Shown here: piece by piece, positions 1 to 64,000 of the stretch
Position numbering within the stretch: position 1 is the stretch's first letter
Layout of the letters: the number at the start of each line of letters is the position of its first letter
From: Paenibacillus graminis
GTDB lineage: Bacteria; Bacillota; Bacilli; Paenibacillales; Paenibacillaceae
Direction of reading: 5' to 3'
DNA length: 64,000 nt
Assembly: GCF_000758705.1 (NCBI RefSeq)
Contig: NZ_CP009287.1
Location: forward strand, 3,596,001 to 3,660,000
The notes under the pieces: generated by a model
Told to the model about the DNA's origin: nothing
Seen by the model: the letters and a program-made list of their open reading frames with translations, nothing else
Database searches by the model: none
Program-made: the position numbers and the translations under genes

Positions 1-2
1 AT

Positions 3-110
3 GTGCTGAGTCTTATGAACGGGCAGCCCGTACCTAATAAAGTAATGCTGGAGGCGAAGCTGATCCCCGGCAGCTCGACCGGACCGGCAGCCCTTAAAAA
101 AAGACATTAG
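3..110 (+). CDS. C-terminal end of a probable LacI-family regulator (cut by window edge)
   Basis: The window opens inside a reading frame of 35 codons ending in TAG. The tail contains NGQPVPNKVMLEAKLIPGSS, which resembles the last strand and tail of LacI/GalR sensor domains (usually G-x-P-V-P followed by L-I-x-R-x-S-T). Everything upstream is outside the window, so the DNA-binding part cannot be seen. A hairpin terminator follows directly. If it is a LacI regulator of sugar genes, the palindrome in front of the GH125 gene would be a candidate target; that link is inference. Confidence 0.5.
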   Translation: MLSLMNGQPVPNKVMLEAKLIPGSSTGPAALKKRH

Positions 111-116
111 CCAGAG

Positions 117-143
117 AACCCATTCCAGCGAATGGGTTTTTTT
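117..143 (+). terminator. Intrinsic terminator after the LacI-type gene
   Basis: Stem AACCCATT (117-124) and AATGGGTT (131-138) with a six-base loop, followed by a T run. It lies across the ATG at 132, the first in-frame start codon of the next gene, which argues against that start. Confidence 0.8.
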
Positions 144-176
144 ATGGATACAATATTGAGAAAAGAGGGATGTCCG

Positions 177-869
177 GTGAGTCAAACTGTATTGATCGTG
201 GATGACGAGCGCGAGGTCGTCGATTTGCTGAAATTGTATATAGAGAACGAAGGATACAATGTGCTGGAGGCGTTTGACGGAAAAGAAGCGCTGGAGCTGG
301 CCCGCAAGCATGCCATACATCTAATTGTGCTTGATATCATGATGCCTGACTGCGACGGGCTTCAGGTGGTTAAGGAGCTGCGCCAATCTCTGTCCGTGCC
401 CGTGATCTTCCTGTCCGCGCGGGTGCAGGATCATGATAAGATTCTGGGGCTTAATCTCGGAGCTGACGACTATATGACCAAGCCTTTTAACCCGCTGGAG
501 GTGGTCGCGCGCATACAGGCGCAGCTTAGAAGATATCAATATCTGCATACAGAGTGTGCTGTGGTCTCCGAGGTGCTAGAGATCGGGAGCCTGATGCTGG
601 ACAAAGCCGGCTGCCAGCTGCACAAGAACGGCCGGTTAATTACACTGACGTCCATTGAGTATAAATTACTGCTTCATTTCATGGAGAACCCGGGGCGTGT
701 ATTTACCAAACGCCAGTTGTTGGACCGTGTCTGGCAGCAGTGGTTTGGGGACGACAACACTCTCCTGGTGTACATAAGCAAGCTGCGTGACAAAATTGAG
801 GATGACCCCAGAAAGCCGGTCTACTTAACCACGATCCGGGGCCTGGGCTACCGGTTTGAAAAGAAATGA
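177..869 (+). CDS. OmpR/PhoB-family response regulator
   Basis: Two-component response regulator of 230 residues. The receiver domain occupies about residues 3-120, with acidic pocket D9-D10, phosphoacceptor D53 in the LIVLDIMMPD strand, and the K of the TKPF motif near residue 102. The C-terminal winged helix runs from about 135 to 228 and ends in the usual YLTTIRGLGYRFE. The receiver looks like VanR-type regulators. Start: ATG 132 sits in the upstream terminator, while GTG 177 has AGAGGG seven bases upstream. The stop overlaps the kinase start (ATGA), so the pair is translationally coupled. Its target genes are not evident; it lies upstream of the GH8 and mannan genes but could act elsewhere. 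Confidence 0.93.
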   Translation: MSQTVLIVDDEREVVDLLKLYIENEGYNVLEAFDGKEALELARKHAIHLIVLDIMMPDCDGLQVVKELRQSLSVPVIFLSARVQDHDKILGLNLGADDYMTKPFNPLEVVARIQAQLRRYQYLHTECAVVSEVLEIGSLMLDKAGCQLHKNGRLITLTSIEYKLLLHFMENPGRVFTKRQLLDRVWQQWFGDDNTLLVYISKLRDKIEDDPRKPVYLTTIRGLGYRFEKK

Positions 870-2281
870 TGAAGGCAGAGCGCAAAAAAACAGGAATAAG
901 GGAAATGCTGCGCATCCATTATTGCTTGCTGGTCGTAATGATCAGCATCATCGGAGTGCTTAGCATTGCTTACGCGTCCGAAGGTTCCGACAGGAGCTAT
1001 GCCTCTACGGAAATGCTGGTGACAAGAGCGCAGGATTTGGCCGATGCCGAGCGGGATTCCGCGAAGATGGAAGTGTTGGTTCAGAATATTCTGAAGGTTC
1101 ACGGGTGGGTTGAACTGCTGGATGCGGACAAGCAGGTTATCCATTACATCGGCACGCCCCTGGACCAATCCACACCCGAGGCACAGCGCCTGGCTGAAGA
1201 GCCGGAGCATGCCCCTTATATCAGCTCGGAAGCCTCTTTTTTACGAAAAGGACTGCTGTATATCTATACCGTAAAAATACCTGTAGACCAACTGGAAGTA
1301 AGCATATGGGACCAGCAGAGTGCCAGGGAACGTGACAAGCAGATTCAACAGTACAAGGTCCTGGCTGTGCTGGGATTCATTCTGCTCTCGACCGTGGTCA
1401 TTATAGTCTACAGCAGATGGACCGCAAGAAAAATAAGCCATCCGCTCAGCACCATAGCCCGGGGTATTAATCTGCTGAAGACGGGAGACTACACGATCCG
1501 CCTGAACCACAAGCTGGAGGGCGAGTTTCTGCAAATCGGCAATACTTTAAATGATATGGCTGAGAAACTGGAAGAGGCCGGAGCGCTTAAGGTGCGGATG
1601 GAAAAGGACCGGCAGAGAATGCTGGCGGATATTGCCCATGACCTGAAGACACCGATCTCAACCTTATACGGTTATGCCAAAGCGCTGCATGAAGGGATGG
1701 TCAAAGATGAAGTTAAGCAGCAAAGCTATCTGCTGTCCATCTACACGAAAGCCAAAAGGGTAGACGCCCTGCTGAATACATTGTTCGATATGACGCAGTT
1801 GGATCATCCTGATTACATGCCTGACAAACAGGTACAGGACCTGGGAGAGTGTATGCGTGAAGCGATTCTGGACCATTTCTCCGAAATGGAGGAAAAGGAC
1901 ATCCAGCTGGAGGTACGTATTCCCGATACCGAGGTGAGCTGCGCTTTTGACCGGAAGCAGATGGGCCGTGTCTTCAGCAATCTGCTGTCCAATGCGGTGC
2001 GTTACAACCCGGCCGGCACCAGGCTGCGGGTGTCACTGGAGACTCACGCGGACGGACTACTTCTGGAATTTGCCGATAATGGAATTGGAATACCGGAGCA
2101 TTTGCGCAGCGTGATTTTCGATCCGTTCGTCAGAGGCGACAAAGCAAGGTCCAATGAGGGAGGAACGGGCCTCGGGCTGGCGATCGCCTACAAAATTGTC
2201 AGCCTGCATCAAGGTTCCCTGCAGCTGCTTGGCACAGCGGAGGAATGCACAATCTTCCGCATCCGCCTGCCATATTTTTAA
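866..2281 (+). CDS. Membrane sensor histidine kinase
   Basis: Kinase partner of the preceding regulator, 471 residues. A first membrane helix at about 15-37 and a second at about 165-185 frame an extracytoplasmic sensor loop of about 125 residues. HAMP follows (about 186-240), then HisKA with the phospho-accepting H258 in IAHDLKTPIS, then HATPase with N box (NLLSNAVRYNP), DNGIGIP and GTGLGLAIAYKIV. The arrangement is that of VanS/PhoR-type kinases. No ligand can be read from the sensor loop. It overlaps the regulator gene by four bases, and the next gene starts about 110 bases downstream behind its own ribosome binding site. Confidence 0.93.
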   Translation: MMKAERKKTGIREMLRIHYCLLVVMISIIGVLSIAYASEGSDRSYASTEMLVTRAQDLADAERDSAKMEVLVQNILKVHGWVELLDADKQVIHYIGTPLDQSTPEAQRLAEEPEHAPYISSEASFLRKGLLYIYTVKIPVDQLEVSIWDQQSARERDKQIQQYKVLAVLGFILLSTVVIIVYSRWTARKISHPLSTIARGINLLKTGDYTIRLNHKLEGEFLQIGNTLNDMAEKLEEAGALKVRMEKDRQRMLADIAHDLKTPISTLYGYAKALHEGMVKDEVKQQSYLLSIYTKAKRVDALLNTLFDMTQLDHPDYMPDKQVQDLGECMREAILDHFSEMEEKDIQLEVRIPDTEVSCAFDRKQMGRVFSNLLSNAVRYNPAGTRLRVSLETHADGLLLEFADNGIGIPEHLRSVIFDPFVRGDKARSNEGGTGLGLAIAYKIVSLHQGSLQLLGTAEECTIFRIRLPYF

Positions 2282-2390
2282 GATTACATTAAGTTTCGGT
2301 TTAGAGTAGGGAAAGTCTGCTCTGTTATGCTGTGAATGTACGGTCATGATTAACAGGCCTATTCTTACTTTTAAAGGAGATGATGTTATC

Positions 2391-3728
2391 TTGTTCAAGC
2401 GGCTTCTTACAACCGTAACCGTAATTTCCTGCTTGACCTTAACCCTGCAGGCAGCCGCCGCAGAGAATTCCAGCTCTGTGCTCACCGGAGGGGTCGCCGC
2501 CCCCGCGCCAAAGCATCCTTTTCCGGAGCATGAATCTTACCAGAGTGGCACTATTAAGCCTAACCATGTATCCCAAGGCCAGCTGGATAATGACGTGCGC
2601 AAGAAATACGATGAATGGAAAGCCCGGTATTTGGTGCAGCCTCCGAAGCAATCCGGCCAATACTATGTGTATTACAACCTGGAGAAGCAAGCCTCTCCCG
2701 CCAATGCCGTTTCCTGTTCGGAGGGTCATGGCTACGGGATGTTGATTACATCTCTGATGGCAGGTTATGACCCCCTTGCCAAGGATTATTTTGACGGGCT
2801 ATACCGGTTCTACAAAGCACATCCAAGCGTGAACAATCCGGCATTGATGGCCTGGCAGCAGATCAAAACCGCTCAAGGAGATGTTATCGACACCCCCCCG
2901 TCTGACAGTGATGACGGCAGCCGTTCGGCTACAGACGGTGATATGGATATCGCTTACGCCTTGCTGCTTGCAGACAAGCAATGGGGCAGCAGCAGCCAGA
3001 TTAATTATCTGGGGGAAGCCAAGGCCGTCATTTCCGCCATCATGGAGCAAGATGTGAATCCGCAGAAATGGAGCTTGAAATTCGGTGACTGGGTGGATAA
3101 TAATGATCCCGATTATGCCCTTGCCACCCGCCCCTCTGACTTTATGCTGGGCCACCTGCGGGCTTTTGGGAAGGCATCGGGGAATGGGGACTGGACAAAG
3201 GTAGCTGATAACACTTATAAAATTATCCAAACCATTTCCACTAAATATAGTCCCGCAACCGGTCTTCTCCCGGACTTTGTAGTCTTTAAGAACGGCGCCT
3301 ATGCTCCTTCGCCCCCCTATTTACTGGAGACCGAGAGAGACGGCTTCTTCAGCTGGAATGCTGCCCGGGTACCCTGGAGAGTTCCGGTTGATTATCTGCT
3401 GACAGGAGATACACGGGCGCTGAACCAGACCCGGTTGACAAACGCCTGGATTTCCAAAAAGACAAATAATGATCCCGGAAAAATTGTGGCCGGCTACAAA
3501 TTGAACGGCACTCCGCTGGATGACGAAGATCCCGCAATCGCGTTCTCCGCACCGTTTGCCGTTAGCGCGATGGTGGACGCCAGCAATCAGACATGGCTGA
3601 ATGCCCTTTGGAATAGCCTTGTCACTGCTCCAACAGCTGCTAACGCCTACTATGGCAACAGCATCCGCTTGCTCTGCATGATCACCGTCTCCGGGAACTG
3701 GTGGGACCCTACGGATGCCCGCAATTAA
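2391..3728 (+). CDS. Secreted glycoside hydrolase family 8 (endoglucanase/chitosanase type)
   Basis: Endo-acting beta-glycosidase of 445 residues. GH8 members cut beta-1,4-glucan, chitosan, lichenan or xylan by inversion. The catalytic acid is expected at E111 in CSEGHGYGM, and the family signature SATDGDMDIAYALLLA (about 180-195) carries the second catalytic aspartate. The sequence resembles the Bacillus/Paenibacillus chitosanase-glucanases, but the substrate is not settled by sequence. Start: TTG 2391 is preceded by AAAGGAGA at 2373-2380 and gives a clean signal peptide ending near LQAAAA; ATG 2346 has no ribosome binding site and would bury the signal in a polar leader. No cellulose- or chitin-binding module is attached. 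A perfect terminator follows. Confidence 0.88.
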   Translation: MFKRLLTTVTVISCLTLTLQAAAAENSSSVLTGGVAAPAPKHPFPEHESYQSGTIKPNHVSQGQLDNDVRKKYDEWKARYLVQPPKQSGQYYVYYNLEKQASPANAVSCSEGHGYGMLITSLMAGYDPLAKDYFDGLYRFYKAHPSVNNPALMAWQQIKTAQGDVIDTPPSDSDDGSRSATDGDMDIAYALLLADKQWGSSSQINYLGEAKAVISAIMEQDVNPQKWSLKFGDWVDNNDPDYALATRPSDFMLGHLRAFGKASGNGDWTKVADNTYKIIQTISTKYSPATGLLPDFVVFKNGAYAPSPPYLLETERDGFFSWNAARVPWRVPVDYLLTGDTRALNQTRLTNAWISKKTNNDPGKIVAGYKLNGTPLDDEDPAIAFSAPFAVSAMVDASNQTWLNALWNSLVTAPTAANAYYGNSIRLLCMITVSGNWWDPTDARN

Positions 3729-3780
3729 GCGTTTAAGGGTTTAACTTCAGATTGAACAGGGATGTTTCCTTCAGCAGTAA

Positions 3781-3818
3781 TAAGATGACTTCTGTATCCA
3801 ACAGAGTCATCTTTTTTA
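3781..3818 (+). terminator. Intrinsic terminator after GH8
   Basis: A long perfect stem, AAGATGACTTCTGT paired with ACAGAGTCATCTT around a short loop (3782-3813), followed by TTTTT. It separates the GH8 gene from the mannan operon. Confidence 0.9.
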
Positions 3819-3860
3819 ATGCCATTCTATATTGATATATCATTGCTCCAAAAATATTGA

Positions 3861-3908
3861 TTGACATATTAATTACATACCAATATACTATTTAATGTAA
3901 GCGCTTAA
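3861..3908 (+). promoter_or_regulatory. Sigma-A promoter of the GH125/ABC operon with a palindromic operator
   Basis: TTGACA (3861-3866), 17-base spacer, TATACT (3884-3889). Just downstream, about where transcription should start, lies TAAGCGCTTA (3898-3907), a perfect 10-base palindrome with the CG centre typical of LacI/CcpA operators. As a cre site (TGTAAGCGCTTAAT) it fits the first half but lacks the final CA. Either CcpA or a dedicated LacI-type repressor could bind here. Confidence 0.75.
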
Positions 3909-3967
3909 TAAAACATAAAAAAGGGAGGGTATCTCTGCTGAATACCTCAAAAGAAATACCTCATTCC

Positions 3968-5233
3968 ATGCAGCGGCTGTCCGCGCGGGTCAGAGAGGCG
4001 CTGCCGGACCGGCCGAAGCTGGCAGACATGTTCGGGGAATGTTTGGCGAACACCTGGAATACAACAATCAAACGCAATCTGGATGGAACAACTTTTGTAA
4101 TTACCGGGGATATACCTGCCATGTGGCTCAGGGATTCCGCCGCTCAGGTCAGGCCTTTTCTGATACTGGCCGCTGAAGATGAAGAAATAGCAGATATGAT
4201 CGAAGGATTGGTGAAGCACCAGTTTGCTTGCATCGAATTAGATCCTTACGCGAACGCCTTTAACCAAGAGGCGAACGGCCAGGGGCACCAGCAGGACCTG
4301 ACGGACATGAACCCGTGGATTTGGGAGCGGAAATACGAAATTGACTCCTTGTGTTATCCTATCCAGCTCAGCTATCTGCTGTGGAAGAACACCGGGCGGA
4401 TTACTCAGTTCGATGATGCTTTTGTAAAGGGAGTCTGGCGGATCATCGGGCTGTGGACCACGGAACAGCATCATGAACGTGACTCCGCTTATACCTTTCA
4501 GCGAACGGATTGTCCACCCACCGATACCCTGGTCCGTGAAGGTAAGGGCAGCAAGACCTCCTATACGGGAATGACTTGGTCCGGCTTTCGTCCGAGCGAT
4601 GATGCCTGCGACTATGGCTATCTGGTTCCGGCTAATATGTTCGCCGTCGTTGTCCTGCGGTATGTATGCGAAATTGCCGGAGAGGTGCTGAAGAACCCGG
4701 AGCTTGCGGCAGCTGCACAATATCTGCTGGAGGAGATCGATGGAGGCATACGCCAATATGGGCTTATAGACCATCCTGAATATGGAACTATGTATGCCTA
4801 TGAGACGGATGGATTGGGCAGCGTGAACCTGATGGACGATGCGAATGTTCCAAGTCTGCTGGCCAGTCCTTATCTGGGCTACACTTCCGCTGATGATCCC
4901 TATTATATGAATACCCGCAGGTTTATTTTGAGCAAAAGCAATCCTTATTACTATTCAGGAACTGCAGCAGCAGGTGTTGGCAGTCCCCACACACCCAGCC
5001 GGTATATCTGGCCTATTGCTTTGGCGGTGCAGGGAATGACATCGGGGAGTGCAGAAGAACGGCAATCCATGCTTGATCTGCTCGAACATTCCGATGCCGG
5101 GACCGGATATATGCATGAATCCTTTCACGCAGACCACCCCGGCGAGTATACCCGCCCCTGGTTCTCTTGGGCCAATATGATGTTCTGTGAGCTGGTGCTG
5201 ATGTGCTGCGGGATTGAAGTCAAGCGAAGTTGA
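3968..5233 (+). CDS. GH125 exo-alpha-1,6-mannosidase
   Basis: Metal-independent alpha-mannosidase family GH125, which removes terminal alpha-1,6-linked mannose. The 421 residues carry the family hallmark GDIPAMWLRDSAAQV near residues 48-62, then QEANGQGH, MNPWIWERKYEIDSLCYP and the C-terminal SPHTPSRYIWPIALA block. There is no signal peptide, so it acts in the cytoplasm on imported oligosaccharides. First gene of an operon with ABC importer genes and GH76 genes. The ATG at 3968 has no ribosome binding site; AGGGAGGG at 3922-3929 is instead placed for an in-frame CTG at 3938, which would add ten residues (see findings). Confidence 0.9.
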   Translation: MQRLSARVREALPDRPKLADMFGECLANTWNTTIKRNLDGTTFVITGDIPAMWLRDSAAQVRPFLILAAEDEEIADMIEGLVKHQFACIELDPYANAFNQEANGQGHQQDLTDMNPWIWERKYEIDSLCYPIQLSYLLWKNTGRITQFDDAFVKGVWRIIGLWTTEQHHERDSAYTFQRTDCPPTDTLVREGKGSKTSYTGMTWSGFRPSDDACDYGYLVPANMFAVVVLRYVCEIAGEVLKNPELAAAAQYLLEEIDGGIRQYGLIDHPEYGTMYAYETDGLGSVNLMDDANVPSLLASPYLGYTSADDPYYMNTRRFILSKSNPYYYSGTAAAGVGSPHTPSRYIWPIALAVQGMTSGSAEERQSMLDLLEHSDAGTGYMHESFHADHPGEYTRPWFSWANMMFCELVLMCCGIEVKRS

Positions 5234-5281
5234 AGGAATGGGCAACAAGGACATACCAAATAGTGTAAGGGGGATACAACA

Positions 5282-6592
5282 ATGAAAAAATGGTTGATTA
5301 CAGCGCTTTCTTTGGCTATGCTCTCTGCCCTGGCAGCCGGATGCGGCGGGAATTCGGACAATTCCGGAACACCTGCAGCCGGAAACAGCGGAACAGACGC
5401 AGGAGGTAAAAGCGGAAAAAAAACAGAGCTCACCTTCTGGGGAGACTGGGGCGGGGAAGGCCAGAAGCAGTTCGAGACCATGGTCGACGCCTTTAACAAA
5501 TCCCAGGATAAGATTCATGTGAAATACGTGCTGCAGCAGGATATGATCACAAAGTTCCTCACGGCAGCCACGAATGGCGGCGCCCCCGACGTGCTGTTCT
5601 GGGACCGCTGGCGGACCTCGCTCTACGCTCCCAAAAATGTGCTGCATCCTGTAGATGAATATCTAACACGGGACGGCGTCTCCAAAGATGATTTTTACAG
5701 TGAATCACTGACGGAGCTGTCCTATAACGATAAATTATACGGCCTCCCGCTTACAGTAGATGCACGAGCACTGTTCTATAATAAGAAGCTGCTGGCCGAA
5801 GCCGGGCTTCAGCCCCCGACAAATTGGGATGAGCTGGAAACCGCAGCCGCAAAGATGACCAAATGGAAGGGCGACAAGCTTGAAGTCGCCGGATTCTCGA
5901 TGGCCGACCTGGGTCTGTTCAATATGTATCTCCAGCAGGCTGGCGGCACCATGCTGACCGAAGACGGAAAGACCAACTTCAATAATGACAAAGGCAGGCA
6001 GGTGCTGGAATTCTGGGACCGCTTAATGAACAAAGACAAGGTATACAAGGTTGGCTTTGAGCTGGGGCTTGGAGAAGGGCAGGATGCCTTCGTTACCGGC
6101 AAGGTTGCCATGCTCTACTCCGGTCCATGGATGCTGAGTACCTACAATAAATATGGCAAAGACCTTGATTACGGCATTGTTCCGCCACCAGCGGGTCCGA
6201 ACGGCGACAAAGGCAGTGTAATGGGCGGCTTTGGCCTCGTTATTCCTGAAGGCTCCAAGCATCATGATGAGGCATGGGAATTCATTAAATGGTGGACAGC
6301 GAGCAAGGACAACGCTTTGCTCTGGGCCAAGACCAGCCTCAATCTGCCGGGCTTCAAGCCTTCCATGGAGGACCCGTTCTTCCAGAACGATCCGCTGTGG
6401 AAACCATTCTTGGAAACGCTGGAATTTGCCAAGGTCCGCCCTTCGCATCCCGGCTACTCTGTAATGGAAACGGATGCGCTCGCACCTAATCTCCAGTTGA
6501 ACCAGCAGAACAAGCTGAGTATTGAGGATACCCTGAAGAAAGCCCAGGAGCAGGGGGACAAAATGCTCAAAGCTAACGAAGTTGTAAAGTAG
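5282..6592 (+). CDS. Sugar ABC importer substrate-binding lipoprotein
   Basis: Extracellular solute-binding protein of the MalE/family 1 type, 436 residues. The N-terminus has a lipoprotein signal with lipobox LAAGC (Cys at about 21), then a Ser/Gly/Asn-rich tether to about 45. The remainder shows the two-lobe binding-protein pattern (LTFWGDWGG start, TVDARALFYNKKLLAEAGL, GGFGLVIPEGSKHHDEAWEFIKW). It follows the GH125 gene by 48 bases with a GGGGGATACAAC leader to the ATG. Context suggests alpha-manno-oligosaccharides as ligand. No ATPase gene is present in the locus, so a shared MsmX-type ATPase encoded elsewhere is probably used. Confidence 0.92.
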   Translation: MKKWLITALSLAMLSALAAGCGGNSDNSGTPAAGNSGTDAGGKSGKKTELTFWGDWGGEGQKQFETMVDAFNKSQDKIHVKYVLQQDMITKFLTAATNGGAPDVLFWDRWRTSLYAPKNVLHPVDEYLTRDGVSKDDFYSESLTELSYNDKLYGLPLTVDARALFYNKKLLAEAGLQPPTNWDELETAAAKMTKWKGDKLEVAGFSMADLGLFNMYLQQAGGTMLTEDGKTNFNNDKGRQVLEFWDRLMNKDKVYKVGFELGLGEGQDAFVTGKVAMLYSGPWMLSTYNKYGKDLDYGIVPPPAGPNGDKGSVMGGFGLVIPEGSKHHDEAWEFIKWWTASKDNALLWAKTSLNLPGFKPSMEDPFFQNDPLWKPFLETLEFAKVRPSHPGYSVMETDALAPNLQLNQQNKLSIEDTLKKAQEQGDKMLKANEVVK

Positions 6593-6603
6593 ACGGATGC
6601 TAA

Positions 6604-6628
6604 CAGCAGGGGGCATAACCCCCTGCTG
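6604..6628 (+). promoter_or_regulatory. Intercistronic hairpin between binding protein and permease genes
   Basis: Perfect ten-base stem CAGCAGGGGG / CCCCCTGCTG with a five-base loop and no T run. Hairpins at this place in ABC operons usually protect the upstream binding-protein mRNA from 3' decay and reduce permease expression; that role is inferred here. Confidence 0.7.
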
Positions 6629-6666
6629 CCATGGAGTCTTGCCGCATGATGAAGGGGGGAAGTTAA

Positions 6667-7554
6667 ATGGCTTCCATGAGAAAGGTAGAAAGACACCAGG
6701 CGCGGACAGCATATTTGTTCATCACACCAACGGTGCTGCTGTTCGCAGTATTTACAATCATACCTGTTGTGATGGCCTTATATTTAAGCTTTACCAACTA
6801 TGATGTGCTAAGCAGTAATGATTGGATCGGTTTAGACAACTACCGGCGGCTGATCGATGATGATCTGCTGTGGAAGACATTCCGCAATGTCTTTCTGTAT
6901 TCGGTGATTTTTGTCCCGCTGAATATTCTGATTTCGTTGCTGCTGGGGCTGCTGCTAAGCCGGGCGTGGCGCGGGGTCAAGCTGTTCCGTACCTTCTATT
7001 ATCTGCCAACGCTGACTTCAGCCGTTGCAGCGGCAACGGTATGGATCTGGCTGCTGCATCCGGAATTCGGGCTGGTCAACGGACTGCTCTCCTATGTAGG
7101 CATTACCGGACCCGCCTGGCTGTCCGAGACGAGAACCGCCATGCTGTCAATCGTTATGCTGACCCTGTGGCAGTCCGTCGGCTCCAATATGATTATTTAT
7201 CTGGCCGGTCTGCAGGGAGTGCCGGATTATCTGTATGAATCGGCGCGGCTCGACGGTGCGGGTAAGCTGGACTGCTTCCGGTTTATCACCTGGCCGCAGC
7301 TCCGGCCAACCACCTTCCTGGTCAGCACTATGGCCATTATCGGTGCGCTGCAGCTGTTTGACCAGGCATTTGTCCTGACACAGGGCGGTCCGGCGAATGT
7401 CACCAAAACGCCGGTCTATCTGATCTATCAGCAGGGCTTCAACCAGCTGCAGATGGGATATGCTTCGGCGCAGGCTTTTGTGCTGGCCATGGCTATTCTG
7501 GTGTTCTCACTGATCAACATGCGGATATCCAAAGCCGAAGAACCGGTCGTATGA
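6667..7554 (+). CDS. Sugar ABC importer permease (MalF type)
   Basis: Integral membrane permease of 295 residues with six predicted helices. The EAA loop that docks the ATPase is present as ESARLDGAGKLDCFRFITWPQLRP near residues 190-213. The C-terminal helix ends in MRISKAEEPVV. The ribosome binding site AAGGGGGGAAG lies just before the ATG. It pairs with the next permease to form the membrane channel for the binding protein upstream. Confidence 0.93.
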   Translation: MASMRKVERHQARTAYLFITPTVLLFAVFTIIPVVMALYLSFTNYDVLSSNDWIGLDNYRRLIDDDLLWKTFRNVFLYSVIFVPLNILISLLLGLLLSRAWRGVKLFRTFYYLPTLTSAVAAATVWIWLLHPEFGLVNGLLSYVGITGPAWLSETRTAMLSIVMLTLWQSVGSNMIIYLAGLQGVPDYLYESARLDGAGKLDCFRFITWPQLRPTTFLVSTMAIIGALQLFDQAFVLTQGGPANVTKTPVYLIYQQGFNQLQMGYASAQAFVLAMAILVFSLINMRISKAEEPVV

Positions 7555-7587
7555 GCAGCATAGCCCGGAAAAAGGAGGTATACAGCC

Positions 7588-8475
7588 ATGGGTGTTACCG
7601 GCGGCTCCGCACTGAAGCGGGGCTTTAACAAATCTGTGTATTATATCGTGTGTATTCTTATCGCTATCGCTATGTTCCTGCCGTTCTACTGGAGTGTGCT
7701 GACATCACTGAAGCCGGATGATGAGATTTTCGCTATGCCCATTAAGTGGTTTCCGGATCATTTAACCTTTGAGCATTACCGCAAAGCCTTTACAACCGTA
7801 CCTTTTGCGCTATATTTCTGGAATTCGCTTGTCCTGGCGGTAGCTGGTGTACTGGCTAATCTATTCTTCGGCTCGCTCAGCGGCTATGCCTTTGCGAAGC
7901 TGAAGTTCAGACTGAATAAGCCCATCTTCCGCGTGCTGCTGGCAGCGATGATGATTCCCGGCATCGTAACCATGATTCCGACGGTATATGTCATGCGCCA
8001 TATTCCGTTTGCCGGCGGCAATGACTTCTTTGGCAGCGGCGGGAATGGCCTAATGAACTCATTTTGGGGCATTATTTTGCCGGGTGCATCCGGGACCTTT
8101 GCGGTATTCTTCATGCGCCAATTTTTTCTTACCCTGCCCAGCGACATGATGGAAATGGCCCGGATCGAGGGCTGTAGGGAATTTATGATCTTTTGGCGCA
8201 TTTATCTGCCCTTGACCAAGCCGGCTCTGGCTACGTTAAGCATTTTCACCTTTCAGGCAGGCTGGAATGGTTTCCTCTGGCCGATGATCGTACTGAATGA
8301 CCCGGATAAGGCGACCATCCAAATGGGGCTGCAGGCCTTTTCCTATAATTTCCAGACCGATTACGGGCCGATGATGGCGGGTGCGCTGGTGGCGATTCTA
8401 CCAATACTGGTGCTGTTTCTGGCTTTGCAGCGTTACTTCGTTCAGGGCATTGCGTTCAGCGGTATCAAAGGGTAA
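7588..8475 (+). CDS. Sugar ABC importer permease (MalG type)
   Basis: Second channel subunit, 295 residues, six predicted helices, with the EAA motif MMEMARIEGCREFMIFWRIY near residues 188-207. It is preceded by AAAAAGGAGG at a normal distance from ATG 7588. It lies 33 bases after the first permease gene and is followed directly by the first GH76 gene. No ABC ATPase gene is encoded here. Confidence 0.93.
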   Translation: MGVTGGSALKRGFNKSVYYIVCILIAIAMFLPFYWSVLTSLKPDDEIFAMPIKWFPDHLTFEHYRKAFTTVPFALYFWNSLVLAVAGVLANLFFGSLSGYAFAKLKFRLNKPIFRVLLAAMMIPGIVTMIPTVYVMRHIPFAGGNDFFGSGGNGLMNSFWGIILPGASGTFAVFFMRQFFLTLPSDMMEMARIEGCREFMIFWRIYLPLTKPALATLSIFTFQAGWNGFLWPMIVLNDPDKATIQMGLQAFSYNFQTDYGPMMAGALVAILPILVLFLALQRYFVQGIAFSGIKG

Positions 8476-8520
8476 GTGGTTGCTGGCTATAGATTATCAG
8501 ATACGGGGAGAGAGAGCCTT

Positions 8521-9585
8521 ATGAAGCATTTGAAGCTTGAAGCTGGGTTATGGGAGGAACGGGCAGAGGAAGCGCAGGAAGCGCTGGACCATTTCTTCTG
8601 GAATGAAACCATTGGCATGTATAACATCGAAACGCCTTGCCCAGACGGGGAGTGCAACATTGTATTCCATTACTGGTGGATGGCCCATGCTGTGGATGTA
8701 TTGGTGGATGGACTCTTGCGGGCAAAAAACGGACGTTACGAAGCACGCCTCGCCTCGCTGTATGATGGCCTTCTGCGCCGCAATGGCGGAGTATGGCCGA
8801 ATGAGCTCTATGATGATATGGAGTGGATGGCCTTGGCCTGGCTTCGTGCCTATCAGGCAACCGGGGAGACACGCTACAAGGAGACAGCGCTGCTGTTGTG
8901 GCAGGATATCAAGACAGGCTGGAATAACCACATGGAAGGGGGGATTGCCTGGCAAAAATCACAGCTGGATTACAAAAACACCCCGGCCAACGCACCAGCT
9001 GCCATTTTAGCCGCCCGGCTGTATCAGTCATTCGCCGAACCGCAGGATCTGGAATGGGCAGAGAATATTTTCAATTGGCAAAAGCGCCATCTCGTAGACC
9101 CGGAGACTGGTTTTGTCTGGGATGGTATGAACCGTGAGGGTGACGGCTCAATCGATAAGGATTGGAAATACACCTACAATCAAGGGGTATATATCGGTGC
9201 GGCCATCGAGTTATACCGGATTAAGGGGCAGGCTGTTTACCTTGAAGCTGCCCGGCAGACCTTCGCCACAGCCGTCCGGGAGCTGGCCGATCCGCAGTCC
9301 GGTGTCTTGCCGGAAGAAGGTAATGGGGACGGGGGACTGTTCAAGGGTATTCTGGTCCGCTATGCTGCGGAATTGGCGAAGGCTGATCCGGATGCAAGCG
9401 AAGCGGCTGCCTTTCTGCGGCAAAATGCTGAATTGCTCTGGGAGAGAGGAAAGGGAGCAGAGGGCGCCCTGTTTGGTACGGACTGGAGCCATCCACCCTC
9501 CGGCATTGTGCAGCTCAGCTCTCAGCTCAGCGGCATTAAGCTGCTGGAACGGATGGCTGGGCTGAGCAGAATGGCTGGTAAATAA
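8521..9585 (+). CDS. Cytoplasmic GH76 alpha-1,6-mannanase, copy 1
   Basis: Family GH76 proteins hydrolyse alpha-1,6-mannan backbones. This 354-residue protein has the family core: YWWMAHAVDVLVD, the paired catalytic aspartates in YDDMEWMALAWLRAY (near residues 98-112), GGIAWQKSQLDYKNTPANAPAA and WKYTYNQGVYIGA. There is no signal peptide or membrane helix, so it should act inside the cell beside GH125. GGGGAGAG at 8505-8512 selects ATG 8521 over the GTG at 8476, which abuts the permease stop codon. It is very similar in sequence to the next gene, showing a tandem duplication. Confidence 0.9.
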   Translation: MKHLKLEAGLWEERAEEAQEALDHFFWNETIGMYNIETPCPDGECNIVFHYWWMAHAVDVLVDGLLRAKNGRYEARLASLYDGLLRRNGGVWPNELYDDMEWMALAWLRAYQATGETRYKETALLLWQDIKTGWNNHMEGGIAWQKSQLDYKNTPANAPAAILAARLYQSFAEPQDLEWAENIFNWQKRHLVDPETGFVWDGMNREGDGSIDKDWKYTYNQGVYIGAAIELYRIKGQAVYLEAARQTFATAVRELADPQSGVLPEEGNGDGGLFKGILVRYAAELAKADPDASEAAAFLRQNAELLWERGKGAEGALFGTDWSHPPSGIVQLSSQLSGIKLLERMAGLSRMAGK

Positions 9586-9675
9586 GTTATACCGGAATTT
9601 CCGCAGCCACGACCAGAACCAATTCGGTATTTGTAGTGTTTGTATACCACTCATCCTGACACAAGAGGTGATCTG

Positions 9676-10728
9676 ATGGGCACTTCCGCAGAAGCGGCAA
9701 CGGAGGCGGATTGGAAGACGCGTGCAGACTGGTTCCAGCACAGTCTCCGGAAGTATTTTTTTAATGAAAAAACCGGAATTATGAATCAATGGTTCCCCAA
9801 GGAGTACAACCGGCCGGGTGACAACTTTTACTATTGGTGGCATGCTCACGTGCTCGATGTTCTTGTAGATGCATATGAGCGTACCGGAGATCCTGCGATA
9901 GTGGTCCAGATCCGGGAATACAGCTCTTGTCTGCGTGCCAATAACGGCGGGACCTTCCTCCATAATTATTATGATGATATGGAATGGACGGCGCTTGCAC
10001 TGCTGCGGGCATACCAGGCTACCGGTGAAGAGGAGTACAAGACCGCCGTATTGGAGCTTTGGGCGGATATTCAAACCGCGTGGAATGACCATTTCGGCGG
10101 AGGAATGGCCTGGAAGAAGGATCAGCTGGATTACAAGAACACCCCGGCGAATGCGCCTGCCGCCATTCTGGCTGCCCGTTTGTATGGCCTGCGGCGGAAT
10201 CCGGAGGATTTGGAGTGGGCGGTCCGTATTTACGAATGGAATCAGACGCATCTGGTTGACCCGGATACCGGGCGGGTATGGGATGGCATCAACCGGCTGG
10301 GGGACGGCAGGATCGATTATGATTGGGAATTCACTTACTGCCAGGGCGTATTTCTGGGCGCAGGCGCGGAATTATTCCGGGTAACAGGGGAGCAGAAATA
10401 TGCCGGGGACGCTCTGCTTACGGCCAGAAGCTGCATTAAGCGCCTGTGCCATCCGGAAACTTTATTGCTGCCGGATGAAGGCATTGATGACACGGGTTTG
10501 TTCAAAGGAATTCTGATCCGTTATTTCGTTCTGCTGGAGAAGCAGTTACCCGGAGCAGTTTCCATCCGTGAGATTATACTGGCGAATGCCGATGCTTTAT
10601 GGACAAAAGGGCTGGACCACCCGATGGGGCTGTGCGGCCCCTCTTGGGAACACAAGCCCGTGCTGCCGGTTCAGCTTAGCGTGCAGCTCAGCGGACTGAT
10701 GCTGCTTGAAGGTGCAGCCGTTATCTAA
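9676..10728 (+). CDS. Cytoplasmic GH76 alpha-1,6-mannanase, copy 2
   Basis: Second intracellular GH76, 350 residues. It repeats the landmarks of copy 1 (YWWHAHVLDVLVDA, YDDMEWTALALLRAYQATG, WKKDQLDYKNTPANAPAA, WEFTYCQGVFLGA) with many substitutions between them, so the duplication is not recent. No signal peptide. AGAGGTGAT upstream selects ATG 9676; the frame also opens at TTG 9640 without a ribosome binding site. The two copies may differ in oligosaccharide length or side-chain tolerance, which cannot be read from sequence. Confidence 0.9.
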   Translation: MGTSAEAATEADWKTRADWFQHSLRKYFFNEKTGIMNQWFPKEYNRPGDNFYYWWHAHVLDVLVDAYERTGDPAIVVQIREYSSCLRANNGGTFLHNYYDDMEWTALALLRAYQATGEEEYKTAVLELWADIQTAWNDHFGGGMAWKKDQLDYKNTPANAPAAILAARLYGLRRNPEDLEWAVRIYEWNQTHLVDPDTGRVWDGINRLGDGRIDYDWEFTYCQGVFLGAGAELFRVTGEQKYAGDALLTARSCIKRLCHPETLLLPDEGIDDTGLFKGILIRYFVLLEKQLPGAVSIREIILANADALWTKGLDHPMGLCGPSWEHKPVLPVQLSVQLSGLMLLEGAAVI

Positions 10729-10795
10729 GATTTGCCACATCACGAGCACACAGACTTGCGTCTTGCTTTGGAAATGAATCCAGGGAGATGATGTG

Positions 10796-12850
10796 ATGGG
10801 GAACAGAGTAAACGGCAGGGTCGGATTCGGATTGAGATGCTTGCTGGCTTTCCTACTAGTCTGGCCATTAATAATGGATGCTTTCACTGTGCCGCAGGCT
10901 TCAGCGCTAAACAACGGTCTGGCACAGACACCGCCGATGGGCTGGAACAGCTGGAACTATTACGCTTGCAATGTGGATGAGAACAAGATTAAGGAAGCGG
11001 CAGATCTGCTGGTCAGCACGGGAATGAAGGATGCCGGCTATAAATATGTCGTGATTGACGACTGCTGGCAGACCGGCCGCGATGCGAACGGCACTATTCT
11101 GGCCGATCCGGTCAAATTCCCCAGCGGGATGAAGGCGCTTGCGGATTATATTCACAGCAAGGGTCTGCTGTTCGGGCTGTATACAGACGCAGGTTATACC
11201 ACCTGTGCAGGAAGGCCAGGGATGTACAACCACGAGGTTCAGGATGCTCTTACATTCGCCTCCTGGGATGTGGACTATGTGAAGGTGGACTGGTGTGATA
11301 ACGGAGGGATGGACCCGCAGACGAGGTATACGCTGATCCGGGATGCGCTTTTGAACTCCGGGCGCGATATCCTGTTCAGTATCTGCAACTGGGGCATCAA
11401 CAAACCTTGGGTATGGGGCGCGGCCACAGGGAATATGTGGCGTACTACAGATGATATCTTTGATTTCTGGCAGCGGGTGACCTGGATTATCGATCAGAAC
11501 TATCCGCTCGCCAACTTTGCCGGACCGGGCAGGTGGAATGATCCCGATATGCTGATGGTAGGCAATTATGGAACAGGTGCTGTGTTTGGGGAGGGAATGA
11601 CGGATACCGAATACCGCTCCCACTTTTCCATGTGGGCGATTATGGCTGCGCCGCTGATTGCCGGGAACAATCTCTCCAGTATGACCGCATATACCCGGGC
11701 TACGCTGATGAATTCTGAGGTGATTGCTATAGATCAGGACCCGCTCGGCAGACAAGGCGTACTGGTCAGCGATGTGGACGGCAAACAGGTATATTCCAAG
11801 CTGCTGCAGACACCGGGCACCAGGGCTGTTGTCCTGTTCAACCGGTCGGAAACCGCTGCCTCCATGACCGTAAACTTCACCAGTCTGGGGCTGGGCTCAT
11901 CAGCTGCTGTCCGGGACTTGTGGCAGAAGTCGAACCTGGGCACCTACAGCGGCAGCTATTCGGCAACCGTTCCCGCACATGGCACAGTGATGCTGAAGCT
12001 GACCGGCACGGAAGCAACGACGAGTCCAGTAGTTTCCGGGAAAACCTACCGGATTATTCCCAAATCAACCGGTCTATCGGCGGCAGTCGAAGCTTCTTCG
12101 ACACAAAATGGAGCCAAGGTGCTGCAATGGGATTACGGCATCTCACAAAATGACAAATGGACCGTAACCGCGACTACCGGAGGATTTTATAAACTAATGA
12201 ATGTGAACAGCGGCAAAGCGCTGGCCGTAGAGAACGGGGATCTCCAGAATAACGCAAAAGTCCTTCAATGGGATTATGGCACAACAGGCAATGATCAGTG
12301 GCAGATTCAAGGCATCGGACAGGGTTATTACAAGATCATTAACAAGCTCTCCGGCAAATCCCTCAACGTGGCGGATAACTCGCTGATCAGCGGTGGCGGA
12401 TTCATTCAATGGACCTATGGGGCAGAGGACAATATGACCTTCCAGCTGGTAGAGACCGATGTGACCTATGAAGCGGAATCGGCTGTGCTGCATTCTCTCT
12501 CCACGGAGTCTACTCATCAGGGGTATACGGGTAAAGGCTACATCTCGGGCTGGAACGCAAACGGCAAATGGGTGGACTTCAACGTCATTGCTGATACGGC
12601 CGGTGTCTATAACCTGACCTTCCGTTATTCAGGCGGAGCGGGGACAGCAGGGCGTTATCTGTATGTCAACGGGGCAGGGGTTGTCAATAATGTGGTTTTT
12701 AATGGGACGGGGGGATGGAATTCTTATAACAACGTCACTATTCCAAATGTTACTCTGAACAGCGGCAGCAACACGATTTCATTAATCTACGATACCAGCA
12801 AAGGAAGTACGAACTATCTGAATCTCGATCATCTGAAAGTATCCCGCTGA
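10796..12850 (+). CDS. Secreted GH27 alpha-galactosidase with ricin-type and C-terminal CBM domains
   Basis: Secreted enzyme of 684 residues. The signal peptide ends near PQASA (about 36). The GH27 catalytic barrel spans about 38-310: PPMGWNSWN, IDDCWQ, nucleophile region DYVKVDWCDNGG, acid region GRWNDPDML, and AAPLIAGNN. A beta-sandwich follows (to about 395), then a ricin-type trefoil with repeated QWDYG (about 405-530) and a CBM6/35-like module (about 540-684) resembling that of the next gene. GH27 members act on alpha-galactosides or beta-L-arabinopyranosides. In this locus it may remove galactose side groups from fungal galactomannan. AGGGAG at 10782 favours ATG 10796 over the GTG just before it. 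Confidence 0.9.
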   Translation: MGNRVNGRVGFGLRCLLAFLLVWPLIMDAFTVPQASALNNGLAQTPPMGWNSWNYYACNVDENKIKEAADLLVSTGMKDAGYKYVVIDDCWQTGRDANGTILADPVKFPSGMKALADYIHSKGLLFGLYTDAGYTTCAGRPGMYNHEVQDALTFASWDVDYVKVDWCDNGGMDPQTRYTLIRDALLNSGRDILFSICNWGINKPWVWGAATGNMWRTTDDIFDFWQRVTWIIDQNYPLANFAGPGRWNDPDMLMVGNYGTGAVFGEGMTDTEYRSHFSMWAIMAAPLIAGNNLSSMTAYTRATLMNSEVIAIDQDPLGRQGVLVSDVDGKQVYSKLLQTPGTRAVVLFNRSETAASMTVNFTSLGLGSSAAVRDLWQKSNLGTYSGSYSATVPAHGTVMLKLTGTEATTSPVVSGKTYRIIPKSTGLSAAVEASSTQNGAKVLQWDYGISQNDKWTVTATTGGFYKLMNVNSGKALAVENGDLQNNAKVLQWDYGTTGNDQWQIQGIGQGYYKIINKLSGKSLNVADNSLISGGGFIQWTYGAEDNMTFQLVETDVTYEAESAVLHSLSTESTHQGYTGKGYISGWNANGKWVDFNVIADTAGVYNLTFRYSGGAGTAGRYLYVNGAGVVNNVVFNGTGGWNSYNNVTIPNVTLNSGSNTISLIYDTSKGSTNYLNLDHLKVSR

Positions 12851-12871
12851 TAAATGAAAGGGGAAATGAAT

Positions 12872-14428
12872 GTGATCATCTGGAAAAAGCTGTGTTCCGC
12901 CGCTTTACCCGCTGTGCTGGCTTTATCCCTGCTGGCTCCTGGCGGGAGTCCGAAGGCGGAGGCCTTCACTGCTACGAACGCCGATGATGCCATGGCGGCT
13001 CTGGTGAATGTATTCTACGATTCGTCTGCGAAATACTTCTATGTCAACAGCGACCATCAAATTCATTCCGAACATGCGCATGGGCCGGATGGAGGCCTAT
13101 ATACGGATTTCTGGTGGGAAGCCCAGCTGTGGGAAACGGTCATGGATGCATTTGAACGCACGAACAGTCCGGTCTACCGGACGATGATCGACGATATCTA
13201 TGCCGGCTTCAACAACAAGTATCCTGATATGATGGCGAACCCCTTCAATGACGATCTGGGCTGGTGGGCACTGGCCTGCATGCGGGCTTACGAACTAACC
13301 GGAACGACCGAGTATCTGAACCGCGGCAGCTTCCTGTTCGGCCAGATCTATTCAGAATGGGACACGGCTTATGGCGGAGGAATTTGGTGGAGAAGGGACG
13401 CACATACGCCGGGTCAGGCGAACGCCCAGAAAAACATGGCAACGAACGCCCCCATGGTCATGACTGCCGTCAAGCTCCGCAATGCCTATAATGATCCTGC
13501 CTATCTGGCCAAAGCCACACAAATCTACGACTGGACCAAGTCAACCCTGGTGAACGGCAGCAAGGTCAACGATCATATCGAAGGCACCGGCAGCGGCCTG
13601 GTCAAGGATTGGGACTTCACTTATAATTACGGAACATTTCTGGGGGCTGCCGTCTCCTTGTACCAGGCTACAGGAACCGCTTCCTACCTAACTGATGCCA
13701 ATACTTCGGCGCAATATGTTGTGAACAAAATGGTATCCGCTCAAAGTCTCATGTATGAAGGGGAAAATGATGCAGCCGGCTTCAAAATGATCTTCGTCCG
13801 CAATCTGAACCGTCTGAGGGTCCAAGGCGGACAATCGCAATATTTAAGTTTTCTTCAGCAAAACGCGACGCAAGCCTGGAATCACCGCCGGGCTTCCGAT
13901 CAGATCATCGGCAGCGACTGGCTCCGTCCGACGGGTATGTCCTATGTGCAAAGTCTGGCTGCGGCTGCGGGCGCTTCCATTCTGCAGATTGTGCCGGCTG
14001 ACGGTTACAGCGGCTATATTGCCGGCAATGGGGCATATGAAGCTGAGAATGCGCAGCGGACCCTGGCCCCCGGCGGGGGTATGATGAATGAGAGCACCAA
14101 CGCCGGCTTTACCGGAAGAGGATACGTGGGAGGGTGGAACACCAGCGGAACATCAATCGACTTTTATGTTAACCAGAATACAGCGGGCACCAAAACAGTG
14201 ACCTTCCGTTATGCCGCTGCCGCCGGCAATGCCTCGCGTTATGTAAAAGTGAACGGGGTTGTGGTCTCGGCCAATCTGGTGTTCAGTTCAACCTCCAGTT
14301 GGGGAACTTACGGAACAGTATCGGTAACGATACCGCTGAATGCAGGCTCTAATACCATTCAACTGGGATATGACAGCACACTGGGCAATTCGAATTATCT
14401 GAATGTGGATTTGCTGAGCGGTCTGTAA
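12872..14428 (+). CDS. Secreted GH76 alpha-1,6-mannanase with CBM
   Basis: Extracellular endo-alpha-1,6-mannanase, 518 residues. A signal peptide ends near SPKAEA (about 30). GH76 catalytic domain about 32-375, including FNDDLGWWALACMRAYELTG with the catalytic Asp pair, WWRRDAH, KNMATNAPMVMTA and WDFTYNYGTFLGA. The C-terminal CBM6/35-like domain (about 390-518) starts at AYEAENAQRT and closely resembles the one on GH27 upstream. The ribosome binding site AAAGGGG (12857-12863) is eight bases from GTG 12872; the ATG codons at 12854 and 12866 lie before it or too close to it. It would make the oligosaccharides taken up by the ABC importer. Confidence 0.88.
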   Translation: MIIWKKLCSAALPAVLALSLLAPGGSPKAEAFTATNADDAMAALVNVFYDSSAKYFYVNSDHQIHSEHAHGPDGGLYTDFWWEAQLWETVMDAFERTNSPVYRTMIDDIYAGFNNKYPDMMANPFNDDLGWWALACMRAYELTGTTEYLNRGSFLFGQIYSEWDTAYGGGIWWRRDAHTPGQANAQKNMATNAPMVMTAVKLRNAYNDPAYLAKATQIYDWTKSTLVNGSKVNDHIEGTGSGLVKDWDFTYNYGTFLGAAVSLYQATGTASYLTDANTSAQYVVNKMVSAQSLMYEGENDAAGFKMIFVRNLNRLRVQGGQSQYLSFLQQNATQAWNHRRASDQIIGSDWLRPTGMSYVQSLAAAAGASILQIVPADGYSGYIAGNGAYEAENAQRTLAPGGGMMNESTNAGFTGRGYVGGWNTSGTSIDFYVNQNTAGTKTVTFRYAAAAGNASRYVKVNGVVVSANLVFSSTSSWGTYGTVSVTIPLNAGSNTIQLGYDSTLGNSNYLNVDLLSGL

Positions 14429-14466
14429 ATATAGCAGACTCTCGAACAATGGGGTTAGAAGCGCAT

Positions 14467-14511
14467 GAGGGTGACTTGGGTCTGAAAACAGGCTCTGAGT
14501 CACCCTCTTTT
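14467..14511 (+). terminator. Intrinsic terminator of the mannan operon
   Basis: Ten-base stem GAGGGTGACT (14467-14476) and AGTCACCCTC (14498-14507) followed by TTTTG. It ends the run of genes that starts at GH125. Confidence 0.82.
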
Positions 14512-14519
14512 GTCAGTGC

Positions 14520-14886
14520 CTAATTTATTACAGCCACCAATGCAGCAGATCCGGCCGCTATAATTCTCTCAATCAGGCTGATATCTGCATGACCTTCATA
14601 ATATACAAGGGTTAGCTGCCGTGTTTCTTCGCTGCCAATAGTATAGGAACTGACGTTTGCTAAGGCCCGGAGTTGATGCCCATCAGGACAACCGGTGTTT
14701 CCAGCATGAAATCATTCAGTATAAAAAAATCAGCGTTGACGGCATATTGTTCCTTAATGCTGTTAATGAACTCTAAGACAATCCTCTCTTTAGAACAAAA
14801 ATAGTTGCTAGAAGGGTTCCCTTGAATGAGAAAGGGTATGCACGTTTTTGCATGGAATCCCCTATCTTTTCAGTAGAAATGCGTAT
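14520..14886 (-). pseudogene. Decayed unknown gene on the minus strand
   Basis: Minus-strand translation gives protein-like stretches in shifting frames: one contains GDSMQKRAYPFSFKGTLL, the next ERIVLEFINSIKEQYAVNAD and LETPVVLMGINS, and after a further shift ANVSSYTIGSEETRQLTLVY, ending ALVAVIN and a stop at 14520-14522. At least two frameshifts are needed to join them. The composition and amphipathic pattern look like a former gene, but I do not recognise the family. It fills most of the gap between the mannan operon and GH87. Confidence 0.4.
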
Positions 14887-14961
14887 CTTAATTATTCTGC
14901 ATTAAATCTATAATAAGTATGTATTGCAGCAAAATTCCACACAATCTGAAGGAGGCAAATA

Positions 14962-17900
14962 ATGCGCAATAAGTATTTTCTATGGCTGGTCATCGGGGCC
15001 CTGATGATTACAAGCTTGTTTATGGGTGTAGGTTCATTCACTCCCGCTTCAGCAGCCGGAGGCCCCAACCTGACGCTCGGCAAAAGCATCACTGCAAGCG
15101 GACAATCCCAGATCTACAGCGAGGACAATGTTAAGGACAGCAATCAGGCTACGTATTGGGAAAGCACGAACAACGCATTTCCGCAATGGCTGCAGGTGGA
15201 TCTGGGCACCGCCACGAGTATTGATCAAATTGTACTTAAGCTTCCGGCAGGCTGGGAAGCACGGACACAGACGCTTGCGGTTCAGGGCAGCACGAACGGG
15301 ACGGCATTCACAACCTTAGTCGGCAGTGCCGATTACAGCTTCAGCCCTTCCGTTCAGAATAACACCGTAACGATCAGCTTCAATGCAGCAGACACCCGTT
15401 ATGTGCGCCTGAACTTCACAGGCAACACAGTCTGGCCGGCGGCACAGGTGGCTGAATTTGAAATTTACGGCACCAGCGGCACCACGCCGACCCCGACGTC
15501 TGCCGCCACTTCTACCCCCGGCCCAACAGGTACCTATCAGGCTGAATCTGCTGCACTCTCCGGCGGGGCGAAGGTGAACACGGATCATACAGGATTCGCA
15601 GGAACGGGATTTGTAGACGGCTACTGGACACAGGGCGCATCCACGACCTTCACAGTCAACGTCCCGGCTGCCGGAACCCGGGAGGTAACACTGAAATATG
15701 GCAATGCCAATGGGAATGCGAGCACAATCAGCGTCTACGTTAACTGCATAAAAATCCGCCAGTCCACCCTTCCTTCCTTAGCCAATTGGGACACATGGGG
15801 GAATAAGGCGGAAGCGCTTACTCTAAATGCGGGCAATAATACGATTGCCTACAAATACGATTCCGGCGATTCCGCCAATATCAATCTGGATCAAATCACG
15901 GTTGAGACGTCAGGTTCACCTTCGGCAACTCCAAGTGTGACTCCAACACCGACTGCGACCGTGACACCAACACCAGTCCCTACAGCGACTCCTACACCAA
16001 CATCAACACCAACTCCTACAGCAACTGATGCACCGACTCCTGCACCAACAGCCACGGCTACACCTGTTCCAGGCAGCAACATCGCCATCGGCAAATCCAT
16101 AACCGCGTCTTCCAGCATACAATCCTTTGTGGCTGCGAGTGCGAATGACAACAGCACAAGCACATACTGGGAAGGAAACGGCAATCCCAACACATTGACA
16201 CTGGATCTTGGCGCCGATCACAATATTAGCTCTATCGTGCTGAAGCTGAATCCGGCAACGGAATGGAGCACGCGTACACAAACCATTCAAGTGCTTGGCC
16301 AGAACCAGGGTACATCAGCATTCAGCAATCTGGTATCGGCGCAACCCTATACCTTTAATCCATCGACAGGGAATTCGGTTACTATACCGGTTGCAGCAAC
16401 AGTCAAACGACTGCAGCTGAACATTACATCCAACTCCGGTGCTCCATCCGGGCAAATCGCCGAGTTCCAGGTCTTCGGTTCTCCCGCGCCGAACCCGGAT
16501 TTGACGGTTACAGGGATGACCTGGTCTCCGGCCTCTCCGGTTGAGACCAGTGCGATTACACTAAATGCTGTCGTGAAGAACAGCGGAAATGCTGCTTCCG
16601 GGGCAACCACCGTCAACTTCTATCTGGGCAGTGAACTTGCCGGTTCGGCTCCGGTAGGCGCACTTGCTGCAGGCGGGTCCGTTACAGTCTCATTGAACGC
16701 AGGAACAAAATACGCTGCCTCCTATGCGCTTAGTGTCAAGGTGGATGAGAACAACACCGTTATCGAGCAGAATGACAGCAACAACAGCTACACTAATCCG
16801 TCGAACCTTGTAGTTGCACCTGTTGCAAGCTCTGATCTGATTGGGGTCGCATCCTGGACGCCAGCTGCTCCAGTGGCGGGCAATACACTCGGATTTACAG
16901 TGAATCTCAAAAATCAGGGAACCGTCGCATCAACCAATGGTGCCCATGGCATTACAGTCGTGCTCAAAAATACGGCCGGATCAACCATACAGACCTTCAG
17001 CGGGTCCTACAGCGGAGTCATTGCTGCAGGTGCATCGGTCAATATCTCCATTCCGGGTACATGGACAGCAGGAAACGGAAATTATACTGTAACCGCCACT
17101 GTAGCTGCAGATGCCAATGAGCTTCCTGCCAAACAGGCCAACAACGTTAACACGTCAAATCTGGTTGTGTATGCGCAGCGTGGAGCAAGCGTTCCTTACA
17201 GCCGGTACGACACGGATGACGCTGTGCGCGGAGGCGCATCCGCATTGAAGTCTGCACCGAATTTCGATCAGTCACAGATTGCCTCGGAAGCTTCCGGCCA
17301 GCGCTATATCGCACTTCCTTCGAACGGCTCCTATGCCCAGTGGACTGTAAGACACGGCCAAGGCGGGGCAGGGGTAACCATGAGATTTACGATGCCGGAC
17401 GCTGCGGATGGCATGGGCCTGAACGGTTCCCTCGACGCTTATGTCAATGGCGTCAAGGTCAAGACCATATCCCTGACCTCATATTACAGCTGGCAGTACT
17501 TCTCAGGAGACCAGCCCGGAGATGCGCCGAGTGCAGGGCGCCCGCTGTTCCGGTTCGATGAAGTGCACTGGAAACTGGACACTCCGCTCCAGCCGGGTGA
17601 CACGATCCGGATCCAGAAGAACAACGGGGACAGTCTGGAATACGGTGTCGACTTCCTTGAGATCGAGCCTGTACCGGCGGCCATAGCCCGCCCGGCCAAT
17701 TCCGTCTCCATCACCGACCATGGTGCAGTAGCGGACGATGGCCAGGATGATCTTGCAGCGTTTAACGCGGCGGTCACTGCGGCAGTATCTTCCGGCAAAA
17801 CTCTGTATATTCCTGCAGGAACCTTCAGCCTGAGCAGCATGTGGCAAATCGGCTCGGTCAACAGCATGATCAACAATTTTACGGTTACAGGTGCGGGCTT

Positions 17901-18882
17901 CTGGCATACGAATCTGCAGTTTACGAACCCTAATGCGGCAGGAGGCGGAATCTCGCTCCGCATTACCGGCAAGCTCGATTTCAGTAATGTGTATATGAAT
18001 TCAAACCTGCGGTCACGGTACAACCAGAATGCGGTCTACAAAGGATTCATGGATAACTTTGGCAGCAGCTCCATCATTCATGAGGTCTGGGTAGAGCATT
18101 TTGAATGCGGTATGTGGGTCGGGGATTACGGTCATACTCCGGCCATCTACGCCAGCGGGCTGGTTGTAGAGAACAGCCGGATCCGCAACAACCTCGCGGA
18201 CGGCATCAACTTCTCGCAAGGTACCAGCAACTCTATCGTCCGCAACAGCAATGTGCGCAATAATGGAGATGACGGGCTTGCTGTGTGGCCGAGCAATACG
18301 TTTGGCGCACCGGATGGTGTGAACAATACTTTCTCATACAACACCATCGAGAATAACTGGCGGGCGGGAGGCATTGCCTTTTTCGGAGGAAGCGGGCACA
18401 AGGCGGATCATAACTATATTATCGACACCGTAGGCGGCTCAGGTATCCGTTTGAACACTACTTTTCCGGGGGCCCATTTCAATAACAATACCGGCATTCT
18501 GTTCTCGGACACAACCATTATCAATAGCGGAACCAGCCAGGACTTGTATAACGGAGAGCGGGGAGCCATTGATCTTGAAGCTTCCGCCGACCCGATCAAG
18601 AATGTAACGTTTACCAACATCGATATCATCAATACCCAGCGGGATGCCATCCAGTTCGGATATGGCGGCGGATTCAGCAACATCGTGTTCAATAATATTA
18701 CCATTAACGGCACGGGGCTGGACGGAGTGACCACCTCACGCTTCTCGGGAGCGCACAAAGGTGCGGCAATTTACACCTATACCGGCAACGGGGCTGCCAC
18801 CTTCAACAACCTGACCACCAGCAACATTGCCTATCCTGACCTGTATTACATCCAGAGCGGCTTTGGATTAACCATTCAATAG
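14962..18882 (+). CDS. Secreted modular GH87 alpha-1,3-glucanase (mutanase)
   Basis: Extracellular enzyme of 1306 residues. Order: signal peptide (1-31), discoidin-like F5/8C module (about 34-170), CBM6/35-like module (190-316), Thr/Pro-rich linker (316-372), second discoidin module (373-510), two CARDB Ig-like modules (512-618, 623-736), the beta-sandwich that precedes GH87 catalytic domains (740-910), and a right-handed beta-helix (913-1306). D1080 in LADGINFSQG and D1103-D1104 in NNGDDGLAVW have the spacing of the three catalytic aspartates known in Bacillus circulans/Paenibacillus GH87 enzymes. The substrate is fungal wall or dental alpha-1,3-glucan. AAGGAGG precedes ATG 14962. Confidence 0.9.
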   Translation: MRNKYFLWLVIGALMITSLFMGVGSFTPASAAGGPNLTLGKSITASGQSQIYSEDNVKDSNQATYWESTNNAFPQWLQVDLGTATSIDQIVLKLPAGWEARTQTLAVQGSTNGTAFTTLVGSADYSFSPSVQNNTVTISFNAADTRYVRLNFTGNTVWPAAQVAEFEIYGTSGTTPTPTSAATSTPGPTGTYQAESAALSGGAKVNTDHTGFAGTGFVDGYWTQGASTTFTVNVPAAGTREVTLKYGNANGNASTISVYVNCIKIRQSTLPSLANWDTWGNKAEALTLNAGNNTIAYKYDSGDSANINLDQITVETSGSPSATPSVTPTPTATVTPTPVPTATPTPTSTPTPTATDAPTPAPTATATPVPGSNIAIGKSITASSSIQSFVAASANDNSTSTYWEGNGNPNTLTLDLGADHNISSIVLKLNPATEWSTRTQTIQVLGQNQGTSAFSNLVSAQPYTFNPSTGNSVTIPVAATVKRLQLNITSNSGAPSGQIAEFQVFGSPAPNPDLTVTGMTWSPASPVETSAITLNAVVKNSGNAASGATTVNFYLGSELAGSAPVGALAAGGSVTVSLNAGTKYAASYALSVKVDENNTVIEQNDSNNSYTNPSNLVVAPVASSDLIGVASWTPAAPVAGNTLGFTVNLKNQGTVASTNGAHGITVVLKNTAGSTIQTFSGSYSGVIAAGASVNISIPGTWTAGNGNYTVTATVAADANELPAKQANNVNTSNLVVYAQRGASVPYSRYDTDDAVRGGASALKSAPNFDQSQIASEASGQRYIALPSNGSYAQWTVRHGQGGAGVTMRFTMPDAADGMGLNGSLDAYVNGVKVKTISLTSYYSWQYFSGDQPGDAPSAGRPLFRFDEVHWKLDTPLQPGDTIRIQKNNGDSLEYGVDFLEIEPVPAAIARPANSVSITDHGAVADDGQDDLAAFNAAVTAAVSSGKTLYIPAGTFSLSSMWQIGSVNSMINNFTVTGAGFWHTNLQFTNPNAAGGGISLRITGKLDFSNVYMNSNLRSRYNQNAVYKGFMDNFGSSSIIHEVWVEHFECGMWVGDYGHTPAIYASGLVVENSRIRNNLADGINFSQGTSNSIVRNSNVRNNGDDGLAVWPSNTFGAPDGVNNTFSYNTIENNWRAGGIAFFGGSGHKADHNYIIDTVGGSGIRLNTTFPGAHFNNNTGILFSDTTIINSGTSQDLYNGERGAIDLEASADPIKNVTFTNIDIINTQRDAIQFGYGGGFSNIVFNNITINGTGLDGVTTSRFSGAHKGAAIYTYTGNGAATFNNLTTSNIAYPDLYYIQSGFGLTIQ

Positions 18883-18885
18883 AAA

Positions 18886-18926
18886 TAGCGGAAGGGAGGG
18901 GCTTTTACAGCTTCTTCCTTTTTATG
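18886..18926 (+). terminator. Possible terminator after GH87
   Basis: An imperfect GGAAGGGAGGGGC / GCTTCTTCC hairpin followed by TTTTT. Mismatches lower confidence, but position and T run fit. Confidence 0.5.
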
Positions 18927-18987
18927 TTGTGTGATCTGCTCTGCGGGTATATCATACAGGTAATAGAACATAAGGAAGGTGAGACTC

Positions 18988-19344
18988 ATGGGGCAGCATC
19001 CTTCAACCTCGCAAACCGCAATATTGAAACAAAAGTACACCGAACTCTACCCTCAAGCAGAAGCGCTGGTAAATGCCTGGGACCCGATTGGACTTATTGG
19101 GGGAGGGGCGCCTCCAGATGAATATGACTGTATCACCGTTCAACTGTTGGAACTGCTTGATCAGGGAAAAAATGCCGCCGAAATCTATGAATTTATCCTT
19201 CAGGAACTCTATGATCATTTTGGAATGGGACTAAATTCGGTAAAGGAAGAAAATTTGGGATCATACATCAAGAAGCATAAAGACTTCAGTTCGGAGATCG
19301 TACATTGGTACGAAGAACTGAAATTTACCGTTGATCTGGACTAA
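18988..19344 (+). CDS. Small cytoplasmic protein, DUF1871-like
   Basis: A 118-residue soluble protein with no signal peptide. The stretch WDPIGLIGGGAPPDEYDCIT, then a helical segment LLELLDQGKNAAEIYEFILQELYDHFG, resembles small Bacillus proteins of the DUF1871 type, for which no function is known to me. GGAAGGTGAG precedes ATG 18988; the frame also opens at GTG 18979. It is a single gene with its own terminator, between GH87 and the germination operon. Confidence 0.65.
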   Translation: MGQHPSTSQTAILKQKYTELYPQAEALVNAWDPIGLIGGGAPPDEYDCITVQLLELLDQGKNAAEIYEFILQELYDHFGMGLNSVKEENLGSYIKKHKDFSSEIVHWYEELKFTVDLD

Positions 19345-19369
19345 CCCTGAAATGTTCGAATCAGTACAT

Positions 19370-19410
19370 AAGGACCAAAACCGCTGCGTGCGGTGATTGG
19401 TCCTTTTTTG
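19370..19410 (+). terminator. Intrinsic terminator
   Basis: Stem AAGGACCAA plus CCGC paired with GCGG plus TTGGTCCTT, followed by six Ts. Confidence 0.88.
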
Positions 19411-19538
19411 TTGTTGATTGCTTTACAGCCTGAACCACACAGCAGGAATGACTAAAATTTGCTGTTTTTTGGCACACTTAAATCACGGCTTGCTGCCCTA
19501 GCCATCTTGGCAAAACTATAAGTTAAGGAATGAGCATA

Positions 19539-21194
19539 ATGTGGTCAACTATTGTATCCTATATCCCCGGATGGATCATATTTATGCAGGCTGCAATTAC
19601 TTTGCTCTGTCCGCTGGGAATTTATTTTATATACAAAAAACTGTATACATTCGTAAGCACGGCGGGACCCAAATTGAATAACAGCGTTCAACCCGTTGCT
19701 GAATCCACAGCGGACAGCCTGGTCAGCGGGCAGTACGAAGCGGATTTGTCGTATGTTCAGCAGGCAATTGGCGGGAACAGTGATGTGAATTTTCGTGAAT
19801 TTATGGTACAGGGGTATGAGCTCCGGGCTGTACTTGTCTTTGTTAACGGTATGCAGGATGAAGAATCGATCAACAAGCATGTCATGCATCAGCTTATGTT
19901 CGGAAACAGCGGGATGAAGGAGGAGGGGCAAGATTCCCGGGAAACCTTAACCCTGTCCGCCCTAAAAGCAAACCTGCTGCCGCTCACAGAGCTTGAGGAG
20001 GTTAAAGAGCTGGACAAGCTCCAGGAGCGGATTCTTTTCGGCTATACGGCATTACTGATTGAAGGGATATCCGCAGGACTTCTGGTTGGACATCCCAACG
20101 GGTCTATCCGTGCGATTACGGAACCGACTTCAGAGGCACTGCTTCGCGGACCAAGAATCGCTTTTTCGGAAGTGTTAAGTGAAAATACTTCTATGCTGCG
20201 CAGACAAGGCTTGAATAAGAACCTGGAAATGAAGGTATACGAGGTGGGCAGTCTTGTAAAACGCAAGCTGGTCATTGCGTATATGAAGGATATCGTCAAC
20301 CCCGATTTACTGGAGGAAGTCAAGACGAGAGTATCCAGGATCGATATGGATTTTATTGCCGAATCGGGTTATGTGGAACAATTGATAGAGGATAACGTTC
20401 TGAGCCCTTTCCAGCAAATACAAAATACCGAGCGGCCTGACCGGGTAATTAACGCCTTGCTTGAAGGCCGGGTTGCTCTGCTTCTGGAAGGGACACCATT
20501 TGCACTGATTGTGCCTGTGACCTTCAGTATGCTGCTTCAATCACCGGAGGATTACTTTGAGCGGTGGCTGCCTGGAACATTGCTGCGGCTGCTGAGATTT
20601 TTCGCTGCATTTATGGCGCTGATGGCACCGGCTTTGTATATTTCCTTTATCTCTTTTCATCCCGGATTGATTCCGACCGAGCTGGTGATCAGCATCATCG
20701 AGACCCGCCAGGGGGTGCCTTTTCCTTCTGTTATTGAAGTTCTGATTCTGGAAGTATCCATTGAAATCCTGCGCGAAGCGGGAATCCGGCTGCCCAAACC
20801 GATCGGACCTGCGATGGGCATTGTAGGCGGTCTGATTATTGGCGATGCCGCAGTAAATGCGGGACTCGTCAGCCCGTTTCTGGTCATTGTGGTAGCGGTC
20901 ACAGCGATTTCATCCTTTTCGATCCCTATGTACAGTGCCGGCATCACGCTCCGCATTTTAAGGTTTGTTGGCATGATGTTCGCAGCTCTTCTCGGCATGC
21001 TTGGCACTATTCTGTTTATTTTACTGATCTTTATCCATTTGACCAAGCTGAAGAGCTTTGGCGTGCCCTATGTCACCCCATTCTCCCCTCTGCGCTTGAG
21101 CGACTGGAAGGATCTCTATATTCGCGCACCGCTGCCCTTAATGAAGCGCAGACCTGAAATGATGAAGACTCAGAAGAAAAAACGCCGCACCTAG
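19539..21194 (+). CDS. Spore germinant receptor subunit A (GerA family)
   Basis: Membrane subunit of an endospore germinant receptor, 551 residues. The large hydrophilic N-terminal region (about 50-340) contains the GerA-type stretch AITEPTSEALLRGPRIAFSE and RKLVIAYMKDIVNPDLLEEVKTR. Several C-terminal membrane helices follow (about 350-530), including the family block EVSIEILREAGIRLPKPIGPAMGIVGGLIIGDAAV. An extra hydrophobic helix lies near residues 9-32. Ribosome binding site AAGGA is suitably spaced for ATG 19539 but touches ATG 19530. First gene of a complete A-B-C operon. It probably has a sigma-G promoter, but I could not identify one with confidence. Confidence 0.93.
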   Translation: MWSTIVSYIPGWIIFMQAAITLLCPLGIYFIYKKLYTFVSTAGPKLNNSVQPVAESTADSLVSGQYEADLSYVQQAIGGNSDVNFREFMVQGYELRAVLVFVNGMQDEESINKHVMHQLMFGNSGMKEEGQDSRETLTLSALKANLLPLTELEEVKELDKLQERILFGYTALLIEGISAGLLVGHPNGSIRAITEPTSEALLRGPRIAFSEVLSENTSMLRRQGLNKNLEMKVYEVGSLVKRKLVIAYMKDIVNPDLLEEVKTRVSRIDMDFIAESGYVEQLIEDNVLSPFQQIQNTERPDRVINALLEGRVALLLEGTPFALIVPVTFSMLLQSPEDYFERWLPGTLLRLLRFFAAFMALMAPALYISFISFHPGLIPTELVISIIETRQGVPFPSVIEVLILEVSIEILREAGIRLPKPIGPAMGIVGGLIIGDAAVNAGLVSPFLVIVVAVTAISSFSIPMYSAGITLRILRFVGMMFAALLGMLGTILFILLIFIHLTKLKSFGVPYVTPFSPLRLSDWKDLYIRAPLPLMKRRPEMMKTQKKKRRT

Positions 21195-21219
21195 CCGGAA
21201 AACAATAGGAGGAATAGAT

Positions 21220-22323
21220 GTGTTTGAACGCTCAGACCTAAAAATCACATCCACACAGGCTGCTATATTCTTGACAAACACAGTTCTCGGTGCCGGAATA
21301 TTGACGCTGCCCAGATCGGTTACCGAGACCGCCAAAACTCCGGATGCCTGGATTTCGGTTCTGCTGGGCGGCGGAATTATCATGCTGGTCATCGTGCTGA
21401 TGGTTAAGCTGAGTCAACAATTCCCCGGGCAAACGGTCTATCAATACTCCAGGCAAATTGCCGGCAGCATTCCAGGGAGCTTCCTTTCCGTGCTGCTGAT
21501 TGTCTACTTCATCATAATCGCAGGGTTTGAGATTCGGGTATTTGCCGAGATTACCATGTTTTTTTTACTTGAAGGTACTCCTATCTGGGCCATTGTCATC
21601 CCGTTTATCTGGGTGGGGGGATATCTGGTCTTCGGAGGGATTAATTCCATTGCCAGAGTGTATCAGATTATTTTTCCGGTCAGCATATTTGTACTTCTGC
21701 TGTGCTATCTCTTCAGTGGGAGACTGTTTGATATCAATCATTTGCGCCCGTTTCTAGGTGATGGAATTATGCCTGTCATCAGGGGTCTTAAATCGACAAT
21801 CCTGGTGTTTACCGGTTGTGAGGTTGTAATGACATTAACAGCATTTATGCAGCACCCTCAGCAAGCCGTCAAAGCTATGTTAGCCGGGATTGGAATTCCG
21901 CTGATCTTGTACTTGATTACTGTGGTTATGTCCATTGGCGGACTATCGATAGATTCAGTGATTACAAGCACATGGCCCACGATAGACCTGATCCGCAGCT
22001 TTGAAATTTCAGGCTTCTTTTTTGAACGTCTGGAATTCCCGCTGCTCGTCATTTGGATGATGCAGATGTTTTGCAATTTCTGCAGCTTCTTCTTCAACGC
22101 ATCACTGGGAATCTCCCAGTTGTTTAAACTAAAGATGGCTCCGATTATATTCGGATTGATGCCGCTCATTTTTTTGGCAACCATGATTCCTGTACGCATC
22201 AACGATGTATTTGCTCTTGGCGACGCAATCGGGAACATGGGAATTGTCTTGTTTGTCTTGCTTCCTGTTTTGCTGTCTCTGGTTCTTATCGTTAGGAGGA
22301 AGGGGTTGAAGCAGAATGTATAG
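21220..22323 (+). CDS. Spore germinant receptor subunit B (GerB family)
   Basis: Polytopic membrane protein of 367 residues related to the APC transporter superfamily, with about ten helices. The N-terminus has the expected ITSTQAAIFLTNTVLGAGILTLPRS. GerB subunits contain the germinant-binding site in characterised receptors. GTG start at 21220 with AGGAGG seven bases upstream. The stop overlaps the start of the C subunit. Confidence 0.93.
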   Translation: MFERSDLKITSTQAAIFLTNTVLGAGILTLPRSVTETAKTPDAWISVLLGGGIIMLVIVLMVKLSQQFPGQTVYQYSRQIAGSIPGSFLSVLLIVYFIIIAGFEIRVFAEITMFFLLEGTPIWAIVIPFIWVGGYLVFGGINSIARVYQIIFPVSIFVLLLCYLFSGRLFDINHLRPFLGDGIMPVIRGLKSTILVFTGCEVVMTLTAFMQHPQQAVKAMLAGIGIPLILYLITVVMSIGGLSIDSVITSTWPTIDLIRSFEISGFFFERLEFPLLVIWMMQMFCNFCSFFFNASLGISQLFKLKMAPIIFGLMPLIFLATMIPVRINDVFALGDAIGNMGIVLFVLLPVLLSLVLIVRRKGLKQNV

Positions 22324-23515
22324 ACGCAGATTATTCCCTGCCTTCCTGGCCACAGCACTCCTAATGACAGAGACCGGCTGCTGGAGCAGCAAGGAGATTG
22401 AAGATCTGAGCATGTACACGGCGCTAACTATGGACACAGGGCAACCAAGCAAGGTGGAGCAGACCTTTGAGAAAGAGGGAGGAAGCTACTTAAAAGACAA
22501 CAAAATTACAGTAACGATTGAGATTGTCCCGAAAAAGTCATATGGGAATTCCAATAAAACATCAGATACCGATGCCAAATCACCTAACTATGTCAATATT
22601 TCCGAAACAGGCGATTCAGTGCTGGAAATTTTGCGCCAGTTCGCCATTCGTCTGGATCACCCGGTGATTGGACATCACCTGAAGGTTATTGTGATTTCCA
22701 AGCAGCTGCTGAAGGAGCAGCGAATACAGAGTTTGATGGATTTTGTGCTTCGGGATAATGACATCCGCCCCAGCAGCTTAATATTAATGAGTGAAGGCCG
22801 GGCTGCGGATACGCTCAAAACGAAATATGGCGATGAGATACCGGCCTTTCACATTAGAGGCATGACGCGGAACCGTTTTAGAACCAACAGAATTATGAAG
22901 GGCATCGTTATCTCCGAACTGGATGCGCTGATGCATTCCAAAAAAAGCTTTGTCTTGCAAAATATCGTTGAAGCGAATCAGGAAGTGGAGTTCTCTGGCG
23001 GAGGGGTGATTAAGGGGGACACCGGCAAATGGGTTGGAAATCTGGATCAGGAGGATACTGAGAGTATTGCGTGGATAATGGGGGATGTAAAAGGAGGAAC
23101 GCTCAAAACCTACGATCCGGATCATCAGACCGTGACCTATGAGATTAAGTCGGCAAAAAGCAAAATATCGGCAAAAGTGAATAAGGATCATGAGCCGGAG
23201 TTTCACGTGAGTATTGAATCCGAGGGGCGGTTAATCGAAAAGTGGAAAAATCCGGGACAATCCTCTAAAAAAGAATATCTTGAAAAAATGCAGGGGATAT
23301 TCGAAGAAAGGCTCTCTGCCATGATTCAATCGCTTATGCAGAAGATGCAGTCGGAATACAAAGTAGAGGTAGCCGGATTCGGAGAACGGCTAAGTGTGGA
23401 AGAGCCGCAGGAATGGAAGAAGCTGAAGGATCATTGGGATGAAACCTTCAGCCGCACTCCAGTCACCTTTGATATTAAGCTTACAATTACAGATTTTGGC
23501 TCGTTTATTGAATAA
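22316..23515 (+). CDS. Spore germinant receptor lipoprotein subunit C (GerC family)
   Basis: Lipoprotein of 399 residues. Lipobox LMTETGC puts the acylated cysteine near residue 22, followed by WSSKEIEDLSMYTALTMD as in GerC proteins. It overlaps the B gene by eight bases, so the three subunits are translationally linked. The C-terminal third (EYLEKMQGIFEERLSAMIQSLMQKMQSEYKVEVAGFG) matches the helix-rich domain 3 of the family. The gene lies next to, but transcribed towards, the BtrH-like gene. Confidence 0.92.
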   Translation: MYRRRLFPAFLATALLMTETGCWSSKEIEDLSMYTALTMDTGQPSKVEQTFEKEGGSYLKDNKITVTIEIVPKKSYGNSNKTSDTDAKSPNYVNISETGDSVLEILRQFAIRLDHPVIGHHLKVIVISKQLLKEQRIQSLMDFVLRDNDIRPSSLILMSEGRAADTLKTKYGDEIPAFHIRGMTRNRFRTNRIMKGIVISELDALMHSKKSFVLQNIVEANQEVEFSGGGVIKGDTGKWVGNLDQEDTESIAWIMGDVKGGTLKTYDPDHQTVTYEIKSAKSKISAKVNKDHEPEFHVSIESEGRLIEKWKNPGQSSKKEYLEKMQGIFEERLSAMIQSLMQKMQSEYKVEVAGFGERLSVEEPQEWKKLKDHWDETFSRTPVTFDIKLTITDFGSFIE

Positions 23516-23530
23516 TGCAGTGAATAAAGC

Positions 23531-24517
23531 TTACTGGACCAATTCACTCTGCATCGTCAGATGTACCAGTTCATCCAGGAGCTGTTCTTCGAGGCTGATC
23601 ATTTCATGCATTTTTTTGTGAATCTTCCGCCGTTGGGATAGCTTATTGCCTGAACACATCACTTTGATCATGAATTGATTAATAAGATTCCACTGTTCTC
23701 CTGAATGCTGATAGCCCTCAGCAGCCCGGGAGAGTACGGGCAGGCAGGCCTCACGGTTAAGCAGACGCAGGAACAGGCTGAACCGGATCCGGTGGATTGG
23801 CAGGGTGTTGGCTGCCAGCATGAAGCTGGAACTGTATTCAGCGGGACAACCGGCAGTGATTCCCGCATTCAAATAGGCGTCGGCATAGGCCCTGAGGTGA
23901 GCGGCAACCTGGTTGGGCTGAACCCGATCTAAAGGGCTGGTCAGCATTCCTTGAAGTGTAGTCAGCCAGTCTGTATATGAACGCGAAGAATCGCAAAGCT
24001 CAAATAATGCATAGAAATGACAGGCTTGCTGGAATACATCGATATCCACAGCTTCAAGCTCTTTGCCATAGTAGGCATCCGTTAAATAAATTAGGTTGCT
24101 TGAACGGTCCAGTCCAACGGCAAGACAGGCATGGCTGGTATGCAGCTTGCGGAAGGCCAGGCACCAGGGGCAGTCATAAGAATCAAATCCGACCAGGACC
24201 GGCATTCCTGAAGACAACCGGCCCTCCAGCATGTCGAGCATGAAGTTCTTATCCATTTCCGGCTCCTTCCGTTCAATATAAGTGAACATAAGGCCATGGT
24301 ACGCAGACAGAGATTCTGTACTGATCCGCGGCAGGGCTAACCGCTCAATCAACGGCTGATCCGGAAACTGCTGTTCTTCAAAGGACACCTGCCAGGCATT
24401 TCCGTACATGCACTTGCTGTCCTTTCCCTGCCATTCGGCCACAGAATGAATGCAGTCATCGATACAGCTGCGGAGCGTGGGGTAGGAGGTACTCTTAACG
24501 GGAACAATGTTCAGCAC
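23531..24517 (-). CDS. BtrH-like protein (putative acyltransferase or papain-like fold)
   Basis: A 328-residue soluble protein. The central part contains GMPVLVGFDSYDCPWCLAF, SHACLAVGLDRSSNLIYLTDAYYG: a conserved-looking His, then an Asp in a strand, as in the BtrH N-terminal/C39-like peptidase fold, where butirosin BtrH transfers an acyl group from a carrier protein to an aminoglycoside. The C-terminal half is helical and not assigned. GTG start at 24517 with AAGGAG upstream; it overlaps the end of the AraC gene by 23 bases, so both form a minus-strand unit. Its neighbours (carrier protein, ATP-grasp) support the assignment, but family membership is from pattern only. Confidence 0.55.
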   Translation of the reverse strand: MLNIVPVKSTSYPTLRSCIDDCIHSVAEWQGKDSKCMYGNAWQVSFEEQQFPDQPLIERLALPRISTESLSAYHGLMFTYIERKEPEMDKNFMLDMLEGRLSSGMPVLVGFDSYDCPWCLAFRKLHTSHACLAVGLDRSSNLIYLTDAYYGKELEAVDIDVFQQACHFYALFELCDSSRSYTDWLTTLQGMLTSPLDRVQPNQVAAHLRAYADAYLNAGITAGCPAEYSSSFMLAANTLPIHRIRFSLFLRLLNREACLPVLSRAAEGYQHSGEQWNLINQFMIKVMCSGNKLSQRRKIHKKMHEMISLEEQLLDELVHLTMQSELVQ

Positions 24518-25415
24518 TGCTTATCATCTCCTTCGCCGACAAATAGTGACTATGAAACCGGTTTCGATAACAGGCAGGAGTCATACCGCTGTACTCGCGG
24601 AACAGCCGGTAGAAATATTTCATGTCGTAAATTCCGACCTCCAGCGCAATAGCCTGTATCCCAAGCTCCGTGAACATCAGCAGCATGCAGCTGTATTTCA
24701 TGCGGATTTCCTGGAGCATCTGGATGTAGGATCTGCCGGTCTTTATTTTGAATAATCTCTGAAACTGGCGGGAGCTCATCGCAATCTGGCGGCTAATCTC
24801 CTTCAGTGTGATTTTCTCGCTGAAATTACTGATCATATACAGAATAACGTCATGCAGCGGATCTTCGTCAACCCGGGGCTGTTGTGCGAAGGGGACAGAT
24901 GCAGCGGGCAGAATGAGGCCCGCGAGCTCGAACAGCAGCGGGTACAGCTGCAGCTGATCCTCAGCGGAACCATTATGATGTATCCCCTGCATACGGCGGA
25001 GTATCAAGGATAGCTCCATGTTTTTCTCCCTGTATCCGAACCATTGCTTCAACTCCAGAAGCGTCAGCAATGGAAACATATCCTCTTCAGAAAATTCTCC
25101 TGAAAGTTCGCGGGGAATTCTGCAAACCTCAGGCCTGAGCATACAATTGAGGATGATGAGCGGCTGGGAACCGGTCAGATCCTGCGGGTGAAAGACATGG
25201 GAAACCCCAGGCGGTATAACTAGCAAATCCCCCTGTACAACCTGGATTTTATCCTTAGCTGCCAGATGGATTCCTTCCCCCTGAACCACATAAGCGAGTT
25301 CCAAAAAATCGTGCTGATGACGTACGGAAGTGACTGTTTCCTGAGTCAGGAGCAATTGAACCGGTGAACAGGAGTCAAATAGATATTCCCCAGTGAATAC
25401 CGGAAAAACTTCCAT
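24495..25415 (-). CDS. AraC-family transcriptional regulator of the biosynthetic cluster
   Basis: A 306-residue regulator. N-terminal cupin-like sensor (HQHDFLELAYVVQGEGIHL, GDLLVIPPGVSHVFHP) at about 35-90, C-terminal pair of helix-turn-helix motifs (about 200-300) with ITLKEISRQIAMSSRQFQRLFK and YFYRLFREYSGMTPACYR. GGAGG (minus strand, at 25423-25427) selects ATG 25415; an upstream ATG at 25496 has none. It is divergent from the carrier-protein operon, with about 155 bases between starts, and overlaps the BtrH-like gene. It most likely controls both arms in response to a small ligand. Confidence 0.9.
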   Translation of the reverse strand: MEVFPVFTGEYLFDSCSPVQLLLTQETVTSVRHQHDFLELAYVVQGEGIHLAAKDKIQVVQGDLLVIPPGVSHVFHPQDLTGSQPLIILNCMLRPEVCRIPRELSGEFSEEDMFPLLTLLELKQWFGYREKNMELSLILRRMQGIHHNGSAEDQLQLYPLLFELAGLILPAASVPFAQQPRVDEDPLHDVILYMISNFSEKITLKEISRQIAMSSRQFQRLFKIKTGRSYIQMLQEIRMKYSCMLLMFTELGIQAIALEVGIYDMKYFYRLFREYSGMTPACYRNRFHSHYLSAKEMISSAEHCSR

Positions 25416-25571
25416 AGACAAGCCTCCGTTTCCTACTTCCTTATGATAGACACCTGGAATCCACCCTAGTATAGCTGAATATTTTGGCGCATTCAACCAT
25501 ATATTAACATTCGGGTTTTTGGTATATTCAGTTCATTCATTCCTACTATGCACACTGAAAGGGGTATACAC

Positions 25572-25814
25572 ATGCAGCAGAAAGTCATTGAGATTATCGC
25601 TGAAATCAAGGAGGATCCGGGCCTGCTTCAGACGCTGAACGGGGCTTCGGATCTGACTCTGGATGCCGCACTTGATTCGCTGCAAATCATCAATTTTATT
25701 CTGAGAATCGAAGACGAATTCGATATCGAAGTAGATTTCGATACCTTTGATCTGGAACATTTGAAATCGGTAGACCGTTTCTCCGCTTATGTCGCCGGGC
25801 TTGCCGTGCGATGA
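25572..25814 (+). CDS. Free-standing acyl carrier protein
   Basis: An 80-residue acidic carrier protein. The 4'-phosphopantetheine site is S36 in LDSLQIINFILRIEDEF, followed by FDIEVDFDTFDLEHLKSVDRFSAYV, as in discrete carrier proteins of specialised metabolism. DSLQ replaces the DSL(D/E) of fatty-acid carriers. GAAAGGGG sits before ATG 25572. The stop overlaps the ATP-grasp start by four bases, so both proteins are made together. No ketosynthase, adenylation domain or thioesterase is encoded nearby. The expected role is to carry an amino acid or peptide loaded by the ligase downstream, as BtrI does in butirosin synthesis. Confidence 0.88.
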   Translation: MQQKVIEIIAEIKEDPGLLQTLNGASDLTLDAALDSLQIINFILRIEDEFDIEVDFDTFDLEHLKSVDRFSAYVAGLAVR

Positions 25815-27151
25815 AGAACGCTGTGCACTGCGGCAGCCTGGAGTCGGAACGGTACTGGCGGGAGGAAGACCTGGCCACTTTGCCGTCCATTCCTGATGCG
25901 AGGGCTATGGCTATCGTTCAGGCCATGGATGAAATGCTGTTTGTCTTTTGCGGCAACGGGGATATTCTATTAACCCGTCATGGTATGGACAAAGCTCAAT
26001 ATGATTATCTGCAAACTCTCAAATATGCCTTCAAGACGAATATGAATCCATTAACATTGGGAGCCGGGGAACCTGGCACAATGCAGAACGCACTGAACGT
26101 ATTTGAATTGCTGGGCAGGCTCGACCCCGGACAGGAACCCGATAGGTTAATACCGGAAGGATCGCTGCTTGAACCTTTTGCCGTGCTTCCCGGGACGCAG
26201 GAGGCGGTTAGGCGCTATAAGCTTCTGCCCGGACTCCCGGATGAGCAGACCGTGCGCAAAGTGAACACCAAAACCTATTCTGCTGCCATGCGGGATAGGC
26301 TGTCGTTGCCGAATATCGCCCAGATCGTCCACAACGTGGAGGAGCTGCTGCAATCAGGACAGAAGCTGCTGGAGAGGGGGCCTTTTCTGATCAAGGATGA
26401 GTATGGTGTATCCGGCAAAGGAAATCAGCTTGTGGACTCTGAGCGCATGCTGCGCAGAATTGCCGGTTACCTGGAGTCCAGCCGAAACCAGGATAAAAGA
26501 GTCCTATTTGTGCTTGAACCCCTGCTGGACCGGGAGGCAGACTTCTCCTGTCAATTTCACATCGATCCAGAAGGCCGGATCTCGATATTGTCCGTTCAGC
26601 AGCTGGTGAACCATGGTTTTGCCTTCGGAGAGTCACATTCCCCGAAGCCGTCTCTGCTCGAAAGACTGGACCGGGAAGGCTATTGGGAAATCATGCACAA
26701 CATTGGACGGGAACTGTATGCCGATGGTTATTATGGCGATGTATGCGTGGATTCAATGCTGCTGCGTGACGGAAGCCTCGCACCGCTGGTGGAGATCAAT
26801 GCCCGCAAATCGATGAGTTTGATTAAGCATAATGTAGACCGCCGCCTCAAGCAGGAGGGGATGCATACCTGTCTAATCCAGGTACCGCTGGCGACCATGG
26901 GAGAGGTTCGTTATGGAGAGCTGCTGCAGCGGATGGAGGAGACCGGCATACTATTTTCAATGGAAGAGGGTGAAGGAGTGATTCCCTTGACTTCAGGCAC
27001 ACTCCAGCCAGCGGACCCGTCCCGCTCCTCCGGTTCCTCCAAGGGTAAGCTGTATGCAGCACTCGCCTACCGGAATGAAGACCGCAAAAACAAGCTCACC
27101 GGCAAGCTGGACGAATCGCTTCTGCGCACTGGCTATACTATACTGCGTTAA
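25811..27151 (+). CDS. ATP-grasp ligase, probably loading the carrier protein (BtrJ-like)
   Basis: A 446-residue ATP-grasp protein. VNTKTYSAAMRDRL, GPFLIKDEYGVSGKGNQLV (ATP-binding lysine and glycine-rich loop near 195-213), VLFVLEPLLDREADFSCQF and GDVCVDSMLLRDGSLAPLVEINARKSM (metal-binding Glu/Asn near 320-342) form the fold in order. Butirosin BtrJ, of similar layout, ligates glutamate to the carrier BtrI and to its gamma-amino group. The tight coupling with a carrier gene makes carrier aminoacylation the best guess. The substrate amino acid is not known. The C-terminal 90 residues are not assigned. Confidence 0.8.
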   Translation: MKNAVHCGSLESERYWREEDLATLPSIPDARAMAIVQAMDEMLFVFCGNGDILLTRHGMDKAQYDYLQTLKYAFKTNMNPLTLGAGEPGTMQNALNVFELLGRLDPGQEPDRLIPEGSLLEPFAVLPGTQEAVRRYKLLPGLPDEQTVRKVNTKTYSAAMRDRLSLPNIAQIVHNVEELLQSGQKLLERGPFLIKDEYGVSGKGNQLVDSERMLRRIAGYLESSRNQDKRVLFVLEPLLDREADFSCQFHIDPEGRISILSVQQLVNHGFAFGESHSPKPSLLERLDREGYWEIMHNIGRELYADGYYGDVCVDSMLLRDGSLAPLVEINARKSMSLIKHNVDRRLKQEGMHTCLIQVPLATMGEVRYGELLQRMEETGILFSMEEGEGVIPLTSGTLQPADPSRSSGSSKGKLYAALAYRNEDRKNKLTGKLDESLLRTGYTILR

Positions 27152-27167
27152 TGAAAGGAACCCTCCA

Positions 27168-28289
27168 ATGAATAATACTGTGACTATTCTATGTTCTGGG
27201 TTTGGTCTGGGCTTCTATGTCCCCGGCCTGCTGATTGAAGCAAAACTCAAGGCGCTTGGCATCAAGGCAGAGATTGAGGTTTTTGAAACATTAATGCCTG
27301 ACAGCAAAAAAAAGCAGACGGACAACAGCCGCCAAGCGTACCAGAAGAATTTTGCCGTAGCCCTGACCTCACAAAAAATACCTTCGGATATCCGCAGCAG
27401 CCTTGATTCAGCAGCCGTTGAACAATTATTTCAGCAATGGAAGCAGGAAGAAAGACAGCGCTTCATTATTTTATCCGGGCATTGGGTGCATATTATGGAC
27501 AGATACCGTGAAACTGCCGGTTTTCCTGTGTATGCCGACCTGCTCTATATTGATGCCGGTCTTTCGCCGTCATGGAAGAATCTCCTCAGGCTGAATCCCG
27601 GTTACGCGGAAGGCTGCCGTGAAGTAAGCATGTATGATCCCGGGAAGCGGGAGATACTCTGCAGTATAGATGCCGGTCCTATGGAAGCGCTGCCGTATCG
27701 TGCTAGGAACGGGAGATTGGTTATTCATGGCGGCGGCTGGGGAATCGGAACCTTCCGCGAGAAGTTCGATGCACTGGAGTCGGCAGGATATGAGCTGGAT
27801 ATCGCTGCTTACAGTTCTCAGGAGATTGGAGGGGCCATTCATGGAAGACGTTATTATATGAACGACCCGGAGTGGCGGACCTGGCTGCGTGACAGCAGCG
27901 GACGGTATACCTTCCCGCCTTTTGCAGAGGTAACCGGTAAACAGGCAGACCACTTTCCGCCTTGCCGTCACTACCAGGAGGGGATGTTTGGGGTCATCCG
28001 GCAGGCATCTGCTGTAATCAGCAAGCCGGGAGGAGGGGCCTTGATTGATTCATTGGCTTCAGGCACTCCGCTGGTGCTGCTGGACCCTTTTGGCCCACAT
28101 GAGAAGATCAACAGCGATCTGTGGGTAGAGCTTGGTTACGGTATCCGTTACGGGGAGTGGGCCGAGACAGGCTTTGACCGGGAGGAATTGCGCAAGCTGT
28201 CGGACAACCTCCAGGCAGCCAGAGCCCGATATCCAGATTATGCCGCAAGTTATGCGGAACAATTATCCGCAGCAGAAGGGAGAAGCTAA
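27168..28289 (+). CDS. GT-B fold glycosyltransferase-like protein
   Basis: A 373-residue protein with MurG/UGT-like architecture. The N-terminus (TVTILCSGFGLGFYVPGLLIEAKLKALG) is a Rossmann-like start. The C-terminal half has RLVIHGGGWGIGTF and the nucleotide-sugar binding block AVISKPGGGALIDSLASGTPLVLLDPFGPHEKINSDLWVELGYG (about 280-325). The acceptor is unknown. AAAGGAACC before ATG 27168; the longer frame from 27054 only overlaps the ATP-grasp gene. The stop shares one base with the radical SAM start. Within the cluster it may glycosylate the carrier-bound or released product. Confidence 0.75.
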   Translation: MNNTVTILCSGFGLGFYVPGLLIEAKLKALGIKAEIEVFETLMPDSKKKQTDNSRQAYQKNFAVALTSQKIPSDIRSSLDSAAVEQLFQQWKQEERQRFIILSGHWVHIMDRYRETAGFPVYADLLYIDAGLSPSWKNLLRLNPGYAEGCREVSMYDPGKREILCSIDAGPMEALPYRARNGRLVIHGGGWGIGTFREKFDALESAGYELDIAAYSSQEIGGAIHGRRYYMNDPEWRTWLRDSSGRYTFPPFAEVTGKQADHFPPCRHYQEGMFGVIRQASAVISKPGGGALIDSLASGTPLVLLDPFGPHEKINSDLWVELGYGIRYGEWAETGFDREELRKLSDNLQAARARYPDYAASYAEQLSAAEGRS

Positions 28290-29482
28290 TGCAGCCTACC
28301 AGCAGAGTGAACCTGGATGCCAAATCCTTTGAGGCTTTGAAACGCACGATCAAGAATGTTGTGGTTCCCCACAGAGAACGCAAACATGATCCCGGTTTCA
28401 AAACCGTTATGCCGGAAATTATGTCACTGAAGCTGACCAACCGCTGTAATCTCCGCTGCAAGCATTGCTACCAATGGAATGAATCCGGCTATCATCATGA
28501 TATGGACACCGCCGAGCAGAATCTGGATATGGATTTGGAGATGATCCAGAGGCTTTTGGAGGAAACGGATGAAGCACAGTCCCGTCTGTATTTATGGGGA
28601 GGCGAACCGCTCTTTCACCGGAGTACCAAGCAAATCCTGGAACTGCTGAAAGAGCATCCCCGGGATACAACGATCTGTACCAATGCTTATCTGATTCATA
28701 AGTATGAAGAAGAGCTGTGTGCGATCTCGGACAATCTGGAGCTGCTGATTCCGATAGAGGGGTTCGAGGAGGAGCATGATTATCTGCGCGGCAAAGGATC
28801 GTTTCACAAAGTGATCGAGAACGTCGAACGGCTGCTTGAACTGCGCAGGCAAGGCCGCTTCCGCGGCCGGATCTCTGTGCATAATGTGATTAATGATAAT
28901 ATGATCGGCAGATTGTATGAGCTGGTGGAATTTTTTGAGCAAAAGGGGGTTGATCTGGTGCTGCTCTGCTTCCCCTGGTATATTTCTGCAGAAACCAGCC
29001 TGGAAATGGACCGCTTCTACGATGAACACTTCCAGTGGCTGGGGGAGCTTGCGCCGGATCACCGGAGCAGCTGGCATGCTTTCAAGTATCATATTAAGCC
29101 AGACAACGTCACCAAGCTAACCGAGGATCTGAAACGGATCAACAGCAACACTTGGCATAATACAAGAATCCGTTACCAGCCGGGGCTTGACTTTGATGAA
29201 ATCGAAGATTTTGTGGCCGGCAAGCCGATGGCCTCCCGCAGTACGTCGAAATGTCTGGCGCTCAGCACCAGAGTTGATATTGCCCCGAACGGCATGGTGA
29301 GTGCTTGCAAATTTTTTGGCGAGCTGTCCATTGGCAATGTAAATGAGCAGTCCCTGACGGAAATATGGAACTCAGACCGCTATGACCGGCTGCGGCGGAT
29401 TCTGGATGAAGGCTTGTCGCCAGCTTGTTCCAAATGCAATGTGCTGTACTTGAATACCTATGCTGCGCTGACACATGTATGA
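28289..29482 (+). CDS. Radical SAM enzyme with SPASM domain
   Basis: A 397-residue enzyme with the [4Fe-4S] motif C53-x3-C57-x2-C60 in LTNRCNLRCKHCY, a GGEP motif (LWGGEPLFH), and a C-terminal cysteine-rich SPASM-type region (CLALSTRVDIAPNGMVSACKFF ending ACSKCNVLYL) that should bind auxiliary clusters. SPASM enzymes modify peptides (for example sactipeptides, PQQ) or small molecules; BtrN of butirosin synthesis is a small SPASM/Twitch dehydrogenase. No precursor peptide was found nearby, so a carrier-bound or sugar substrate is likelier. Start and stop overlap both neighbours (ATG 28289; ATGA at the end). Confidence 0.88.
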   Translation: MQPTSRVNLDAKSFEALKRTIKNVVVPHRERKHDPGFKTVMPEIMSLKLTNRCNLRCKHCYQWNESGYHHDMDTAEQNLDMDLEMIQRLLEETDEAQSRLYLWGGEPLFHRSTKQILELLKEHPRDTTICTNAYLIHKYEEELCAISDNLELLIPIEGFEEEHDYLRGKGSFHKVIENVERLLELRRQGRFRGRISVHNVINDNMIGRLYELVEFFEQKGVDLVLLCFPWYISAETSLEMDRFYDEHFQWLGELAPDHRSSWHAFKYHIKPDNVTKLTEDLKRINSNTWHNTRIRYQPGLDFDEIEDFVAGKPMASRSTSKCLALSTRVDIAPNGMVSACKFFGELSIGNVNEQSLTEIWNSDRYDRLRRILDEGLSPACSKCNVLYLNTYAALTHV

Positions 29483-30507
29483 AGAACGGCTGTGGACAAC
29501 CTGCCTATAGACTCGGTATCCTGGGTTCCTCGAACATTGCTGTATCAGCTTTACTGGAGCCTGCTCGGTATGTAGAGAAGGTGAGTATAGCCGCAATCGC
29601 AAACCGGACCTTTGAAAAAGCGGCAAAAATGGCGGAAACTTACCAGATTCCTTATGTGGCGGGCAGTCTGGAGGAGTTGCTGGAGCTAAACGGTCTGGAT
29701 GGCGTATATATTGCACTCAGCAATGAGCTTCATACAGAATGGGCGGTCCGGGCCTTGCATGCAGGTAAGCATGTATTGGCAGAGAAGCCGATTGCCTTGA
29801 AGACTGAAGATGCTGAACGGTTACGGATGGCTAAAGAAAGACCCGGCTCCCCGAAGCTCGCCGAAGGTCTGATGATAGCATTTCATCCCTGGCAGCAGGC
29901 ATTGAAATCTATTGTTGATTCCGGACAATTTGGTCAGCTGCATAGAATCAGGACACGGATTACCGTACCTGCCAAAGACAGGCATGCCGGAAATTACCGC
30001 AGTGTCAAAGCTAAGGGCGGAGGTGTTTTTGCCGATCTGGGCTGCTACTGGCTGCAGTTCCTGCAGGTCCTGGTGGGTCTTCAGCCCAGGGAGGTTACGG
30101 CACAGTCAGCGTTTGACGGGCCGGAAGGCTGCGACTGGACCTTTCAGGCAGCGCTAAAATATGCGGATGGACTGGAAGCCGAATGTCTCACTTCCTTTGA
30201 GCAGCCATTCCAGGCTTCGCATACCCTGTATTTTGATCATACCGTGCTGACGATCCCGGATTTCTTCCGTCCGGTCAAAGGGTTCTACAAAATCAAAATA
30301 CGGCATGACCTTCCGGATAACCGCAGCACCCTATGCGAATTCGAGCCGATGAATTATTATGTGAACCAGCTTGGAGCATTTGCGGAGATCATGAGCGGGC
30401 AAAGGGCGGAGCAGCTGGAAGCCACATGGGAACGGGTGCAAATGCAATCCATCATTATGGACGAAGCGCAACTGCGAAGGGTCTATTATGAGGCAAATCG
30501 TCAATAG
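29479..30507 (+). CDS. Gfo/Idh/MocA-family NAD(P)-dependent oxidoreductase
   Basis: A 342-residue oxidoreductase. Rossmann start RLGILGSSNIAV near residue 10, then the family EKP motif in GKHVLAEKPIAL (about 95-106), and a C-terminal substrate domain. Such enzymes oxidise or reduce sugars, inositols or cyclitols, or amino-sugar intermediates. ATG 29479 overlaps the radical SAM stop (ATGA); the longer frame from 29425 lies inside that gene. Last gene of the operon, followed by a strong terminator. A sugar or cyclitol dehydrogenase next to a glycosyltransferase-like gene suggests a sugar-containing product. Confidence 0.88.
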   Translation: MKNGCGQPAYRLGILGSSNIAVSALLEPARYVEKVSIAAIANRTFEKAAKMAETYQIPYVAGSLEELLELNGLDGVYIALSNELHTEWAVRALHAGKHVLAEKPIALKTEDAERLRMAKERPGSPKLAEGLMIAFHPWQQALKSIVDSGQFGQLHRIRTRITVPAKDRHAGNYRSVKAKGGGVFADLGCYWLQFLQVLVGLQPREVTAQSAFDGPEGCDWTFQAALKYADGLEAECLTSFEQPFQASHTLYFDHTVLTIPDFFRPVKGFYKIKIRHDLPDNRSTLCEFEPMNYYVNQLGAFAEIMSGQRAEQLEATWERVQMQSIIMDEAQLRRVYYEANRQ

Positions 30508-30510
30508 CCC

Positions 30511-30552
30511 AAAAAACAGCGATTCCCAGTCACCGGGGAGTCGCTGTTTTTT
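30511..30552 (+). terminator. Terminator of the carrier-protein operon
   Basis: AAAAAACAGCGA and TCGCTGTTTTTT enclose a smaller inner hairpin. T run on the plus strand, and a matching A run that would work for the minus strand too. Confidence 0.88.
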
Positions 30553-30774
30553 ACCTAATAGGGCAGGAGTCATTCAGACATCCGGGTTCGGTTGTGGTTT
30601 CGGTATTTTCACCTGACACAGTCTCGATCTTGGACCATGCTTGATTCTACACCTTTTTAAATAAAGAGTGATCCTGGGCACCAGATACGGAATACGTTCA
30701 TTAAATAGAAAATACGGCATTCCTCGTACACCGGCAAGGCGGGTATCTTTTTGATATTAATACATCAATACGAC

Positions 30775-30820
30775 TTGACATGTGAATAAATTATCGATAT
30801 AGTGTGAATGAGTTCACACT
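30775..30820 (+). promoter_or_regulatory. Sigma-A promoter with TetR operator overlapping the -10
   Basis: TTGACA (30775-30780), 17-base spacer, TATAGT (30798-30803). A perfect inverted repeat AGTGTGAA-TGAG-TTCACACT (30801-30820) begins inside the -10 box. The first gene downstream is a TetR regulator, so autorepression is the natural reading. Confidence 0.82.
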
Positions 30821-30839
30821 TTACATGAAGGAGTAATCT

Positions 30840-31499
30840 ATGCCAAAAAATACTTTCTTTCGTTTAGATGAAGCAAGGCGCGAGGAAATATCTAATAGCG
30901 CTATGCATCTTTTTGTTGATAATCTTTACGAGGATATAACTATGAAGATGGTTTTGGATAGTTTGTCCATGCACCCCGGAACATTTTATCGGTATTTTGA
31001 AGACAAAGATGACCTTTATTGTCTCTTAATACATAATGTGACCCAGAAAAGAGCTGCGTATTTTAATAACAGTAATGAAGATTCCCTTTTCCGGTTTTTC
31101 CTTACTGGCTTATTTGGTAACGTTAACGGCATTGTAACCGAGCCGCTGAATGAGTTGGAAATCAAACTCACTGAAACACTTTTATACATTCCTGAGAACA
31201 TTTTGCTTAAAATATATCTGAATGTGCTAAAGGGAGAGTCATTCCCCTTGATCAAGGACATTTTACGCCGAATGAGGGTTGATGGATATCTTAGGCCTGA
31301 TATTGACGACGACCTGATTTCTTTCATGTTTGAGTCCATGCAGTTTAATTTAGTCCTGTTTTTTAGGGAATTCGATATTAAGGACTCTAAGCTGCAACAT
31401 AAGATTAGCAAGTACTTTGCTGACTTTATGGGTCATGGGCTGCTTGAAGATCATAAATATTCTGAAATGGTTAGCGATATCAGGAAAGCCAAGGAGTAG
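30840..31499 (+). CDS. TetR-family transcriptional regulator
   Basis: A 219-residue regulator. The N-terminal helix-turn-helix (about 10-56) includes NSAMHLFVDNLYEDITMKMVLDSLSMHPGTFYRYFEDKDDLY. The C-terminal ligand domain is helical and family-unspecific. GAAGGAG precedes ATG 30840. It is preceded by a perfect palindrome at its own promoter and followed, 112 bases on, by a hydrolase gene it may also control. Base composition is more AT-rich than in the preceding cluster. Confidence 0.9.
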   Translation: MPKNTFFRLDEARREEISNSAMHLFVDNLYEDITMKMVLDSLSMHPGTFYRYFEDKDDLYCLLIHNVTQKRAAYFNNSNEDSLFRFFLTGLFGNVNGIVTEPLNELEIKLTETLLYIPENILLKIYLNVLKGESFPLIKDILRRMRVDGYLRPDIDDDLISFMFESMQFNLVLFFREFDIKDSKLQHKISKYFADFMGHGLLEDHKYSEMVSDIRKAKE

Positions 31500-31611
31500 A
31501 TAGGATTCACTGAAAATAGGCTGTAATAGCTTCACAGTTTTGAAAAGCGCTCATAGCACAATGTATGTATTTCACATTCGCCACTTTTATTAATTAAGGG
31601 GGAACAAGAAA

Positions 31612-32757
31612 ATGAAAACGTATGACGCATTTCCAGAACCAATTGGCGGCTATACTGTCGGTCGAACCCAGATGGATTTCGAGTACACGGCATCAGATCA
31701 CTCAAAAAGAGAGCTGACGGCGTTTGTGTACTATCCGTCCGACAGCAGCGAAGGTAAGACTACATCAACGTACATGTTTCCTGAAGTCTACGAAATGTTT
31801 AATGAGCAGCCGCTTATCACTGCGTATCATAAAGAGAAGGATGTTTTCTCTATAGATATCAAGACCCAGTGTTACGATGGCCTTGCTCTCTCCGGGAAGG
31901 AAAAGCGCTATCCGGTGTTATTCTATGTTTGCGGCGGGGGCGGTTCTCCAGAATGGGGTACAGTGATCTGTACAGACTTGGCAAGCATGGGATATGTTGT
32001 GGTAAGCATCGGCCATCAGAATAGCACGATGTATAAGCGTAAAGATGGGCGCCTGTTTAATGTATCAAAGGATTTTTCGGAGGCCATTATGGCGTTTTCT
32101 GAAGATCCGGAGATGCTGGCGTTGGCTGGTAAGATGGAGATGCGGCCTGACGATGAAACTGCTATTGAGATGTGCCGTAACGTGCTTGCACTGCCGGTAC
32201 TTGCCAAGTTAACAGAGTATGGTGAATTACAGGCAGAAGATGTAAGGTATGTAGCCGATTATCTTTACAAACTGGACTCTGGAGAGCTGGATTCCATCTT
32301 TAAGGGCAGATTGTTGCTTGACATCGGCATGGGCATAGTCGGACATTCTTTTGGAGGGCCTACGACGGCGATTGTTTGCCGGGACGACGACCGGTTCGCC
32401 TGCGGGATTGGCTTGGATAGCGGTGCGTTCGGCCTTCAGGGCAGCGACCTTAAGAAACCCTTCTTGCTGCTGTTTTGTGAACCTAACTATAACATGAATG
32501 CGATAATTGGCGCTAACAATAGCATGGAAACCTATTATTTCTCTGTTGATCGTGTTGCGCATTTAGATTACTGCGACATCGTGTTTACCGGTGTTAATGA
32601 GGAACTCAGAGGCGAACGGGATGCTATGGAGATGCGAAATCTTGTTACAGACTATACGAAGAACTTTTTTGATCATTACTTACTGCAGAAGGCTGCAAGT
32701 GTGGAAAGTCTGGCATACGATGGCGTGGACTTGATCAAGAAGACCGGCAAGAAGTGA
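31612..32757 (+). CDS. Alpha/beta hydrolase, PAF-acetylhydrolase/dienelactone type
   Basis: A 381-residue hydrolase. YPVLFYVCGGGGSPEWGTVICTDLASMGYVVVSIGHQ is the oxyanion-hole strand region, GHSFGG (about residue 246) holds the nucleophile serine, and LDSGAFG follows as in PAF-AH-like lipases. A His in VDRVAHLDYCDIVF is a candidate for the triad. There is no signal peptide. GGGGGAACAAG precedes the ATG. Located behind the TetR gene; no substrate can be inferred. Confidence 0.8.
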   Translation: MKTYDAFPEPIGGYTVGRTQMDFEYTASDHSKRELTAFVYYPSDSSEGKTTSTYMFPEVYEMFNEQPLITAYHKEKDVFSIDIKTQCYDGLALSGKEKRYPVLFYVCGGGGSPEWGTVICTDLASMGYVVVSIGHQNSTMYKRKDGRLFNVSKDFSEAIMAFSEDPEMLALAGKMEMRPDDETAIEMCRNVLALPVLAKLTEYGELQAEDVRYVADYLYKLDSGELDSIFKGRLLLDIGMGIVGHSFGGPTTAIVCRDDDRFACGIGLDSGAFGLQGSDLKKPFLLLFCEPNYNMNAIIGANNSMETYYFSVDRVAHLDYCDIVFTGVNEELRGERDAMEMRNLVTDYTKNFFDHYLLQKAASVESLAYDGVDLIKKTGKK

Positions 32758-33103
32758 CATAACCGTGAGGTTGCTGATAAACGCATCGCTACCTGATTGC
32801 TGTCAGCCGAAATATTATGAAAATTTCTGTTCGAATAAGAGAAGGAACAGTCTCGGCGTCCCTTATTATGGGGAAATTAGGTTCTTACCTAGCCAAAACA
32901 GCTAGGAAAGCCATGAATGGACTGGCAAGAGCTATTTTCTCAGGAGAACAAGGAGAGCTTAGGGAACGAACCATACAGCATCAGCTTCAAAGAGCTAGTG
33001 CTTTAAAAATATAATTATAAATGCCATCCGTATCTGGACGGATTCCAATGGCAGGTTGACTGTCACATCTGCAGAAAATTCACTTATGGGGCAGCCCTGT
33101 ATT
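32758..33103. other. Gap without a convincing gene
   Basis: Only a 65-codon open frame (32817-33014, plus) lies here. It has no ribosome binding site and no recognisable family. At 33022-33053 an interrupted stem (TGCCAT / ATGGCA outside, ATCCGT / ACGGAT inside) could act as a weak terminator for the minus-strand gene that ends at 33104. Confidence 0.5.
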
Positions 33104-33892
33104 TTAACGGTCCTGCAATGAAGGAGGCTGTTCTGCCCAGGATCGCTCATTGTTTAGCACATAAATTCCCAGCGCCTGCTCGAAGGAAAGGCCGTGATTG
33201 TAAAAAGCGAGTATCTTCGCAGCAAAGCGCATACACTTATCTGCACCGGGAGTCTGCAGCAGCTCAGCAGCCAGCCTCCGGAAGTCCTTCGGCTTATGTT
33301 CCGCAGCATCCACGGCATCCAGCAGCGCCTTGTGGCTTGGGAAAAGCATCCGGTTATACGCCAGGATCATCCTCCCGCTGTAGAACACCAGATTGCTGGC
33401 GGTGTGAGCAAGCAGATAGGCGTCATTCTTTTTGGCTGCCTCTTTGGCAAAATAGAAAGCGTACAGGAAGATCTGCGCACAAAAATCCCGCAGATTGCGA
33501 TCCCGGTTCTCTTCAGGATAGACGGGAATCCGGGCGACCAGCTCACCCAGCTCCGGGATTCTGGAGAACAAAACCTCCGAACCGGTAAAAGCATACCTCG
33601 TCGGTTCATTGCCCCGCTCGGCTGCAAGCTCCAGAAACCGGAGGTTGATGACTTTTATATCGGCGTATCCGCCTTCATATGTGCTGACATCACGGTCCAC
33701 ATAGGACAGAGTGTTGTTCCGGTTATATTCTTCATAGGCCTCATCCGTTAACAGGAGATGAACATCTACATCGGAGGTTTCCTTCGCGGTTCCCTGGGCT
33801 ACCGAACCACTGGTGATTACCGCCAGACAGGAAGGGTTCATTTCAAGCTTCCCCACCAGTTTTTTCAGAGTTTGTTTGTGATGGTCAAACAT
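33104..33892 (-). CDS. Nucleotidyltransferase-domain protein (Pol-beta fold)
   Basis: A 262-residue protein. The nucleotidyltransferase signature is SGSVAQGTAKETSDVDVHLLL near residues 28-48 (G-S followed by D-x-D), with a further acidic residue expected at GYADIKVINLRF. The helical C-terminus resembles aminoglycoside-adenylyltransferase-like proteins and minimal nucleotidyltransferases. Whether it modifies an antibiotic or a nucleic acid is open. GAGAGGATG upstream of ATG 33892. Single gene. Confidence 0.82.
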   Translation of the reverse strand: MFDHHKQTLKKLVGKLEMNPSCLAVITSGSVAQGTAKETSDVDVHLLLTDEAYEEYNRNNTLSYVDRDVSTYEGGYADIKVINLRFLELAAERGNEPTRYAFTGSEVLFSRIPELGELVARIPVYPEENRDRNLRDFCAQIFLYAFYFAKEAAKKNDAYLLAHTASNLVFYSGRMILAYNRMLFPSHKALLDAVDAAEHKPKDFRRLAAELLQTPGADKCMRFAAKILAFYNHGLSFEQALGIYVLNNERSWAEQPPSLQDR

Positions 33893-34128
33893 CTTTTACA
33901 TCCTCTCTTTATGGACTCTTATCCCTTAGCGTACCGGTTGAACCGTGCATCGGCTATGGTCAATTCAGACATATCCGGCAGAATGGATGATTGACAAAAG
34001 GTTTATATGAATATATTGTAGATATATTATATCCGTGATTGAATTCGCCTTTCTATTATCCGGCAAACCTATGGTTGATAGGGAATAGCGAATTTTTTTG
34101 AAATTATCGAGGATATTAGGAGTCTTTG

Positions 34129-35550
34129 ATGTATTTTATTAGATGCAGAGATAGGGTGGGATGTGGAATGAAAAGTAAACCTGGACTATTAGTTTCATCA
34201 CTCGTAATCGCGAATTTTCTGGCACAGCTGATGCAGACGATGCTGAATACCGCGCTGCCGCGCATCATGCAGGATTTGGGAATCGACGAGAGCAGGGCGC
34301 AGTGGCTGGTCACTATTTATTTTCTGGTTGCAGGCATTACAGTGCCTGTTGCCGGGTTTTTGGTCGGAAGGTTCACTACAAGGGCATTATTTTTTACTTC
34401 TGCAGGCTCATTTGCTGCAGGAACACTGCTTGCCGCAATGTCGCCTGATTTTGGACTGATCCTCGCTGGACGGATGATACAGGGGATAGGGGCAGGCCTG
34501 CTGATGCCGCTTTTTCAAACTACGGTGCTTAGAGTTTTTCCCAAAGAGAGGATCGGTTCTGCCATGGGGCTGATCGGTCTGGTAATGGGGCTTGCTCCGG
34601 CTCTGGGGCCGACCCTGTCCGGTTTGGTTGTTCAGGAGCATTCCTGGCGGATTCTGTTTTACGCTTTGCTTCCCATCGTGGCTGCCAATTTACTGCTGGC
34701 TTCTTTCAGCCTGAAGAACGTCGGGGAACCCCATCAGGCGAAGCTGGATCTGCGGTCCATCCTTTATTCAACCGTTGGCTTTGCCGGCCTGATGTATGGA
34801 GTAAACCGGGCAGGAGAGCAGGGAAATTCACGGCTGATTACGTGGGCTTTCATCCTAGGGGGAATTATCATCATTGTCCTGTTTATCCACCGCCAACTTA
34901 AGCTGACGGTGCCGCTGCTGGATTTCAACTTATTCCGCAACCGGAGATTCACCCAGTCTACCATCATTGGGGTGCTTATGTTTATTGTCATGGCCGGTGT
35001 GGAGCTGCTGCTTCCGCTTTATGCCCAGAATGTCCGTGGACTGACTCCCAGAATGTCCGGTATGATGCTGCTGCCGGGGGCTGTCCTCTTGGGTGTGACC
35101 AGTATGATCTCCGGCAGGCTCTATGACCGGTATGGCATAAAGCTGATTATCCGGGGAGGCTTTTCCCTCATTTCTGTCATTACACTGCTTCTGACCCTTC
35201 TGTTGTCGGCAAATGCTTCGATGATTCTATTGGCTATTGTTTATGCGCTCCTTATGGTTGGCATCGGGTTCATCATGACACCGGTCACCGCTTTTGCCAT
35301 GGCAAGCGTGCCCGTCCCGATGATTGCCCATGCCTCACCGATGACCATTACTATACGTTCCCTAAGCAGTTCAATGGGCGGAGTTATGCTGATTTCCATC
35401 ATGGCTGCTTCAATGAACCATGCTTCAGTCCATTTTCCGGGGAATATTCTCCAGGGACTGCTCAACTCATTCTGGACATTGACCGGGATCGCAGCCATCG
35501 GGCTATACATTTCCTTTATTCTGAAAGAGCGTAAGGCAGGCCATTCATAA
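34129..35550 (+). CDS. MFS multidrug efflux transporter, DHA2/EmrB type
   Basis: A 473-residue membrane protein. Motif NTALPRIMQDLGIDESRAQWLVTIYFLVAGI is typical of the first helices of drug:H+ antiporter family 2, followed by GRFTTRALFF and GRMIQGIGAGLLMPLFQTTVLR (motif C region). About 13-14 membrane helices are predicted. TAGGAG at 34117 fits ATG 34129; a second possible start at 34168 gives a shorter N-terminus. Substrate is unknown. Single gene. Confidence 0.9.
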   Translation: MYFIRCRDRVGCGMKSKPGLLVSSLVIANFLAQLMQTMLNTALPRIMQDLGIDESRAQWLVTIYFLVAGITVPVAGFLVGRFTTRALFFTSAGSFAAGTLLAAMSPDFGLILAGRMIQGIGAGLLMPLFQTTVLRVFPKERIGSAMGLIGLVMGLAPALGPTLSGLVVQEHSWRILFYALLPIVAANLLLASFSLKNVGEPHQAKLDLRSILYSTVGFAGLMYGVNRAGEQGNSRLITWAFILGGIIIIVLFIHRQLKLTVPLLDFNLFRNRRFTQSTIIGVLMFIVMAGVELLLPLYAQNVRGLTPRMSGMMLLPGAVLLGVTSMISGRLYDRYGIKLIIRGGFSLISVITLLLTLLLSANASMILLAIVYALLMVGIGFIMTPVTAFAMASVPVPMIAHASPMTITIRSLSSSMGGVMLISIMAASMNHASVHFPGNILQGLLNSFWTLTGIAAIGLYISFILKERKAGHS

Positions 35551-35631
35551 TAACTATACAAATCTGTGTGGATGAACAAGAACAACTCCCACATCCATTT
35601 TTTGAATGTGGGAATTGTTTACATGCAATTA

Positions 35632-35691
35632 CAGACAACAAGATTTATTCGTGCTACAATATGAATGAATTAAATATTATTCATTCATATT
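35632..35691 (+). promoter_or_regulatory. Promoter followed by a perfect 13-base inverted repeat
   Basis: CAGACA (35632-35637) and TACAAT (35655-35660) at 17-base spacing. AATATGAATGAAT (35658-35670) and ATTCATTCATATT (35679-35691) form a perfect inverted repeat with eight bases between, starting inside the -10. This is the layout of a TetR- or MarR-type repressor site controlling the flavoprotein gene. No matching regulator gene is adjacent. Confidence 0.7.
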
Positions 35692-35731
35692 GATGGAGAA
35701 TAATAATTTACCCCCCATTAGGAGGACTTAA

Positions 35732-36502
35732 ATGAAAAAAGTTACGGCATTTCTCGGCACTCCACGTAAACAGGCAACGTATAAAGCGGTACGTGAATTT
35801 GAAAGGTATCTAAAAAAAGATGCTGAGATTGAATTTGAATATGTATTCTTAAAAGACTACCGGCTGGAATATTGCCTCGGCTGTAAGCTTTGTTTTGAGA
35901 AAGGTGAGGAACATTGTCCATTGAAGGATGACCGTGACTTGCTGCTGGAGAAGATGACAGCTTCGGACGGCGTTATTTTTGCTACTCCGGTGTATGCTTT
36001 CCAGGTAACCGCACCAATGAAGAATTTGTTGGACCGGCTCGCGTTTATATTCCACAGACCGCAGTTTTTTGGCAAATCGTTTACCGCAATCGTCTCACAA
36101 GGCATACTCGGTGGGGAGAAAATTGAGAAATACCTTCGCAGCATGGGAGAATACTATGGCTTTCAAGTTGTCAAGGGCTGTGTATTAAAGGCATTGGAGC
36201 CAACCGCAGCAGCTGTGGAGGCAAGAAACTCGCTCAAATTGGAGAAAGCGGCAGACCGGTTTCACAATGACCTCATGCGCACTTCTATACCTGCACCTTC
36301 TTTGTTCCGTCTGCTGTCATTCCGAATGGCACGATCAAGTATAAAAGAAATGCTGAATCCTGATTACCGCGATTACCGGCATTACGAAGAGAAAGGCTGG
36401 CTGGAGTCCGGCTACTATTATCCGGTATCCCTCGGGCTTATTAAAAATATATTCGGCCGCCTGTTTGATTTATTAGGAACACGTATGATAAAACGTCCTT
36501 AG
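35732..36502 (+). CDS. Flavodoxin-fold NAD(P)H-dependent oxidoreductase / iron-sulfur flavoprotein
   Basis: A 256-residue flavoprotein. TAFLGTPRKQATYKAV binds the FMN phosphate; the cysteine cluster YCLGCKLCFEKGEEHCPL (about 50-68) is the pattern of iron-sulfur flavoproteins and related quinone reductases; ATPVYAFQVTAPMKNLLDRL is the flavin-ring loop. TTAGGAGG precedes the ATG. It sits behind the 13-base palindrome, so it is probably induced by a stress compound such as a quinone or electrophile. Confidence 0.85.
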   Translation: MKKVTAFLGTPRKQATYKAVREFERYLKKDAEIEFEYVFLKDYRLEYCLGCKLCFEKGEEHCPLKDDRDLLLEKMTASDGVIFATPVYAFQVTAPMKNLLDRLAFIFHRPQFFGKSFTAIVSQGILGGEKIEKYLRSMGEYYGFQVVKGCVLKALEPTAAAVEARNSLKLEKAADRFHNDLMRTSIPAPSLFRLLSFRMARSSIKEMLNPDYRDYRHYEEKGWLESGYYYPVSLGLIKNIFGRLFDLLGTRMIKRP

Positions 36503-36630
36503 CCGAACTCTGGGTGGGAGCGCACCCGGCCAAGCACAAACACCAAAATCAGCTGGTTTAATTTGAGTTTATAAATGGGGTGTATATTAGATTCAGCCTC
36601 AAGAACTATAAACTAAAATAAGGGAGTGTA

Positions 36631-37863
36631 ATGATGTCAAACGTACTGTTTTTGAGTGTTTCGGCTCATGGTCATGTTAATCCAACCCTTGGACTCGTGC
36701 ATGAATTAATTCAGCGGGGGGAAACGGTCACCTATTTCGGGTTCGAAGAATTCAGAGCGAAAATCGAACAAACTGGAGCTGTATTCAAGTCGTATAAAGA
36801 AAAGTTACTGCTCTTTCAAGACGGCTTTGGAAAAGCTAACGAAGAAGAGCAGGCAGCGGCAGCTGAGGATCTTCTGTCATTGCTGACGGATACCCTCCGG
36901 CCCGGCAAGCGGATTATTGAGGATGTATTGGACCAGATTCAAGGCCTGGAGTTTGATTATGTGATCTACACGGCCGCTTTTCCATTTGGAAATGCCATTG
37001 CCCAGATTCTCAAAATCCCTGCGGTTGCATCGATGGCTATCATAGCGACACCCGCAGAATTCATGCTTGCAGGCAAAGAGCCTGGGGACGAAGAACCTTC
37101 AGAATCCGCTAATCTGGACAGCTATCAGCAAATCGTACAGGAGTTGAAGGAAGCTTTCGATGTGGAGATGCCTTCGAACATACTGGACTGCTTCTATTGC
37201 AAAGGCGATATTAGTATCATTTATACCTCCAAAGCTTTCATTGCCCATCCCGAATACTACGATGACAGCTACAAGTTCATAGGCCCGCCTATTTTTGACA
37301 GACAAGAGAAGGTGGATTTTCCGTTTGAGCAATTGGAAGGAAAAACCGTCATCTATATTTCCATGGGAACCCGTGTGAGCACCATACCGGAATTATATGA
37401 CCTTTTCTTCAAAAGCTTTGCCGATTTCGATGCCGTTGTGGTCATGACTGCTTATAACATGGACATTTCCCAATTCTCCATCCCTGATAACTTTATAGTC
37501 CGCAACTATGTTCCGCAACTGGAGGTGTTAAAATATACGGATGTAGCGGTTACTCATGCAGGAATGAACAGCACCAGTGACTTGTTGTACAGCAATGTGC
37601 CATTCGTTGCGATTCCGATTACGGCGGACCAGCCCTATATGGCCGCAAGAGCTCAAGATCTAGGGGCGGCTATCGCACTGGATGTCCTGACGCTTACCCC
37701 TCAATTGCTAAGAGCTTCCGTGAAGAAGGTTCTTGCCGATCCCGGCTACCGTGAGCATATCCATCAGATCAGTAAGTCCTTTAAAGAGGCAGGGGGTTAT
37801 CCGAAAGCCGTTGATGAGATATTTAAATTAATAGAGGAAAACGGAAAACGTAAAGGTTCCTAA
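36631..37863 (+). CDS. MGT-family (GT1) glycosyltransferase
   Basis: A 410-residue GT-B enzyme of the macrolide glycosyltransferase type. N-terminal SVSAHGHVNPTLGLVHELIQRG, C-terminal donor site VTHAGMNSTSDLLYSNVPFVAIPITADQPYMAARAQDLG with the HAG and DQ residues that bind UDP-sugar. In Bacillus such enzymes (YjiC/YojK type) glucosylate phenolics and macrolides, possibly as detoxification. AAGGGAG precedes ATG 36631. The adjacent exporter and flavoprotein also fit xenobiotic handling. Confidence 0.9.
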   Translation: MMSNVLFLSVSAHGHVNPTLGLVHELIQRGETVTYFGFEEFRAKIEQTGAVFKSYKEKLLLFQDGFGKANEEEQAAAAEDLLSLLTDTLRPGKRIIEDVLDQIQGLEFDYVIYTAAFPFGNAIAQILKIPAVASMAIIATPAEFMLAGKEPGDEEPSESANLDSYQQIVQELKEAFDVEMPSNILDCFYCKGDISIIYTSKAFIAHPEYYDDSYKFIGPPIFDRQEKVDFPFEQLEGKTVIYISMGTRVSTIPELYDLFFKSFADFDAVVVMTAYNMDISQFSIPDNFIVRNYVPQLEVLKYTDVAVTHAGMNSTSDLLYSNVPFVAIPITADQPYMAARAQDLGAAIALDVLTLTPQLLRASVKKVLADPGYREHIHQISKSFKEAGGYPKAVDEIFKLIEENGKRKGS

Positions 37864-37880
37864 GCTTCCTCAACGTTATG

Positions 37881-37916
37881 CGGCTGCCACCGTTCTACAC
37901 TGGACGGTGGCAGCCG
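37881..37916. terminator. Hairpin between convergent genes
   Basis: Perfect 12-base stem GGCTGCCACCGT / ACGGTGGCAGCC (37882-37893 and 37904-37915). The T tract is poor on both sides, but the site lies between the ends of the glycosyltransferase and the cellulase genes. Confidence 0.6.
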
Positions 37917-37979
37917 TTATGTTCCTGGTATTAAGTCGCTTTCATCCACGATTTACTTCGTCAAATTTATCCCTGAACT

Positions 37980-39635
37980 TTAAGGTTCAATCCCATAAAT
38001 CAGCTTCCCTTTATGATAGACCGTGATATGATCATTCGCAGCATAACTGGTGATGGCGGGTTGAAAAGAGTAATCATCAGCCTGATTGTAATTCGACCAA
38101 TCCTTGTTGTGAATGCGGAACTGGATGTCTCCGGTTGTGCCCAAAGCTGCGAGCGAGCCTGCACCTGCCGTAAAACCGATCTCCGCATAGGTATCGGCAC
38201 CTGCCGACGGCGTAGTCAAGGGGACGATTTCCGTCAGCAGTTTTTCTTTTCCTATTACCGCATAGTCAAACTCCACGGTCTGTTCCGTATTTCCATCCCT
38301 TGTATACCAATAACGTATCTTGAGTTCATGCAGCGGAATAGAAGCCCCGGACTCGTTCTTGAGCTGCAAGCTGGCCCGGATTGAATTGACAGCAGTCCCT
38401 GTTTCACCTGCGCGATAAAGTATTGCCGCTTGAGGGTCACCCGTACCTGGTCCTTCCCCGGGATCGCCAACAGGGATAAAGGTTACCGGCTTCATAATAA
38501 GGTCCAGCATGGCCTGCTTCGGCTCATTCCACGAGGTCCAGTCATCCAGCAATAGCCCTCCGGTATCCCCGCTATTCGGATTAAGACTCCAGTACGTCCA
38601 GTAGAGGTTATTCTGGCCGATGTAGCTTACGAGCGCATGTTGCCATTTTCCTTCCACCGAAAGGGTATCCACGCTGCGGCCGCCGAATTCCCCTGCAAGG
38701 ATTGGGGCAATTTGTTCCTTGCTAATGTATCCCCAGGTATCATCCCACAGCTTGGGCAGATTGTTCGGGAAATCGGCAGCGCTGAACCAAGGCTGTGAAG
38801 CGACGCCAGGACCGTAATCATGCGGGGAATAGACCACCCGATCCGGTACTGTAAGCGTGACCGGATTATTGCGCACACCTGTCAGATTACCGCCCCACCA
38901 ATAGCTGCTGGAGTTGCCCTGGACGTTGGTTTCGACGCCTTCGACTATAATCAGCCAGTTCGGATTCACGGCGAGAATCGCATTTCCTGCCCGTTCGCTG
39001 GCCAGCCGCCAGTCTGTGGCAAGATTACCTGACCCCCAGCTTGCCGTACCGTGCGGTTCATTATGCAGATCGGCTCCAATGACCGTAGGATTATCTGCGT
39101 AACGCTGAGCAAGCATCACCCAGTCACTGATCCAGCGGGTTTCGGGATAGGCCGCAGTGTACCACAGCGTGGATTGTCCGCCAGAATCCGGCCGGTGCCG
39201 GTCGAGGAAGATCCGTATGCCGCGCTTTCCGGCTTTTTCAATCAGTTTATCCATGATCTGAACGGGCTTCAGACCGGCAAGATCGGGATTTTTGGCATAA
39301 TCAATACTATTGGCAGCAGAGCCTGAATCGAACATTTGGTTGCAGTAAGGCAGCCGGATCAGGTTATAGCCTTCCGCTTTGATTTGATCGAGCACATCAT
39401 CCATTGAACGGGTCCACAACCCGTGTGGAGAGTAATTCGCGGTTTCGAAGCCAAACCAATTAAGTCCGTTGAATACGGCAGGACTGCCTGACGAATCCAC
39501 GATTCTGCTGCCTGAGGTATGATAATAGCCTGCTGCATCTTGAGCCTTCACTTCATAACCCGGATACGAATAAGCACCTGCCAGCAATACAAAAGCAACG
39601 AACAATACTCCCAGTTTCCTGAACCCAAACGACAT
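37980..39635 (-). CDS. Secreted GH5 endo-beta-1,4-glucanase with C-terminal CBM3
   Basis: A 551-residue cellulase. Signal peptide about 1-31. GH5 catalytic domain about 35-375: NGLNWFGFET, NLIRLPYCNQMF, acid/base Glu in LHNEPHG, nucleophile Glu in ILAGEFGG. A short Gly/Pro linker leads to a family 3 cellulose-binding module (about 400-551; ILYRAGETGTAVNSI, LKIRYWYTRDG, IQFRIHNKDWSNYNQADDYSF). It acts outside the cell on plant cellulose. AGGAGG lies before ATG 39635. Separate from the fungal-wall locus, but it fits the same saprophytic lifestyle. Confidence 0.93.
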   Translation of the reverse strand: MSFGFRKLGVLFVAFVLLAGAYSYPGYEVKAQDAAGYYHTSGSRIVDSSGSPAVFNGLNWFGFETANYSPHGLWTRSMDDVLDQIKAEGYNLIRLPYCNQMFDSGSAANSIDYAKNPDLAGLKPVQIMDKLIEKAGKRGIRIFLDRHRPDSGGQSTLWYTAAYPETRWISDWVMLAQRYADNPTVIGADLHNEPHGTASWGSGNLATDWRLASERAGNAILAVNPNWLIIVEGVETNVQGNSSSYWWGGNLTGVRNNPVTLTVPDRVVYSPHDYGPGVASQPWFSAADFPNNLPKLWDDTWGYISKEQIAPILAGEFGGRSVDTLSVEGKWQHALVSYIGQNNLYWTYWSLNPNSGDTGGLLLDDWTSWNEPKQAMLDLIMKPVTFIPVGDPGEGPGTGDPQAAILYRAGETGTAVNSIRASLQLKNESGASIPLHELKIRYWYTRDGNTEQTVEFDYAVIGKEKLLTEIVPLTTPSAGADTYAEIGFTAGAGSLAALGTTGDIQFRIHNKDWSNYNQADDYSFQPAITSYAANDHITVYHKGKLIYGIEP

Positions 39636-39692
39636 TCATTTTCCTCCTCTTAGTGATTTCAATGAGGTCAGACTTTATAGCATACGAGCAGG

Positions 39693-40007
39693 ATGTTAAC
39701 GTATTCGTATGAGACAGGCTGCAAATATGGAGAATCGGGGTATTTTCGAATTAAAAATTCCTCCTCCTTGAGCAGTTTCACCATGCGGCTGGCAGACAGT
39801 TTCACAGATGCAAAGGGTGGAGTACATCCGATTCGCGGAGACAACGATTATTCAAGCCGCACCCTATCAGATGAGAGTACTATTGAAGGTTACGCGGTCA
39901 GTTTTGGTAAAGAAGCCCAGGACTATCCCCAGCCGCTTACAATTGCAATCGAACGGTATTGGAATCCGATCCTGGAGTCTCAAACCTTGGAACTGCACGC
40001 CAAATAA
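39693..40007 (+). pseudogene. Fragment resembling the C-terminal domain of DUF4179/DUF5643-type proteins
   Basis: An open frame of 104 codons without a ribosome binding site. Only the second half looks protein-like: DESTIEGYAVSFGKEAQDYP, then LTIAIERYWNPILESQTLEL, which resembles the last beta-rich module of membrane proteins with DUF4179/DUF5643 (often next to ECF sigma factors). The catalytic or membrane part is missing, so this is probably the 3' stump of a lost gene. Confidence 0.4.
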
Positions 40008-40121
40008 ACGGCCTTAGCTGAAAGATAACTTTTTGTGCGGCAAGGAACTTCTCTCTCTTAATTTATGGCTGGAATGTGACGATAATAATCTAAAACATGC
40101 ATGAATTAGGAGAGCGACATC

Positions 40122-40943
40122 ATGGACAATTTGAATGCTTTAGTGTTAGCTGCACCATTCTTCAAACAAATACACTCCCAGGATATTATGATTGGAATTA
40201 CAGACAAGGAAATATTCCATTATTATGCGCCCAGCAAGGTGCTGGATTTCGGACTGACCAAAGGAAGCCCTGTCCCTCCGGATGACCCTTCCTTGAGCAA
40301 TGCACTCGCTGGACGCGCTACGACCAACCGCTTGTCGCCCGAGCTCTATGGAGCAACAGTCATTTCCTCGGCAGTACCGGTTTATGATGCTGCCGGGGAA
40401 ATTATCGGCGCATTTGCAATTGCCTACACCCTGGAAAATGAGGATAAAATGGAGCAGTTGACAGGCAGCATTGAACGGATTAGCGGCCAGCTGGTTGATA
40501 TGGTCCAGAATGTCGCTGCCCAGTCCGAAGAGCTGTCGGCTACCACAGCCCAGATTCTTGATAATTCACGTAAAACGGTAGAAGAGTCCAATCAGGTAAG
40601 CAAGGTGGCAGGCTTCATCCGGGAAATCTCCGAACAGACGAATCTTCTCGGCTTGAATGCGGCTATTGAAGCAGCGCGTGTGGGACAGGAAGGCGCAGGC
40701 TTTGGTGTAGTGGCTACGGAAGTGCGCAAATTGTCCGTACATACCAAGGAAGCGACAAAATCAATCGAAGATTCGTTGAACACAGTCCAGCGCTCGATCC
40801 GCCAGATGGAAAAAGAAATCGAAGCCATTGCCGCGTCTTCCTCCGAGCAGGCTGAGCTGGTCACCGAGTTCAGTGATGTCATAGAACGGTTGAATCAGAC
40901 CAGCGGGGAGATGGCCAAATTCATCAATTCCATTATTCAATAA
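40122..40943 (+). CDS. Soluble methyl-accepting chemotaxis-type protein
   Basis: A 273-residue protein without membrane helices. The N-terminal 110 residues form a PAS-like sensor ([50 protein letters not shown]). The C-terminal coiled-coil signalling region has the conserved hairpin tip [36 protein letters not shown]. It would signal to CheA or another partner from the cytoplasm. TAGGAGAG precedes ATG 40122. It is convergent with RNase J across a shared terminator. Confidence 0.9.
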
Positions 40944-40957
40944 ACCCATATCCCATG

Positions 40958-41005
40958 AAAAAATCCGCAGACAGGACGCGACCGTCCTTGTTCTGCGGAT
41001 TTTTT
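40958..41005. terminator. Bidirectional terminator
   Basis: AAAAAATCCGCAG at 40958-40970 pairs with CTGCGGATTTTTT at 40993-41005, with an inner GGACG/CGTCC stem. Serves the chemoreceptor (plus) and RNase J (minus) genes. Confidence 0.92.
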
Positions 41006-41013
41006 CATTCTGC

Positions 41014-42681
41014 CTAGACCTCAATGATGATAGGAAGAATCATCGGTCTGCGTTTCGTGCGTTCGTATAGGAACTTACCCAGCGTTTCCTTGATCGTTTC
41101 CTTGATGATATTCCATTGGCCCAGGTCAGCCGGGCTCATCTTCTGCAGGGTCGAGGTAATCAGCTGGTTGATCTCTTCCATCAGCGTGTCGGAGTTGCGC
41201 ACATATACAAATCCCCGGGAAATGGTATCCGGATCGCTCAGAATTCTTCCGTCATTTTGGCTTAAGGTAATCACTGTAATCAGAATTCCGTCAGCAGACA
41301 GCTGCCTGCGGTCACGAAGTACAACATTGCCGATATCACCAATGCCGAGTCCATCCACGAAGATTTGTCCGGCCGTAATCCGGCCGCTTTGGCGGACATT
41401 CCCGGCGTTCGATTCCACAATATCCCCATTCTTCAAGATAAAGATGTTCTCATTCTTGACCCCTACAGCTTCGGCCAGCATGGAGTGATGGTGAAGCATC
41501 CGGTATTCCCCGTGAATCGGGATGAAGTATTCAGGCTTCATCAAGGTGAGCATCAGCTTCAGCTCCTCTTGACTGCCATGCCCCGATACATGAAGCTCAC
41601 TGCGGGAACCGTAGATTACCCGTGCCCCGAGCATATACAGATTGTCCACAATTCTGGAAACGTTGCGCTCATTGCCTGGAATCGGATTTGCCGCAAGCAG
41701 AACCGTATCTCCGGCGCTGATCTCAAGCAGTCTGTGACTGGAATTCGCCAGCCGGGACAATGCGGCCATGGGTTCGCCCTGGCTGCCGGTGCATAATATG
41801 GCTATCTTGCCGCGCTCCATTTTGCCCGCTTCTGCTGGTTCAACCAGCATGCCTTCGGGAATGTTCAGATAGCCCAGTTCCTGGGCAACGCCGACAACAT
41901 TGACCATGCTTCTGCCCAGCAAGGCGAGCTTACGGCCCGTATGCCCGGCAGCGTCCACGATTTGCTGCAGACGGTGCACATTCGACGCAAAGGTGGAGAT
42001 AAAAATCCTGTTCTCCGCCTTAAGAAAGGCTTCCTCCAGATGGGCGCCTACAAGCCTTTCAGAAGGGGTGAAGCCGGGCCGCTCGGCATTCGTGCTCTCG
42101 GACAACAGAAACCGGACTCCTTTTTCACCGATCGCCGCCATTTTATGTATATCGGGATACTGCTTGTTGACTGGGGTCATATCGAACTTGAAATCGCCGG
42201 TATGAACCACAGTCCCTTCAGGCGTATCGAATACAATACCTAGGCAATCCGGTATGCTGTGGTTTGTTCTGAAAAAGGTGATCTCAATAGAGCCGAAATT
42301 CAGCGTAGACTCTGTATCGATGCAATGCAGCTGGGTCTGGCGCAACAGCCCATGCTCCTTCAGTTTAGTCTCAATTAAACCGAGGGTCAGGCGGGAGGCA
42401 TATACCGGAATGTTAAGCTGTTTGAGAAAATAGGGAATTCCCCCAATGTGATCTTCATGTCCATGTGTCACTACAAGAGCTCTGACTTTGTCTATATTGC
42501 TGAGCAAGTAGGAAATATCAGGAATGATAAGGTCAATACCCAGTAAACTCTCGTCCGGAAATTTGGATCCGCAATCTATAACGATGATGTCATCGGCATA
42601 TTGCAGAAGATACATATTTTTGCCAATTTCATACACCCCTCCCAAAGCTGCAATCCACAGACGCTCACCTGTCATCTTCAT
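41014..42681 (-). CDS. rnj: Ribonuclease J
   Basis: A 555-residue metallo-beta-lactamase/beta-CASP RNase. The zinc motif is HGHEDHIGG near residue 75; TGDFKFDMTP, the beta-CASP block and the C-terminal HVSGHGSQEELKLML, EYFIPIHGEYRML complete the family. RNase J acts as a 5'-to-3' exo- and endonuclease in mRNA decay. AGGAGG is well spaced for ATG 42681, whereas ATG 42687 touches it. It is a single gene, and whether this is the J1 or J2 paralogue cannot be fixed here. Confidence 0.93.
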   Translation of the reverse strand: MKMTGERLWIAALGGVYEIGKNMYLLQYADDIIVIDCGSKFPDESLLGIDLIIPDISYLLSNIDKVRALVVTHGHEDHIGGIPYFLKQLNIPVYASRLTLGLIETKLKEHGLLRQTQLHCIDTESTLNFGSIEITFFRTNHSIPDCLGIVFDTPEGTVVHTGDFKFDMTPVNKQYPDIHKMAAIGEKGVRFLLSESTNAERPGFTPSERLVGAHLEEAFLKAENRIFISTFASNVHRLQQIVDAAGHTGRKLALLGRSMVNVVGVAQELGYLNIPEGMLVEPAEAGKMERGKIAILCTGSQGEPMAALSRLANSSHRLLEISAGDTVLLAANPIPGNERNVSRIVDNLYMLGARVIYGSRSELHVSGHGSQEELKLMLTLMKPEYFIPIHGEYRMLHHHSMLAEAVGVKNENIFILKNGDIVESNAGNVRQSGRITAGQIFVDGLGIGDIGNVVLRDRRQLSADGILITVITLSQNDGRILSDPDTISRGFVYVRNSDTLMEEINQLITSTLQKMSPADLGQWNIIKETIKETLGKFLYERTKRRPMILPIIIEV

Positions 42682-42990
42682 GCTCATTCCTCCTTTTTTT
42701 GATTACGCATATTATGCATATCACAACAAGAGTTTATCCAGAGAGAAGTGAATTCATATGCTGGAGGAGCTGGATTTGGATGTCCTGATTCCTCCTGCAG
42801 GGGTTGAAGCGTAACCAACTCTCTATAGCCCCTGGAAGGCCCGCCTAAAGCGGGTCTTTGTGTAGTTCTTTCAAACATTATCCATTTCAGTGTTAGTAAC
42901 CTACTATTATAGTTTAAGTAAGTGACGTAACAACTTTTTCCAAGACCTGATCGGATTTGCAAAATACGAGCGGAACAGGGGATTTTCCAG
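42682..42990. other. Gap upstream of the trehalose promoter
   Basis: No gene is supported. A small hairpin with stem CCCGC / GCGGG (about 42839-42856) followed by TCTTTG could be a weak plus-strand terminator; the rest is AT-rich and should carry the minus-strand RNase J promoter. Confidence 0.4.
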
Positions 42991-42991
42991 T

Positions 42992-43043
42992 TTGACAACC
43001 TGTATATACAAGTGTAAAATCCATACTTGTATATACAGGTTGT
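42992..43043 (+). promoter_or_regulatory. Trehalose operon promoter inside a perfect TreR-type inverted repeat
   Basis: TTGACA (42992-42997), 17-base spacer, TAAAAT (43015-43020). ACAACCTGTATATACAAGT (42995-43013) is repeated in inverted form at 43025-43043 with 11 bases between. Each arm contains TGTATATACA, the GntR/TreR-type half-operator. One arm fills the spacer between -35 and -10, the other covers the start region, so repressor binding would block polymerase completely. Confidence 0.88.
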
Positions 43044-43086
43044 TTGAATAGATAAATAGATACCGCATACAGGGAGGGACTTTCAC

Positions 43087-44790
43087 ATGGAAAAAACGCC
43101 GCATGCAGACTGGTGGCGGAAGTCGACGGTATATCAGGTTTATCCCAAGAGCTTCAAGGACAGCACCGGCAGCGGGACAGGAGACATCCAGGGATTAACC
43201 GGCAAGCTTGACTATTTGCAGGACCTGGGAATTGATATTGTCTGGCTGCAGCCGGTTTATGTATCTCCACAAAATGATAACGGTTACGATGTCGCCGATT
43301 ACCGGCAAATTGACCCCGCCTTTGGAACCATGGAGGATTTTGAGGAATTGATCCGGGAACTGAAGAAACGCGGCATGCATCTGATGACCGATGTCGTAGT
43401 TAATCATTCTTCTACAGAGCATCCATGGTTTCAGGAGGCCAGGAAATCCAAGGACAATCCTTACAGAGATTATTACATCTGGCGGGACCCTGCACCGGGC
43501 GGAGGGTTACCCAATAACTGGCAGTCCAAGTTCGGCGGACCGGCATGGCAATTCGATGAGACCACCGGCCAGTATTTCCTCACCCTGTTTGACAAGACAC
43601 AAGCAGACCTAAACTGGGAAAATGAGCGGGTTAGACAGGAAGTCGCTGACCTGATGATTTTTTGGGCGGACAAAGGGGTCAGCGGTTTCCGGATGGACGT
43701 TATCAATCTGATCTCCAAAGATCAGAGCTTCCCTGATGATGACCCAGCCGCCACACCAGGCGATGGGCGAAAGTTCTATACCGATGGCCCGCGTGTCCAT
43801 GAATACATCAAAGAACTGTATGCGAAGGTTTTCGGTCCTTACAATCTGGTGACCGTAGGCGAGATGTCCTCAACTACCCTGGAGCACTGCATCCGTTATT
43901 CCAAACCTGAGGAACGGGAGTTTTCCATGACCTTCAACTTCCATCACCTTAAGGTCGATTATAAAAACGGACAGAAGTGGGAACTGAAACCATACGATTT
44001 TACCGAGTTGAAAGAGCTGTTTACCCAGTGGCAAACCGGAATGCAGCAGGCCGGGGGCTGGAATGCCCTCTTTTGGAATAATCATGACCAGCCGCGTGCC
44101 TTATCCCGCTTCGCAGATGACGGGGAATACCGCACACAGAGCGCCAAGATGCTGGCTACAACACTCCATGGCATGCAGGGCACGCCTTATGTATACCAGG
44201 GGGAAGAGCTGGGAATGCCCAATCCCGACTGGCACGATATCCGGGAATTCAATGACATTGAATCGAAGAATATGTACCGGATTCTGCAGGGGCGGGGGCT
44301 GACAGAGGAGCAGGCGCTGGAAATTATACGTGAACGCTCCCGTGATAATTCACGGACACCGATGCAGTGGGATGCTTCAGAACATGCCGGTTTTACCAGC
44401 GGGACTCCCTGGCTCAAAGTGGACAGACGTTATAGAGAAATCAATGTCCAGTCCGAGCAAGCTGATCCAGACTCGATTCTTAACCATTACAAGCAGTTAA
44501 TTCGTCTGCGGAAGCAAGAACCAGTCATTACGGACGGGCTTTTTAAAAGATTGGATGAACAGCACCCGCAGATTTTTGCCTATGCAAGAATTTGGGATAC
44601 GGGGACACTTATTGTAGTATCCAACTTCAGCGGTACACCCACCGGCTTTACTTTTGCAGAAGAATTCTGGTCGAGCTGTGTCGACATCCAAGCGGCAGAA
44701 CTGCTGATTGGCAATACAGCGCATACACCCGTGTGGGGCCGGTCACTTGAGATCCCGCCATACGGCTCTTATATGTGGATTATCCGCTAA
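43087..44790 (+). CDS. treA: Trehalose-6-phosphate hydrolase (GH13)
   Basis: Cleaves trehalose 6-phosphate to glucose and glucose 6-phosphate in the cytoplasm. The 567 residues carry the GH13 regions: DVVVNHSS, GFRMDVINLISK (nucleophile Asp near 199), VGEMSS (acid Glu), and NNHDQPRALSR. N-terminal WWRKSTVYQVYPKSFKDS is typical of the TreA/TreC subfamily. GGGAGGG lies before ATG 43087. First gene of the tre operon; identity is supported by the EII and TreR genes following it. Confidence 0.94.
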   Translation: MEKTPHADWWRKSTVYQVYPKSFKDSTGSGTGDIQGLTGKLDYLQDLGIDIVWLQPVYVSPQNDNGYDVADYRQIDPAFGTMEDFEELIRELKKRGMHLMTDVVVNHSSTEHPWFQEARKSKDNPYRDYYIWRDPAPGGGLPNNWQSKFGGPAWQFDETTGQYFLTLFDKTQADLNWENERVRQEVADLMIFWADKGVSGFRMDVINLISKDQSFPDDDPAATPGDGRKFYTDGPRVHEYIKELYAKVFGPYNLVTVGEMSSTTLEHCIRYSKPEEREFSMTFNFHHLKVDYKNGQKWELKPYDFTELKELFTQWQTGMQQAGGWNALFWNNHDQPRALSRFADDGEYRTQSAKMLATTLHGMQGTPYVYQGEELGMPNPDWHDIREFNDIESKNMYRILQGRGLTEEQALEIIRERSRDNSRTPMQWDASEHAGFTSGTPWLKVDRRYREINVQSEQADPDSILNHYKQLIRLRKQEPVITDGLFKRLDEQHPQIFAYARIWDTGTLIVVSNFSGTPTGFTFAEEFWSSCVDIQAAELLIGNTAHTPVWGRSLEIPPYGSYMWIIR

Positions 44791-44818
44791 AACAACAACG
44801 AAATAAGGGGGAGCAGAT

Positions 44819-46837
44819 ATGGCTATTAACAGACAGAATGTAGAAGAGATCGTAAAGGCCGTCGGAGGAAAAGAAAATATTGAAGCCGCTACTCACTGTG
44901 TAACACGGCTGCGCTTTGCCTTGAATGACGAGAGCCAAGTGGATACAGACGCACTGGAGAAGAACGACCTGGTCAAAGGCCATTTCTCATCTCAAGGTCA
45001 ATTCCAGGTAATTATCGGTCCGGGGCTTGTGGACAAGGTATACGACGAAATGATCAGCATCACCGGAGGGAGCAGGGCAACTAAGGACGAAGTGAAAACG
45101 GCGGCCAGCAAAAAGCAGAACCCGCTGCAGCAGGCGATTAAGACGCTGGCCGATATTTTCATTCCGATTCTGCCAGCCATCGTGATGGCGGGTCTGTTGC
45201 TTGGGGTTAATAACATCCTTACGGGTCCTGGCATTTTCTTCGACAGCAAGTCTCTCGTGGAGGTCTATCCGCAGTGGAAGGATTTTGCCTCCATTATTAA
45301 TACGATTGCCAGCACAGCCTTCACATTCCTTCCGGCTCTAATTGGCTGGTCAGCGGTAACACGTTTCGGAGGCAGTCCGCTGCTGGGGATCGTTCTCGGA
45401 CTTATTCTCGTTCATCCTGATTTGCTTAGCGCATATGGTTATGCGGATGCCAAAGTTGAAGGCACCGTTCCAGTATGGAATCTGTTCGGCTGGCATGTCA
45501 ACAAAATCGGCTATCAGGGACAGGTACTGCCCGTCCTGGTCTCCGCCTATTTGCTCGCCCGTCTGGAGCGGTGGCTAAATAAAAAGGTCCCTGACTCCTT
45601 CAAGCTGCTGATTGTAGCGCCAGTGGCCCTGCTGATTACTGGATTTCTGGCCTTCACAGTTATCGGACCCATCACCTTCGTCATTGCCAATGCAATTACT
45701 TCCGGACTGGTCAGCATCTTTGGCGGATTCCCGGCACTGGGAGGATTGATCTATGGGGGACTGTACGCGCTCCTGGTTATTACAGGGATGCATCATACCT
45801 TCCTGGCTGTCGATATCCAGCTAATCGGTTCGGAAGGAGGGACCTTCCTGTGGCCGATGCTGGCATTATCGAACATTGCCCAAGGGGCTGCCGCACTCGG
45901 GATGATGTTTGTAGCCAAACAGGAAAAAACTAAGGGGCTGGCTGTCACTTCCTCCATCTCCGCTTTTCTGGGAGTTACGGAGCCTGCCATCTTTGGGGTG
46001 AACGTGCGCTTCAAATATCCTTTTATCTTCGGGATGCTGGGTTCAGCCATTGCCGGTGTGCTGCTGGCCATGAATAATGTGCTCGCTTCTTCCATTGGTG
46101 TAGGCGGGATTCCAGGATTCCTGTCCATCTTCCCGAACCAGTGGGGCGTGTTCTTCATCGGGATGGCGATTGTGCTGATTGTTCCGTTCACAGCTACTGT
46201 ATTATTCGGGAAAATCCGCGGCCGTGGAACGGATGAGGCTGACAATGTGGACGATACTGCTGTAAAAACCTCTGCAACAGCCAATGATTCCAGTAAAATT
46301 GAGCCAGCTGCCCCATCAAGCGCACAGGTTGAAACTGCTTCTGTTCCGGTATCCGGTCCTGCTACAGCCGTTAATGTGCTGGAAGTCCTGTCACCGGTCC
46401 GTGGCAGAATTGTGCCTTTGGAGCAAGTGCCTGATCCGGCCTTCGCGGAGCGGCAAATGGGCAAGGGCGTAGCTGTGGAGCCATCCGATGGAAAGGTAAC
46501 CGCACCTTTTGATGCTACAGTTGCCCATGTGATCAAGAGCAAACATGCCGTTATTCTGGAGCATGCCTCCGGTGTGCAGCTGCTGATTCATATCGGGATC
46601 AATACCGTATCCCTTAAGGGCAACGGATTCACTGCTCATGTCGCTGCAGGTGATAAGGTCAAAGCCGGTCAGCTATTGCTGGAATTTGACCGCGACGCTA
46701 TAACGGCGGCTGGTTACCCGTTGATCTCACCAATTATTGTCCCGGACGGCCAGGATGTCATTGAGCGGGTGGAAGAACTGACCGGCGGAGATGAGACTCA
46801 TCACAATGCGGTATTAAAGATCTATCTGCAAGGTTAA
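44819..46837 (+). CDS. treP: PTS trehalose permease, EIIBCA fusion
   Basis: A 672-residue membrane protein. EIIB at about 1-85 with the phosphorylated Cys27 in AATHCVTRLRFAL; EIIC about 100-470 with PALIGWSAVTRFGGSP and TGMHHTFLAVDIQLIG; an Ala/Ser/Thr-rich linker; and a C-terminal EIIA-Glc-type domain (about 520-665) with active-site His in VQLLIHIGINTVSLKG. It imports trehalose as trehalose 6-phosphate, the substrate of the enzyme upstream. B. subtilis TreP lacks the A domain and borrows one; here it is attached. AAGGGGGAG precedes the ATG. Confidence 0.93.
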   Translation: MAINRQNVEEIVKAVGGKENIEAATHCVTRLRFALNDESQVDTDALEKNDLVKGHFSSQGQFQVIIGPGLVDKVYDEMISITGGSRATKDEVKTAASKKQNPLQQAIKTLADIFIPILPAIVMAGLLLGVNNILTGPGIFFDSKSLVEVYPQWKDFASIINTIASTAFTFLPALIGWSAVTRFGGSPLLGIVLGLILVHPDLLSAYGYADAKVEGTVPVWNLFGWHVNKIGYQGQVLPVLVSAYLLARLERWLNKKVPDSFKLLIVAPVALLITGFLAFTVIGPITFVIANAITSGLVSIFGGFPALGGLIYGGLYALLVITGMHHTFLAVDIQLIGSEGGTFLWPMLALSNIAQGAAALGMMFVAKQEKTKGLAVTSSISAFLGVTEPAIFGVNVRFKYPFIFGMLGSAIAGVLLAMNNVLASSIGVGGIPGFLSIFPNQWGVFFIGMAIVLIVPFTATVLFGKIRGRGTDEADNVDDTAVKTSATANDSSKIEPAAPSSAQVETASVPVSGPATAVNVLEVLSPVRGRIVPLEQVPDPAFAERQMGKGVAVEPSDGKVTAPFDATVAHVIKSKHAVILEHASGVQLLIHIGINTVSLKGNGFTAHVAAGDKVKAGQLLLEFDRDAITAAGYPLISPIIVPDGQDVIERVEELTGGDETHHNAVLKIYLQG

Positions 46838-46850
46838 CTTTCATGATAAA

Positions 46851-47603
46851 ATGAGCATGGTGATTCCAGTGAACAAGAATATTTATTCGCATATCTATAA
46901 TGATTACTCAGCACGGATTCAATCGGGACAGCTTCAGGCGGGGAAGAAAATCCCTTCCGAAAGCCAGCTTGCCGCCGCTTACAGCACCTCCAGAGAAACC
47001 GTGCGCAAAGCGCTGCAAATGCTCTCGGAGAACGGGTACATTCACAAGATCAAGGGCAAGGGATCTTTTGTGCTGGATACGCAGCGCCTGAACTTCCCTG
47101 TCTCCGGCTTAATCAGCTTCAAGGAGGTTGCAGACCAGCTTGGGCGTTCGATACGCACCATTGTCTATGAGAATAGCCTTGTTCCATGTCCAAGCAGTGT
47201 GTCACAGCGTCTGCTCATCAGGGAGAATGAACCTGTGTGGAAAGTAGTCCGTGCAAGGGAGATCAAAGGCGAGAAGATTATTCTCGACAAGGATTATTTC
47301 CTGCCGGCAGTCGTTCCTTCCATACCGGCTGCTGCCGCTGAAGATTCCATATATGAATACCTGGAAGGCAAGCTACATCTGCGGATCAGTTACGCCAAAA
47401 AAGAAATTTCTGTAGAAGAAGTGACCTCCGAAGATCAGCTGCTCCTGGACCTGCATGATTATCAGCATATTGTCGTTGTGCGCAACTACGTGCATCTCGT
47501 CGATACCCAGCTGTTTCAGTATACCGAATCCCGCCACCGGCTGGATAAATTTCAGTTCGTAGATTTTGCCCGCCGGGCGCAAATCGAAGGGAACCCGTTA
47601 TAA
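46851..47603 (+). CDS. treR: Trehalose operon repressor, GntR family
   Basis: A 250-residue repressor. N-terminal winged helix (about 8-75: YSHIYNDYSARIQSGQLQAGKKIPSES, TSRETVRKALQMLSENGYI) and a C-terminal UTRA effector domain (about 95-240), which in B. subtilis TreR binds trehalose 6-phosphate. It lies 14 bases after the permease gene. The start is uncertain: ATG 46851 has no clear ribosome binding site, and GTG 46869 (next to MNKNIYSHIYNDY-like residues) is an alternative. Its target is the inverted repeat upstream of the operon. Confidence 0.92.
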   Translation: MSMVIPVNKNIYSHIYNDYSARIQSGQLQAGKKIPSESQLAAAYSTSRETVRKALQMLSENGYIHKIKGKGSFVLDTQRLNFPVSGLISFKEVADQLGRSIRTIVYENSLVPCPSSVSQRLLIRENEPVWKVVRAREIKGEKIILDKDYFLPAVVPSIPAAAAEDSIYEYLEGKLHLRISYAKKEISVEEVTSEDQLLLDLHDYQHIVVVRNYVHLVDTQLFQYTESRHRLDKFQFVDFARRAQIEGNPL

Positions 47604-47605
47604 AA

Positions 47606-47636
47606 AGCAGCCCCCCTCCGGAATCCGGCGGGGGTA
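47606..47636 (+). terminator. Hairpin after the tre operon
   Basis: CCCCCTCCGG and CCGGCGGGGG around a short loop form a strong stem, but no T run follows. It may stabilise the mRNA end rather than terminate. Confidence 0.45.
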
Positions 47637-47707
47637 ATACTACCAGGACGTCTGCGGCGCTCACCTCCAGGATGATAGCAGGAATCAGCACACGTTAAGG
47701 AATAGAG

Positions 47708-47736
47708 TTGTTTTTGTTCAATCGGTATGATAAAAT
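47708..47736 (+). promoter_or_regulatory. Promoter of the ABC-F leader RNA
   Basis: TTGTTT (47708-47713), 17-base spacer, TAAAAT (47731-47736). A start near 47743 gives a leader of about 250 bases before the ABC-F gene. Confidence 0.65.
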
Positions 47737-47742
47737 GCACTT

Positions 47743-47970
47743 AATTTAATGATTGGGGTTGAAAAGAATAATGTAGGATTTTCTTGCTGATCTATAAACG
47801 AATAAAACGTTGAAATGCGATGGGATTCGCATGTTTTATTATGTTTTTAGCAAGAAAGTTACATTTTCTTTTCACTCATACGATAGGTCCTTAATCTGCC
47901 CTCATGAGGGCTTGATTTGCTGTATCTATTTGAGCTGCGAGAAATGAACTTTCTTGCGGCTTTTATTTTT
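47743..47970 (+). ncRNA. Attenuator leader of the ABC-F resistance gene
   Basis: Three segments compete. Segment 1, TTTCTTGCT (47780-47788), pairs perfectly with segment 2, AGCAAGAAA (47849-47857). Segment 2 as GCAAGAAAGTT (47850-47860) also pairs perfectly with segment 3, AACTTTCTTGC (47947-47957). Segment 3 is the descending arm of a terminator, GCTGCGAGAAA / TTTCTTGCGGC (47934-47960), followed by TTTTATTTTT. Between 1 and 2 lies a hairpin with AATAAAAC/GTTTTATT and ATGCGA/TCGCAT stems. A further palindrome, GCCCTCATGAGGGC, is at 47898-47911. Possible leader reading frames are ATG-TAG at 47771 and an 11-codon frame at 47815-47850. This is the design of ribosome-controlled attenuators of ABC-F genes. 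Confidence 0.82.
47815..47850 (+). CDS. Possible ABC-F leader peptide (11 codons)
   Basis: ATG 47815 reads MRWDSHVLLCF and stops at TAG 47848-47850, just where segment 2 of the attenuator begins. A ribosome finishing or stalling here would cover segment 2. There is no clear ribosome binding site and the ATG is inside a hairpin, so translation is uncertain; the competing candidate is the two-codon ATG-TAG frame at 47771-47776 in the segment 1 region. Confidence 0.4.
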   Translation: MRWDSHVLLCF

Positions 47971-47990
47971 GTATACAGGAGGACCATGTG

Positions 47991-49469
47991 ATGTCATTAA
48001 TTAATGTTACCGGCCTTACTTTTGCGTATGAGGGCAGCTATGATAACATCTTCGAGAACGTAAATTTTCAGATCGACACCGACTGGAAGCTGGGGTTTAC
48101 GGGAAGGAACGGAAGGGGAAAGACTACATTTCTTCAGCTGCTTCTCGGCAAACATGAATACAGTGGAACCATTTCAGCTAAGGTTAACTTTGAATATTTT
48201 CCGTATCCAGTGCCTAACAAAGAGGATCATACCCTTGATGTGATCAATGAAATTTTTCCAGACTATGTTCACTGGCAATTCATGCGTGAGCTGTCACTAT
48301 TGCAGGTGGACGAAGACGTTCTCTATCGTCCTTTTGTCTCCTTATCCAATGGAGAGCAGACGAAAGTGCTGCTGGCCGCATTGTTCATTAAGGAAAACAG
48401 CTTCCTGCTGATCGATGAGCCCACGAACCATTTGGACATGCATGCCCGGACCCTGGTCAGTGAATATCTGAATACCAAAAGCGGATATATCCTGGTCTCG
48501 CACGACAGATCCTTCCTGGATCACTGTGTTGACCATATTCTCTCCATCAACAAAACCAATATTGAGATTCAAAAAGGCAATTTTTCCAGCTGGTGGGAGA
48601 ATAAGCGGAGACAGGATAACTTTGAGCTTGCCCAAAATGAGAAGCTAATAAAAGACATCAAACGGCTGTCGGACTCTTCCAAACGCACGGGGAACTGGTC
48701 CCATGAAGTGGAAAAATCCAAAAACGGAACCCGGAATTCCGGTTCTAAGTTAGATAAAGGGTATGTTGGCCATAAGGCTGCCAAGATGATGAAACGTTCC
48801 AAATCTATTGAACAAAGACAGCAGTCGGCCATAACCGAAAAGTCCAAGCTGCTGAAAAATATTGAGAGCTCGGACACCCTGGAGATTTCACAGCTTGCTT
48901 ACCATAAAAACATACTGGCGGAGCTGGAGCAGGTCTCGGTTTTTTACGGGGAGAAGCAGGTGTGCGCTAATGTGAGTTTTACGATTGAGCAGGGGGAGCG
49001 GATTGCGCTTTCGGGTAAAAATGGTTCCGGAAAATCAAGCATCCTCAAATTAATCTGCGGCGGGGATATCCCTTACACGGGCAGCTTCATGAAGGATAGC
49101 CAGCTGAAAATATCGTATGTGTCCCAAGACACCTCGCACTTGCAGGGCAGCTTAACCGATTACATCAGGGACAACGGTATTGACGAAACCCTGTTCAAAT
49201 CGATTTTGCGGAAGCTTGATTTTTCCAGAATGCAATTTGAGAAGGATCTATCCACATACAGTGGCGGCCAGAAGAAGAAAGTACTGATTGCCACGAGCCT
49301 GAGCGAACAGGTGCATCTGCACATTTGGGATGAGCCGCTGAATTTCATTGATGTCATTTCGCGGATGCAGATTGAAGAGCTGCTGCTGGAATATACGCCG
49401 ACTATTCTTTTTGTGGAGCATGACCGCGAGTTCTGCAACAATGTAGCTACGAAGACCATCCAACTTTGA
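47991..49469 (+). CDS. Lsa-type ABC-F ribosomal protection protein
   Basis: A 492-residue soluble protein with two ABC modules and no membrane part. Module 1: Walker A GRNGRGKTT, signature LSNGEQTK, Walker B FLLIDEPTNHLD. Interdomain linker about 185-300, lysine-rich. Module 2: GKNGSGKSS, YSGGQKKK, LHIWDEPLNFID. Length and sequence match the Lsa group, which dislodges lincosamides, streptogramin A and pleuromutilins from the ribosome. AGGAGG (47977-47982) selects ATG 47991. It is preceded by an attenuator leader, as expected for an antibiotic-induced gene. Confidence 0.92.
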   Translation: MSLINVTGLTFAYEGSYDNIFENVNFQIDTDWKLGFTGRNGRGKTTFLQLLLGKHEYSGTISAKVNFEYFPYPVPNKEDHTLDVINEIFPDYVHWQFMRELSLLQVDEDVLYRPFVSLSNGEQTKVLLAALFIKENSFLLIDEPTNHLDMHARTLVSEYLNTKSGYILVSHDRSFLDHCVDHILSINKTNIEIQKGNFSSWWENKRRQDNFELAQNEKLIKDIKRLSDSSKRTGNWSHEVEKSKNGTRNSGSKLDKGYVGHKAAKMMKRSKSIEQRQQSAITEKSKLLKNIESSDTLEISQLAYHKNILAELEQVSVFYGEKQVCANVSFTIEQGERIALSGKNGSGKSSILKLICGGDIPYTGSFMKDSQLKISYVSQDTSHLQGSLTDYIRDNGIDETLFKSILRKLDFSRMQFEKDLSTYSGGQKKKVLIATSLSEQVHLHIWDEPLNFIDVISRMQIEELLLEYTPTILFVEHDREFCNNVATKTIQL

Positions 49470-49494
49470 ACCTGTTAAGGAAAGGGAAGCATTC

Positions 49495-50622
49495 ATGAAG
49501 AAAGTCATCGTAATCGGATCAGGAATTCTCGGGGCTTCAACCGCCTATCACTTGGCCAAAGCAGGTGCAGACGTCCTTGTGGTAGACCGCAAGGATAAAG
49601 GGCAGGCAACAGATGCTGCTGCCGGGATTATCTGCCCGTGGCTGTCCCAGCGGCGCAACCAGGCTTGGTATCGTCTCGCCAAAGCGGGGGCCCGTTATTA
49701 CCCTGAATTGATAGCACAGCTTCAGGAAGAAGGAGAATCAGAAACCGGATACGCTCAGGCAGGTGCCTTAAGTGTCCATCATGATCCGATAAAAATCGGA
49801 CTAATGATGGAACGGGCCACACTGCGGAAGACGGATGCGCCGGAAATTGGAGACATTACAGAGCTTACGGAATCCCAAACGCGCGGGCATTTCCCGCTGC
49901 TGGCAGAAGGCTTGTCTTCCGTTCACATCAGCGGTGCCGCCAGGGTAGATGGGCGTGCGCTGCGTGATGCGCTCATCCGGTCCGCACAGCGCAGCGGTGC
50001 TGTATTTATCCGCGGGGAGGCGTCGCTTCAGGTTCAGGCCAACCGTATAACCGGCGTAACTGCCGGGAAGACAACCTTTTCGGCTGACAGCATCATTGTA
50101 TGTGCAGGAGCATGGGCAAATTCACTGCTGCAGCCATTAGGCATTGATTTCCAGGTCGGGTTTCAAAAAGCGCAGATCGTCCATTTAGAGGTTCCTGATC
50201 ATCAAGACACTGGAGTATGGCCGGTAGTTATTCCGCCTAATGACCAATATCTGCTGGCAATGGGTCAACAAAGAGTCGTTATGGGTTCTACACACGAAAA
50301 TGGAATTACAGGCTACGATACAAGGGTCACTGCCGGCGGGATGCAGGAGGTTCTGAATAAGGGGATAGACCTGGCACCCGGTTTAGCAAACAGCACTTTT
50401 CTGGAGACAAGAGTGGGCTTCCGTCCCTTTACACCTGGATTTCTTCCTGTGATGGGAGCAGTTCCCGGCTGGGAAGGGCTGATTGCGGCCAATGGACTTG
50501 GAGCGTCGGGATTGACGATGGGCCCGTATATAGGAAAACAGCTGGCACAACTGTCCCTGGGAATGGAACTGGAACTCAATATTAGTGACTATGATATCCG
50601 GAATGCGATAAAAGGAGTCTGA
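49495..50622 (+). CDS. FAD-dependent amine/amino acid oxidoreductase (DAO family)
   Basis: A 375-residue flavoprotein. Dinucleotide-binding start VIGSGILGASTAYHLAKAGADVLVVDRKD, the DAO-family middle AARVDGRALRDAL, and the C-terminal FAD contact GLIAANGLGASGLTMGPYIGKQLAQL. It is of the glycine oxidase/D-amino acid dehydrogenase type; the substrate is unknown. AAAGGGAAG precedes ATG 49495, 25 bases after the ABC-F stop, and no terminator lies between, so it may be co-transcribed with the resistance gene. No functional link is evident. Confidence 0.85.
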   Translation: MKKVIVIGSGILGASTAYHLAKAGADVLVVDRKDKGQATDAAAGIICPWLSQRRNQAWYRLAKAGARYYPELIAQLQEEGESETGYAQAGALSVHHDPIKIGLMMERATLRKTDAPEIGDITELTESQTRGHFPLLAEGLSSVHISGAARVDGRALRDALIRSAQRSGAVFIRGEASLQVQANRITGVTAGKTTFSADSIIVCAGAWANSLLQPLGIDFQVGFQKAQIVHLEVPDHQDTGVWPVVIPPNDQYLLAMGQQRVVMGSTHENGITGYDTRVTAGGMQEVLNKGIDLAPGLANSTFLETRVGFRPFTPGFLPVMGAVPGWEGLIAANGLGASGLTMGPYIGKQLAQLSLGMELELNISDYDIRNAIKGV

Positions 50623-50625
50623 TGC

Positions 50626-50654
50626 TTGTATGCTTCGGATTTCCCTGCTATAAT
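50626..50654 (+). promoter_or_regulatory. Promoter of the FusB-type gene leader
   Basis: TTGTAT (50626-50631), 17-base spacer, TATAAT (50649-50654). Transcription from about 50661 would give a 300-base 5' leader. Confidence 0.75.
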
Positions 50655-50660
50655 TTTTTC

Positions 50661-50937
50661 AAAAGATAAGAATTTATGTGCTTCGCGCTATATATTATCC
50701 TTATCTTTCTCGCTGAAACGGTACCGTCCCTTTAAGTACGGTGGAGCCGTTTCTGCTGTGTTTATCTTGATAGGGGGTTTTACTGATGGCAATGCCGAAT
50801 TGCTCATTAGCTAGGAAGTCCTCATGCAAAGCCTAATCTAGGGGCGATACTTTGCGTGAGGGCGGGAGAGTAGATTCAATCGCCCATGCTTGACATTATC
50901 GTTTCTAATAATGGCTTTGCACCTTATGTTTTTTTAT
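50661..50937 (+). ncRNA. Structured attenuator-like leader of the FusB-type gene
   Basis: Two hairpins come first: AAAGATAAG / CTTATCTTT (50662-50708), and GAAACGG / CCGTTTC with an inner ACCGT/ACGGT (50715-50753). CCTCATGCAAAG (50820-50831) pairs with CTTTGCGTGAGG (50850-50861). GCAAAGCC (50826-50833) can instead pair with GGCTTTGC (50913-50920), which is the stem and loop of a weak terminator (50908-50927) followed by seven Ts (50929-50935). GGGCGAT (50842-50848) also complements ATCGCCC (50879-50885). A leader reading frame runs through the switching segment. I could match it to no known riboswitch class. Confidence 0.7.
50786..50836 (+). CDS. Leader peptide of the FusB-type gene (16 codons)
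   Basis: ATG 50786 is preceded by TAGGGGG eight bases upstream, a good ribosome binding site. The frame reads MAMPNCSLARKSSCKA and stops at TAA 50834-50836. The last three codons are exactly the GCAAAGCC segment that can pair with the downstream terminator, so ribosome position would decide which RNA structure forms. The peptide resembles no leader I know. Confidence 0.6.
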   Translation: MAMPNCSLARKSSCKA

Positions 50938-50961
50938 AATAAATAAGGGGCTGAAAGCTAT

Positions 50962-51609
50962 ATGAATACACCATTTATTAGAAACCACCAATACAACGTA
51001 ATTAAGAAACAAACGGAATTTCTTCAGAAGACACTACGGTCTGTCGCGGATCAGAGCGTCTTGAAGACGGTAAGGTACCGTACAGCTGTGAATATTATTG
51101 AGGCGTTCTCTTCTCTGACAACAGAGCAGGAGCGGATGCTGGAACAAGTTTCGGGCTTAGAGACCGCACATGAATTCCAGAGTTATATTTACGCATTGGA
51201 ACCATACCTGGAGCCATTTCCGCCGATAACTCTGAAGCAGATCCAGAAGCTGTTCCCGAAGAATAAAAAGCTCAAAATGCCTGATCTGCAATCGATTGAC
51301 CTTAGATATGTGACCTATCTGAGCTGGGTAGATATAGCCACGAACAAATTATTCATGGTCTATCCGTTCGAAGGGCAATTCATCGGCATCGAGGGAAGAA
51401 TCACGCCGACCCACAAAAAAGGGTACTGCATGTTCTGCAACCGGCATCAGGAGCTTGCGTTCATAACGGTCAAGACCAAGCCCGCCAATGCTTTGCCTGA
51501 TCAATATTCTTCCATCGGCCAATACGTATGTATGGACGGCCATGCTTGCAATCAGAGTATTACCAATACAACCTCGCTGGAGAGGTTCATTGTCTCCGTT
51601 CGTAAATAA
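50962..51609 (+). CDS. FusB/FusC-type elongation factor G-binding protein
   Basis: A 215-residue protein. The helical N-terminal domain (about 1-130) is followed by the treble-clef zinc module with CMFCNRHQE near 154 and VCMDGHACN near 190, the four-cysteine site of FusB-family proteins. In staphylococci these bind EF-G and release ribosomes stalled by fusidic acid. AAGGGG lies before ATG 50962. The long structured leader with its own leader peptide suggests antibiotic-responsive expression. A chromosomal housekeeping role in Bacilli is also possible. Confidence 0.88.
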   Translation: MNTPFIRNHQYNVIKKQTEFLQKTLRSVADQSVLKTVRYRTAVNIIEAFSSLTTEQERMLEQVSGLETAHEFQSYIYALEPYLEPFPPITLKQIQKLFPKNKKLKMPDLQSIDLRYVTYLSWVDIATNKLFMVYPFEGQFIGIEGRITPTHKKGYCMFCNRHQELAFITVKTKPANALPDQYSSIGQYVCMDGHACNQSITNTTSLERFIVSVRK

Positions 51610-51620
51610 CAATAAGCGTC

Positions 51621-51648
51621 AGGCTGCCTCTAGGGGCAGCCTTTTTTG
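51621..51648 (+). terminator. Terminator of the FusB-type gene
   Basis: AGGCTGCC / GGCAGCCT stem around a six-base loop, followed by TTTTT. Confidence 0.92.
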
Positions 51649-51746
51649 ATGAAAACCAATTCTATACTATCTATTCGAATTCGATTGTTTAATTTTTAAT
51701 GCGCTTTCATAAATAGGTTCAAACTATACCTGAAATCACAACAGTT

Positions 51747-52766
51747 TTACTCATGGGTTATCAGTCCTAACGCAGCATTTTTGGAATCGGAATTCCAATA
51801 ATTGTGATACCACTCCACCGTTTTTCTGATTCCTTCTTCGAGAGAAGTATCGGCAGACCAATTGAGGATAGATTTTGCTTTTTCCGGAGAAAGGTGTTGG
51901 TGCAGGATCTCACTATTTTTTTGATGTTCGTAAAGCGGTTCAATATGTTCAAGGTTCATGACACGTTGAATGATTTCAGTGACTTTTTTGATGTCCCACA
52001 ACTTGCCTGTTCCAAAATTAAAAACAGTACCATTCGCCTCATCATTTACATAATGGTACATAGCCATATAGGCAGCCATTAAGTCTTGAATATATAAGAA
52101 ATCTCTCATGTATATCCCGTTTGAAGGGATTCTAATAATTGGCGGAAGATTTGCATACAACCGCTGTATGGTCCCTGGAATTAACCGGCGAAAATTCAAG
52201 TCACCTCCCCCAAAAATATTGCCGAAACGGCCTATCACTATAGGCAAATTAAAGCTGTGTCTATAACTCTGTGAAATAAGATCGGAACAGGACTTTGATG
52301 CATCATAGGGGTTTCTGCCTTGAATGGGCATACCTTCATCATAAGGGAGGTCGGGACTGTCACCGTAAACCTTGTCACTGGATGCGACTATTATTTTTGA
52401 TATCTGGTCTTGGTGAACACGGCAAACTTCCATTAGATTATATGTACCTTTTACATTCGTTTCAAAAGTTTGCCAGGGGATCTGGTAGGCCAAATCTTGA
52501 AGGGAAACAGCAGCGAGGTGAAAGATAGTGTTGATTTTCCCGTCTGTAATTGCACGCTCAATCAAATTGTAATCGGCAATCGAACCATAATAGCATCGAA
52601 TCTCTTTGTCCAATCCCAGTTTTGCAAACTGGCTCCGCGGGTTGAACTCGCTCAAGACAGAGGTTACTTCAGCACCTTGTTCAATTAGATGATGAGTTAA
52701 CCAGGCACCTACAAATCCGGAAGCTCCTGTAACTAAAGCGCGGCAATCCGATAAAGAGCGTTTCAT
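51747..52766 (-). CDS. Extended SDR sugar-nucleotide epimerase/dehydratase
   Basis: A 339-residue extended short-chain dehydrogenase. GASGFVGAWL binds NAD(P), YDASKSCSDLI holds the catalytic Tyr-Lys pair, and DSPDLPYDEGMPIQGRNPYDASK with RFGNIFGGGDLNFRRLIPG are close to CDP-glucose/GDP-mannose 4,6-dehydratases. AAGGAGG (minus strand) selects ATG 52766; the longer frame to 52844 has no such site. It is a solitary gene; no other sugar-nucleotide genes are nearby, so the substrate is open. Confidence 0.87.
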   Translation of the reverse strand: MKRSLSDCRALVTGASGFVGAWLTHHLIEQGAEVTSVLSEFNPRSQFAKLGLDKEIRCYYGSIADYNLIERAITDGKINTIFHLAAVSLQDLAYQIPWQTFETNVKGTYNLMEVCRVHQDQISKIIVASSDKVYGDSPDLPYDEGMPIQGRNPYDASKSCSDLISQSYRHSFNLPIVIGRFGNIFGGGDLNFRRLIPGTIQRLYANLPPIIRIPSNGIYMRDFLYIQDLMAAYMAMYHYVNDEANGTVFNFGTGKLWDIKKVTEIIQRVMNLEHIEPLYEHQKNSEILHQHLSPEKAKSILNWSADTSLEEGIRKTVEWYHNYWNSDSKNAALGLITHE

Positions 52767-53081
52767 TGTTAAAACCTCCTTAAGTGTTATGGTTAAGACG
52801 GGAAAGGGACAAATATCCATTTTTGCCGATGATATACCACTCACAACATAATTACAATATATTTTTATTCTCTCCTATTGCTTTTATCTCAAAAAAGTAC
52901 TTGCTGCTATTTTGAGTCTACCCTCAAAGCCCAAATGGACAAAGAAAAATTAATGAGTCTGTAACTATCCCTACAAAAAAACCGCCATGCAGGCGGCTTT
53001 TTGGGGATGAGGGGACCGGTTATAGATCGACTGGCAGGACAATTCCGGCCGATTGCTCCGGATCTCCGCAAGCTTGGGGGG

Positions 53082-54233
53082 TTATTTTCTAAAAGGTCTG
53101 TAGAATGCACGAATGTCGTTGGCCAGCGGTTCCGGTTCTTCCATAGCAGTAAAATGCCCGCCGGCGGGCATGGTGGTCCAACGTGTTACATTCAGATTGC
53201 GCACAACCCAGGATTTAGGAGGCTGTAATACATCCCCGGGAAATACGGCTATTCCTGTTGGAACTTCTATGCGGCCCAATGGCGGCAAGGAATGCGTATT
53301 TTCATAATACATATGTGCTGATGATCCTATGGTGTTAGTCACCCAGTAGATCATAATATGAGTCAACAGCTCGTCCTTGCTATATTTCTGGCTGAGGTCA
53401 CCCTTATAATCGCTCCAGGTGCGGAATTTCTCGATGATCCAGGCTGCCAAACCTACCGGAGAATCGGAAAGTCCATAAGCAAGAGTCTGGGGTTTTGTCG
53501 ATTGGATGGCCATATAGCCGCCCTCATGGGAGATCCATTCAGAAGCGTTGTTCTTATATTGCCGTTCTTCATCCGTACATTCCGACTCGTCCTCTAAAGT
53601 TATGAGACTTCTTATAATACCAACATCAGTTAGATGGATTCCAAATAAAAGTTCAGGACGGTTTACTGCCAGATATCTCGTAACACCGGAGCCTATATCA
53701 CCGCCTGCAGCGGCAAATTTTGAATATCCCAATTCCTGTGTCATCAGTTTAGCCCACATCTGGGAGACAAAAAAATTGTTGACGCCCGGCCGGTTAGGGT
53801 GACCGGAAAACCCGAATCCCGGCAGGGAAGGGACAATGACGTCAAAGGCGTCCTCCGGATTACCTCCATAACTAGCAGGGTCTGAAAGAAGAGGAATTAT
53901 TTTTTGATAACGAAGGTAACTGTCTGGCCATCCATGGGTAAGGATAATGGGGAGAGGGTTAGGTCCTTTGCCGCGCTCGTGTACGAAGTGTACATCTATC
54001 CCGTCAATATTGGAACGAAACTGGGAAAAACGGTTCAGCATAGATTCTTGGGCGCGCCAGTCGTAATGATCCCTCCAATAGGAAACAAGTGATTTTAAAT
54101 AACTTAGATCAGTTCCTCTGTCCCAGCCTGAGTTTTCCAGTTCATCGGGCCAACGGATATGATGCAGCTTATATTGCAGATCGTCAAGAATCTCATTGGA
54201 GACATGAATATGAAACGGTTCGGCAGCCATCAT
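53082..54233 (-). CDS. Epoxide hydrolase (EHN-type alpha/beta hydrolase)
   Basis: A 383-residue hydrolase. The N-terminal EHN domain (FHIHVSNEILDDLQYKLHHIRWPDELENSGWDRGTDLSYLKSL-type) covers about 1-110. The alpha/beta core has the oxyanion motif THGWPDSYLRY, nucleophile Asp in AAGGDIGSG, and a C-terminal catalytic His near AGGHFTAMEEPE. Such enzymes open epoxides of xenobiotics. AAGGGGG precedes the twin ATG at 54233/54230. It is divergent from an AraC regulator. Confidence 0.9.
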   Translation of the reverse strand: MMAAEPFHIHVSNEILDDLQYKLHHIRWPDELENSGWDRGTDLSYLKSLVSYWRDHYDWRAQESMLNRFSQFRSNIDGIDVHFVHERGKGPNPLPIILTHGWPDSYLRYQKIIPLLSDPASYGGNPEDAFDVIVPSLPGFGFSGHPNRPGVNNFFVSQMWAKLMTQELGYSKFAAAGGDIGSGVTRYLAVNRPELLFGIHLTDVGIIRSLITLEDESECTDEERQYKNNASEWISHEGGYMAIQSTKPQTLAYGLSDSPVGLAAWIIEKFRTWSDYKGDLSQKYSKDELLTHIMIYWVTNTIGSSAHMYYENTHSLPPLGRIEVPTGIAVFPGDVLQPPKSWVVRNLNVTRWTTMPAGGHFTAMEEPEPLANDIRAFYRPFRK

Positions 54234-54338
54234 GGTTCCCCCTTTTTTTGTTTTCACAACATTATTATATACATTGAACTTGTATGTTACACTGAATTAA
54301 GTGAAGCAATCAACTATACTATTTGACAGGTGATCCTT

Positions 54339-55184
54339 ATGCCACAAGCAGACCGGCACAAAAAACGAACCGTGAATATAGAATTTGCAGCAGTGGAGGA
54401 TTTTAGTATTCTTCCATATCCAGAACGGTTTACGCTGATTTTTATAACGTCTGGAAGTATAAAGGGGGTACTGAATCAACGTCCAATCTCTGTTAGTGCT
54501 CCTGGTGTCCTTTGCATAGCTGAAGACGCTCAAGTGCAGGTGGTTGAAAAGATTAACGTATCGGCACAATCCTTTCATTTTCATTCCGAATTTCTTAATA
54601 GCGTTAAGCTTTCCGAAACGAAGGATTATTTTCCTGCACAGCCTAGAATCCAAACAGGACTTTCCCTTTTTCAAAATAATGAAGTACCTCGTGTAACAGA
54701 AAAAGCATATCCGCTATTGCTCGAATGGTTTTTCATACTGGGTATGGAAGTGAAGGCGCAAAGTGATGCGCTTTGGGTGTGCAGAATAAAAAAGTACCTT
54801 ATTCAAATTTTTGGGTTATTGGAGGAATTGAATCGGACTAGCGAACACTCGCCGGTCGATGTAGTGCTGGACTATATTCACACTAATTATCCGCAAAAGA
54901 TTTCATTGGAGGATTTGACAAAATGCGGCCATTTGAACCGTGTGACTTTAAATAAGAAGTTTCAGGAAAGGTGCGGGAATACAGCGATTGGTTACCTGCT
55001 TTCACATCGTTTAAAAGTTGCAGGTGACCTGTTGGTGCATACAGATATGAGCCTCAATGAAATTGCACGCGCTACCGGATTTGAGTATGATACCTACTTT
55101 ATCAAACAGTTTACCGCCAAAAAAGGGATGTCACCGACGACCTATCGGACTGCTTCCCGTAAGTTGGCCAGTGTCAGTATCTAA
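54339..55184 (+). CDS. AraC-family transcriptional regulator
   Basis: A 281-residue regulator with an N-terminal cupin-like domain (about 10-100) and a C-terminal AraC DNA-binding domain (about 180-275; ISLEDLTKCGHLNRVTLNKKF, LNEIARATGFEYDTYFIKQFTAKKGMSPTTYR). AGGTGAT precedes ATG 54339; the frame also opens at GTG 54330. Divergent from the epoxide hydrolase gene with about 105 bases between, its likely target. Confidence 0.88.
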   Translation: MPQADRHKKRTVNIEFAAVEDFSILPYPERFTLIFITSGSIKGVLNQRPISVSAPGVLCIAEDAQVQVVEKINVSAQSFHFHSEFLNSVKLSETKDYFPAQPRIQTGLSLFQNNEVPRVTEKAYPLLLEWFFILGMEVKAQSDALWVCRIKKYLIQIFGLLEELNRTSEHSPVDVVLDYIHTNYPQKISLEDLTKCGHLNRVTLNKKFQERCGNTAIGYLLSHRLKVAGDLLVHTDMSLNEIARATGFEYDTYFIKQFTAKKGMSPTTYRTASRKLASVSI

Positions 55185-55245
55185 TATAATTCTATTATTG
55201 AACACTGCCCGCCCTATGCGGTGGCTTAATCGTTAGCGACAGAAC

Positions 55246-55836
55246 TTATCCCAGCAGTTCATTGGCTCCGTTCATCAATAAGGGCATAGTCTGTTTAACG
55301 AATGACTCCGCACTTATTAGACACCCCTCATTGTTCCAAACGTAAGCCGCCCCGTACATCCCCCAACTTAACATAATAGAAGCTGTATTTATTAAGAATT
55401 GCGCGTTTGGACCCGATTGCATCTTGTCTTTGTCTATAAAGGCAAGAAGTATCGTTTGAATTTGTTCTTTTATTTGATTTTCGAATACAGGTCCAAGTGA
55501 TGTATACCTTCTCTTGCACATCGTGCTTAGACCCTTATGAAAATCGCATACACCCAGAAAAATACTCTGAATGGTTTCTTCATTTAATACTTCGTGACCG
55601 CTTATTCTACGATTTATGATTGTCATAAATGATTCCATTAGTTTGACCTCAAGCATTTCGAATTTATCTACAAAGTGCGCGTAGAAAGTCGTCCTGTTAA
55701 CAGTAGCCCGCTCCGCAATATCCCTAACGGTTATCGATTCAAAATCTTTTTCTTGAATTAATACAGCAAAAGCGTCTTGAAGGAGCCGCCGTGTACGAAT
55801 CACACGAGGATCAGCTTCATTCTTTTTAATTGTCAT
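55246..55836 (-). CDS. TetR-family transcriptional regulator
   Basis: A 196-residue regulator. The N-terminal helix-turn-helix (about 12-60: RRLLQDAFAVLIQEKDFESITVRDIAERATVNRTTFYAHF) is clear; the C-terminal domain resembles the TetR_C_33/YxaF-like group weakly. GAGGAG (minus strand) selects ATG 55836 rather than 55890. Divergent from the nitroreductase gene, which it probably represses. Confidence 0.9.
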   Translation of the reverse strand: MTIKKNEADPRVIRTRRLLQDAFAVLIQEKDFESITVRDIAERATVNRTTFYAHFVDKFEMLEVKLMESFMTIINRRISGHEVLNEETIQSIFLGVCDFHKGLSTMCKRRYTSLGPVFENQIKEQIQTILLAFIDKDKMQSGPNAQFLINTASIMLSWGMYGAAYVWNNEGCLISAESFVKQTMPLLMNGANELLG

Positions 55837-55910
55837 AGTTAGGATCTCCTCAACAAAAAAGACATTATAGAGATGGTGTTGTCTATCCAACGGCTTATGG
55901 TTATTGATGA

Positions 55911-55938
55911 TTGTGAATCAATCGGTTGTTATTATAAC
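55911..55938 (+). promoter_or_regulatory. Promoter of the nitroreductase gene
   Basis: TTGTGA (55911-55916), 16-base spacer, TATAAC (55933-55938). Downstream, GTTG-TTCAAA-CAAC (about 55957-55970) is a short palindrome that could be part of a TetR site. Confidence 0.5.
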
Positions 55939-55990
55939 ATACAAATACAGCAGGTGTTGTTCAAACAACTTCCCAAAGGAGGAGAGGGCC

Positions 55991-56653
55991 ATGTCGGTTT
56001 CACAACCATCGACAACGACGGAGCACCAATTTTTTTTCGATGTTATTCTAGAACGCCGGTCGGTTCGCAGCTATGATCCCCAGATCAAAATTTCGCGGGA
56101 AGAATTGACCGAAATGTTGCGGCAAGCCACGCTGGCACCTTCAGCCGCTAACCTGCAGCCGTGGCGGTTTCTCGTTATCGACACGCCGGAGCTGAAACAG
56201 AAGCTGCTTCCGATCGCATTCAATCAACAGCAAGTGGTTGAGGCTTCGGCTGTCATTGCGGTACTCGGAGATTTAGAGTGTTATAAATGGGCAGAGAAAA
56301 TTTACGGAATGGAGGTCGATGCGGATTTCATGCCTACAGAGACGGCTAAATCGTTCGTGGAACGCTATACCGTCATGTATTCGAACATGTCTTCCGAGGC
56401 CATCCACCAAAAAGTTTATACCGACGGCGGACTAGTATCGATGCAACTTATGCTTGTCGCCCGCGCTAAAGGGTACGACACGGTACCGATGGGAGGCTAC
56501 GACAAACAAAAGTTCATGGAAGCTTTCCGTATATCAGAACGCTACGTTCCGATTATGCTGATTGCCATCGGCAAGGCGATGAAATCCGGTCATCCGACAG
56601 TGAGGCTGGCAGTCGATGATGTAGCTTTCTTTAACGAGATGCCTGAGGAATAA
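55991..56653 (+). CDS. Nitroreductase-family flavoprotein
   Basis: A 220-residue FMN enzyme. FFDVILERRSVRSYDPQIKISREELTEML and APSAANLQPWRFLVID are the FMN-binding motifs; AKGYDTVPMGGYDKQKFMEAF is the C-terminal signature. It reduces nitro compounds or quinones with NAD(P)H. AAAGGAGGAGAGG selects ATG 55991; the longer frame from 55904 overlaps the promoter region. Divergent from a TetR regulator. Base composition is higher in GC than the regulator. Confidence 0.9.
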   Translation: MSVSQPSTTTEHQFFFDVILERRSVRSYDPQIKISREELTEMLRQATLAPSAANLQPWRFLVIDTPELKQKLLPIAFNQQQVVEASAVIAVLGDLECYKWAEKIYGMEVDADFMPTETAKSFVERYTVMYSNMSSEAIHQKVYTDGGLVSMQLMLVARAKGYDTVPMGGYDKQKFMEAFRISERYVPIMLIAIGKAMKSGHPTVRLAVDDVAFFNEMPEE

Positions 56654-56659
56654 CAAAAT

Positions 56660-56706
56660 GAAAAAGACCTTGGCGCCGCATAAACAAAGGCGAGCTAAGG
56701 TCTTTT
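56660..56706 (+). terminator. Terminator after nitroreductase
   Basis: AAAAGACCTT / AAGGTCTTTT stem with extra GC pairs around a long loop, T run downstream. Confidence 0.78.
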
Positions 56707-56814
56707 ACAGGTTCTGCACCTCAGATTCTAACAAGGTGTATTAATTACGTAAAATAATAATTTGACGAATAAATAACAATGAGATATATTGGATTCACGG
56801 AGGTTCATACATAT

Positions 56815-57885
56815 ATGGATAACCAGATGAAATTGCACTACATGCAACGAATTGATGAGAAGCTGTCCGGTTTACCTTGGTATGTAACAGAATATATAGA
56901 TAGCAAAAAACGCAAATTATCTCCAACGACACTTCTTAATTATTGCCATGATTACATCATCTTTTTTGATTGGCTTATTGCTGAGAATCTAACTTCGTCA
57001 ACCCGGAAAGAAATAACCTTAGAAACGCTGGAGCGATTAACCATCCGAGAAGTGGAAAATTTCTTGTCATTCCTGGATTATCAACTCGGGAACAAGAAGC
57101 TTACGATCAATCGTAAATTGTCCTCGCTGAAATCCTTGTTTGATTACCTTCAGAATAAGGCTGAAACCAGCGACCTGAAGCCTTATATTCAACGAAATGT
57201 TATGGCCAAAATGGATTTGAATGCCGTAAAAGAAAGCCAGGAAACCATTGCAAATCGTATTGAAGGGAAAATCCTCAGAGAAGACGATTTTGAATTATTC
57301 AGGCAATTCGTAGCGTATGATTTTGGCGAAATGTATAAAGATAACAAGCGGATTTTTACATTCCATCAGTTTAATCGTGAGCGTGATACGGCAATCATTT
57401 CGCTGATCTTAGGCTCAGGACTCAGATTGTCAGAGGTTGCAGGTATTAATATGGATGACCTCGATATGAATAAAGCATTGGTACGAGTAATACGCAAAGG
57501 TGATAAAGAACAATACGTGTACTTTAGCAAACAAGCCCTAATGGATCTGGAAAGTTATCTGCAGATCAGAGAATCAAGATATACACCAGAAAAACACGAG
57601 AACTATTTATTCATTGCAGCTCCAGTAGGCCGTAAAGGTAAAAGCCGGCGTTTGACGGGACGATCAATTGAAAAACTGATTGAAAAGTACGCTGCTGCCT
57701 TTGGGAAACCTTCATTAACGGTACATTCGCTTAGACACTCATTTGCAACGCGATACCATTTGGAAAACAACGATGTACCGAGATTGAAAAATCAATTAGG
57801 GCATTCATCTATTCAAACAACAATGATTTATACACACTTAACAGACGAAGAGATGCGTAATGCTGTAAATAACATGGATCGATAA
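56815..57885 (+). CDS. xerS: Tyrosine recombinase XerS-like
   Basis: A 356-residue site-specific recombinase, the length of XerS. N-terminal SAM-like core-binding domain (about 15-125: LPWYVTEYIDSKKRKLSPTTLLNY). Catalytic residues in order: Arg in GSGLRLSE, Lys near RVIRKGDKEQ, HSLRH, His in LGHSSIQTT, and the nucleophile Tyr in TTMIYTHL. XerS resolves chromosome dimers at a dif-like site in some Firmicutes. CGGAGG upstream fits ATG 56815 better than ATG 56779. No flanking inverted or direct repeats of a mobile element were seen, so it is probably a housekeeping gene. Confidence 0.88.
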   Translation: MDNQMKLHYMQRIDEKLSGLPWYVTEYIDSKKRKLSPTTLLNYCHDYIIFFDWLIAENLTSSTRKEITLETLERLTIREVENFLSFLDYQLGNKKLTINRKLSSLKSLFDYLQNKAETSDLKPYIQRNVMAKMDLNAVKESQETIANRIEGKILREDDFELFRQFVAYDFGEMYKDNKRIFTFHQFNRERDTAIISLILGSGLRLSEVAGINMDDLDMNKALVRVIRKGDKEQYVYFSKQALMDLESYLQIRESRYTPEKHENYLFIAAPVGRKGKSRRLTGRSIEKLIEKYAAAFGKPSLTVHSLRHSFATRYHLENNDVPRLKNQLGHSSIQTTMIYTHLTDEEMRNAVNNMDR

Positions 57886-57909
57886 ACCCGCGGTGCTTCG
57901 CGGTTTTTC
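57884..57909 (+). terminator. Terminator after xerS
   Basis: CCGCG / CGCGG-type short stem with TTTTT after it. Confidence 0.75.
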
Positions 57910-57984
57910 CAATACTTCCTCACAAAACCCGTATTTTGTACATATGTCTATAAAGCATTTAATTCCTTCGAACTTGGTTTCATT

Positions 57985-58540
57985 GCTCGCGGCTCTTTAC
58001 ATCATATCAATCATACCATCACCATGATTTAGCACCAACTCGTAATCACCGCCATTGCCCGCATACCTGGCCGGATATTTTGGTGTGCGCTCCCATGACG
58101 GGTTCAGATCCTCCAAGCCACTATACTGTGGGTGATGCAATCCCCGCAGCGGGCAATTTCATTGCCTGCACTCCTCCGCCCCTACTGAATATCCATTTTA
58201 CATATCCTGGAATTGATTCAACTCCACTCCGGCTTCCGCGTTCGGTCCGCGGAGTGCCTGCAGCATCCGTATTCACCAGCTCCAGGACCTGTCCGTTGCC
58301 GTCATAGCCGTACTGGTAGCTTTTCATGTTCTGCCCCGCTGCACTGTCTTGCCGCTGAGCAGGCCCCGGACATTGTAGCTGTTGCTCTCCCGATACATCA
58401 CCGTCCCGTCCATGTGACACCGCGTCCTTCCGGCGTCCCAATTCATCACTACCCTTCACAGCCATATCCCACTGGACCCCAAGCGAAATCGCGGAGGGAG
58501 CCATCAAGCGCGGAGTGGTTTTATATGCCGTTTGGCAGCT
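57985..58540 (-). pseudogene. Decayed Rhs/YD-repeat protein fragment
   Basis: Minus-strand translations in three frames give Rhs-like pieces: CHMDGTVMYRESNSYNVRGL, then after a frameshift SYQYGYDGNGQVLELVNT, then after more damage GLHHPQYSGLEDLNPSW and a tail YAGNGGDYELVLNHGDGMID before a stop. YD-repeat proteins read Y-x-Y-D-x-x-G-x-(L/V), which the middle piece matches. The pieces are in the right order but no single frame survives, so this is a pseudogene stump. It may include the C-terminal tip, often a toxin, of the former protein. GC content is higher than in neighbouring xerS. Confidence 0.6.
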
Positions 58541-58559
58541 AATAAACTATAATCCTTAT

Positions 58560-59237
58560 TCAAAATCCCAAAGATTCACCAACGAGGATAACCTTTATTC
58601 TCCCCGCCGGTTTACACATTCTTGTTTGGACGATGTAAGAACAGATACAATCATCTGTTTTACAATCTCCGCAAGCACCATTGATCAGGCAGGGCGTTTT
58701 TTGCGGCGAATGTAAAAATGGGCTGGACGAACACGAACAGCGGTATACATTAATGGGGGCCGCATATGTTCTGGCTCTTATAACTGCGTCTTCAGCGGTC
58801 TTGCAAACCTTATTTATCCCAACGATAGCAATAACACTTTTCGGTCCAAAGGTAATCGCCGCTGTTCGATTGCCCACACTATCTATATTGACCAATATGC
58901 CATCTTCGCTAACGGCGTTAAAGCTCGTTAAATAGGTGTCGCACAAAAGAGATTGGCGCATAAGGTCATAACGTTCCTCCATGGTTTGCGCTTTATCACG
59001 ATCAGTGATCATATAGCTGCCTTGACGTACTCGATTAAGAAGCCCGATTTCCTCAAGCGTGACTGACCCACCCCATGATACCGAAGAATGTTCCGGAATA
59101 AATGATAGTGCCTTTTCTACAGCTTCTATGGCGTTATCACAGTAATAAGCCTCAAACTTTCTGCTTTGCAGATTTTTAATAACCTTTGAGGCTAAAAGTC
59201 TATTTCTCGCTTTTATTGAATTTTCTTTCCCTTGCAT
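58560..59237 (-). CDS. LUD-domain (lactate utilisation type) protein
   Basis: A 225-residue LUD/DUF162 protein. VSWGGSVTLEEIGLL, GILVNIDSVGNRTAAITFGPKSVIAIVGINKVCKTAEDAVIRART are the family core. The C-terminus adds cysteines (CSCSSSPF, CLINGACGDCKTDDCICSYIVQTRM), which suggest an iron-sulfur site as in a subgroup of these proteins. The function of the subgroup is not known to me. It is divergent from a Crp/Fnr regulator with a palindrome between, and probably regulated by it. Confidence 0.85.
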   Translation of the reverse strand: MQGKENSIKARNRLLASKVIKNLQSRKFEAYYCDNAIEAVEKALSFIPEHSSVSWGGSVTLEEIGLLNRVRQGSYMITDRDKAQTMEERYDLMRQSLLCDTYLTSFNAVSEDGILVNIDSVGNRTAAITFGPKSVIAIVGINKVCKTAEDAVIRARTYAAPINVYRCSCSSSPFLHSPQKTPCLINGACGDCKTDDCICSYIVQTRMCKPAGRIKVILVGESLGF

Positions 59238-59323
59238 TGTTTTCCCTCCATTCTGACGTTAGAAAAGGTGACTAACTTCTTTTGTATTTATGATTAATAT
59301 AGTATAGTAAAAAGAAAAAATAT

Positions 59324-59337
59324 GTTGCACATGCAAC
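59324..59337. promoter_or_regulatory. Palindrome in the LUD/Crp divergent region
   Basis: GTTGCA-CA-TGCAAC is a perfect inverted repeat 12 bases before the Crp-type gene. Its size suits a dimeric helix-turn-helix regulator and it overlaps the leader of the gene, so autoregulation is plausible. Confidence 0.5.
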
Positions 59338-59349
59338 GAGGAGCCTCTC

Positions 59350-60033
59350 ATGAACAACTTAGATTCCCTATGTCAATCACGTTTATTTTCGGGGATTTCC
59401 CCAAATGATATTTCCCAAATGCTTAAATGTCTGTCAGCCACACGGAAAGAATATGCAAAAGATGAGATGGTTGTCCGTGAGGGCGATTTAGTGGATGATG
59501 TCGGCATCATATTGCAGGGGAGCGCTCAAAGTACGAAATTGAGCGTCACGGGAAAACAAATTATTGTATCCCTCCATTATCCGGGTGGATATACCGCAGT
59601 TTTAACAGCGGCTAGCCGTGGAAGAAGATGCCCTATGTCAGTACAGGCAATAGAACCACTTGAAGTTCTGTTTATTCCTATCAAAAGCATATTGAGCCGT
59701 TGTACGAAGTTATGTATGGGACACGAACAATTACTTGGCAATCTTTTTGATAGTATCGCAGAACGAGCGTTAGAACTGCATGACCGAAATGATTGTCTGA
59801 TTATGCCTACTATTCGGGATAAGGTCTTAACTTATTTAACAAGAGTTATGCGTGAAACTGGAACAGAAACTTTTACTATTCCTTTTGATAGAGAAGCGAT
59901 GGCCGAGTATTTAGATGTAGATAGAAGTGCTTTATCCAGAGAGCTTGCATGGATGAAGCGGGACGGCTTGATTGACTTTTATAGAAACGAATTTAAGCTA
60001 TTGCAAAAAGCAGTAGAAAAAGATTTTCACTAA
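59350..60033 (+). CDS. Crp/Fnr-family transcriptional regulator
   Basis: A 227-residue regulator. Cyclic nucleotide-binding-like beta-roll (about 10-120; GDLVDDVGIILQGSAQSTKLS) and C-terminal winged helix (about 150-220; IPFDREAMAEYLDVDRSALSRELAWMKRDGLIDF). There is no Fnr-type cysteine cluster at the N-terminus, but cysteines near 25 and 95-120 could sense redox or metal. GAGGAG precedes ATG 59350. Divergent partner of the LUD gene. Confidence 0.9.
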   Translation: MNNLDSLCQSRLFSGISPNDISQMLKCLSATRKEYAKDEMVVREGDLVDDVGIILQGSAQSTKLSVTGKQIIVSLHYPGGYTAVLTAASRGRRCPMSVQAIEPLEVLFIPIKSILSRCTKLCMGHEQLLGNLFDSIAERALELHDRNDCLIMPTIRDKVLTYLTRVMRETGTETFTIPFDREAMAEYLDVDRSALSRELAWMKRDGLIDFYRNEFKLLQKAVEKDFH

Positions 60034-60475
60034 CCGGCAAGCAGGGCGTTCCTGTCCACCGACATAACGACTATATTTTTAGCACAACAACCCCGATCAA
60101 TTCTCCAATCCTATGAGTAATTCCACACCGTCCGGAGCATCAGCCATTCTTCTCTTCGGAGCAGCTTCATCCGTCAATGGATGCTTTGCGCAGTTGGATG
60201 CAAAGGAGATTCATCGGCCGCATAAGCCTGCAGTTGTGGACCTAAAGACCCCCCGTTCACGCGCAATCGAGATTTACGGCCTCCTGCTCAAGTCGGGATA
60301 CCCCATTTTTGCATGGATACCCCAGGTAATTCGAATCGATAGACCCATCGCTCCGGGGCTATGCCTTTTGTTATACTTCCAAGTGAGGTTTCAAACCTTC
60401 TAGAATCAGGAATTTAATCGCAGCATCCTTCATTTCGCACGTAAATTCAAAACCCGCACAGAGGAGCGCAAAGAC
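60034..60475. other. Gap without a convincing gene
   Basis: A 96-codon plus-strand frame (60113-60403) has no ribosome binding site and no recognisable motif. Minus-strand translation shows short protein-like runs broken by stops. I see nothing that can be named. Confidence 0.4.
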
Positions 60476-61219
60476 ATGAACTTTTTCAAAAAACTGTTTG
60501 GCGGCAATGAAATGGGCAAATCGGAAGACGGTACCACAATTTACGGCTATGACGCTCCGGATGAGCGGCAGGTTACGCCTCTCTCCGAAATTTTGTACAT
60601 GGAAGAATTAAACGAACATTTTAATAAAGTCTTTCAAAACCGAGAAACCGGCGTGTTCCATGAACTGATTTCAGACATCGTACATATTGATGTGAACATT
60701 ATGGAAGCTACACCTGATGAGCCATACCGAGTGCTGTACACCAATGGGATGAGCGATCTGCCGATGACACTCCCACAGGAGATCCGTAAAGAGTACAAGC
60801 ATCTTGAACGCTCGGAGCTGATGATGTTTTTGCCGGCGGACTGGCCGCTTACGCAGAAGGATTTTGAAGCGGAGGAGAACTACTGGCCGATCCGGCTGAT
60901 GAAGATGCTTGCCCGGTTCCCGCATATGTATCAGACGTGGCTTGGATACGGCCATACCATCCCCAACACGGAGGATTACGAGCCATATGCGCCTAACACT
61001 GAGCTGTCCGGCGCGATCCTGTTTGCTCTGCCGGAAGAGGTTAGCACAGTCCATACGAAAGATGGCAATCAGGTTCAGGTTTATTTCCTGGTTCCGCTTT
61101 ACCGGGAGGAAATGGAATTCAAACTGGAGTCCGGTATGGATGAACTGGTTGCCAAGCTGTCCAAGCTGCCCGGGGATTTCCTCGTTCTGAATCCGAATAG
61201 ACCCAACACTTGTAAATAA
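60476..61219 (+). CDS. Suppressor-of-fused (SUFU) domain protein
   Basis: A 247-residue cytoplasmic protein. After a short N-terminus, the SUFU-like domain has SDIVHIDVNIMEATPDEPYRVLYTNGMSDLPM, ELMMFLPADWPL, NYWPIRLMKMLARFPHMYQTWLGYGHTI and VYFLVPLYREEMEFKL. Bacterial SUFU proteins are often linked to toxin-immunity loci, and an Rhs remnant lies 2 kb upstream; an immunity role is possible but unproven. GAGGAG precedes ATG 60476, and a strong terminator follows. Confidence 0.88.
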   Translation: MNFFKKLFGGNEMGKSEDGTTIYGYDAPDERQVTPLSEILYMEELNEHFNKVFQNRETGVFHELISDIVHIDVNIMEATPDEPYRVLYTNGMSDLPMTLPQEIRKEYKHLERSELMMFLPADWPLTQKDFEAEENYWPIRLMKMLARFPHMYQTWLGYGHTIPNTEDYEPYAPNTELSGAILFALPEEVSTVHTKDGNQVQVYFLVPLYREEMEFKLESGMDELVAKLSKLPGDFLVLNPNRPNTCK

Positions 61220-61252
61220 CTGCCCGGATTAACGGGTTTGAAACAGCTTTAA

Positions 61253-61300
61253 AAGGCTGAGCCTAAGTAATGGATATGACTTAGAGTTCAGCCTTTTTAT
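61253..61300 (+). terminator. Terminator after the SUFU gene
   Basis: AAAAGGCTGA / TCAGCCTTTT outer stem with inner CTAAGT / ACTTAG stem, then T run. Confidence 0.9.
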
Positions 61301-61550
61301 TAGAATGTAAATCCCACGTGTAGCTCTAGTGTAGCAGAGCAGTCACTGCGGCAAATTTGGACTTCCGGCAATGCTCTGTTCATAAGAAACCGCCCCTTTT
61401 CGATTTCCGTTACTCAGTGACTGAAAAGTATCTCTCCTCTAAAGATATTCGACTTCTACCCTTGCTCACTAACTCCTTTGATCAGCTCTTCTACGCGCTT
61501 GGTAATCTTTGAGATTACGGCTTGTGATTTTACCCCGCGGAATGAACGCC

Positions 61551-61583
61551 AAAAAACCCCCGGCATTTACATTTGCCAGGGGC
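61551..61583 (-). terminator. Terminator of the S41 peptidase gene
   Basis: Read on the minus strand: CCCCTGGC, loop, GCCGGGGG followed by TTTTTT. It lies 50 bases past the minus-strand gene end. The rest of the gap 61300-61632 shows no gene. Confidence 0.8.
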
Positions 61584-61632
61584 TTGTGTTTTATCCCATT
61601 GGAGGAGTCCCGATGAGTGAAAGGGATATCCC

Positions 61633-63000
61633 TTATGGCTTCTTTTTAAGCAATTCCAAAGCTCGGTTCATCACCGGGTCCTTGCCGGCATCAATATCGG
61701 CTTGCTTGATCATGATCTTTTCGTCCGGCGGCAGGCCGCGCTGCTCGTAATTAGTGCAGTCAGGCGATGTATAGCGTTCGTTGCTCAGGGAGAATAACTG
61801 TTTGTTCGGCAACAGTCTAAGTAGCATGTCCGAAAAGTATCCGCACGTCTTTTCCCCGATAACCGTTACTTTGTCCAATGCTTTTAAGGCCATCGTCCCT
61901 GTCTCGCCGGCGCTTACCGTTAGCGGACTGGTCAGCACCACAATATTGTCAGCTGAAAACTGCTTTGCTCCCGGTTCGATATATACCTGCGTAGGCTTGG
62001 AGAATTGCTCGTATCCGCCTGTTCGGACCTGTTTGGCATACGCCAGCTTGCGTTTCTCGGCAAACAACCCGGCTATTTTCAACCCGAAGAAGTCCTCGCC
62101 CCCCTCATTAAAGCGCATATCGATCATAAAGTTGCGGCAGTTCGCCAGATCCTGCACCATTTCCGCCAGCGCTTGGTCAATTTTCTGAGGATCGGACTCG
62201 TCAAAACCAATCAGCTTGATGTAAGCGCCGCCGCTTTTCGTTTGGCCATAAACAATGCGCCCGTCGAGCTTGCTCTTTACCGCCCCTTTCATATATCCGT
62301 CTTCGACGTTTCGTTGCATCGACTTCGAATTGGCTTCGAAAAACTCCTCTCGCTCAACTTTGGTCTTGGAGAAGATCATACCCTTTTTACCGAATATGAC
62401 GCTGTGTCCGTCGTTCAGCTTTTGGAACATTTGCGTCAAAATGTCTTCCAGTTCCTTCTCGGAGGTATCGGCGCCAACTTTGGGCCGATACTCTTTGTAC
62501 ACCTCTTTCCAATTCACTTTGACGAGCGGAAAGAAACTGAAATTCTCTTCAAAGGATTGCCAGAATACTTCAAAATTTTGCACCGGATCATTGCTGAATC
62601 CGTTATACTTCACCTTGGGAAGATTATCGATCCGTTTGAGATGCTGCACGTACCCCAAGCCATCGGTCAAGCTGCCGTTAACGAAGCGGCCCATCGGAAA
62701 GCGCGGGGTATTAGATTGCTCCAGGGATTTGGTGTTGTCGTAAATTTCATTAATATAAATGTCGCCGTTGTTCTCGATATTTCCTTTCCCGAACGGTACC
62801 AAGCTGTCCTTGGTGTAGCTGTAGACCTTAACGGATTGGCCTTCTATTTCGAGTATATGGCCATACCCTTTCGATTGCCAAAGCTGGCGCTCGGTGGCTG
62901 CGGTTGCGGGGGGCGGCTGCTTCCGGTTCTCCTTCGCCTGGACATAGGTTCCCGACATGCTGAATGTCAGGAGGGTCAAGATGGCAATCAATACTTTCAT
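61633..63000 (-). CDS. Secreted S41-family peptidase (tail-specific protease-like)
   Basis: A 455-residue protein. Signal peptide about 1-22 (ending TYVQA). The C-terminal S41/TSPc domain (about 245-450) has NFMIDMRFNEGGEDFFGLKIAGLF, IVVLTSPLTVSAGETGTMALKAL with the nucleophile Ser in SAGE, and KVTVIGEKTCGYFSD. A PDZ domain is not evident. AGGAGG precedes ATG 63000. It lies 88 bases downstream of a sensor kinase gene on the same strand and may share its operon and control. Confidence 0.87.
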   Translation of the reverse strand: MKVLIAILTLLTFSMSGTYVQAKENRKQPPPATAATERQLWQSKGYGHILEIEGQSVKVYSYTKDSLVPFGKGNIENNGDIYINEIYDNTKSLEQSNTPRFPMGRFVNGSLTDGLGYVQHLKRIDNLPKVKYNGFSNDPVQNFEVFWQSFEENFSFFPLVKVNWKEVYKEYRPKVGADTSEKELEDILTQMFQKLNDGHSVIFGKKGMIFSKTKVEREEFFEANSKSMQRNVEDGYMKGAVKSKLDGRIVYGQTKSGGAYIKLIGFDESDPQKIDQALAEMVQDLANCRNFMIDMRFNEGGEDFFGLKIAGLFAEKRKLAYAKQVRTGGYEQFSKPTQVYIEPGAKQFSADNIVVLTSPLTVSAGETGTMALKALDKVTVIGEKTCGYFSDMLLRLLPNKQLFSLSNERYTSPDCTNYEQRGLPPDEKIMIKQADIDAGKDPVMNRALELLKKKP

Positions 63001-63088
63001 TTTTGGTCCTCCTTCTGATCAAAAAATATAAAATTGGCTTTTCGAGGATAGTATAATACCCGAATTTGTCCTCAGTTTGAACGGAGGA

Positions 63089-64000
63089 TTACAATTCGGG
63101 CTTTGTATCTTCGAGGGGAAGTATGATCGAGAAGGAGGTTCCTTTCCCCAATCTGCTGGACACTTCGATTTTTCCATGATGAAGATCGACAATCCGCTTC
63201 ACGATGGAAAGACCGATTCCGTTGCCGCTAACATTGCGGTTTCTCGCTTTATCCACTTTGTAGAACGGTTTGAAAATTTGGCTGATTTCCTCCTCAGGTA
63301 TGCCGATTCCATTGTCCGTCATTCGGACGACTGCGCTTTCGCCTTTCTTGAAGGACTCCACCATTATCTTTCCATGATCGGCGGTAAATTTGATGCAATT
63401 GCCAAGCAAGTTGTTCCACACCTGATTCATCCTGTCTTCATCCGCCACAATGGTTATCGATTCCAGCATTAGCTGCATATCCAGATTGCTGGCAGACCAT
63501 TGCGGTTCCAGGCGAATGACAGCTTTGCGCAGTTGCTCGTCTAGACGAAACTTTTGCGGAGCAGGCTTTGCATGCTCGTGCTCCAGACTGGTCAATTCCA
63601 GCAGATCGTCGCACAGCCGGGACAGCCTGTCGCTCTCCTCATCGATAATATTCAGCATCTGCATACGGGTTTTCTCGTCCACGGACTTGATCTTCAGCAC
63701 ACGGGTATATCCTTTGATCGACGTTAGAGGAGATTGGATTTCGTGGGATACATCGGAAACAAACCGCCGACGGAGCATATCCAGCCTTCCCACTTCAGCC
63801 GCCATCGCGTTAAAGCTTAGGGTGAGCTGTCCAATTTCGTCGCGACGTTTAGTAGACAGGCCAACGTTAAAATCGCCCCTGGCCATTCTTTGCGTTGCAT
63901 GCGTCAGCTTCTGCAGGGGCCTGACCATATACCGCGCAGCGATCAACACCAGAATACTTCCCAAACCGAGAGTAAACAGCTGCTGATACCGGGTCAAGGA
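63089..64000 (-). CDS. Sensor histidine kinase (5' end cut by the window)
   Basis: The last 303 residues of a membrane kinase. A membrane helix (TLGLGSILVLIAARYMV) leads into HAMP (RPLQKLTHATQRMARGDFNV), HisKA with the phospho-acceptor His in SDVSHEIQSPLTSIKGY, and HATPase (NLLGNCIKFT, MTDNGIGIPEEEI, GNGIGLSIVKRIVDLHHG). The order is that of BaeS/PhoR-type kinases. The frame continues to the window edge, so the sensor region and the expected response regulator gene lie outside. Confidence 0.92.
   Translation of the reverse strand, partial: SLTRYQQLFTLGLGSILVLIAARYMVRPLQKLTHATQRMARGDFNVGLSTKRRDEIGQLTLSFNAMAAEVGRLDMLRRRFVSDVSHEIQSPLTSIKGYTRVLKIKSVDEKTRMQMLNIIDEESDRLSRLCDDLLELTSLEHEHAKPAPQKFRLDEQLRKAVIRLEPQWSASNLDMQLMLESITIVADEDRMNQVWNNLLGNCIKFTADHGKIMVESFKKGESAVVRMTDNGIGIPEEEISQIFKPFYKVDKARNRNVSGNGIGLSIVKRIVDLHHGKIEVSSRLGKGTSFSIILPLEDTKPEL

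Follow-up and report, generated by a model that had tools for sequence, protein, structure and literature searches.

A compact carrier-protein, ATP-grasp, glycosyltransferase and radical SAM gene cluster of Paenibacillus graminis and its relatives in several phyla

In the butirosin system (BtrI, BtrJ, BtrK, BtrO, BtrV, BtrH and BtrG, together with BtrN), BtrJ loads glutamate, BtrK is a PLP decarboxylase, BtrO a monooxygenase and BtrH an acyltransferase, while BtrN oxidises a C-OH group. Closthioamide is described as a case of non-canonical thiotemplated peptide synthesis (CtaD, an ATP-grasp enzyme; CtaE and CtaH, carriers; CtaI and CtaG), and its NRPS-free assembly is predicted to involve free-standing carriers together with an ATP-grasp enzyme and an acyl-CoA-synthetase-type loader (PMC6772006).

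Here, we analysed a gene cluster in a 64,000-nucleotide stretch of P. graminis DNA (the window). It shares with the butirosin system a discrete carrier next to an ATP-grasp enzyme, a BtrH-like protein and a twitch radical SAM enzyme that matches BtrN in its four C-terminal cysteines, but its ATP-grasp enzyme falls in another clade, its BtrH match is under the Pfam cut-off, and a GT-B protein and a Gfo/Idh/MocA oxidoreductase are extra. With the predicted closthioamide assembly it has in common NRPS-free organisation, an ATP-grasp enzyme and free-standing carriers (PMC6772006); predicted tailoring by a glycosyltransferase (GT), a twitch radical SAM enzyme and an oxidoreductase sets the window cluster apart. 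Open-access PMC literature yielded no counterpart of this gene cluster. The features are as follows.

23531-24517, minus strand: BtrH-like (papain/C39-like) protein (Pfam BtrH_N below cut-off, conserved residues, dN/dS)
24495-25415, minus strand: AraC-family regulator (Pfam HTH_18, 66.7 bits)
25572-25814, plus strand: discrete acyl/peptidyl carrier protein (ACP), 80 residues (Pfam PP-binding)
25811-27151, plus strand: ATP-grasp ligase (related to PDB 8ynd; invariant residues)
27168-28289, plus strand: GT-B glycosyltransferase, GT1/GT28-like (GT-B fold match)
28289-29482, plus strand: radical SAM enzyme with a twitch auxiliary site (Pfam Radical_SAM and SPASM; BtrN cysteine alignment)
29479-30507, plus strand: Gfo/Idh/MocA oxidoreductase (Pfam GFO_IDH_MocA, 66.5 bits)
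30511-30552, plus strand: intrinsic terminator-like hairpin 3' of the operon (-26.3 kcal/mol, z -7.7)
33104-33892, minus strand: eighth linked gene, a nucleotidyltransferase with the ANT(4')/kanamycin nucleotidyltransferase fold (fold match)

The seven genes of the original prediction were all intact, at the positions given there and in two divergent units, but the eighth, linked gene had been overlooked. Start/stop overlaps, predicted for most joints, occur at every plus-strand joint but one (ATGA for ACP/ATP-grasp, TAATG for GT-B/radical SAM and ATGA for radical SAM/oxidoreductase) and at the BtrH-like/AraC joint; the exception among the four plus-strand joints, ATP-grasp/GT-B, has a 16-base gap. 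The operon-end hairpin is strong and followed by a U run, and none of 200 shuffles was equally stable. Scanning for promoters produced no more matches than in shuffled sequence. For AraC, a TTG-initiated ORF reaches 25496, but the ATG at 25415 matches shorter orthologues and is the likely start. The carrier ORF from 25548 would encode 88 residues; AAAGGGG precedes 25572, the likely start of an 80-residue carrier. Likely starts of the GT-B and oxidoreductase genes are 27168 and 29479. Compared with three orthologous loci, each of the seven genes has a dN/dS in the range 0.05-0.25, so the gene set is real beyond chance.

How widespread is this unit? An ATP-grasp protein at least 71% identical is present in 22 of the 295 genomes searched, P. 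graminis itself included, and the seven-gene unit was found in all 16 orthologous loci fetched (L039-L054) of the 21 other genomes. Among these, the radical SAM gene of L040 was called as two pieces, and the ATP-grasp gene of L052 was dropped by the crude longest-ORF caller used for relatives but is present without stops in the genome search. Core co-occurrence was counted on all ORFs, in 78 loci longer than 12 kb found by the GT alone (80 loci in all). Of these 78, the core ACP is present in 72, an ATP-grasp enzyme of either type in 74, the radical SAM enzyme in 71, the BtrH-like gene in 53 and the oxidoreductase in 50. In 57 of these 72 loci a putative loader gene (56 ATP-grasp, 1 AMP-ligase) lies no more than 200 bases from the core ACP, and in the other 15 none is that near. 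The original prediction, which knew of no counterpart, holds as regards systems described in open-access PMC literature. The gene set is not unique, however: judged from sequence, the unit is a compact form of a widespread gene-cluster family present in several phyla. Its presence is patchy: among 37 genomes with a copy of the RNase J-like gene (41014-42687; at least 82% identity, nearly full length, not counting the partial match in G023), the cluster occurs in 14 and is missing from 23. As a species-tree proxy this gene was rejected as a poor clock, eight further cluster genomes having no such copy. When the trees of GT, radical SAM, ATP-grasp and ACP were compared by the mirror-tree method, in the 66 of 80 loci with all four genes at the thresholds used (14 left out), the correlations had rho 0.58-0.74, reached in 0 of 500 permutations each; they are compatible with co-evolution or species descent alike and do not separate the two.

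The carrier scores 28.5 bits against the Pfam PP-binding model (cut-off 20.8), and its DSL-motif serine is invariant in all 67 core carriers. The ATP-grasp enzyme is related to PDB 8ynd, an "ATP-grasp peptide ligase", and its K195, D314, E328 and N330 are invariant in 67/67 sequences (the window and 66 loci). The unit thus pairs a discrete carrier bearing a phosphopantetheine serine with an ATP-grasp enzyme and lacks an NRPS, the make-up of non-canonical thiotemplated systems, in which an AMP-ligase may take the place of the ATP-grasp enzyme. The predicted adjacency of the two genes was borne out, which makes them a likely loading pair, and we propose from this arrangement that the ATP-grasp enzyme loads the neighbouring carrier.

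A butirosin-type side chain, with the ATP-grasp enzyme as a BtrJ loading glutamate and an amino-acyl aminoglycoside as product, would explain the matching list of parts (carrier, ATP-grasp, BtrH-like protein, twitch radical SAM), and the enzyme is indeed distantly homologous to BtrJ, with local identities of 23-28% and E values from 2.7e-15 to 1.9e-11 in a small comparison set. However, a tree of 93 ATP-grasp sequences places the window enzyme in a clade of 68, siding with 67 core loaders, and BtrJ in another of 25, with SH-aLRT 100 for the split, which is safer than exact placements since long branches were flagged between the two clades. This corrects the parallel to BtrJ drawn in the original prediction; the tree speaks against orthology with BtrJ, with the same caution on long branches. 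Both ATP-grasp types also lie side by side in 14 of 80 loci, the BtrJ-side enzyme being a separate second copy beside the core (e.g., L107, L126, L135 and L137). Neither a BtrK-type PLP decarboxylase nor a BtrO-type (luciferase-like) monooxygenase was found among the 13 window genes scanned with Pfam (23531-37863) or the three ger genes. We therefore regard a butirosin-type side chain as distinctly improbable.

Loaders may be exchangeable across the family. The core-clade ATP-grasp is present in 67 of 80 loci; in L146 and L151 the core ACP, GT and radical SAM are accompanied by a BtrJ-side ATP-grasp, and in L127 and L132 the same three genes occur with an AMP-ligase, no ATP-grasp being found. 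In L144, which keeps ACP, GT and radical SAM, an AMP-ligase occupies the loader position and a C-A-T-TE module comes next, while the NRPS of L157 has two C-domain stretches, its first A domain beginning only at residue 463; from these layouts, both NRPSs seem to need an upstream acyl donor.

The radical SAM enzyme had been predicted to be of the SPASM type. It does match the Pfam SPASM model, but its CxxxCxxC motif is accompanied by four cysteines for one auxiliary cluster (C322, C340, C380 and C383), which align with the C-terminal cysteines of BtrN; a full SPASM enzyme with two auxiliary clusters is ruled out by this number. The motif, C130 and these four cysteines are invariant in 67/67 sequences. 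Assignment to the BtrN-type twitch class is thus supported by sequence.

Likeness to BtrH, also predicted, is present but weak: 18.9 bits for Pfam BtrH_N, under the cut-off of 29.7, and a best E value of 0.008 against BtrH. In hhalign, the window protein reached a probability of 88.7 to one BtrH-like set, while the set with a Pfam-passing representative gave 21.4 and 7.1 in the two directions. C18, H126, H129, D137 and D147 are invariant in 17 sequences, and dN/dS is 0.18-0.25. We propose that this protein may be an acyltransferase removing the acyl group from the carrier. The gene is present in 58 of 80 loci of the GT-found set, and it is missing from all 11 GT-found loci that encode a C domain or a KASIII-like protein. 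Strict mutual exclusivity of off-loaders nevertheless fails, L071, L073, L075 and L076 having both the BtrH-like gene and such an alternative.

The GT-B protein matches no Pfam model, but a two-Rossmann GT-B fold spans the whole chain, in keeping with the GT-B assignment of the original prediction, and nucleotide-sugar transfer is predicted. That fold over the full chain is shared with antibiotic GT1 and MurG-type GT28 enzymes, from which the absence of a Pfam match and its own conserved motifs, GHW and HGGGWGxGT, set it apart. In the oxidoreductase, E120-K121-P122, D204 and Y208 (numbering of the 360-residue ORF) are conserved in at least 95% of 51 sequences. Source databases name the GT a UDP-glucuronosyltransferase, an automatic name. 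This name would suit a scheme in which a uronic acid glycoside is made first, the ATP-grasp enzyme loads the sugar carboxylate, and the radical SAM enzyme and oxidoreductase act on the tethered ring; the closest larger relatives (L089-L091) moreover carry UDP-glucose 6-dehydrogenase, epimerase and sugar nucleotidyl transferase genes. Such supply genes are, however, missing from the compact unit, UDP-glucose dehydrogenase is present in only 12 of 80 loci, and the AMP-ligase of L144 suits an amino or hydroxy acid equally. We give this scheme little weight.

The scanned genes of the compact unit include neither an exporter nor a deacetylase, and none that is recognised as serving amino-sugar or cyclitol formation. 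The missing exporter, the gerA-type germination operon adjoining the unit in the window and a GerAC-like gene near it in 4 of 16 orthologous loci would fit a glycosylated product that stays with the cell making it, on its surface, in the spore or as a store, instead of being secreted as a bioactive molecule. Yet an ABC exporter ATPase of one family is present in 50 of 78 relatives, others having MFS or MATE exporters (L149, L143), the ger operon is not generally conserved beside the unit, and ANT-fold and APH-like genes (the latter in three other loci) suggest a bioactive product, which makes a retained compound improbable. The MFS gene at 34126-35550 was rejected as the exporter, not being a conserved neighbour: a close copy (94%) was found only in the P. 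jilunlii locus (L039 and L079, one contig), and matches in L087 and L088 are at 32%.

The linked nucleotidyltransferase is separated from the operon by the terminator and two other genes; terminator and strand rule it out as an in-operon gene in the window. Fold comparison shows a nucleotidyltransferase core followed by a helical domain at the C-terminus, the layout of 1kny and 6p01, and its best full-length fold match is ANT(4'). Identity to ANT(4')/kanamycin nucleotidyltransferase is nonetheless about 12%, the curated cut-offs are far from reached (NCBIfam ANT(4')-II, 15.8 bits against 350), and a PDB sequence search gave no match; unlike ANT(4'), the gene adjoins a biosynthetic cluster. Its best NCBIfam match is the MntA antitoxin family (23.6 bits, cut-off 60). 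It could thus be an unrelated neighbour, antitoxin-like or serving another metabolite and uninformative on the product, but besides the fold match, it alone of eight flanking genes tested persists, in 15 of 16 orthologous loci (next best, 4 of 16), although this co-occurrence may partly reflect shared descent. Across L079-L091, several of which are on the same contig as members of L039-L054 (L039 = L079) so that counts are not independent, it takes three positions: downstream on the minus strand, upstream on the minus strand and inside the plus operon (L089). In P. tritici (G050, L046/L082) it is on a separate contig. An unrelated neighbour is therefore somewhat unlikely, and we propose that the predicted ANT(4')-fold enzyme may serve self-protection.

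Taken together, the unit may encode a compact NRPS-free pathway that uses a discrete carrier to assemble a small secondary metabolite with a sugar and probably an amino group, a reading for which we see about an even chance. In its favour are core co-occurrence, the nearness of putative loader and carrier genes, the NRPS layouts of L144 and L157, the invariant catalytic residues, the BtrN match, UDP-glucose dehydrogenase genes for sugar supply in 12 of 80 loci, the fold and linkage of the nucleotidyltransferase and the APH-like genes. Against it count the genes missing from the compact unit, the weak BtrH likeness, the loader exceptions L146, L151, L127 and L132, off-loaders that are not strictly exclusive, and the nucleotidyltransferase's place outside the operon, its MntA match and its separate contig in P. 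tritici. In one possible order of steps, a phosphopantetheinyl transferase encoded elsewhere (two such genes exist) would arm Ser36 of the 80-residue carrier, and the ATP-grasp enzyme would activate and load a carboxylic acid that is probably an amino acid. The GT-B enzyme, going by its fold, would attach a sugar donated by a nucleotide sugar; the twitch radical SAM enzyme would oxidise a C-OH group, as BtrN does; and the oxidoreductase would reduce or further oxidise the resulting ketone, or else the pair might invert the centre. The BtrH-like protein would pass the carrier-bound acyl group on to an amine acceptor, and the ANT(4')-fold enzyme, from fold and linkage, would adenylylate the product in the producer, in which case the product would be aminoglycoside-like. 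AraC, by position, is the likely local regulator.

A bolder proposal, speculative and rather unlikely, is a widespread and so far undescribed class of carrier-templated glycoside biosynthesis, in which GT and twitch radical SAM enzyme act on the carrier-tethered acyl group, loaders are exchangeable (two ATP-grasp types or an AMP-ligase), off-loaders are several (BtrH-like, C domain or KASIII-like), and the product of the compact Paenibacillus form is aminoglycoside-like, the cell keeping an ANT(4')-fold enzyme of its own as protection from it. Should sugar transfer and radical chemistry take place on the carrier, that tailoring strategy would, to our knowledge, be without precedent. The core recurs in several phyla, with no product found for it in open-access PMC literature, and the form described here is very small (two units with seven genes in all, and the single linked gene) and clonable whole. 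Modification of the product by the ANT(4')-fold enzyme, if it occurs, would make the family a source of aminoglycoside-like compounds outside 2-deoxystreptamine pathways, and producer genomes may then carry environmental relatives of clinical modifying enzymes.

The original prediction placed seven genes in two divergent units, and the placement of all seven was borne out. Pfam matches were found for the products of the AraC gene (66.7 bits), the carrier (PP-binding, 28.5 bits against a cut-off of 20.8), the radical SAM gene (radical SAM and SPASM models) and the oxidoreductase gene (Gfo/Idh/MocA), while the Pfam scan returned no family above cut-off for the ATP-grasp and GT-B proteins. The BtrH-like label fared less well, since its Pfam match is present but falls below cut-off (18.9 vs. 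29.7 bits). The likely gene starts are as follows.

25415, minus strand, AraC gene
25572, plus strand, carrier (ACP) gene
27168, plus strand, GT-B gene
29479, plus strand, oxidoreductase gene

The operon has a strong terminator-like hairpin at its 3' end, and the genome, a single contig of 7.17 Mb, yields two phosphopantetheinyl transferase matches. Directly upstream of the unit lies a gerA-type spore germinant receptor operon (19530-23515; Pfam GerA, Spore_permease and GerAC).

ATP-grasp homologues were detected in 112 of 295 genomes, own genome counted, and are at least 71% identical in 22; among the loci in our tree, the nearest named one is that of P. jilunlii (89%). We compared wide stretches from 16 of the 21 other genomes at this level (L039-L054) and from 24 more distant loci. 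The divergent AraC/BtrH-like pair and the series from ACP to oxidoreductase are kept in 16/16 orthologous loci, with reservations for L040 and L052. In L040, gene calling split the radical SAM gene into two ORFs, of 134 and 295 aa, and it may be broken there; in L052 the ATP-grasp was absent from the gene calls, although a sequence search finds it there free of stops. While flanking genes mostly vary, one of the eight tested, a nucleotidyltransferase gene (33104-33892, minus strand), is retained in 15/16 loci, the runner-up being a GerAC-like gene near the unit in 4/16. Lying outside the originally predicted boundaries, this nucleotidyltransferase, which has an ANT(4') fold, now falls within the explanation and would serve self-protection. 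For its gene and the seven others, dN/dS against three orthologous loci is 0.05 to 0.25. One searched genome has a second, more similar copy of the nucleotidyltransferase (87%) far from the cluster (G038:C1:7969675-7970460).

How widespread is this core? Scanning species-representative genomes with the GT alignment gave 208 loci, 80 of which are listed (L079-L158). Among the 78 listed loci longer than 12 kb, we found the core carrier in 72, an ATP-grasp of either type in 74, a radical SAM of the window family in 71, the oxidoreductase in 50, a BtrH-like protein in 53 (custom profiles), an ABC exporter ATPase in 50 and a PLP decarboxylase in 20. Among the hosts are Paenibacillus, Cohnella, Clostridium, Lachnospiraceae, Streptomyces, Umezawaea and Mycolicibacterium, and also Pedobacter, a Chamaesiphon cyanobacterium and a Chitinispirillaceae bacterium. 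Ten of the named loci (L079-L088) have the compact form, those of P. jilunlii, P. helianthi, P. tritici, P. oralis and P. macerans among them. In L089-L091 its core is joined by a methyltransferase and a second radical SAM, together with a sugar nucleotidyl transferase, an epimerase and a UDP-glucose dehydrogenase.

Across the window and the 66 loci in which the complete set of four core proteins is present (14 of the 80 were left out), the carrier Ser, ATP-grasp K195, D314, E328 and N330, and the three SAM-cluster cysteines, four auxiliary cysteines and C130 of the radical SAM enzyme (28289-29482) are invariant. C130, a non-cluster cysteine (67/67), is a candidate hydrogen donor; it is replaced in a second radical SAM family, by Pro in 31/33. 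The 33 copies of that family, each beside a core enzyme (L089-L158), share the four auxiliary cysteines and have two further conserved ones. The C-terminal site of the core enzyme aligns cysteine for cysteine with BtrN, for which PMC9012708 describes four Cys ligands to the auxiliary cluster and oxidation of an alcohol of 2-deoxy-scyllo-inosamine. The predicted GT-B model (pLDDT 88.5) matches antibiotic glycosyltransferases and MurG, and the sole PDB match of the ATP-grasp profile is 8ynd, named an ATP-grasp peptide ligase.

Among the GT-found loci listed, an ATP-grasp gene lies within 200 bases of the core carrier in 56/72, an AMP-ligase in 1/72 (L144) and neither in 15/72. The downstream NRPS starts with a condensation domain in L144 and, as far as domain positions show, seems to in L157, which would require an acyl donor from upstream. 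Second clusters in P. tritici and P. silagei (L127 and L132) have the core carrier, GT, two radical SAMs, an ABC exporter and an AMP-ligase; no ATP-grasp was found in these loci, a possible natural loss or swap of the loader. For off-loading, a BtrH-like gene is present in 58/80 listed loci and a C domain or KASIII-like gene in 11/80, the two never together (0/80). That off-loaders are interchangeable is only a suggestion, because four ATP-grasp-found loci (L071, L073, L075 and L076) have both types and the eleven are mostly distant phylogenetically.

Butirosin was compared directly. A BtrN-fragment search gave loci in 5/392 genomes of the order, two of them 95-96% identical over 84 residues, with carrier, ATP-grasp and decarboxylase nearby (custom profiles). 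Compared with BtrJ from four loci of this kind, the window ATP-grasp shows 23-28% identity over 217-332 residues. In a 93-sequence tree, it falls inside a 68-row clade of core loaders, whereas BtrJ groups with copies adjoining the decarboxylase. Both types occur together in 14 loci, and the pairing of core and ATP-grasp type is not absolute, since in L146 and L151 the sole ATP-grasp alongside core ACP, GT and radical SAM is BtrJ-side. The window contains the core without a butirosin-like side-chain module. Five Cohnella, Gorillibacterium and Ruminiclostridium clusters with the window-type GT (L104, L110, L117, L121 and L140) lack the core radical SAM and carry an AMP-ligase, carrier, BtrH-like protein, ABC exporter, PLP decarboxylase and BtrJ-side ATP-grasp, gene sets that recall closthioamide-type assembly; L117 also carries a PF14907 nucleotidyltransferase.

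The analysis establishes gene content, conservation and linkage, the invariant residues and the folds of two proteins, whereas all substrates, the order of steps, transfer by the BtrH-like protein and self-protection are inferred. Taken together, the evidence supports an assembly that is templated on a carrier, proceeds without an NRPS and includes sugar transfer and an oxidation like that of BtrN, akin to the way in which the butirosin side chain and closthioamide (PMC6772006) are put together, and it makes an aminoglycoside-like product plausible.
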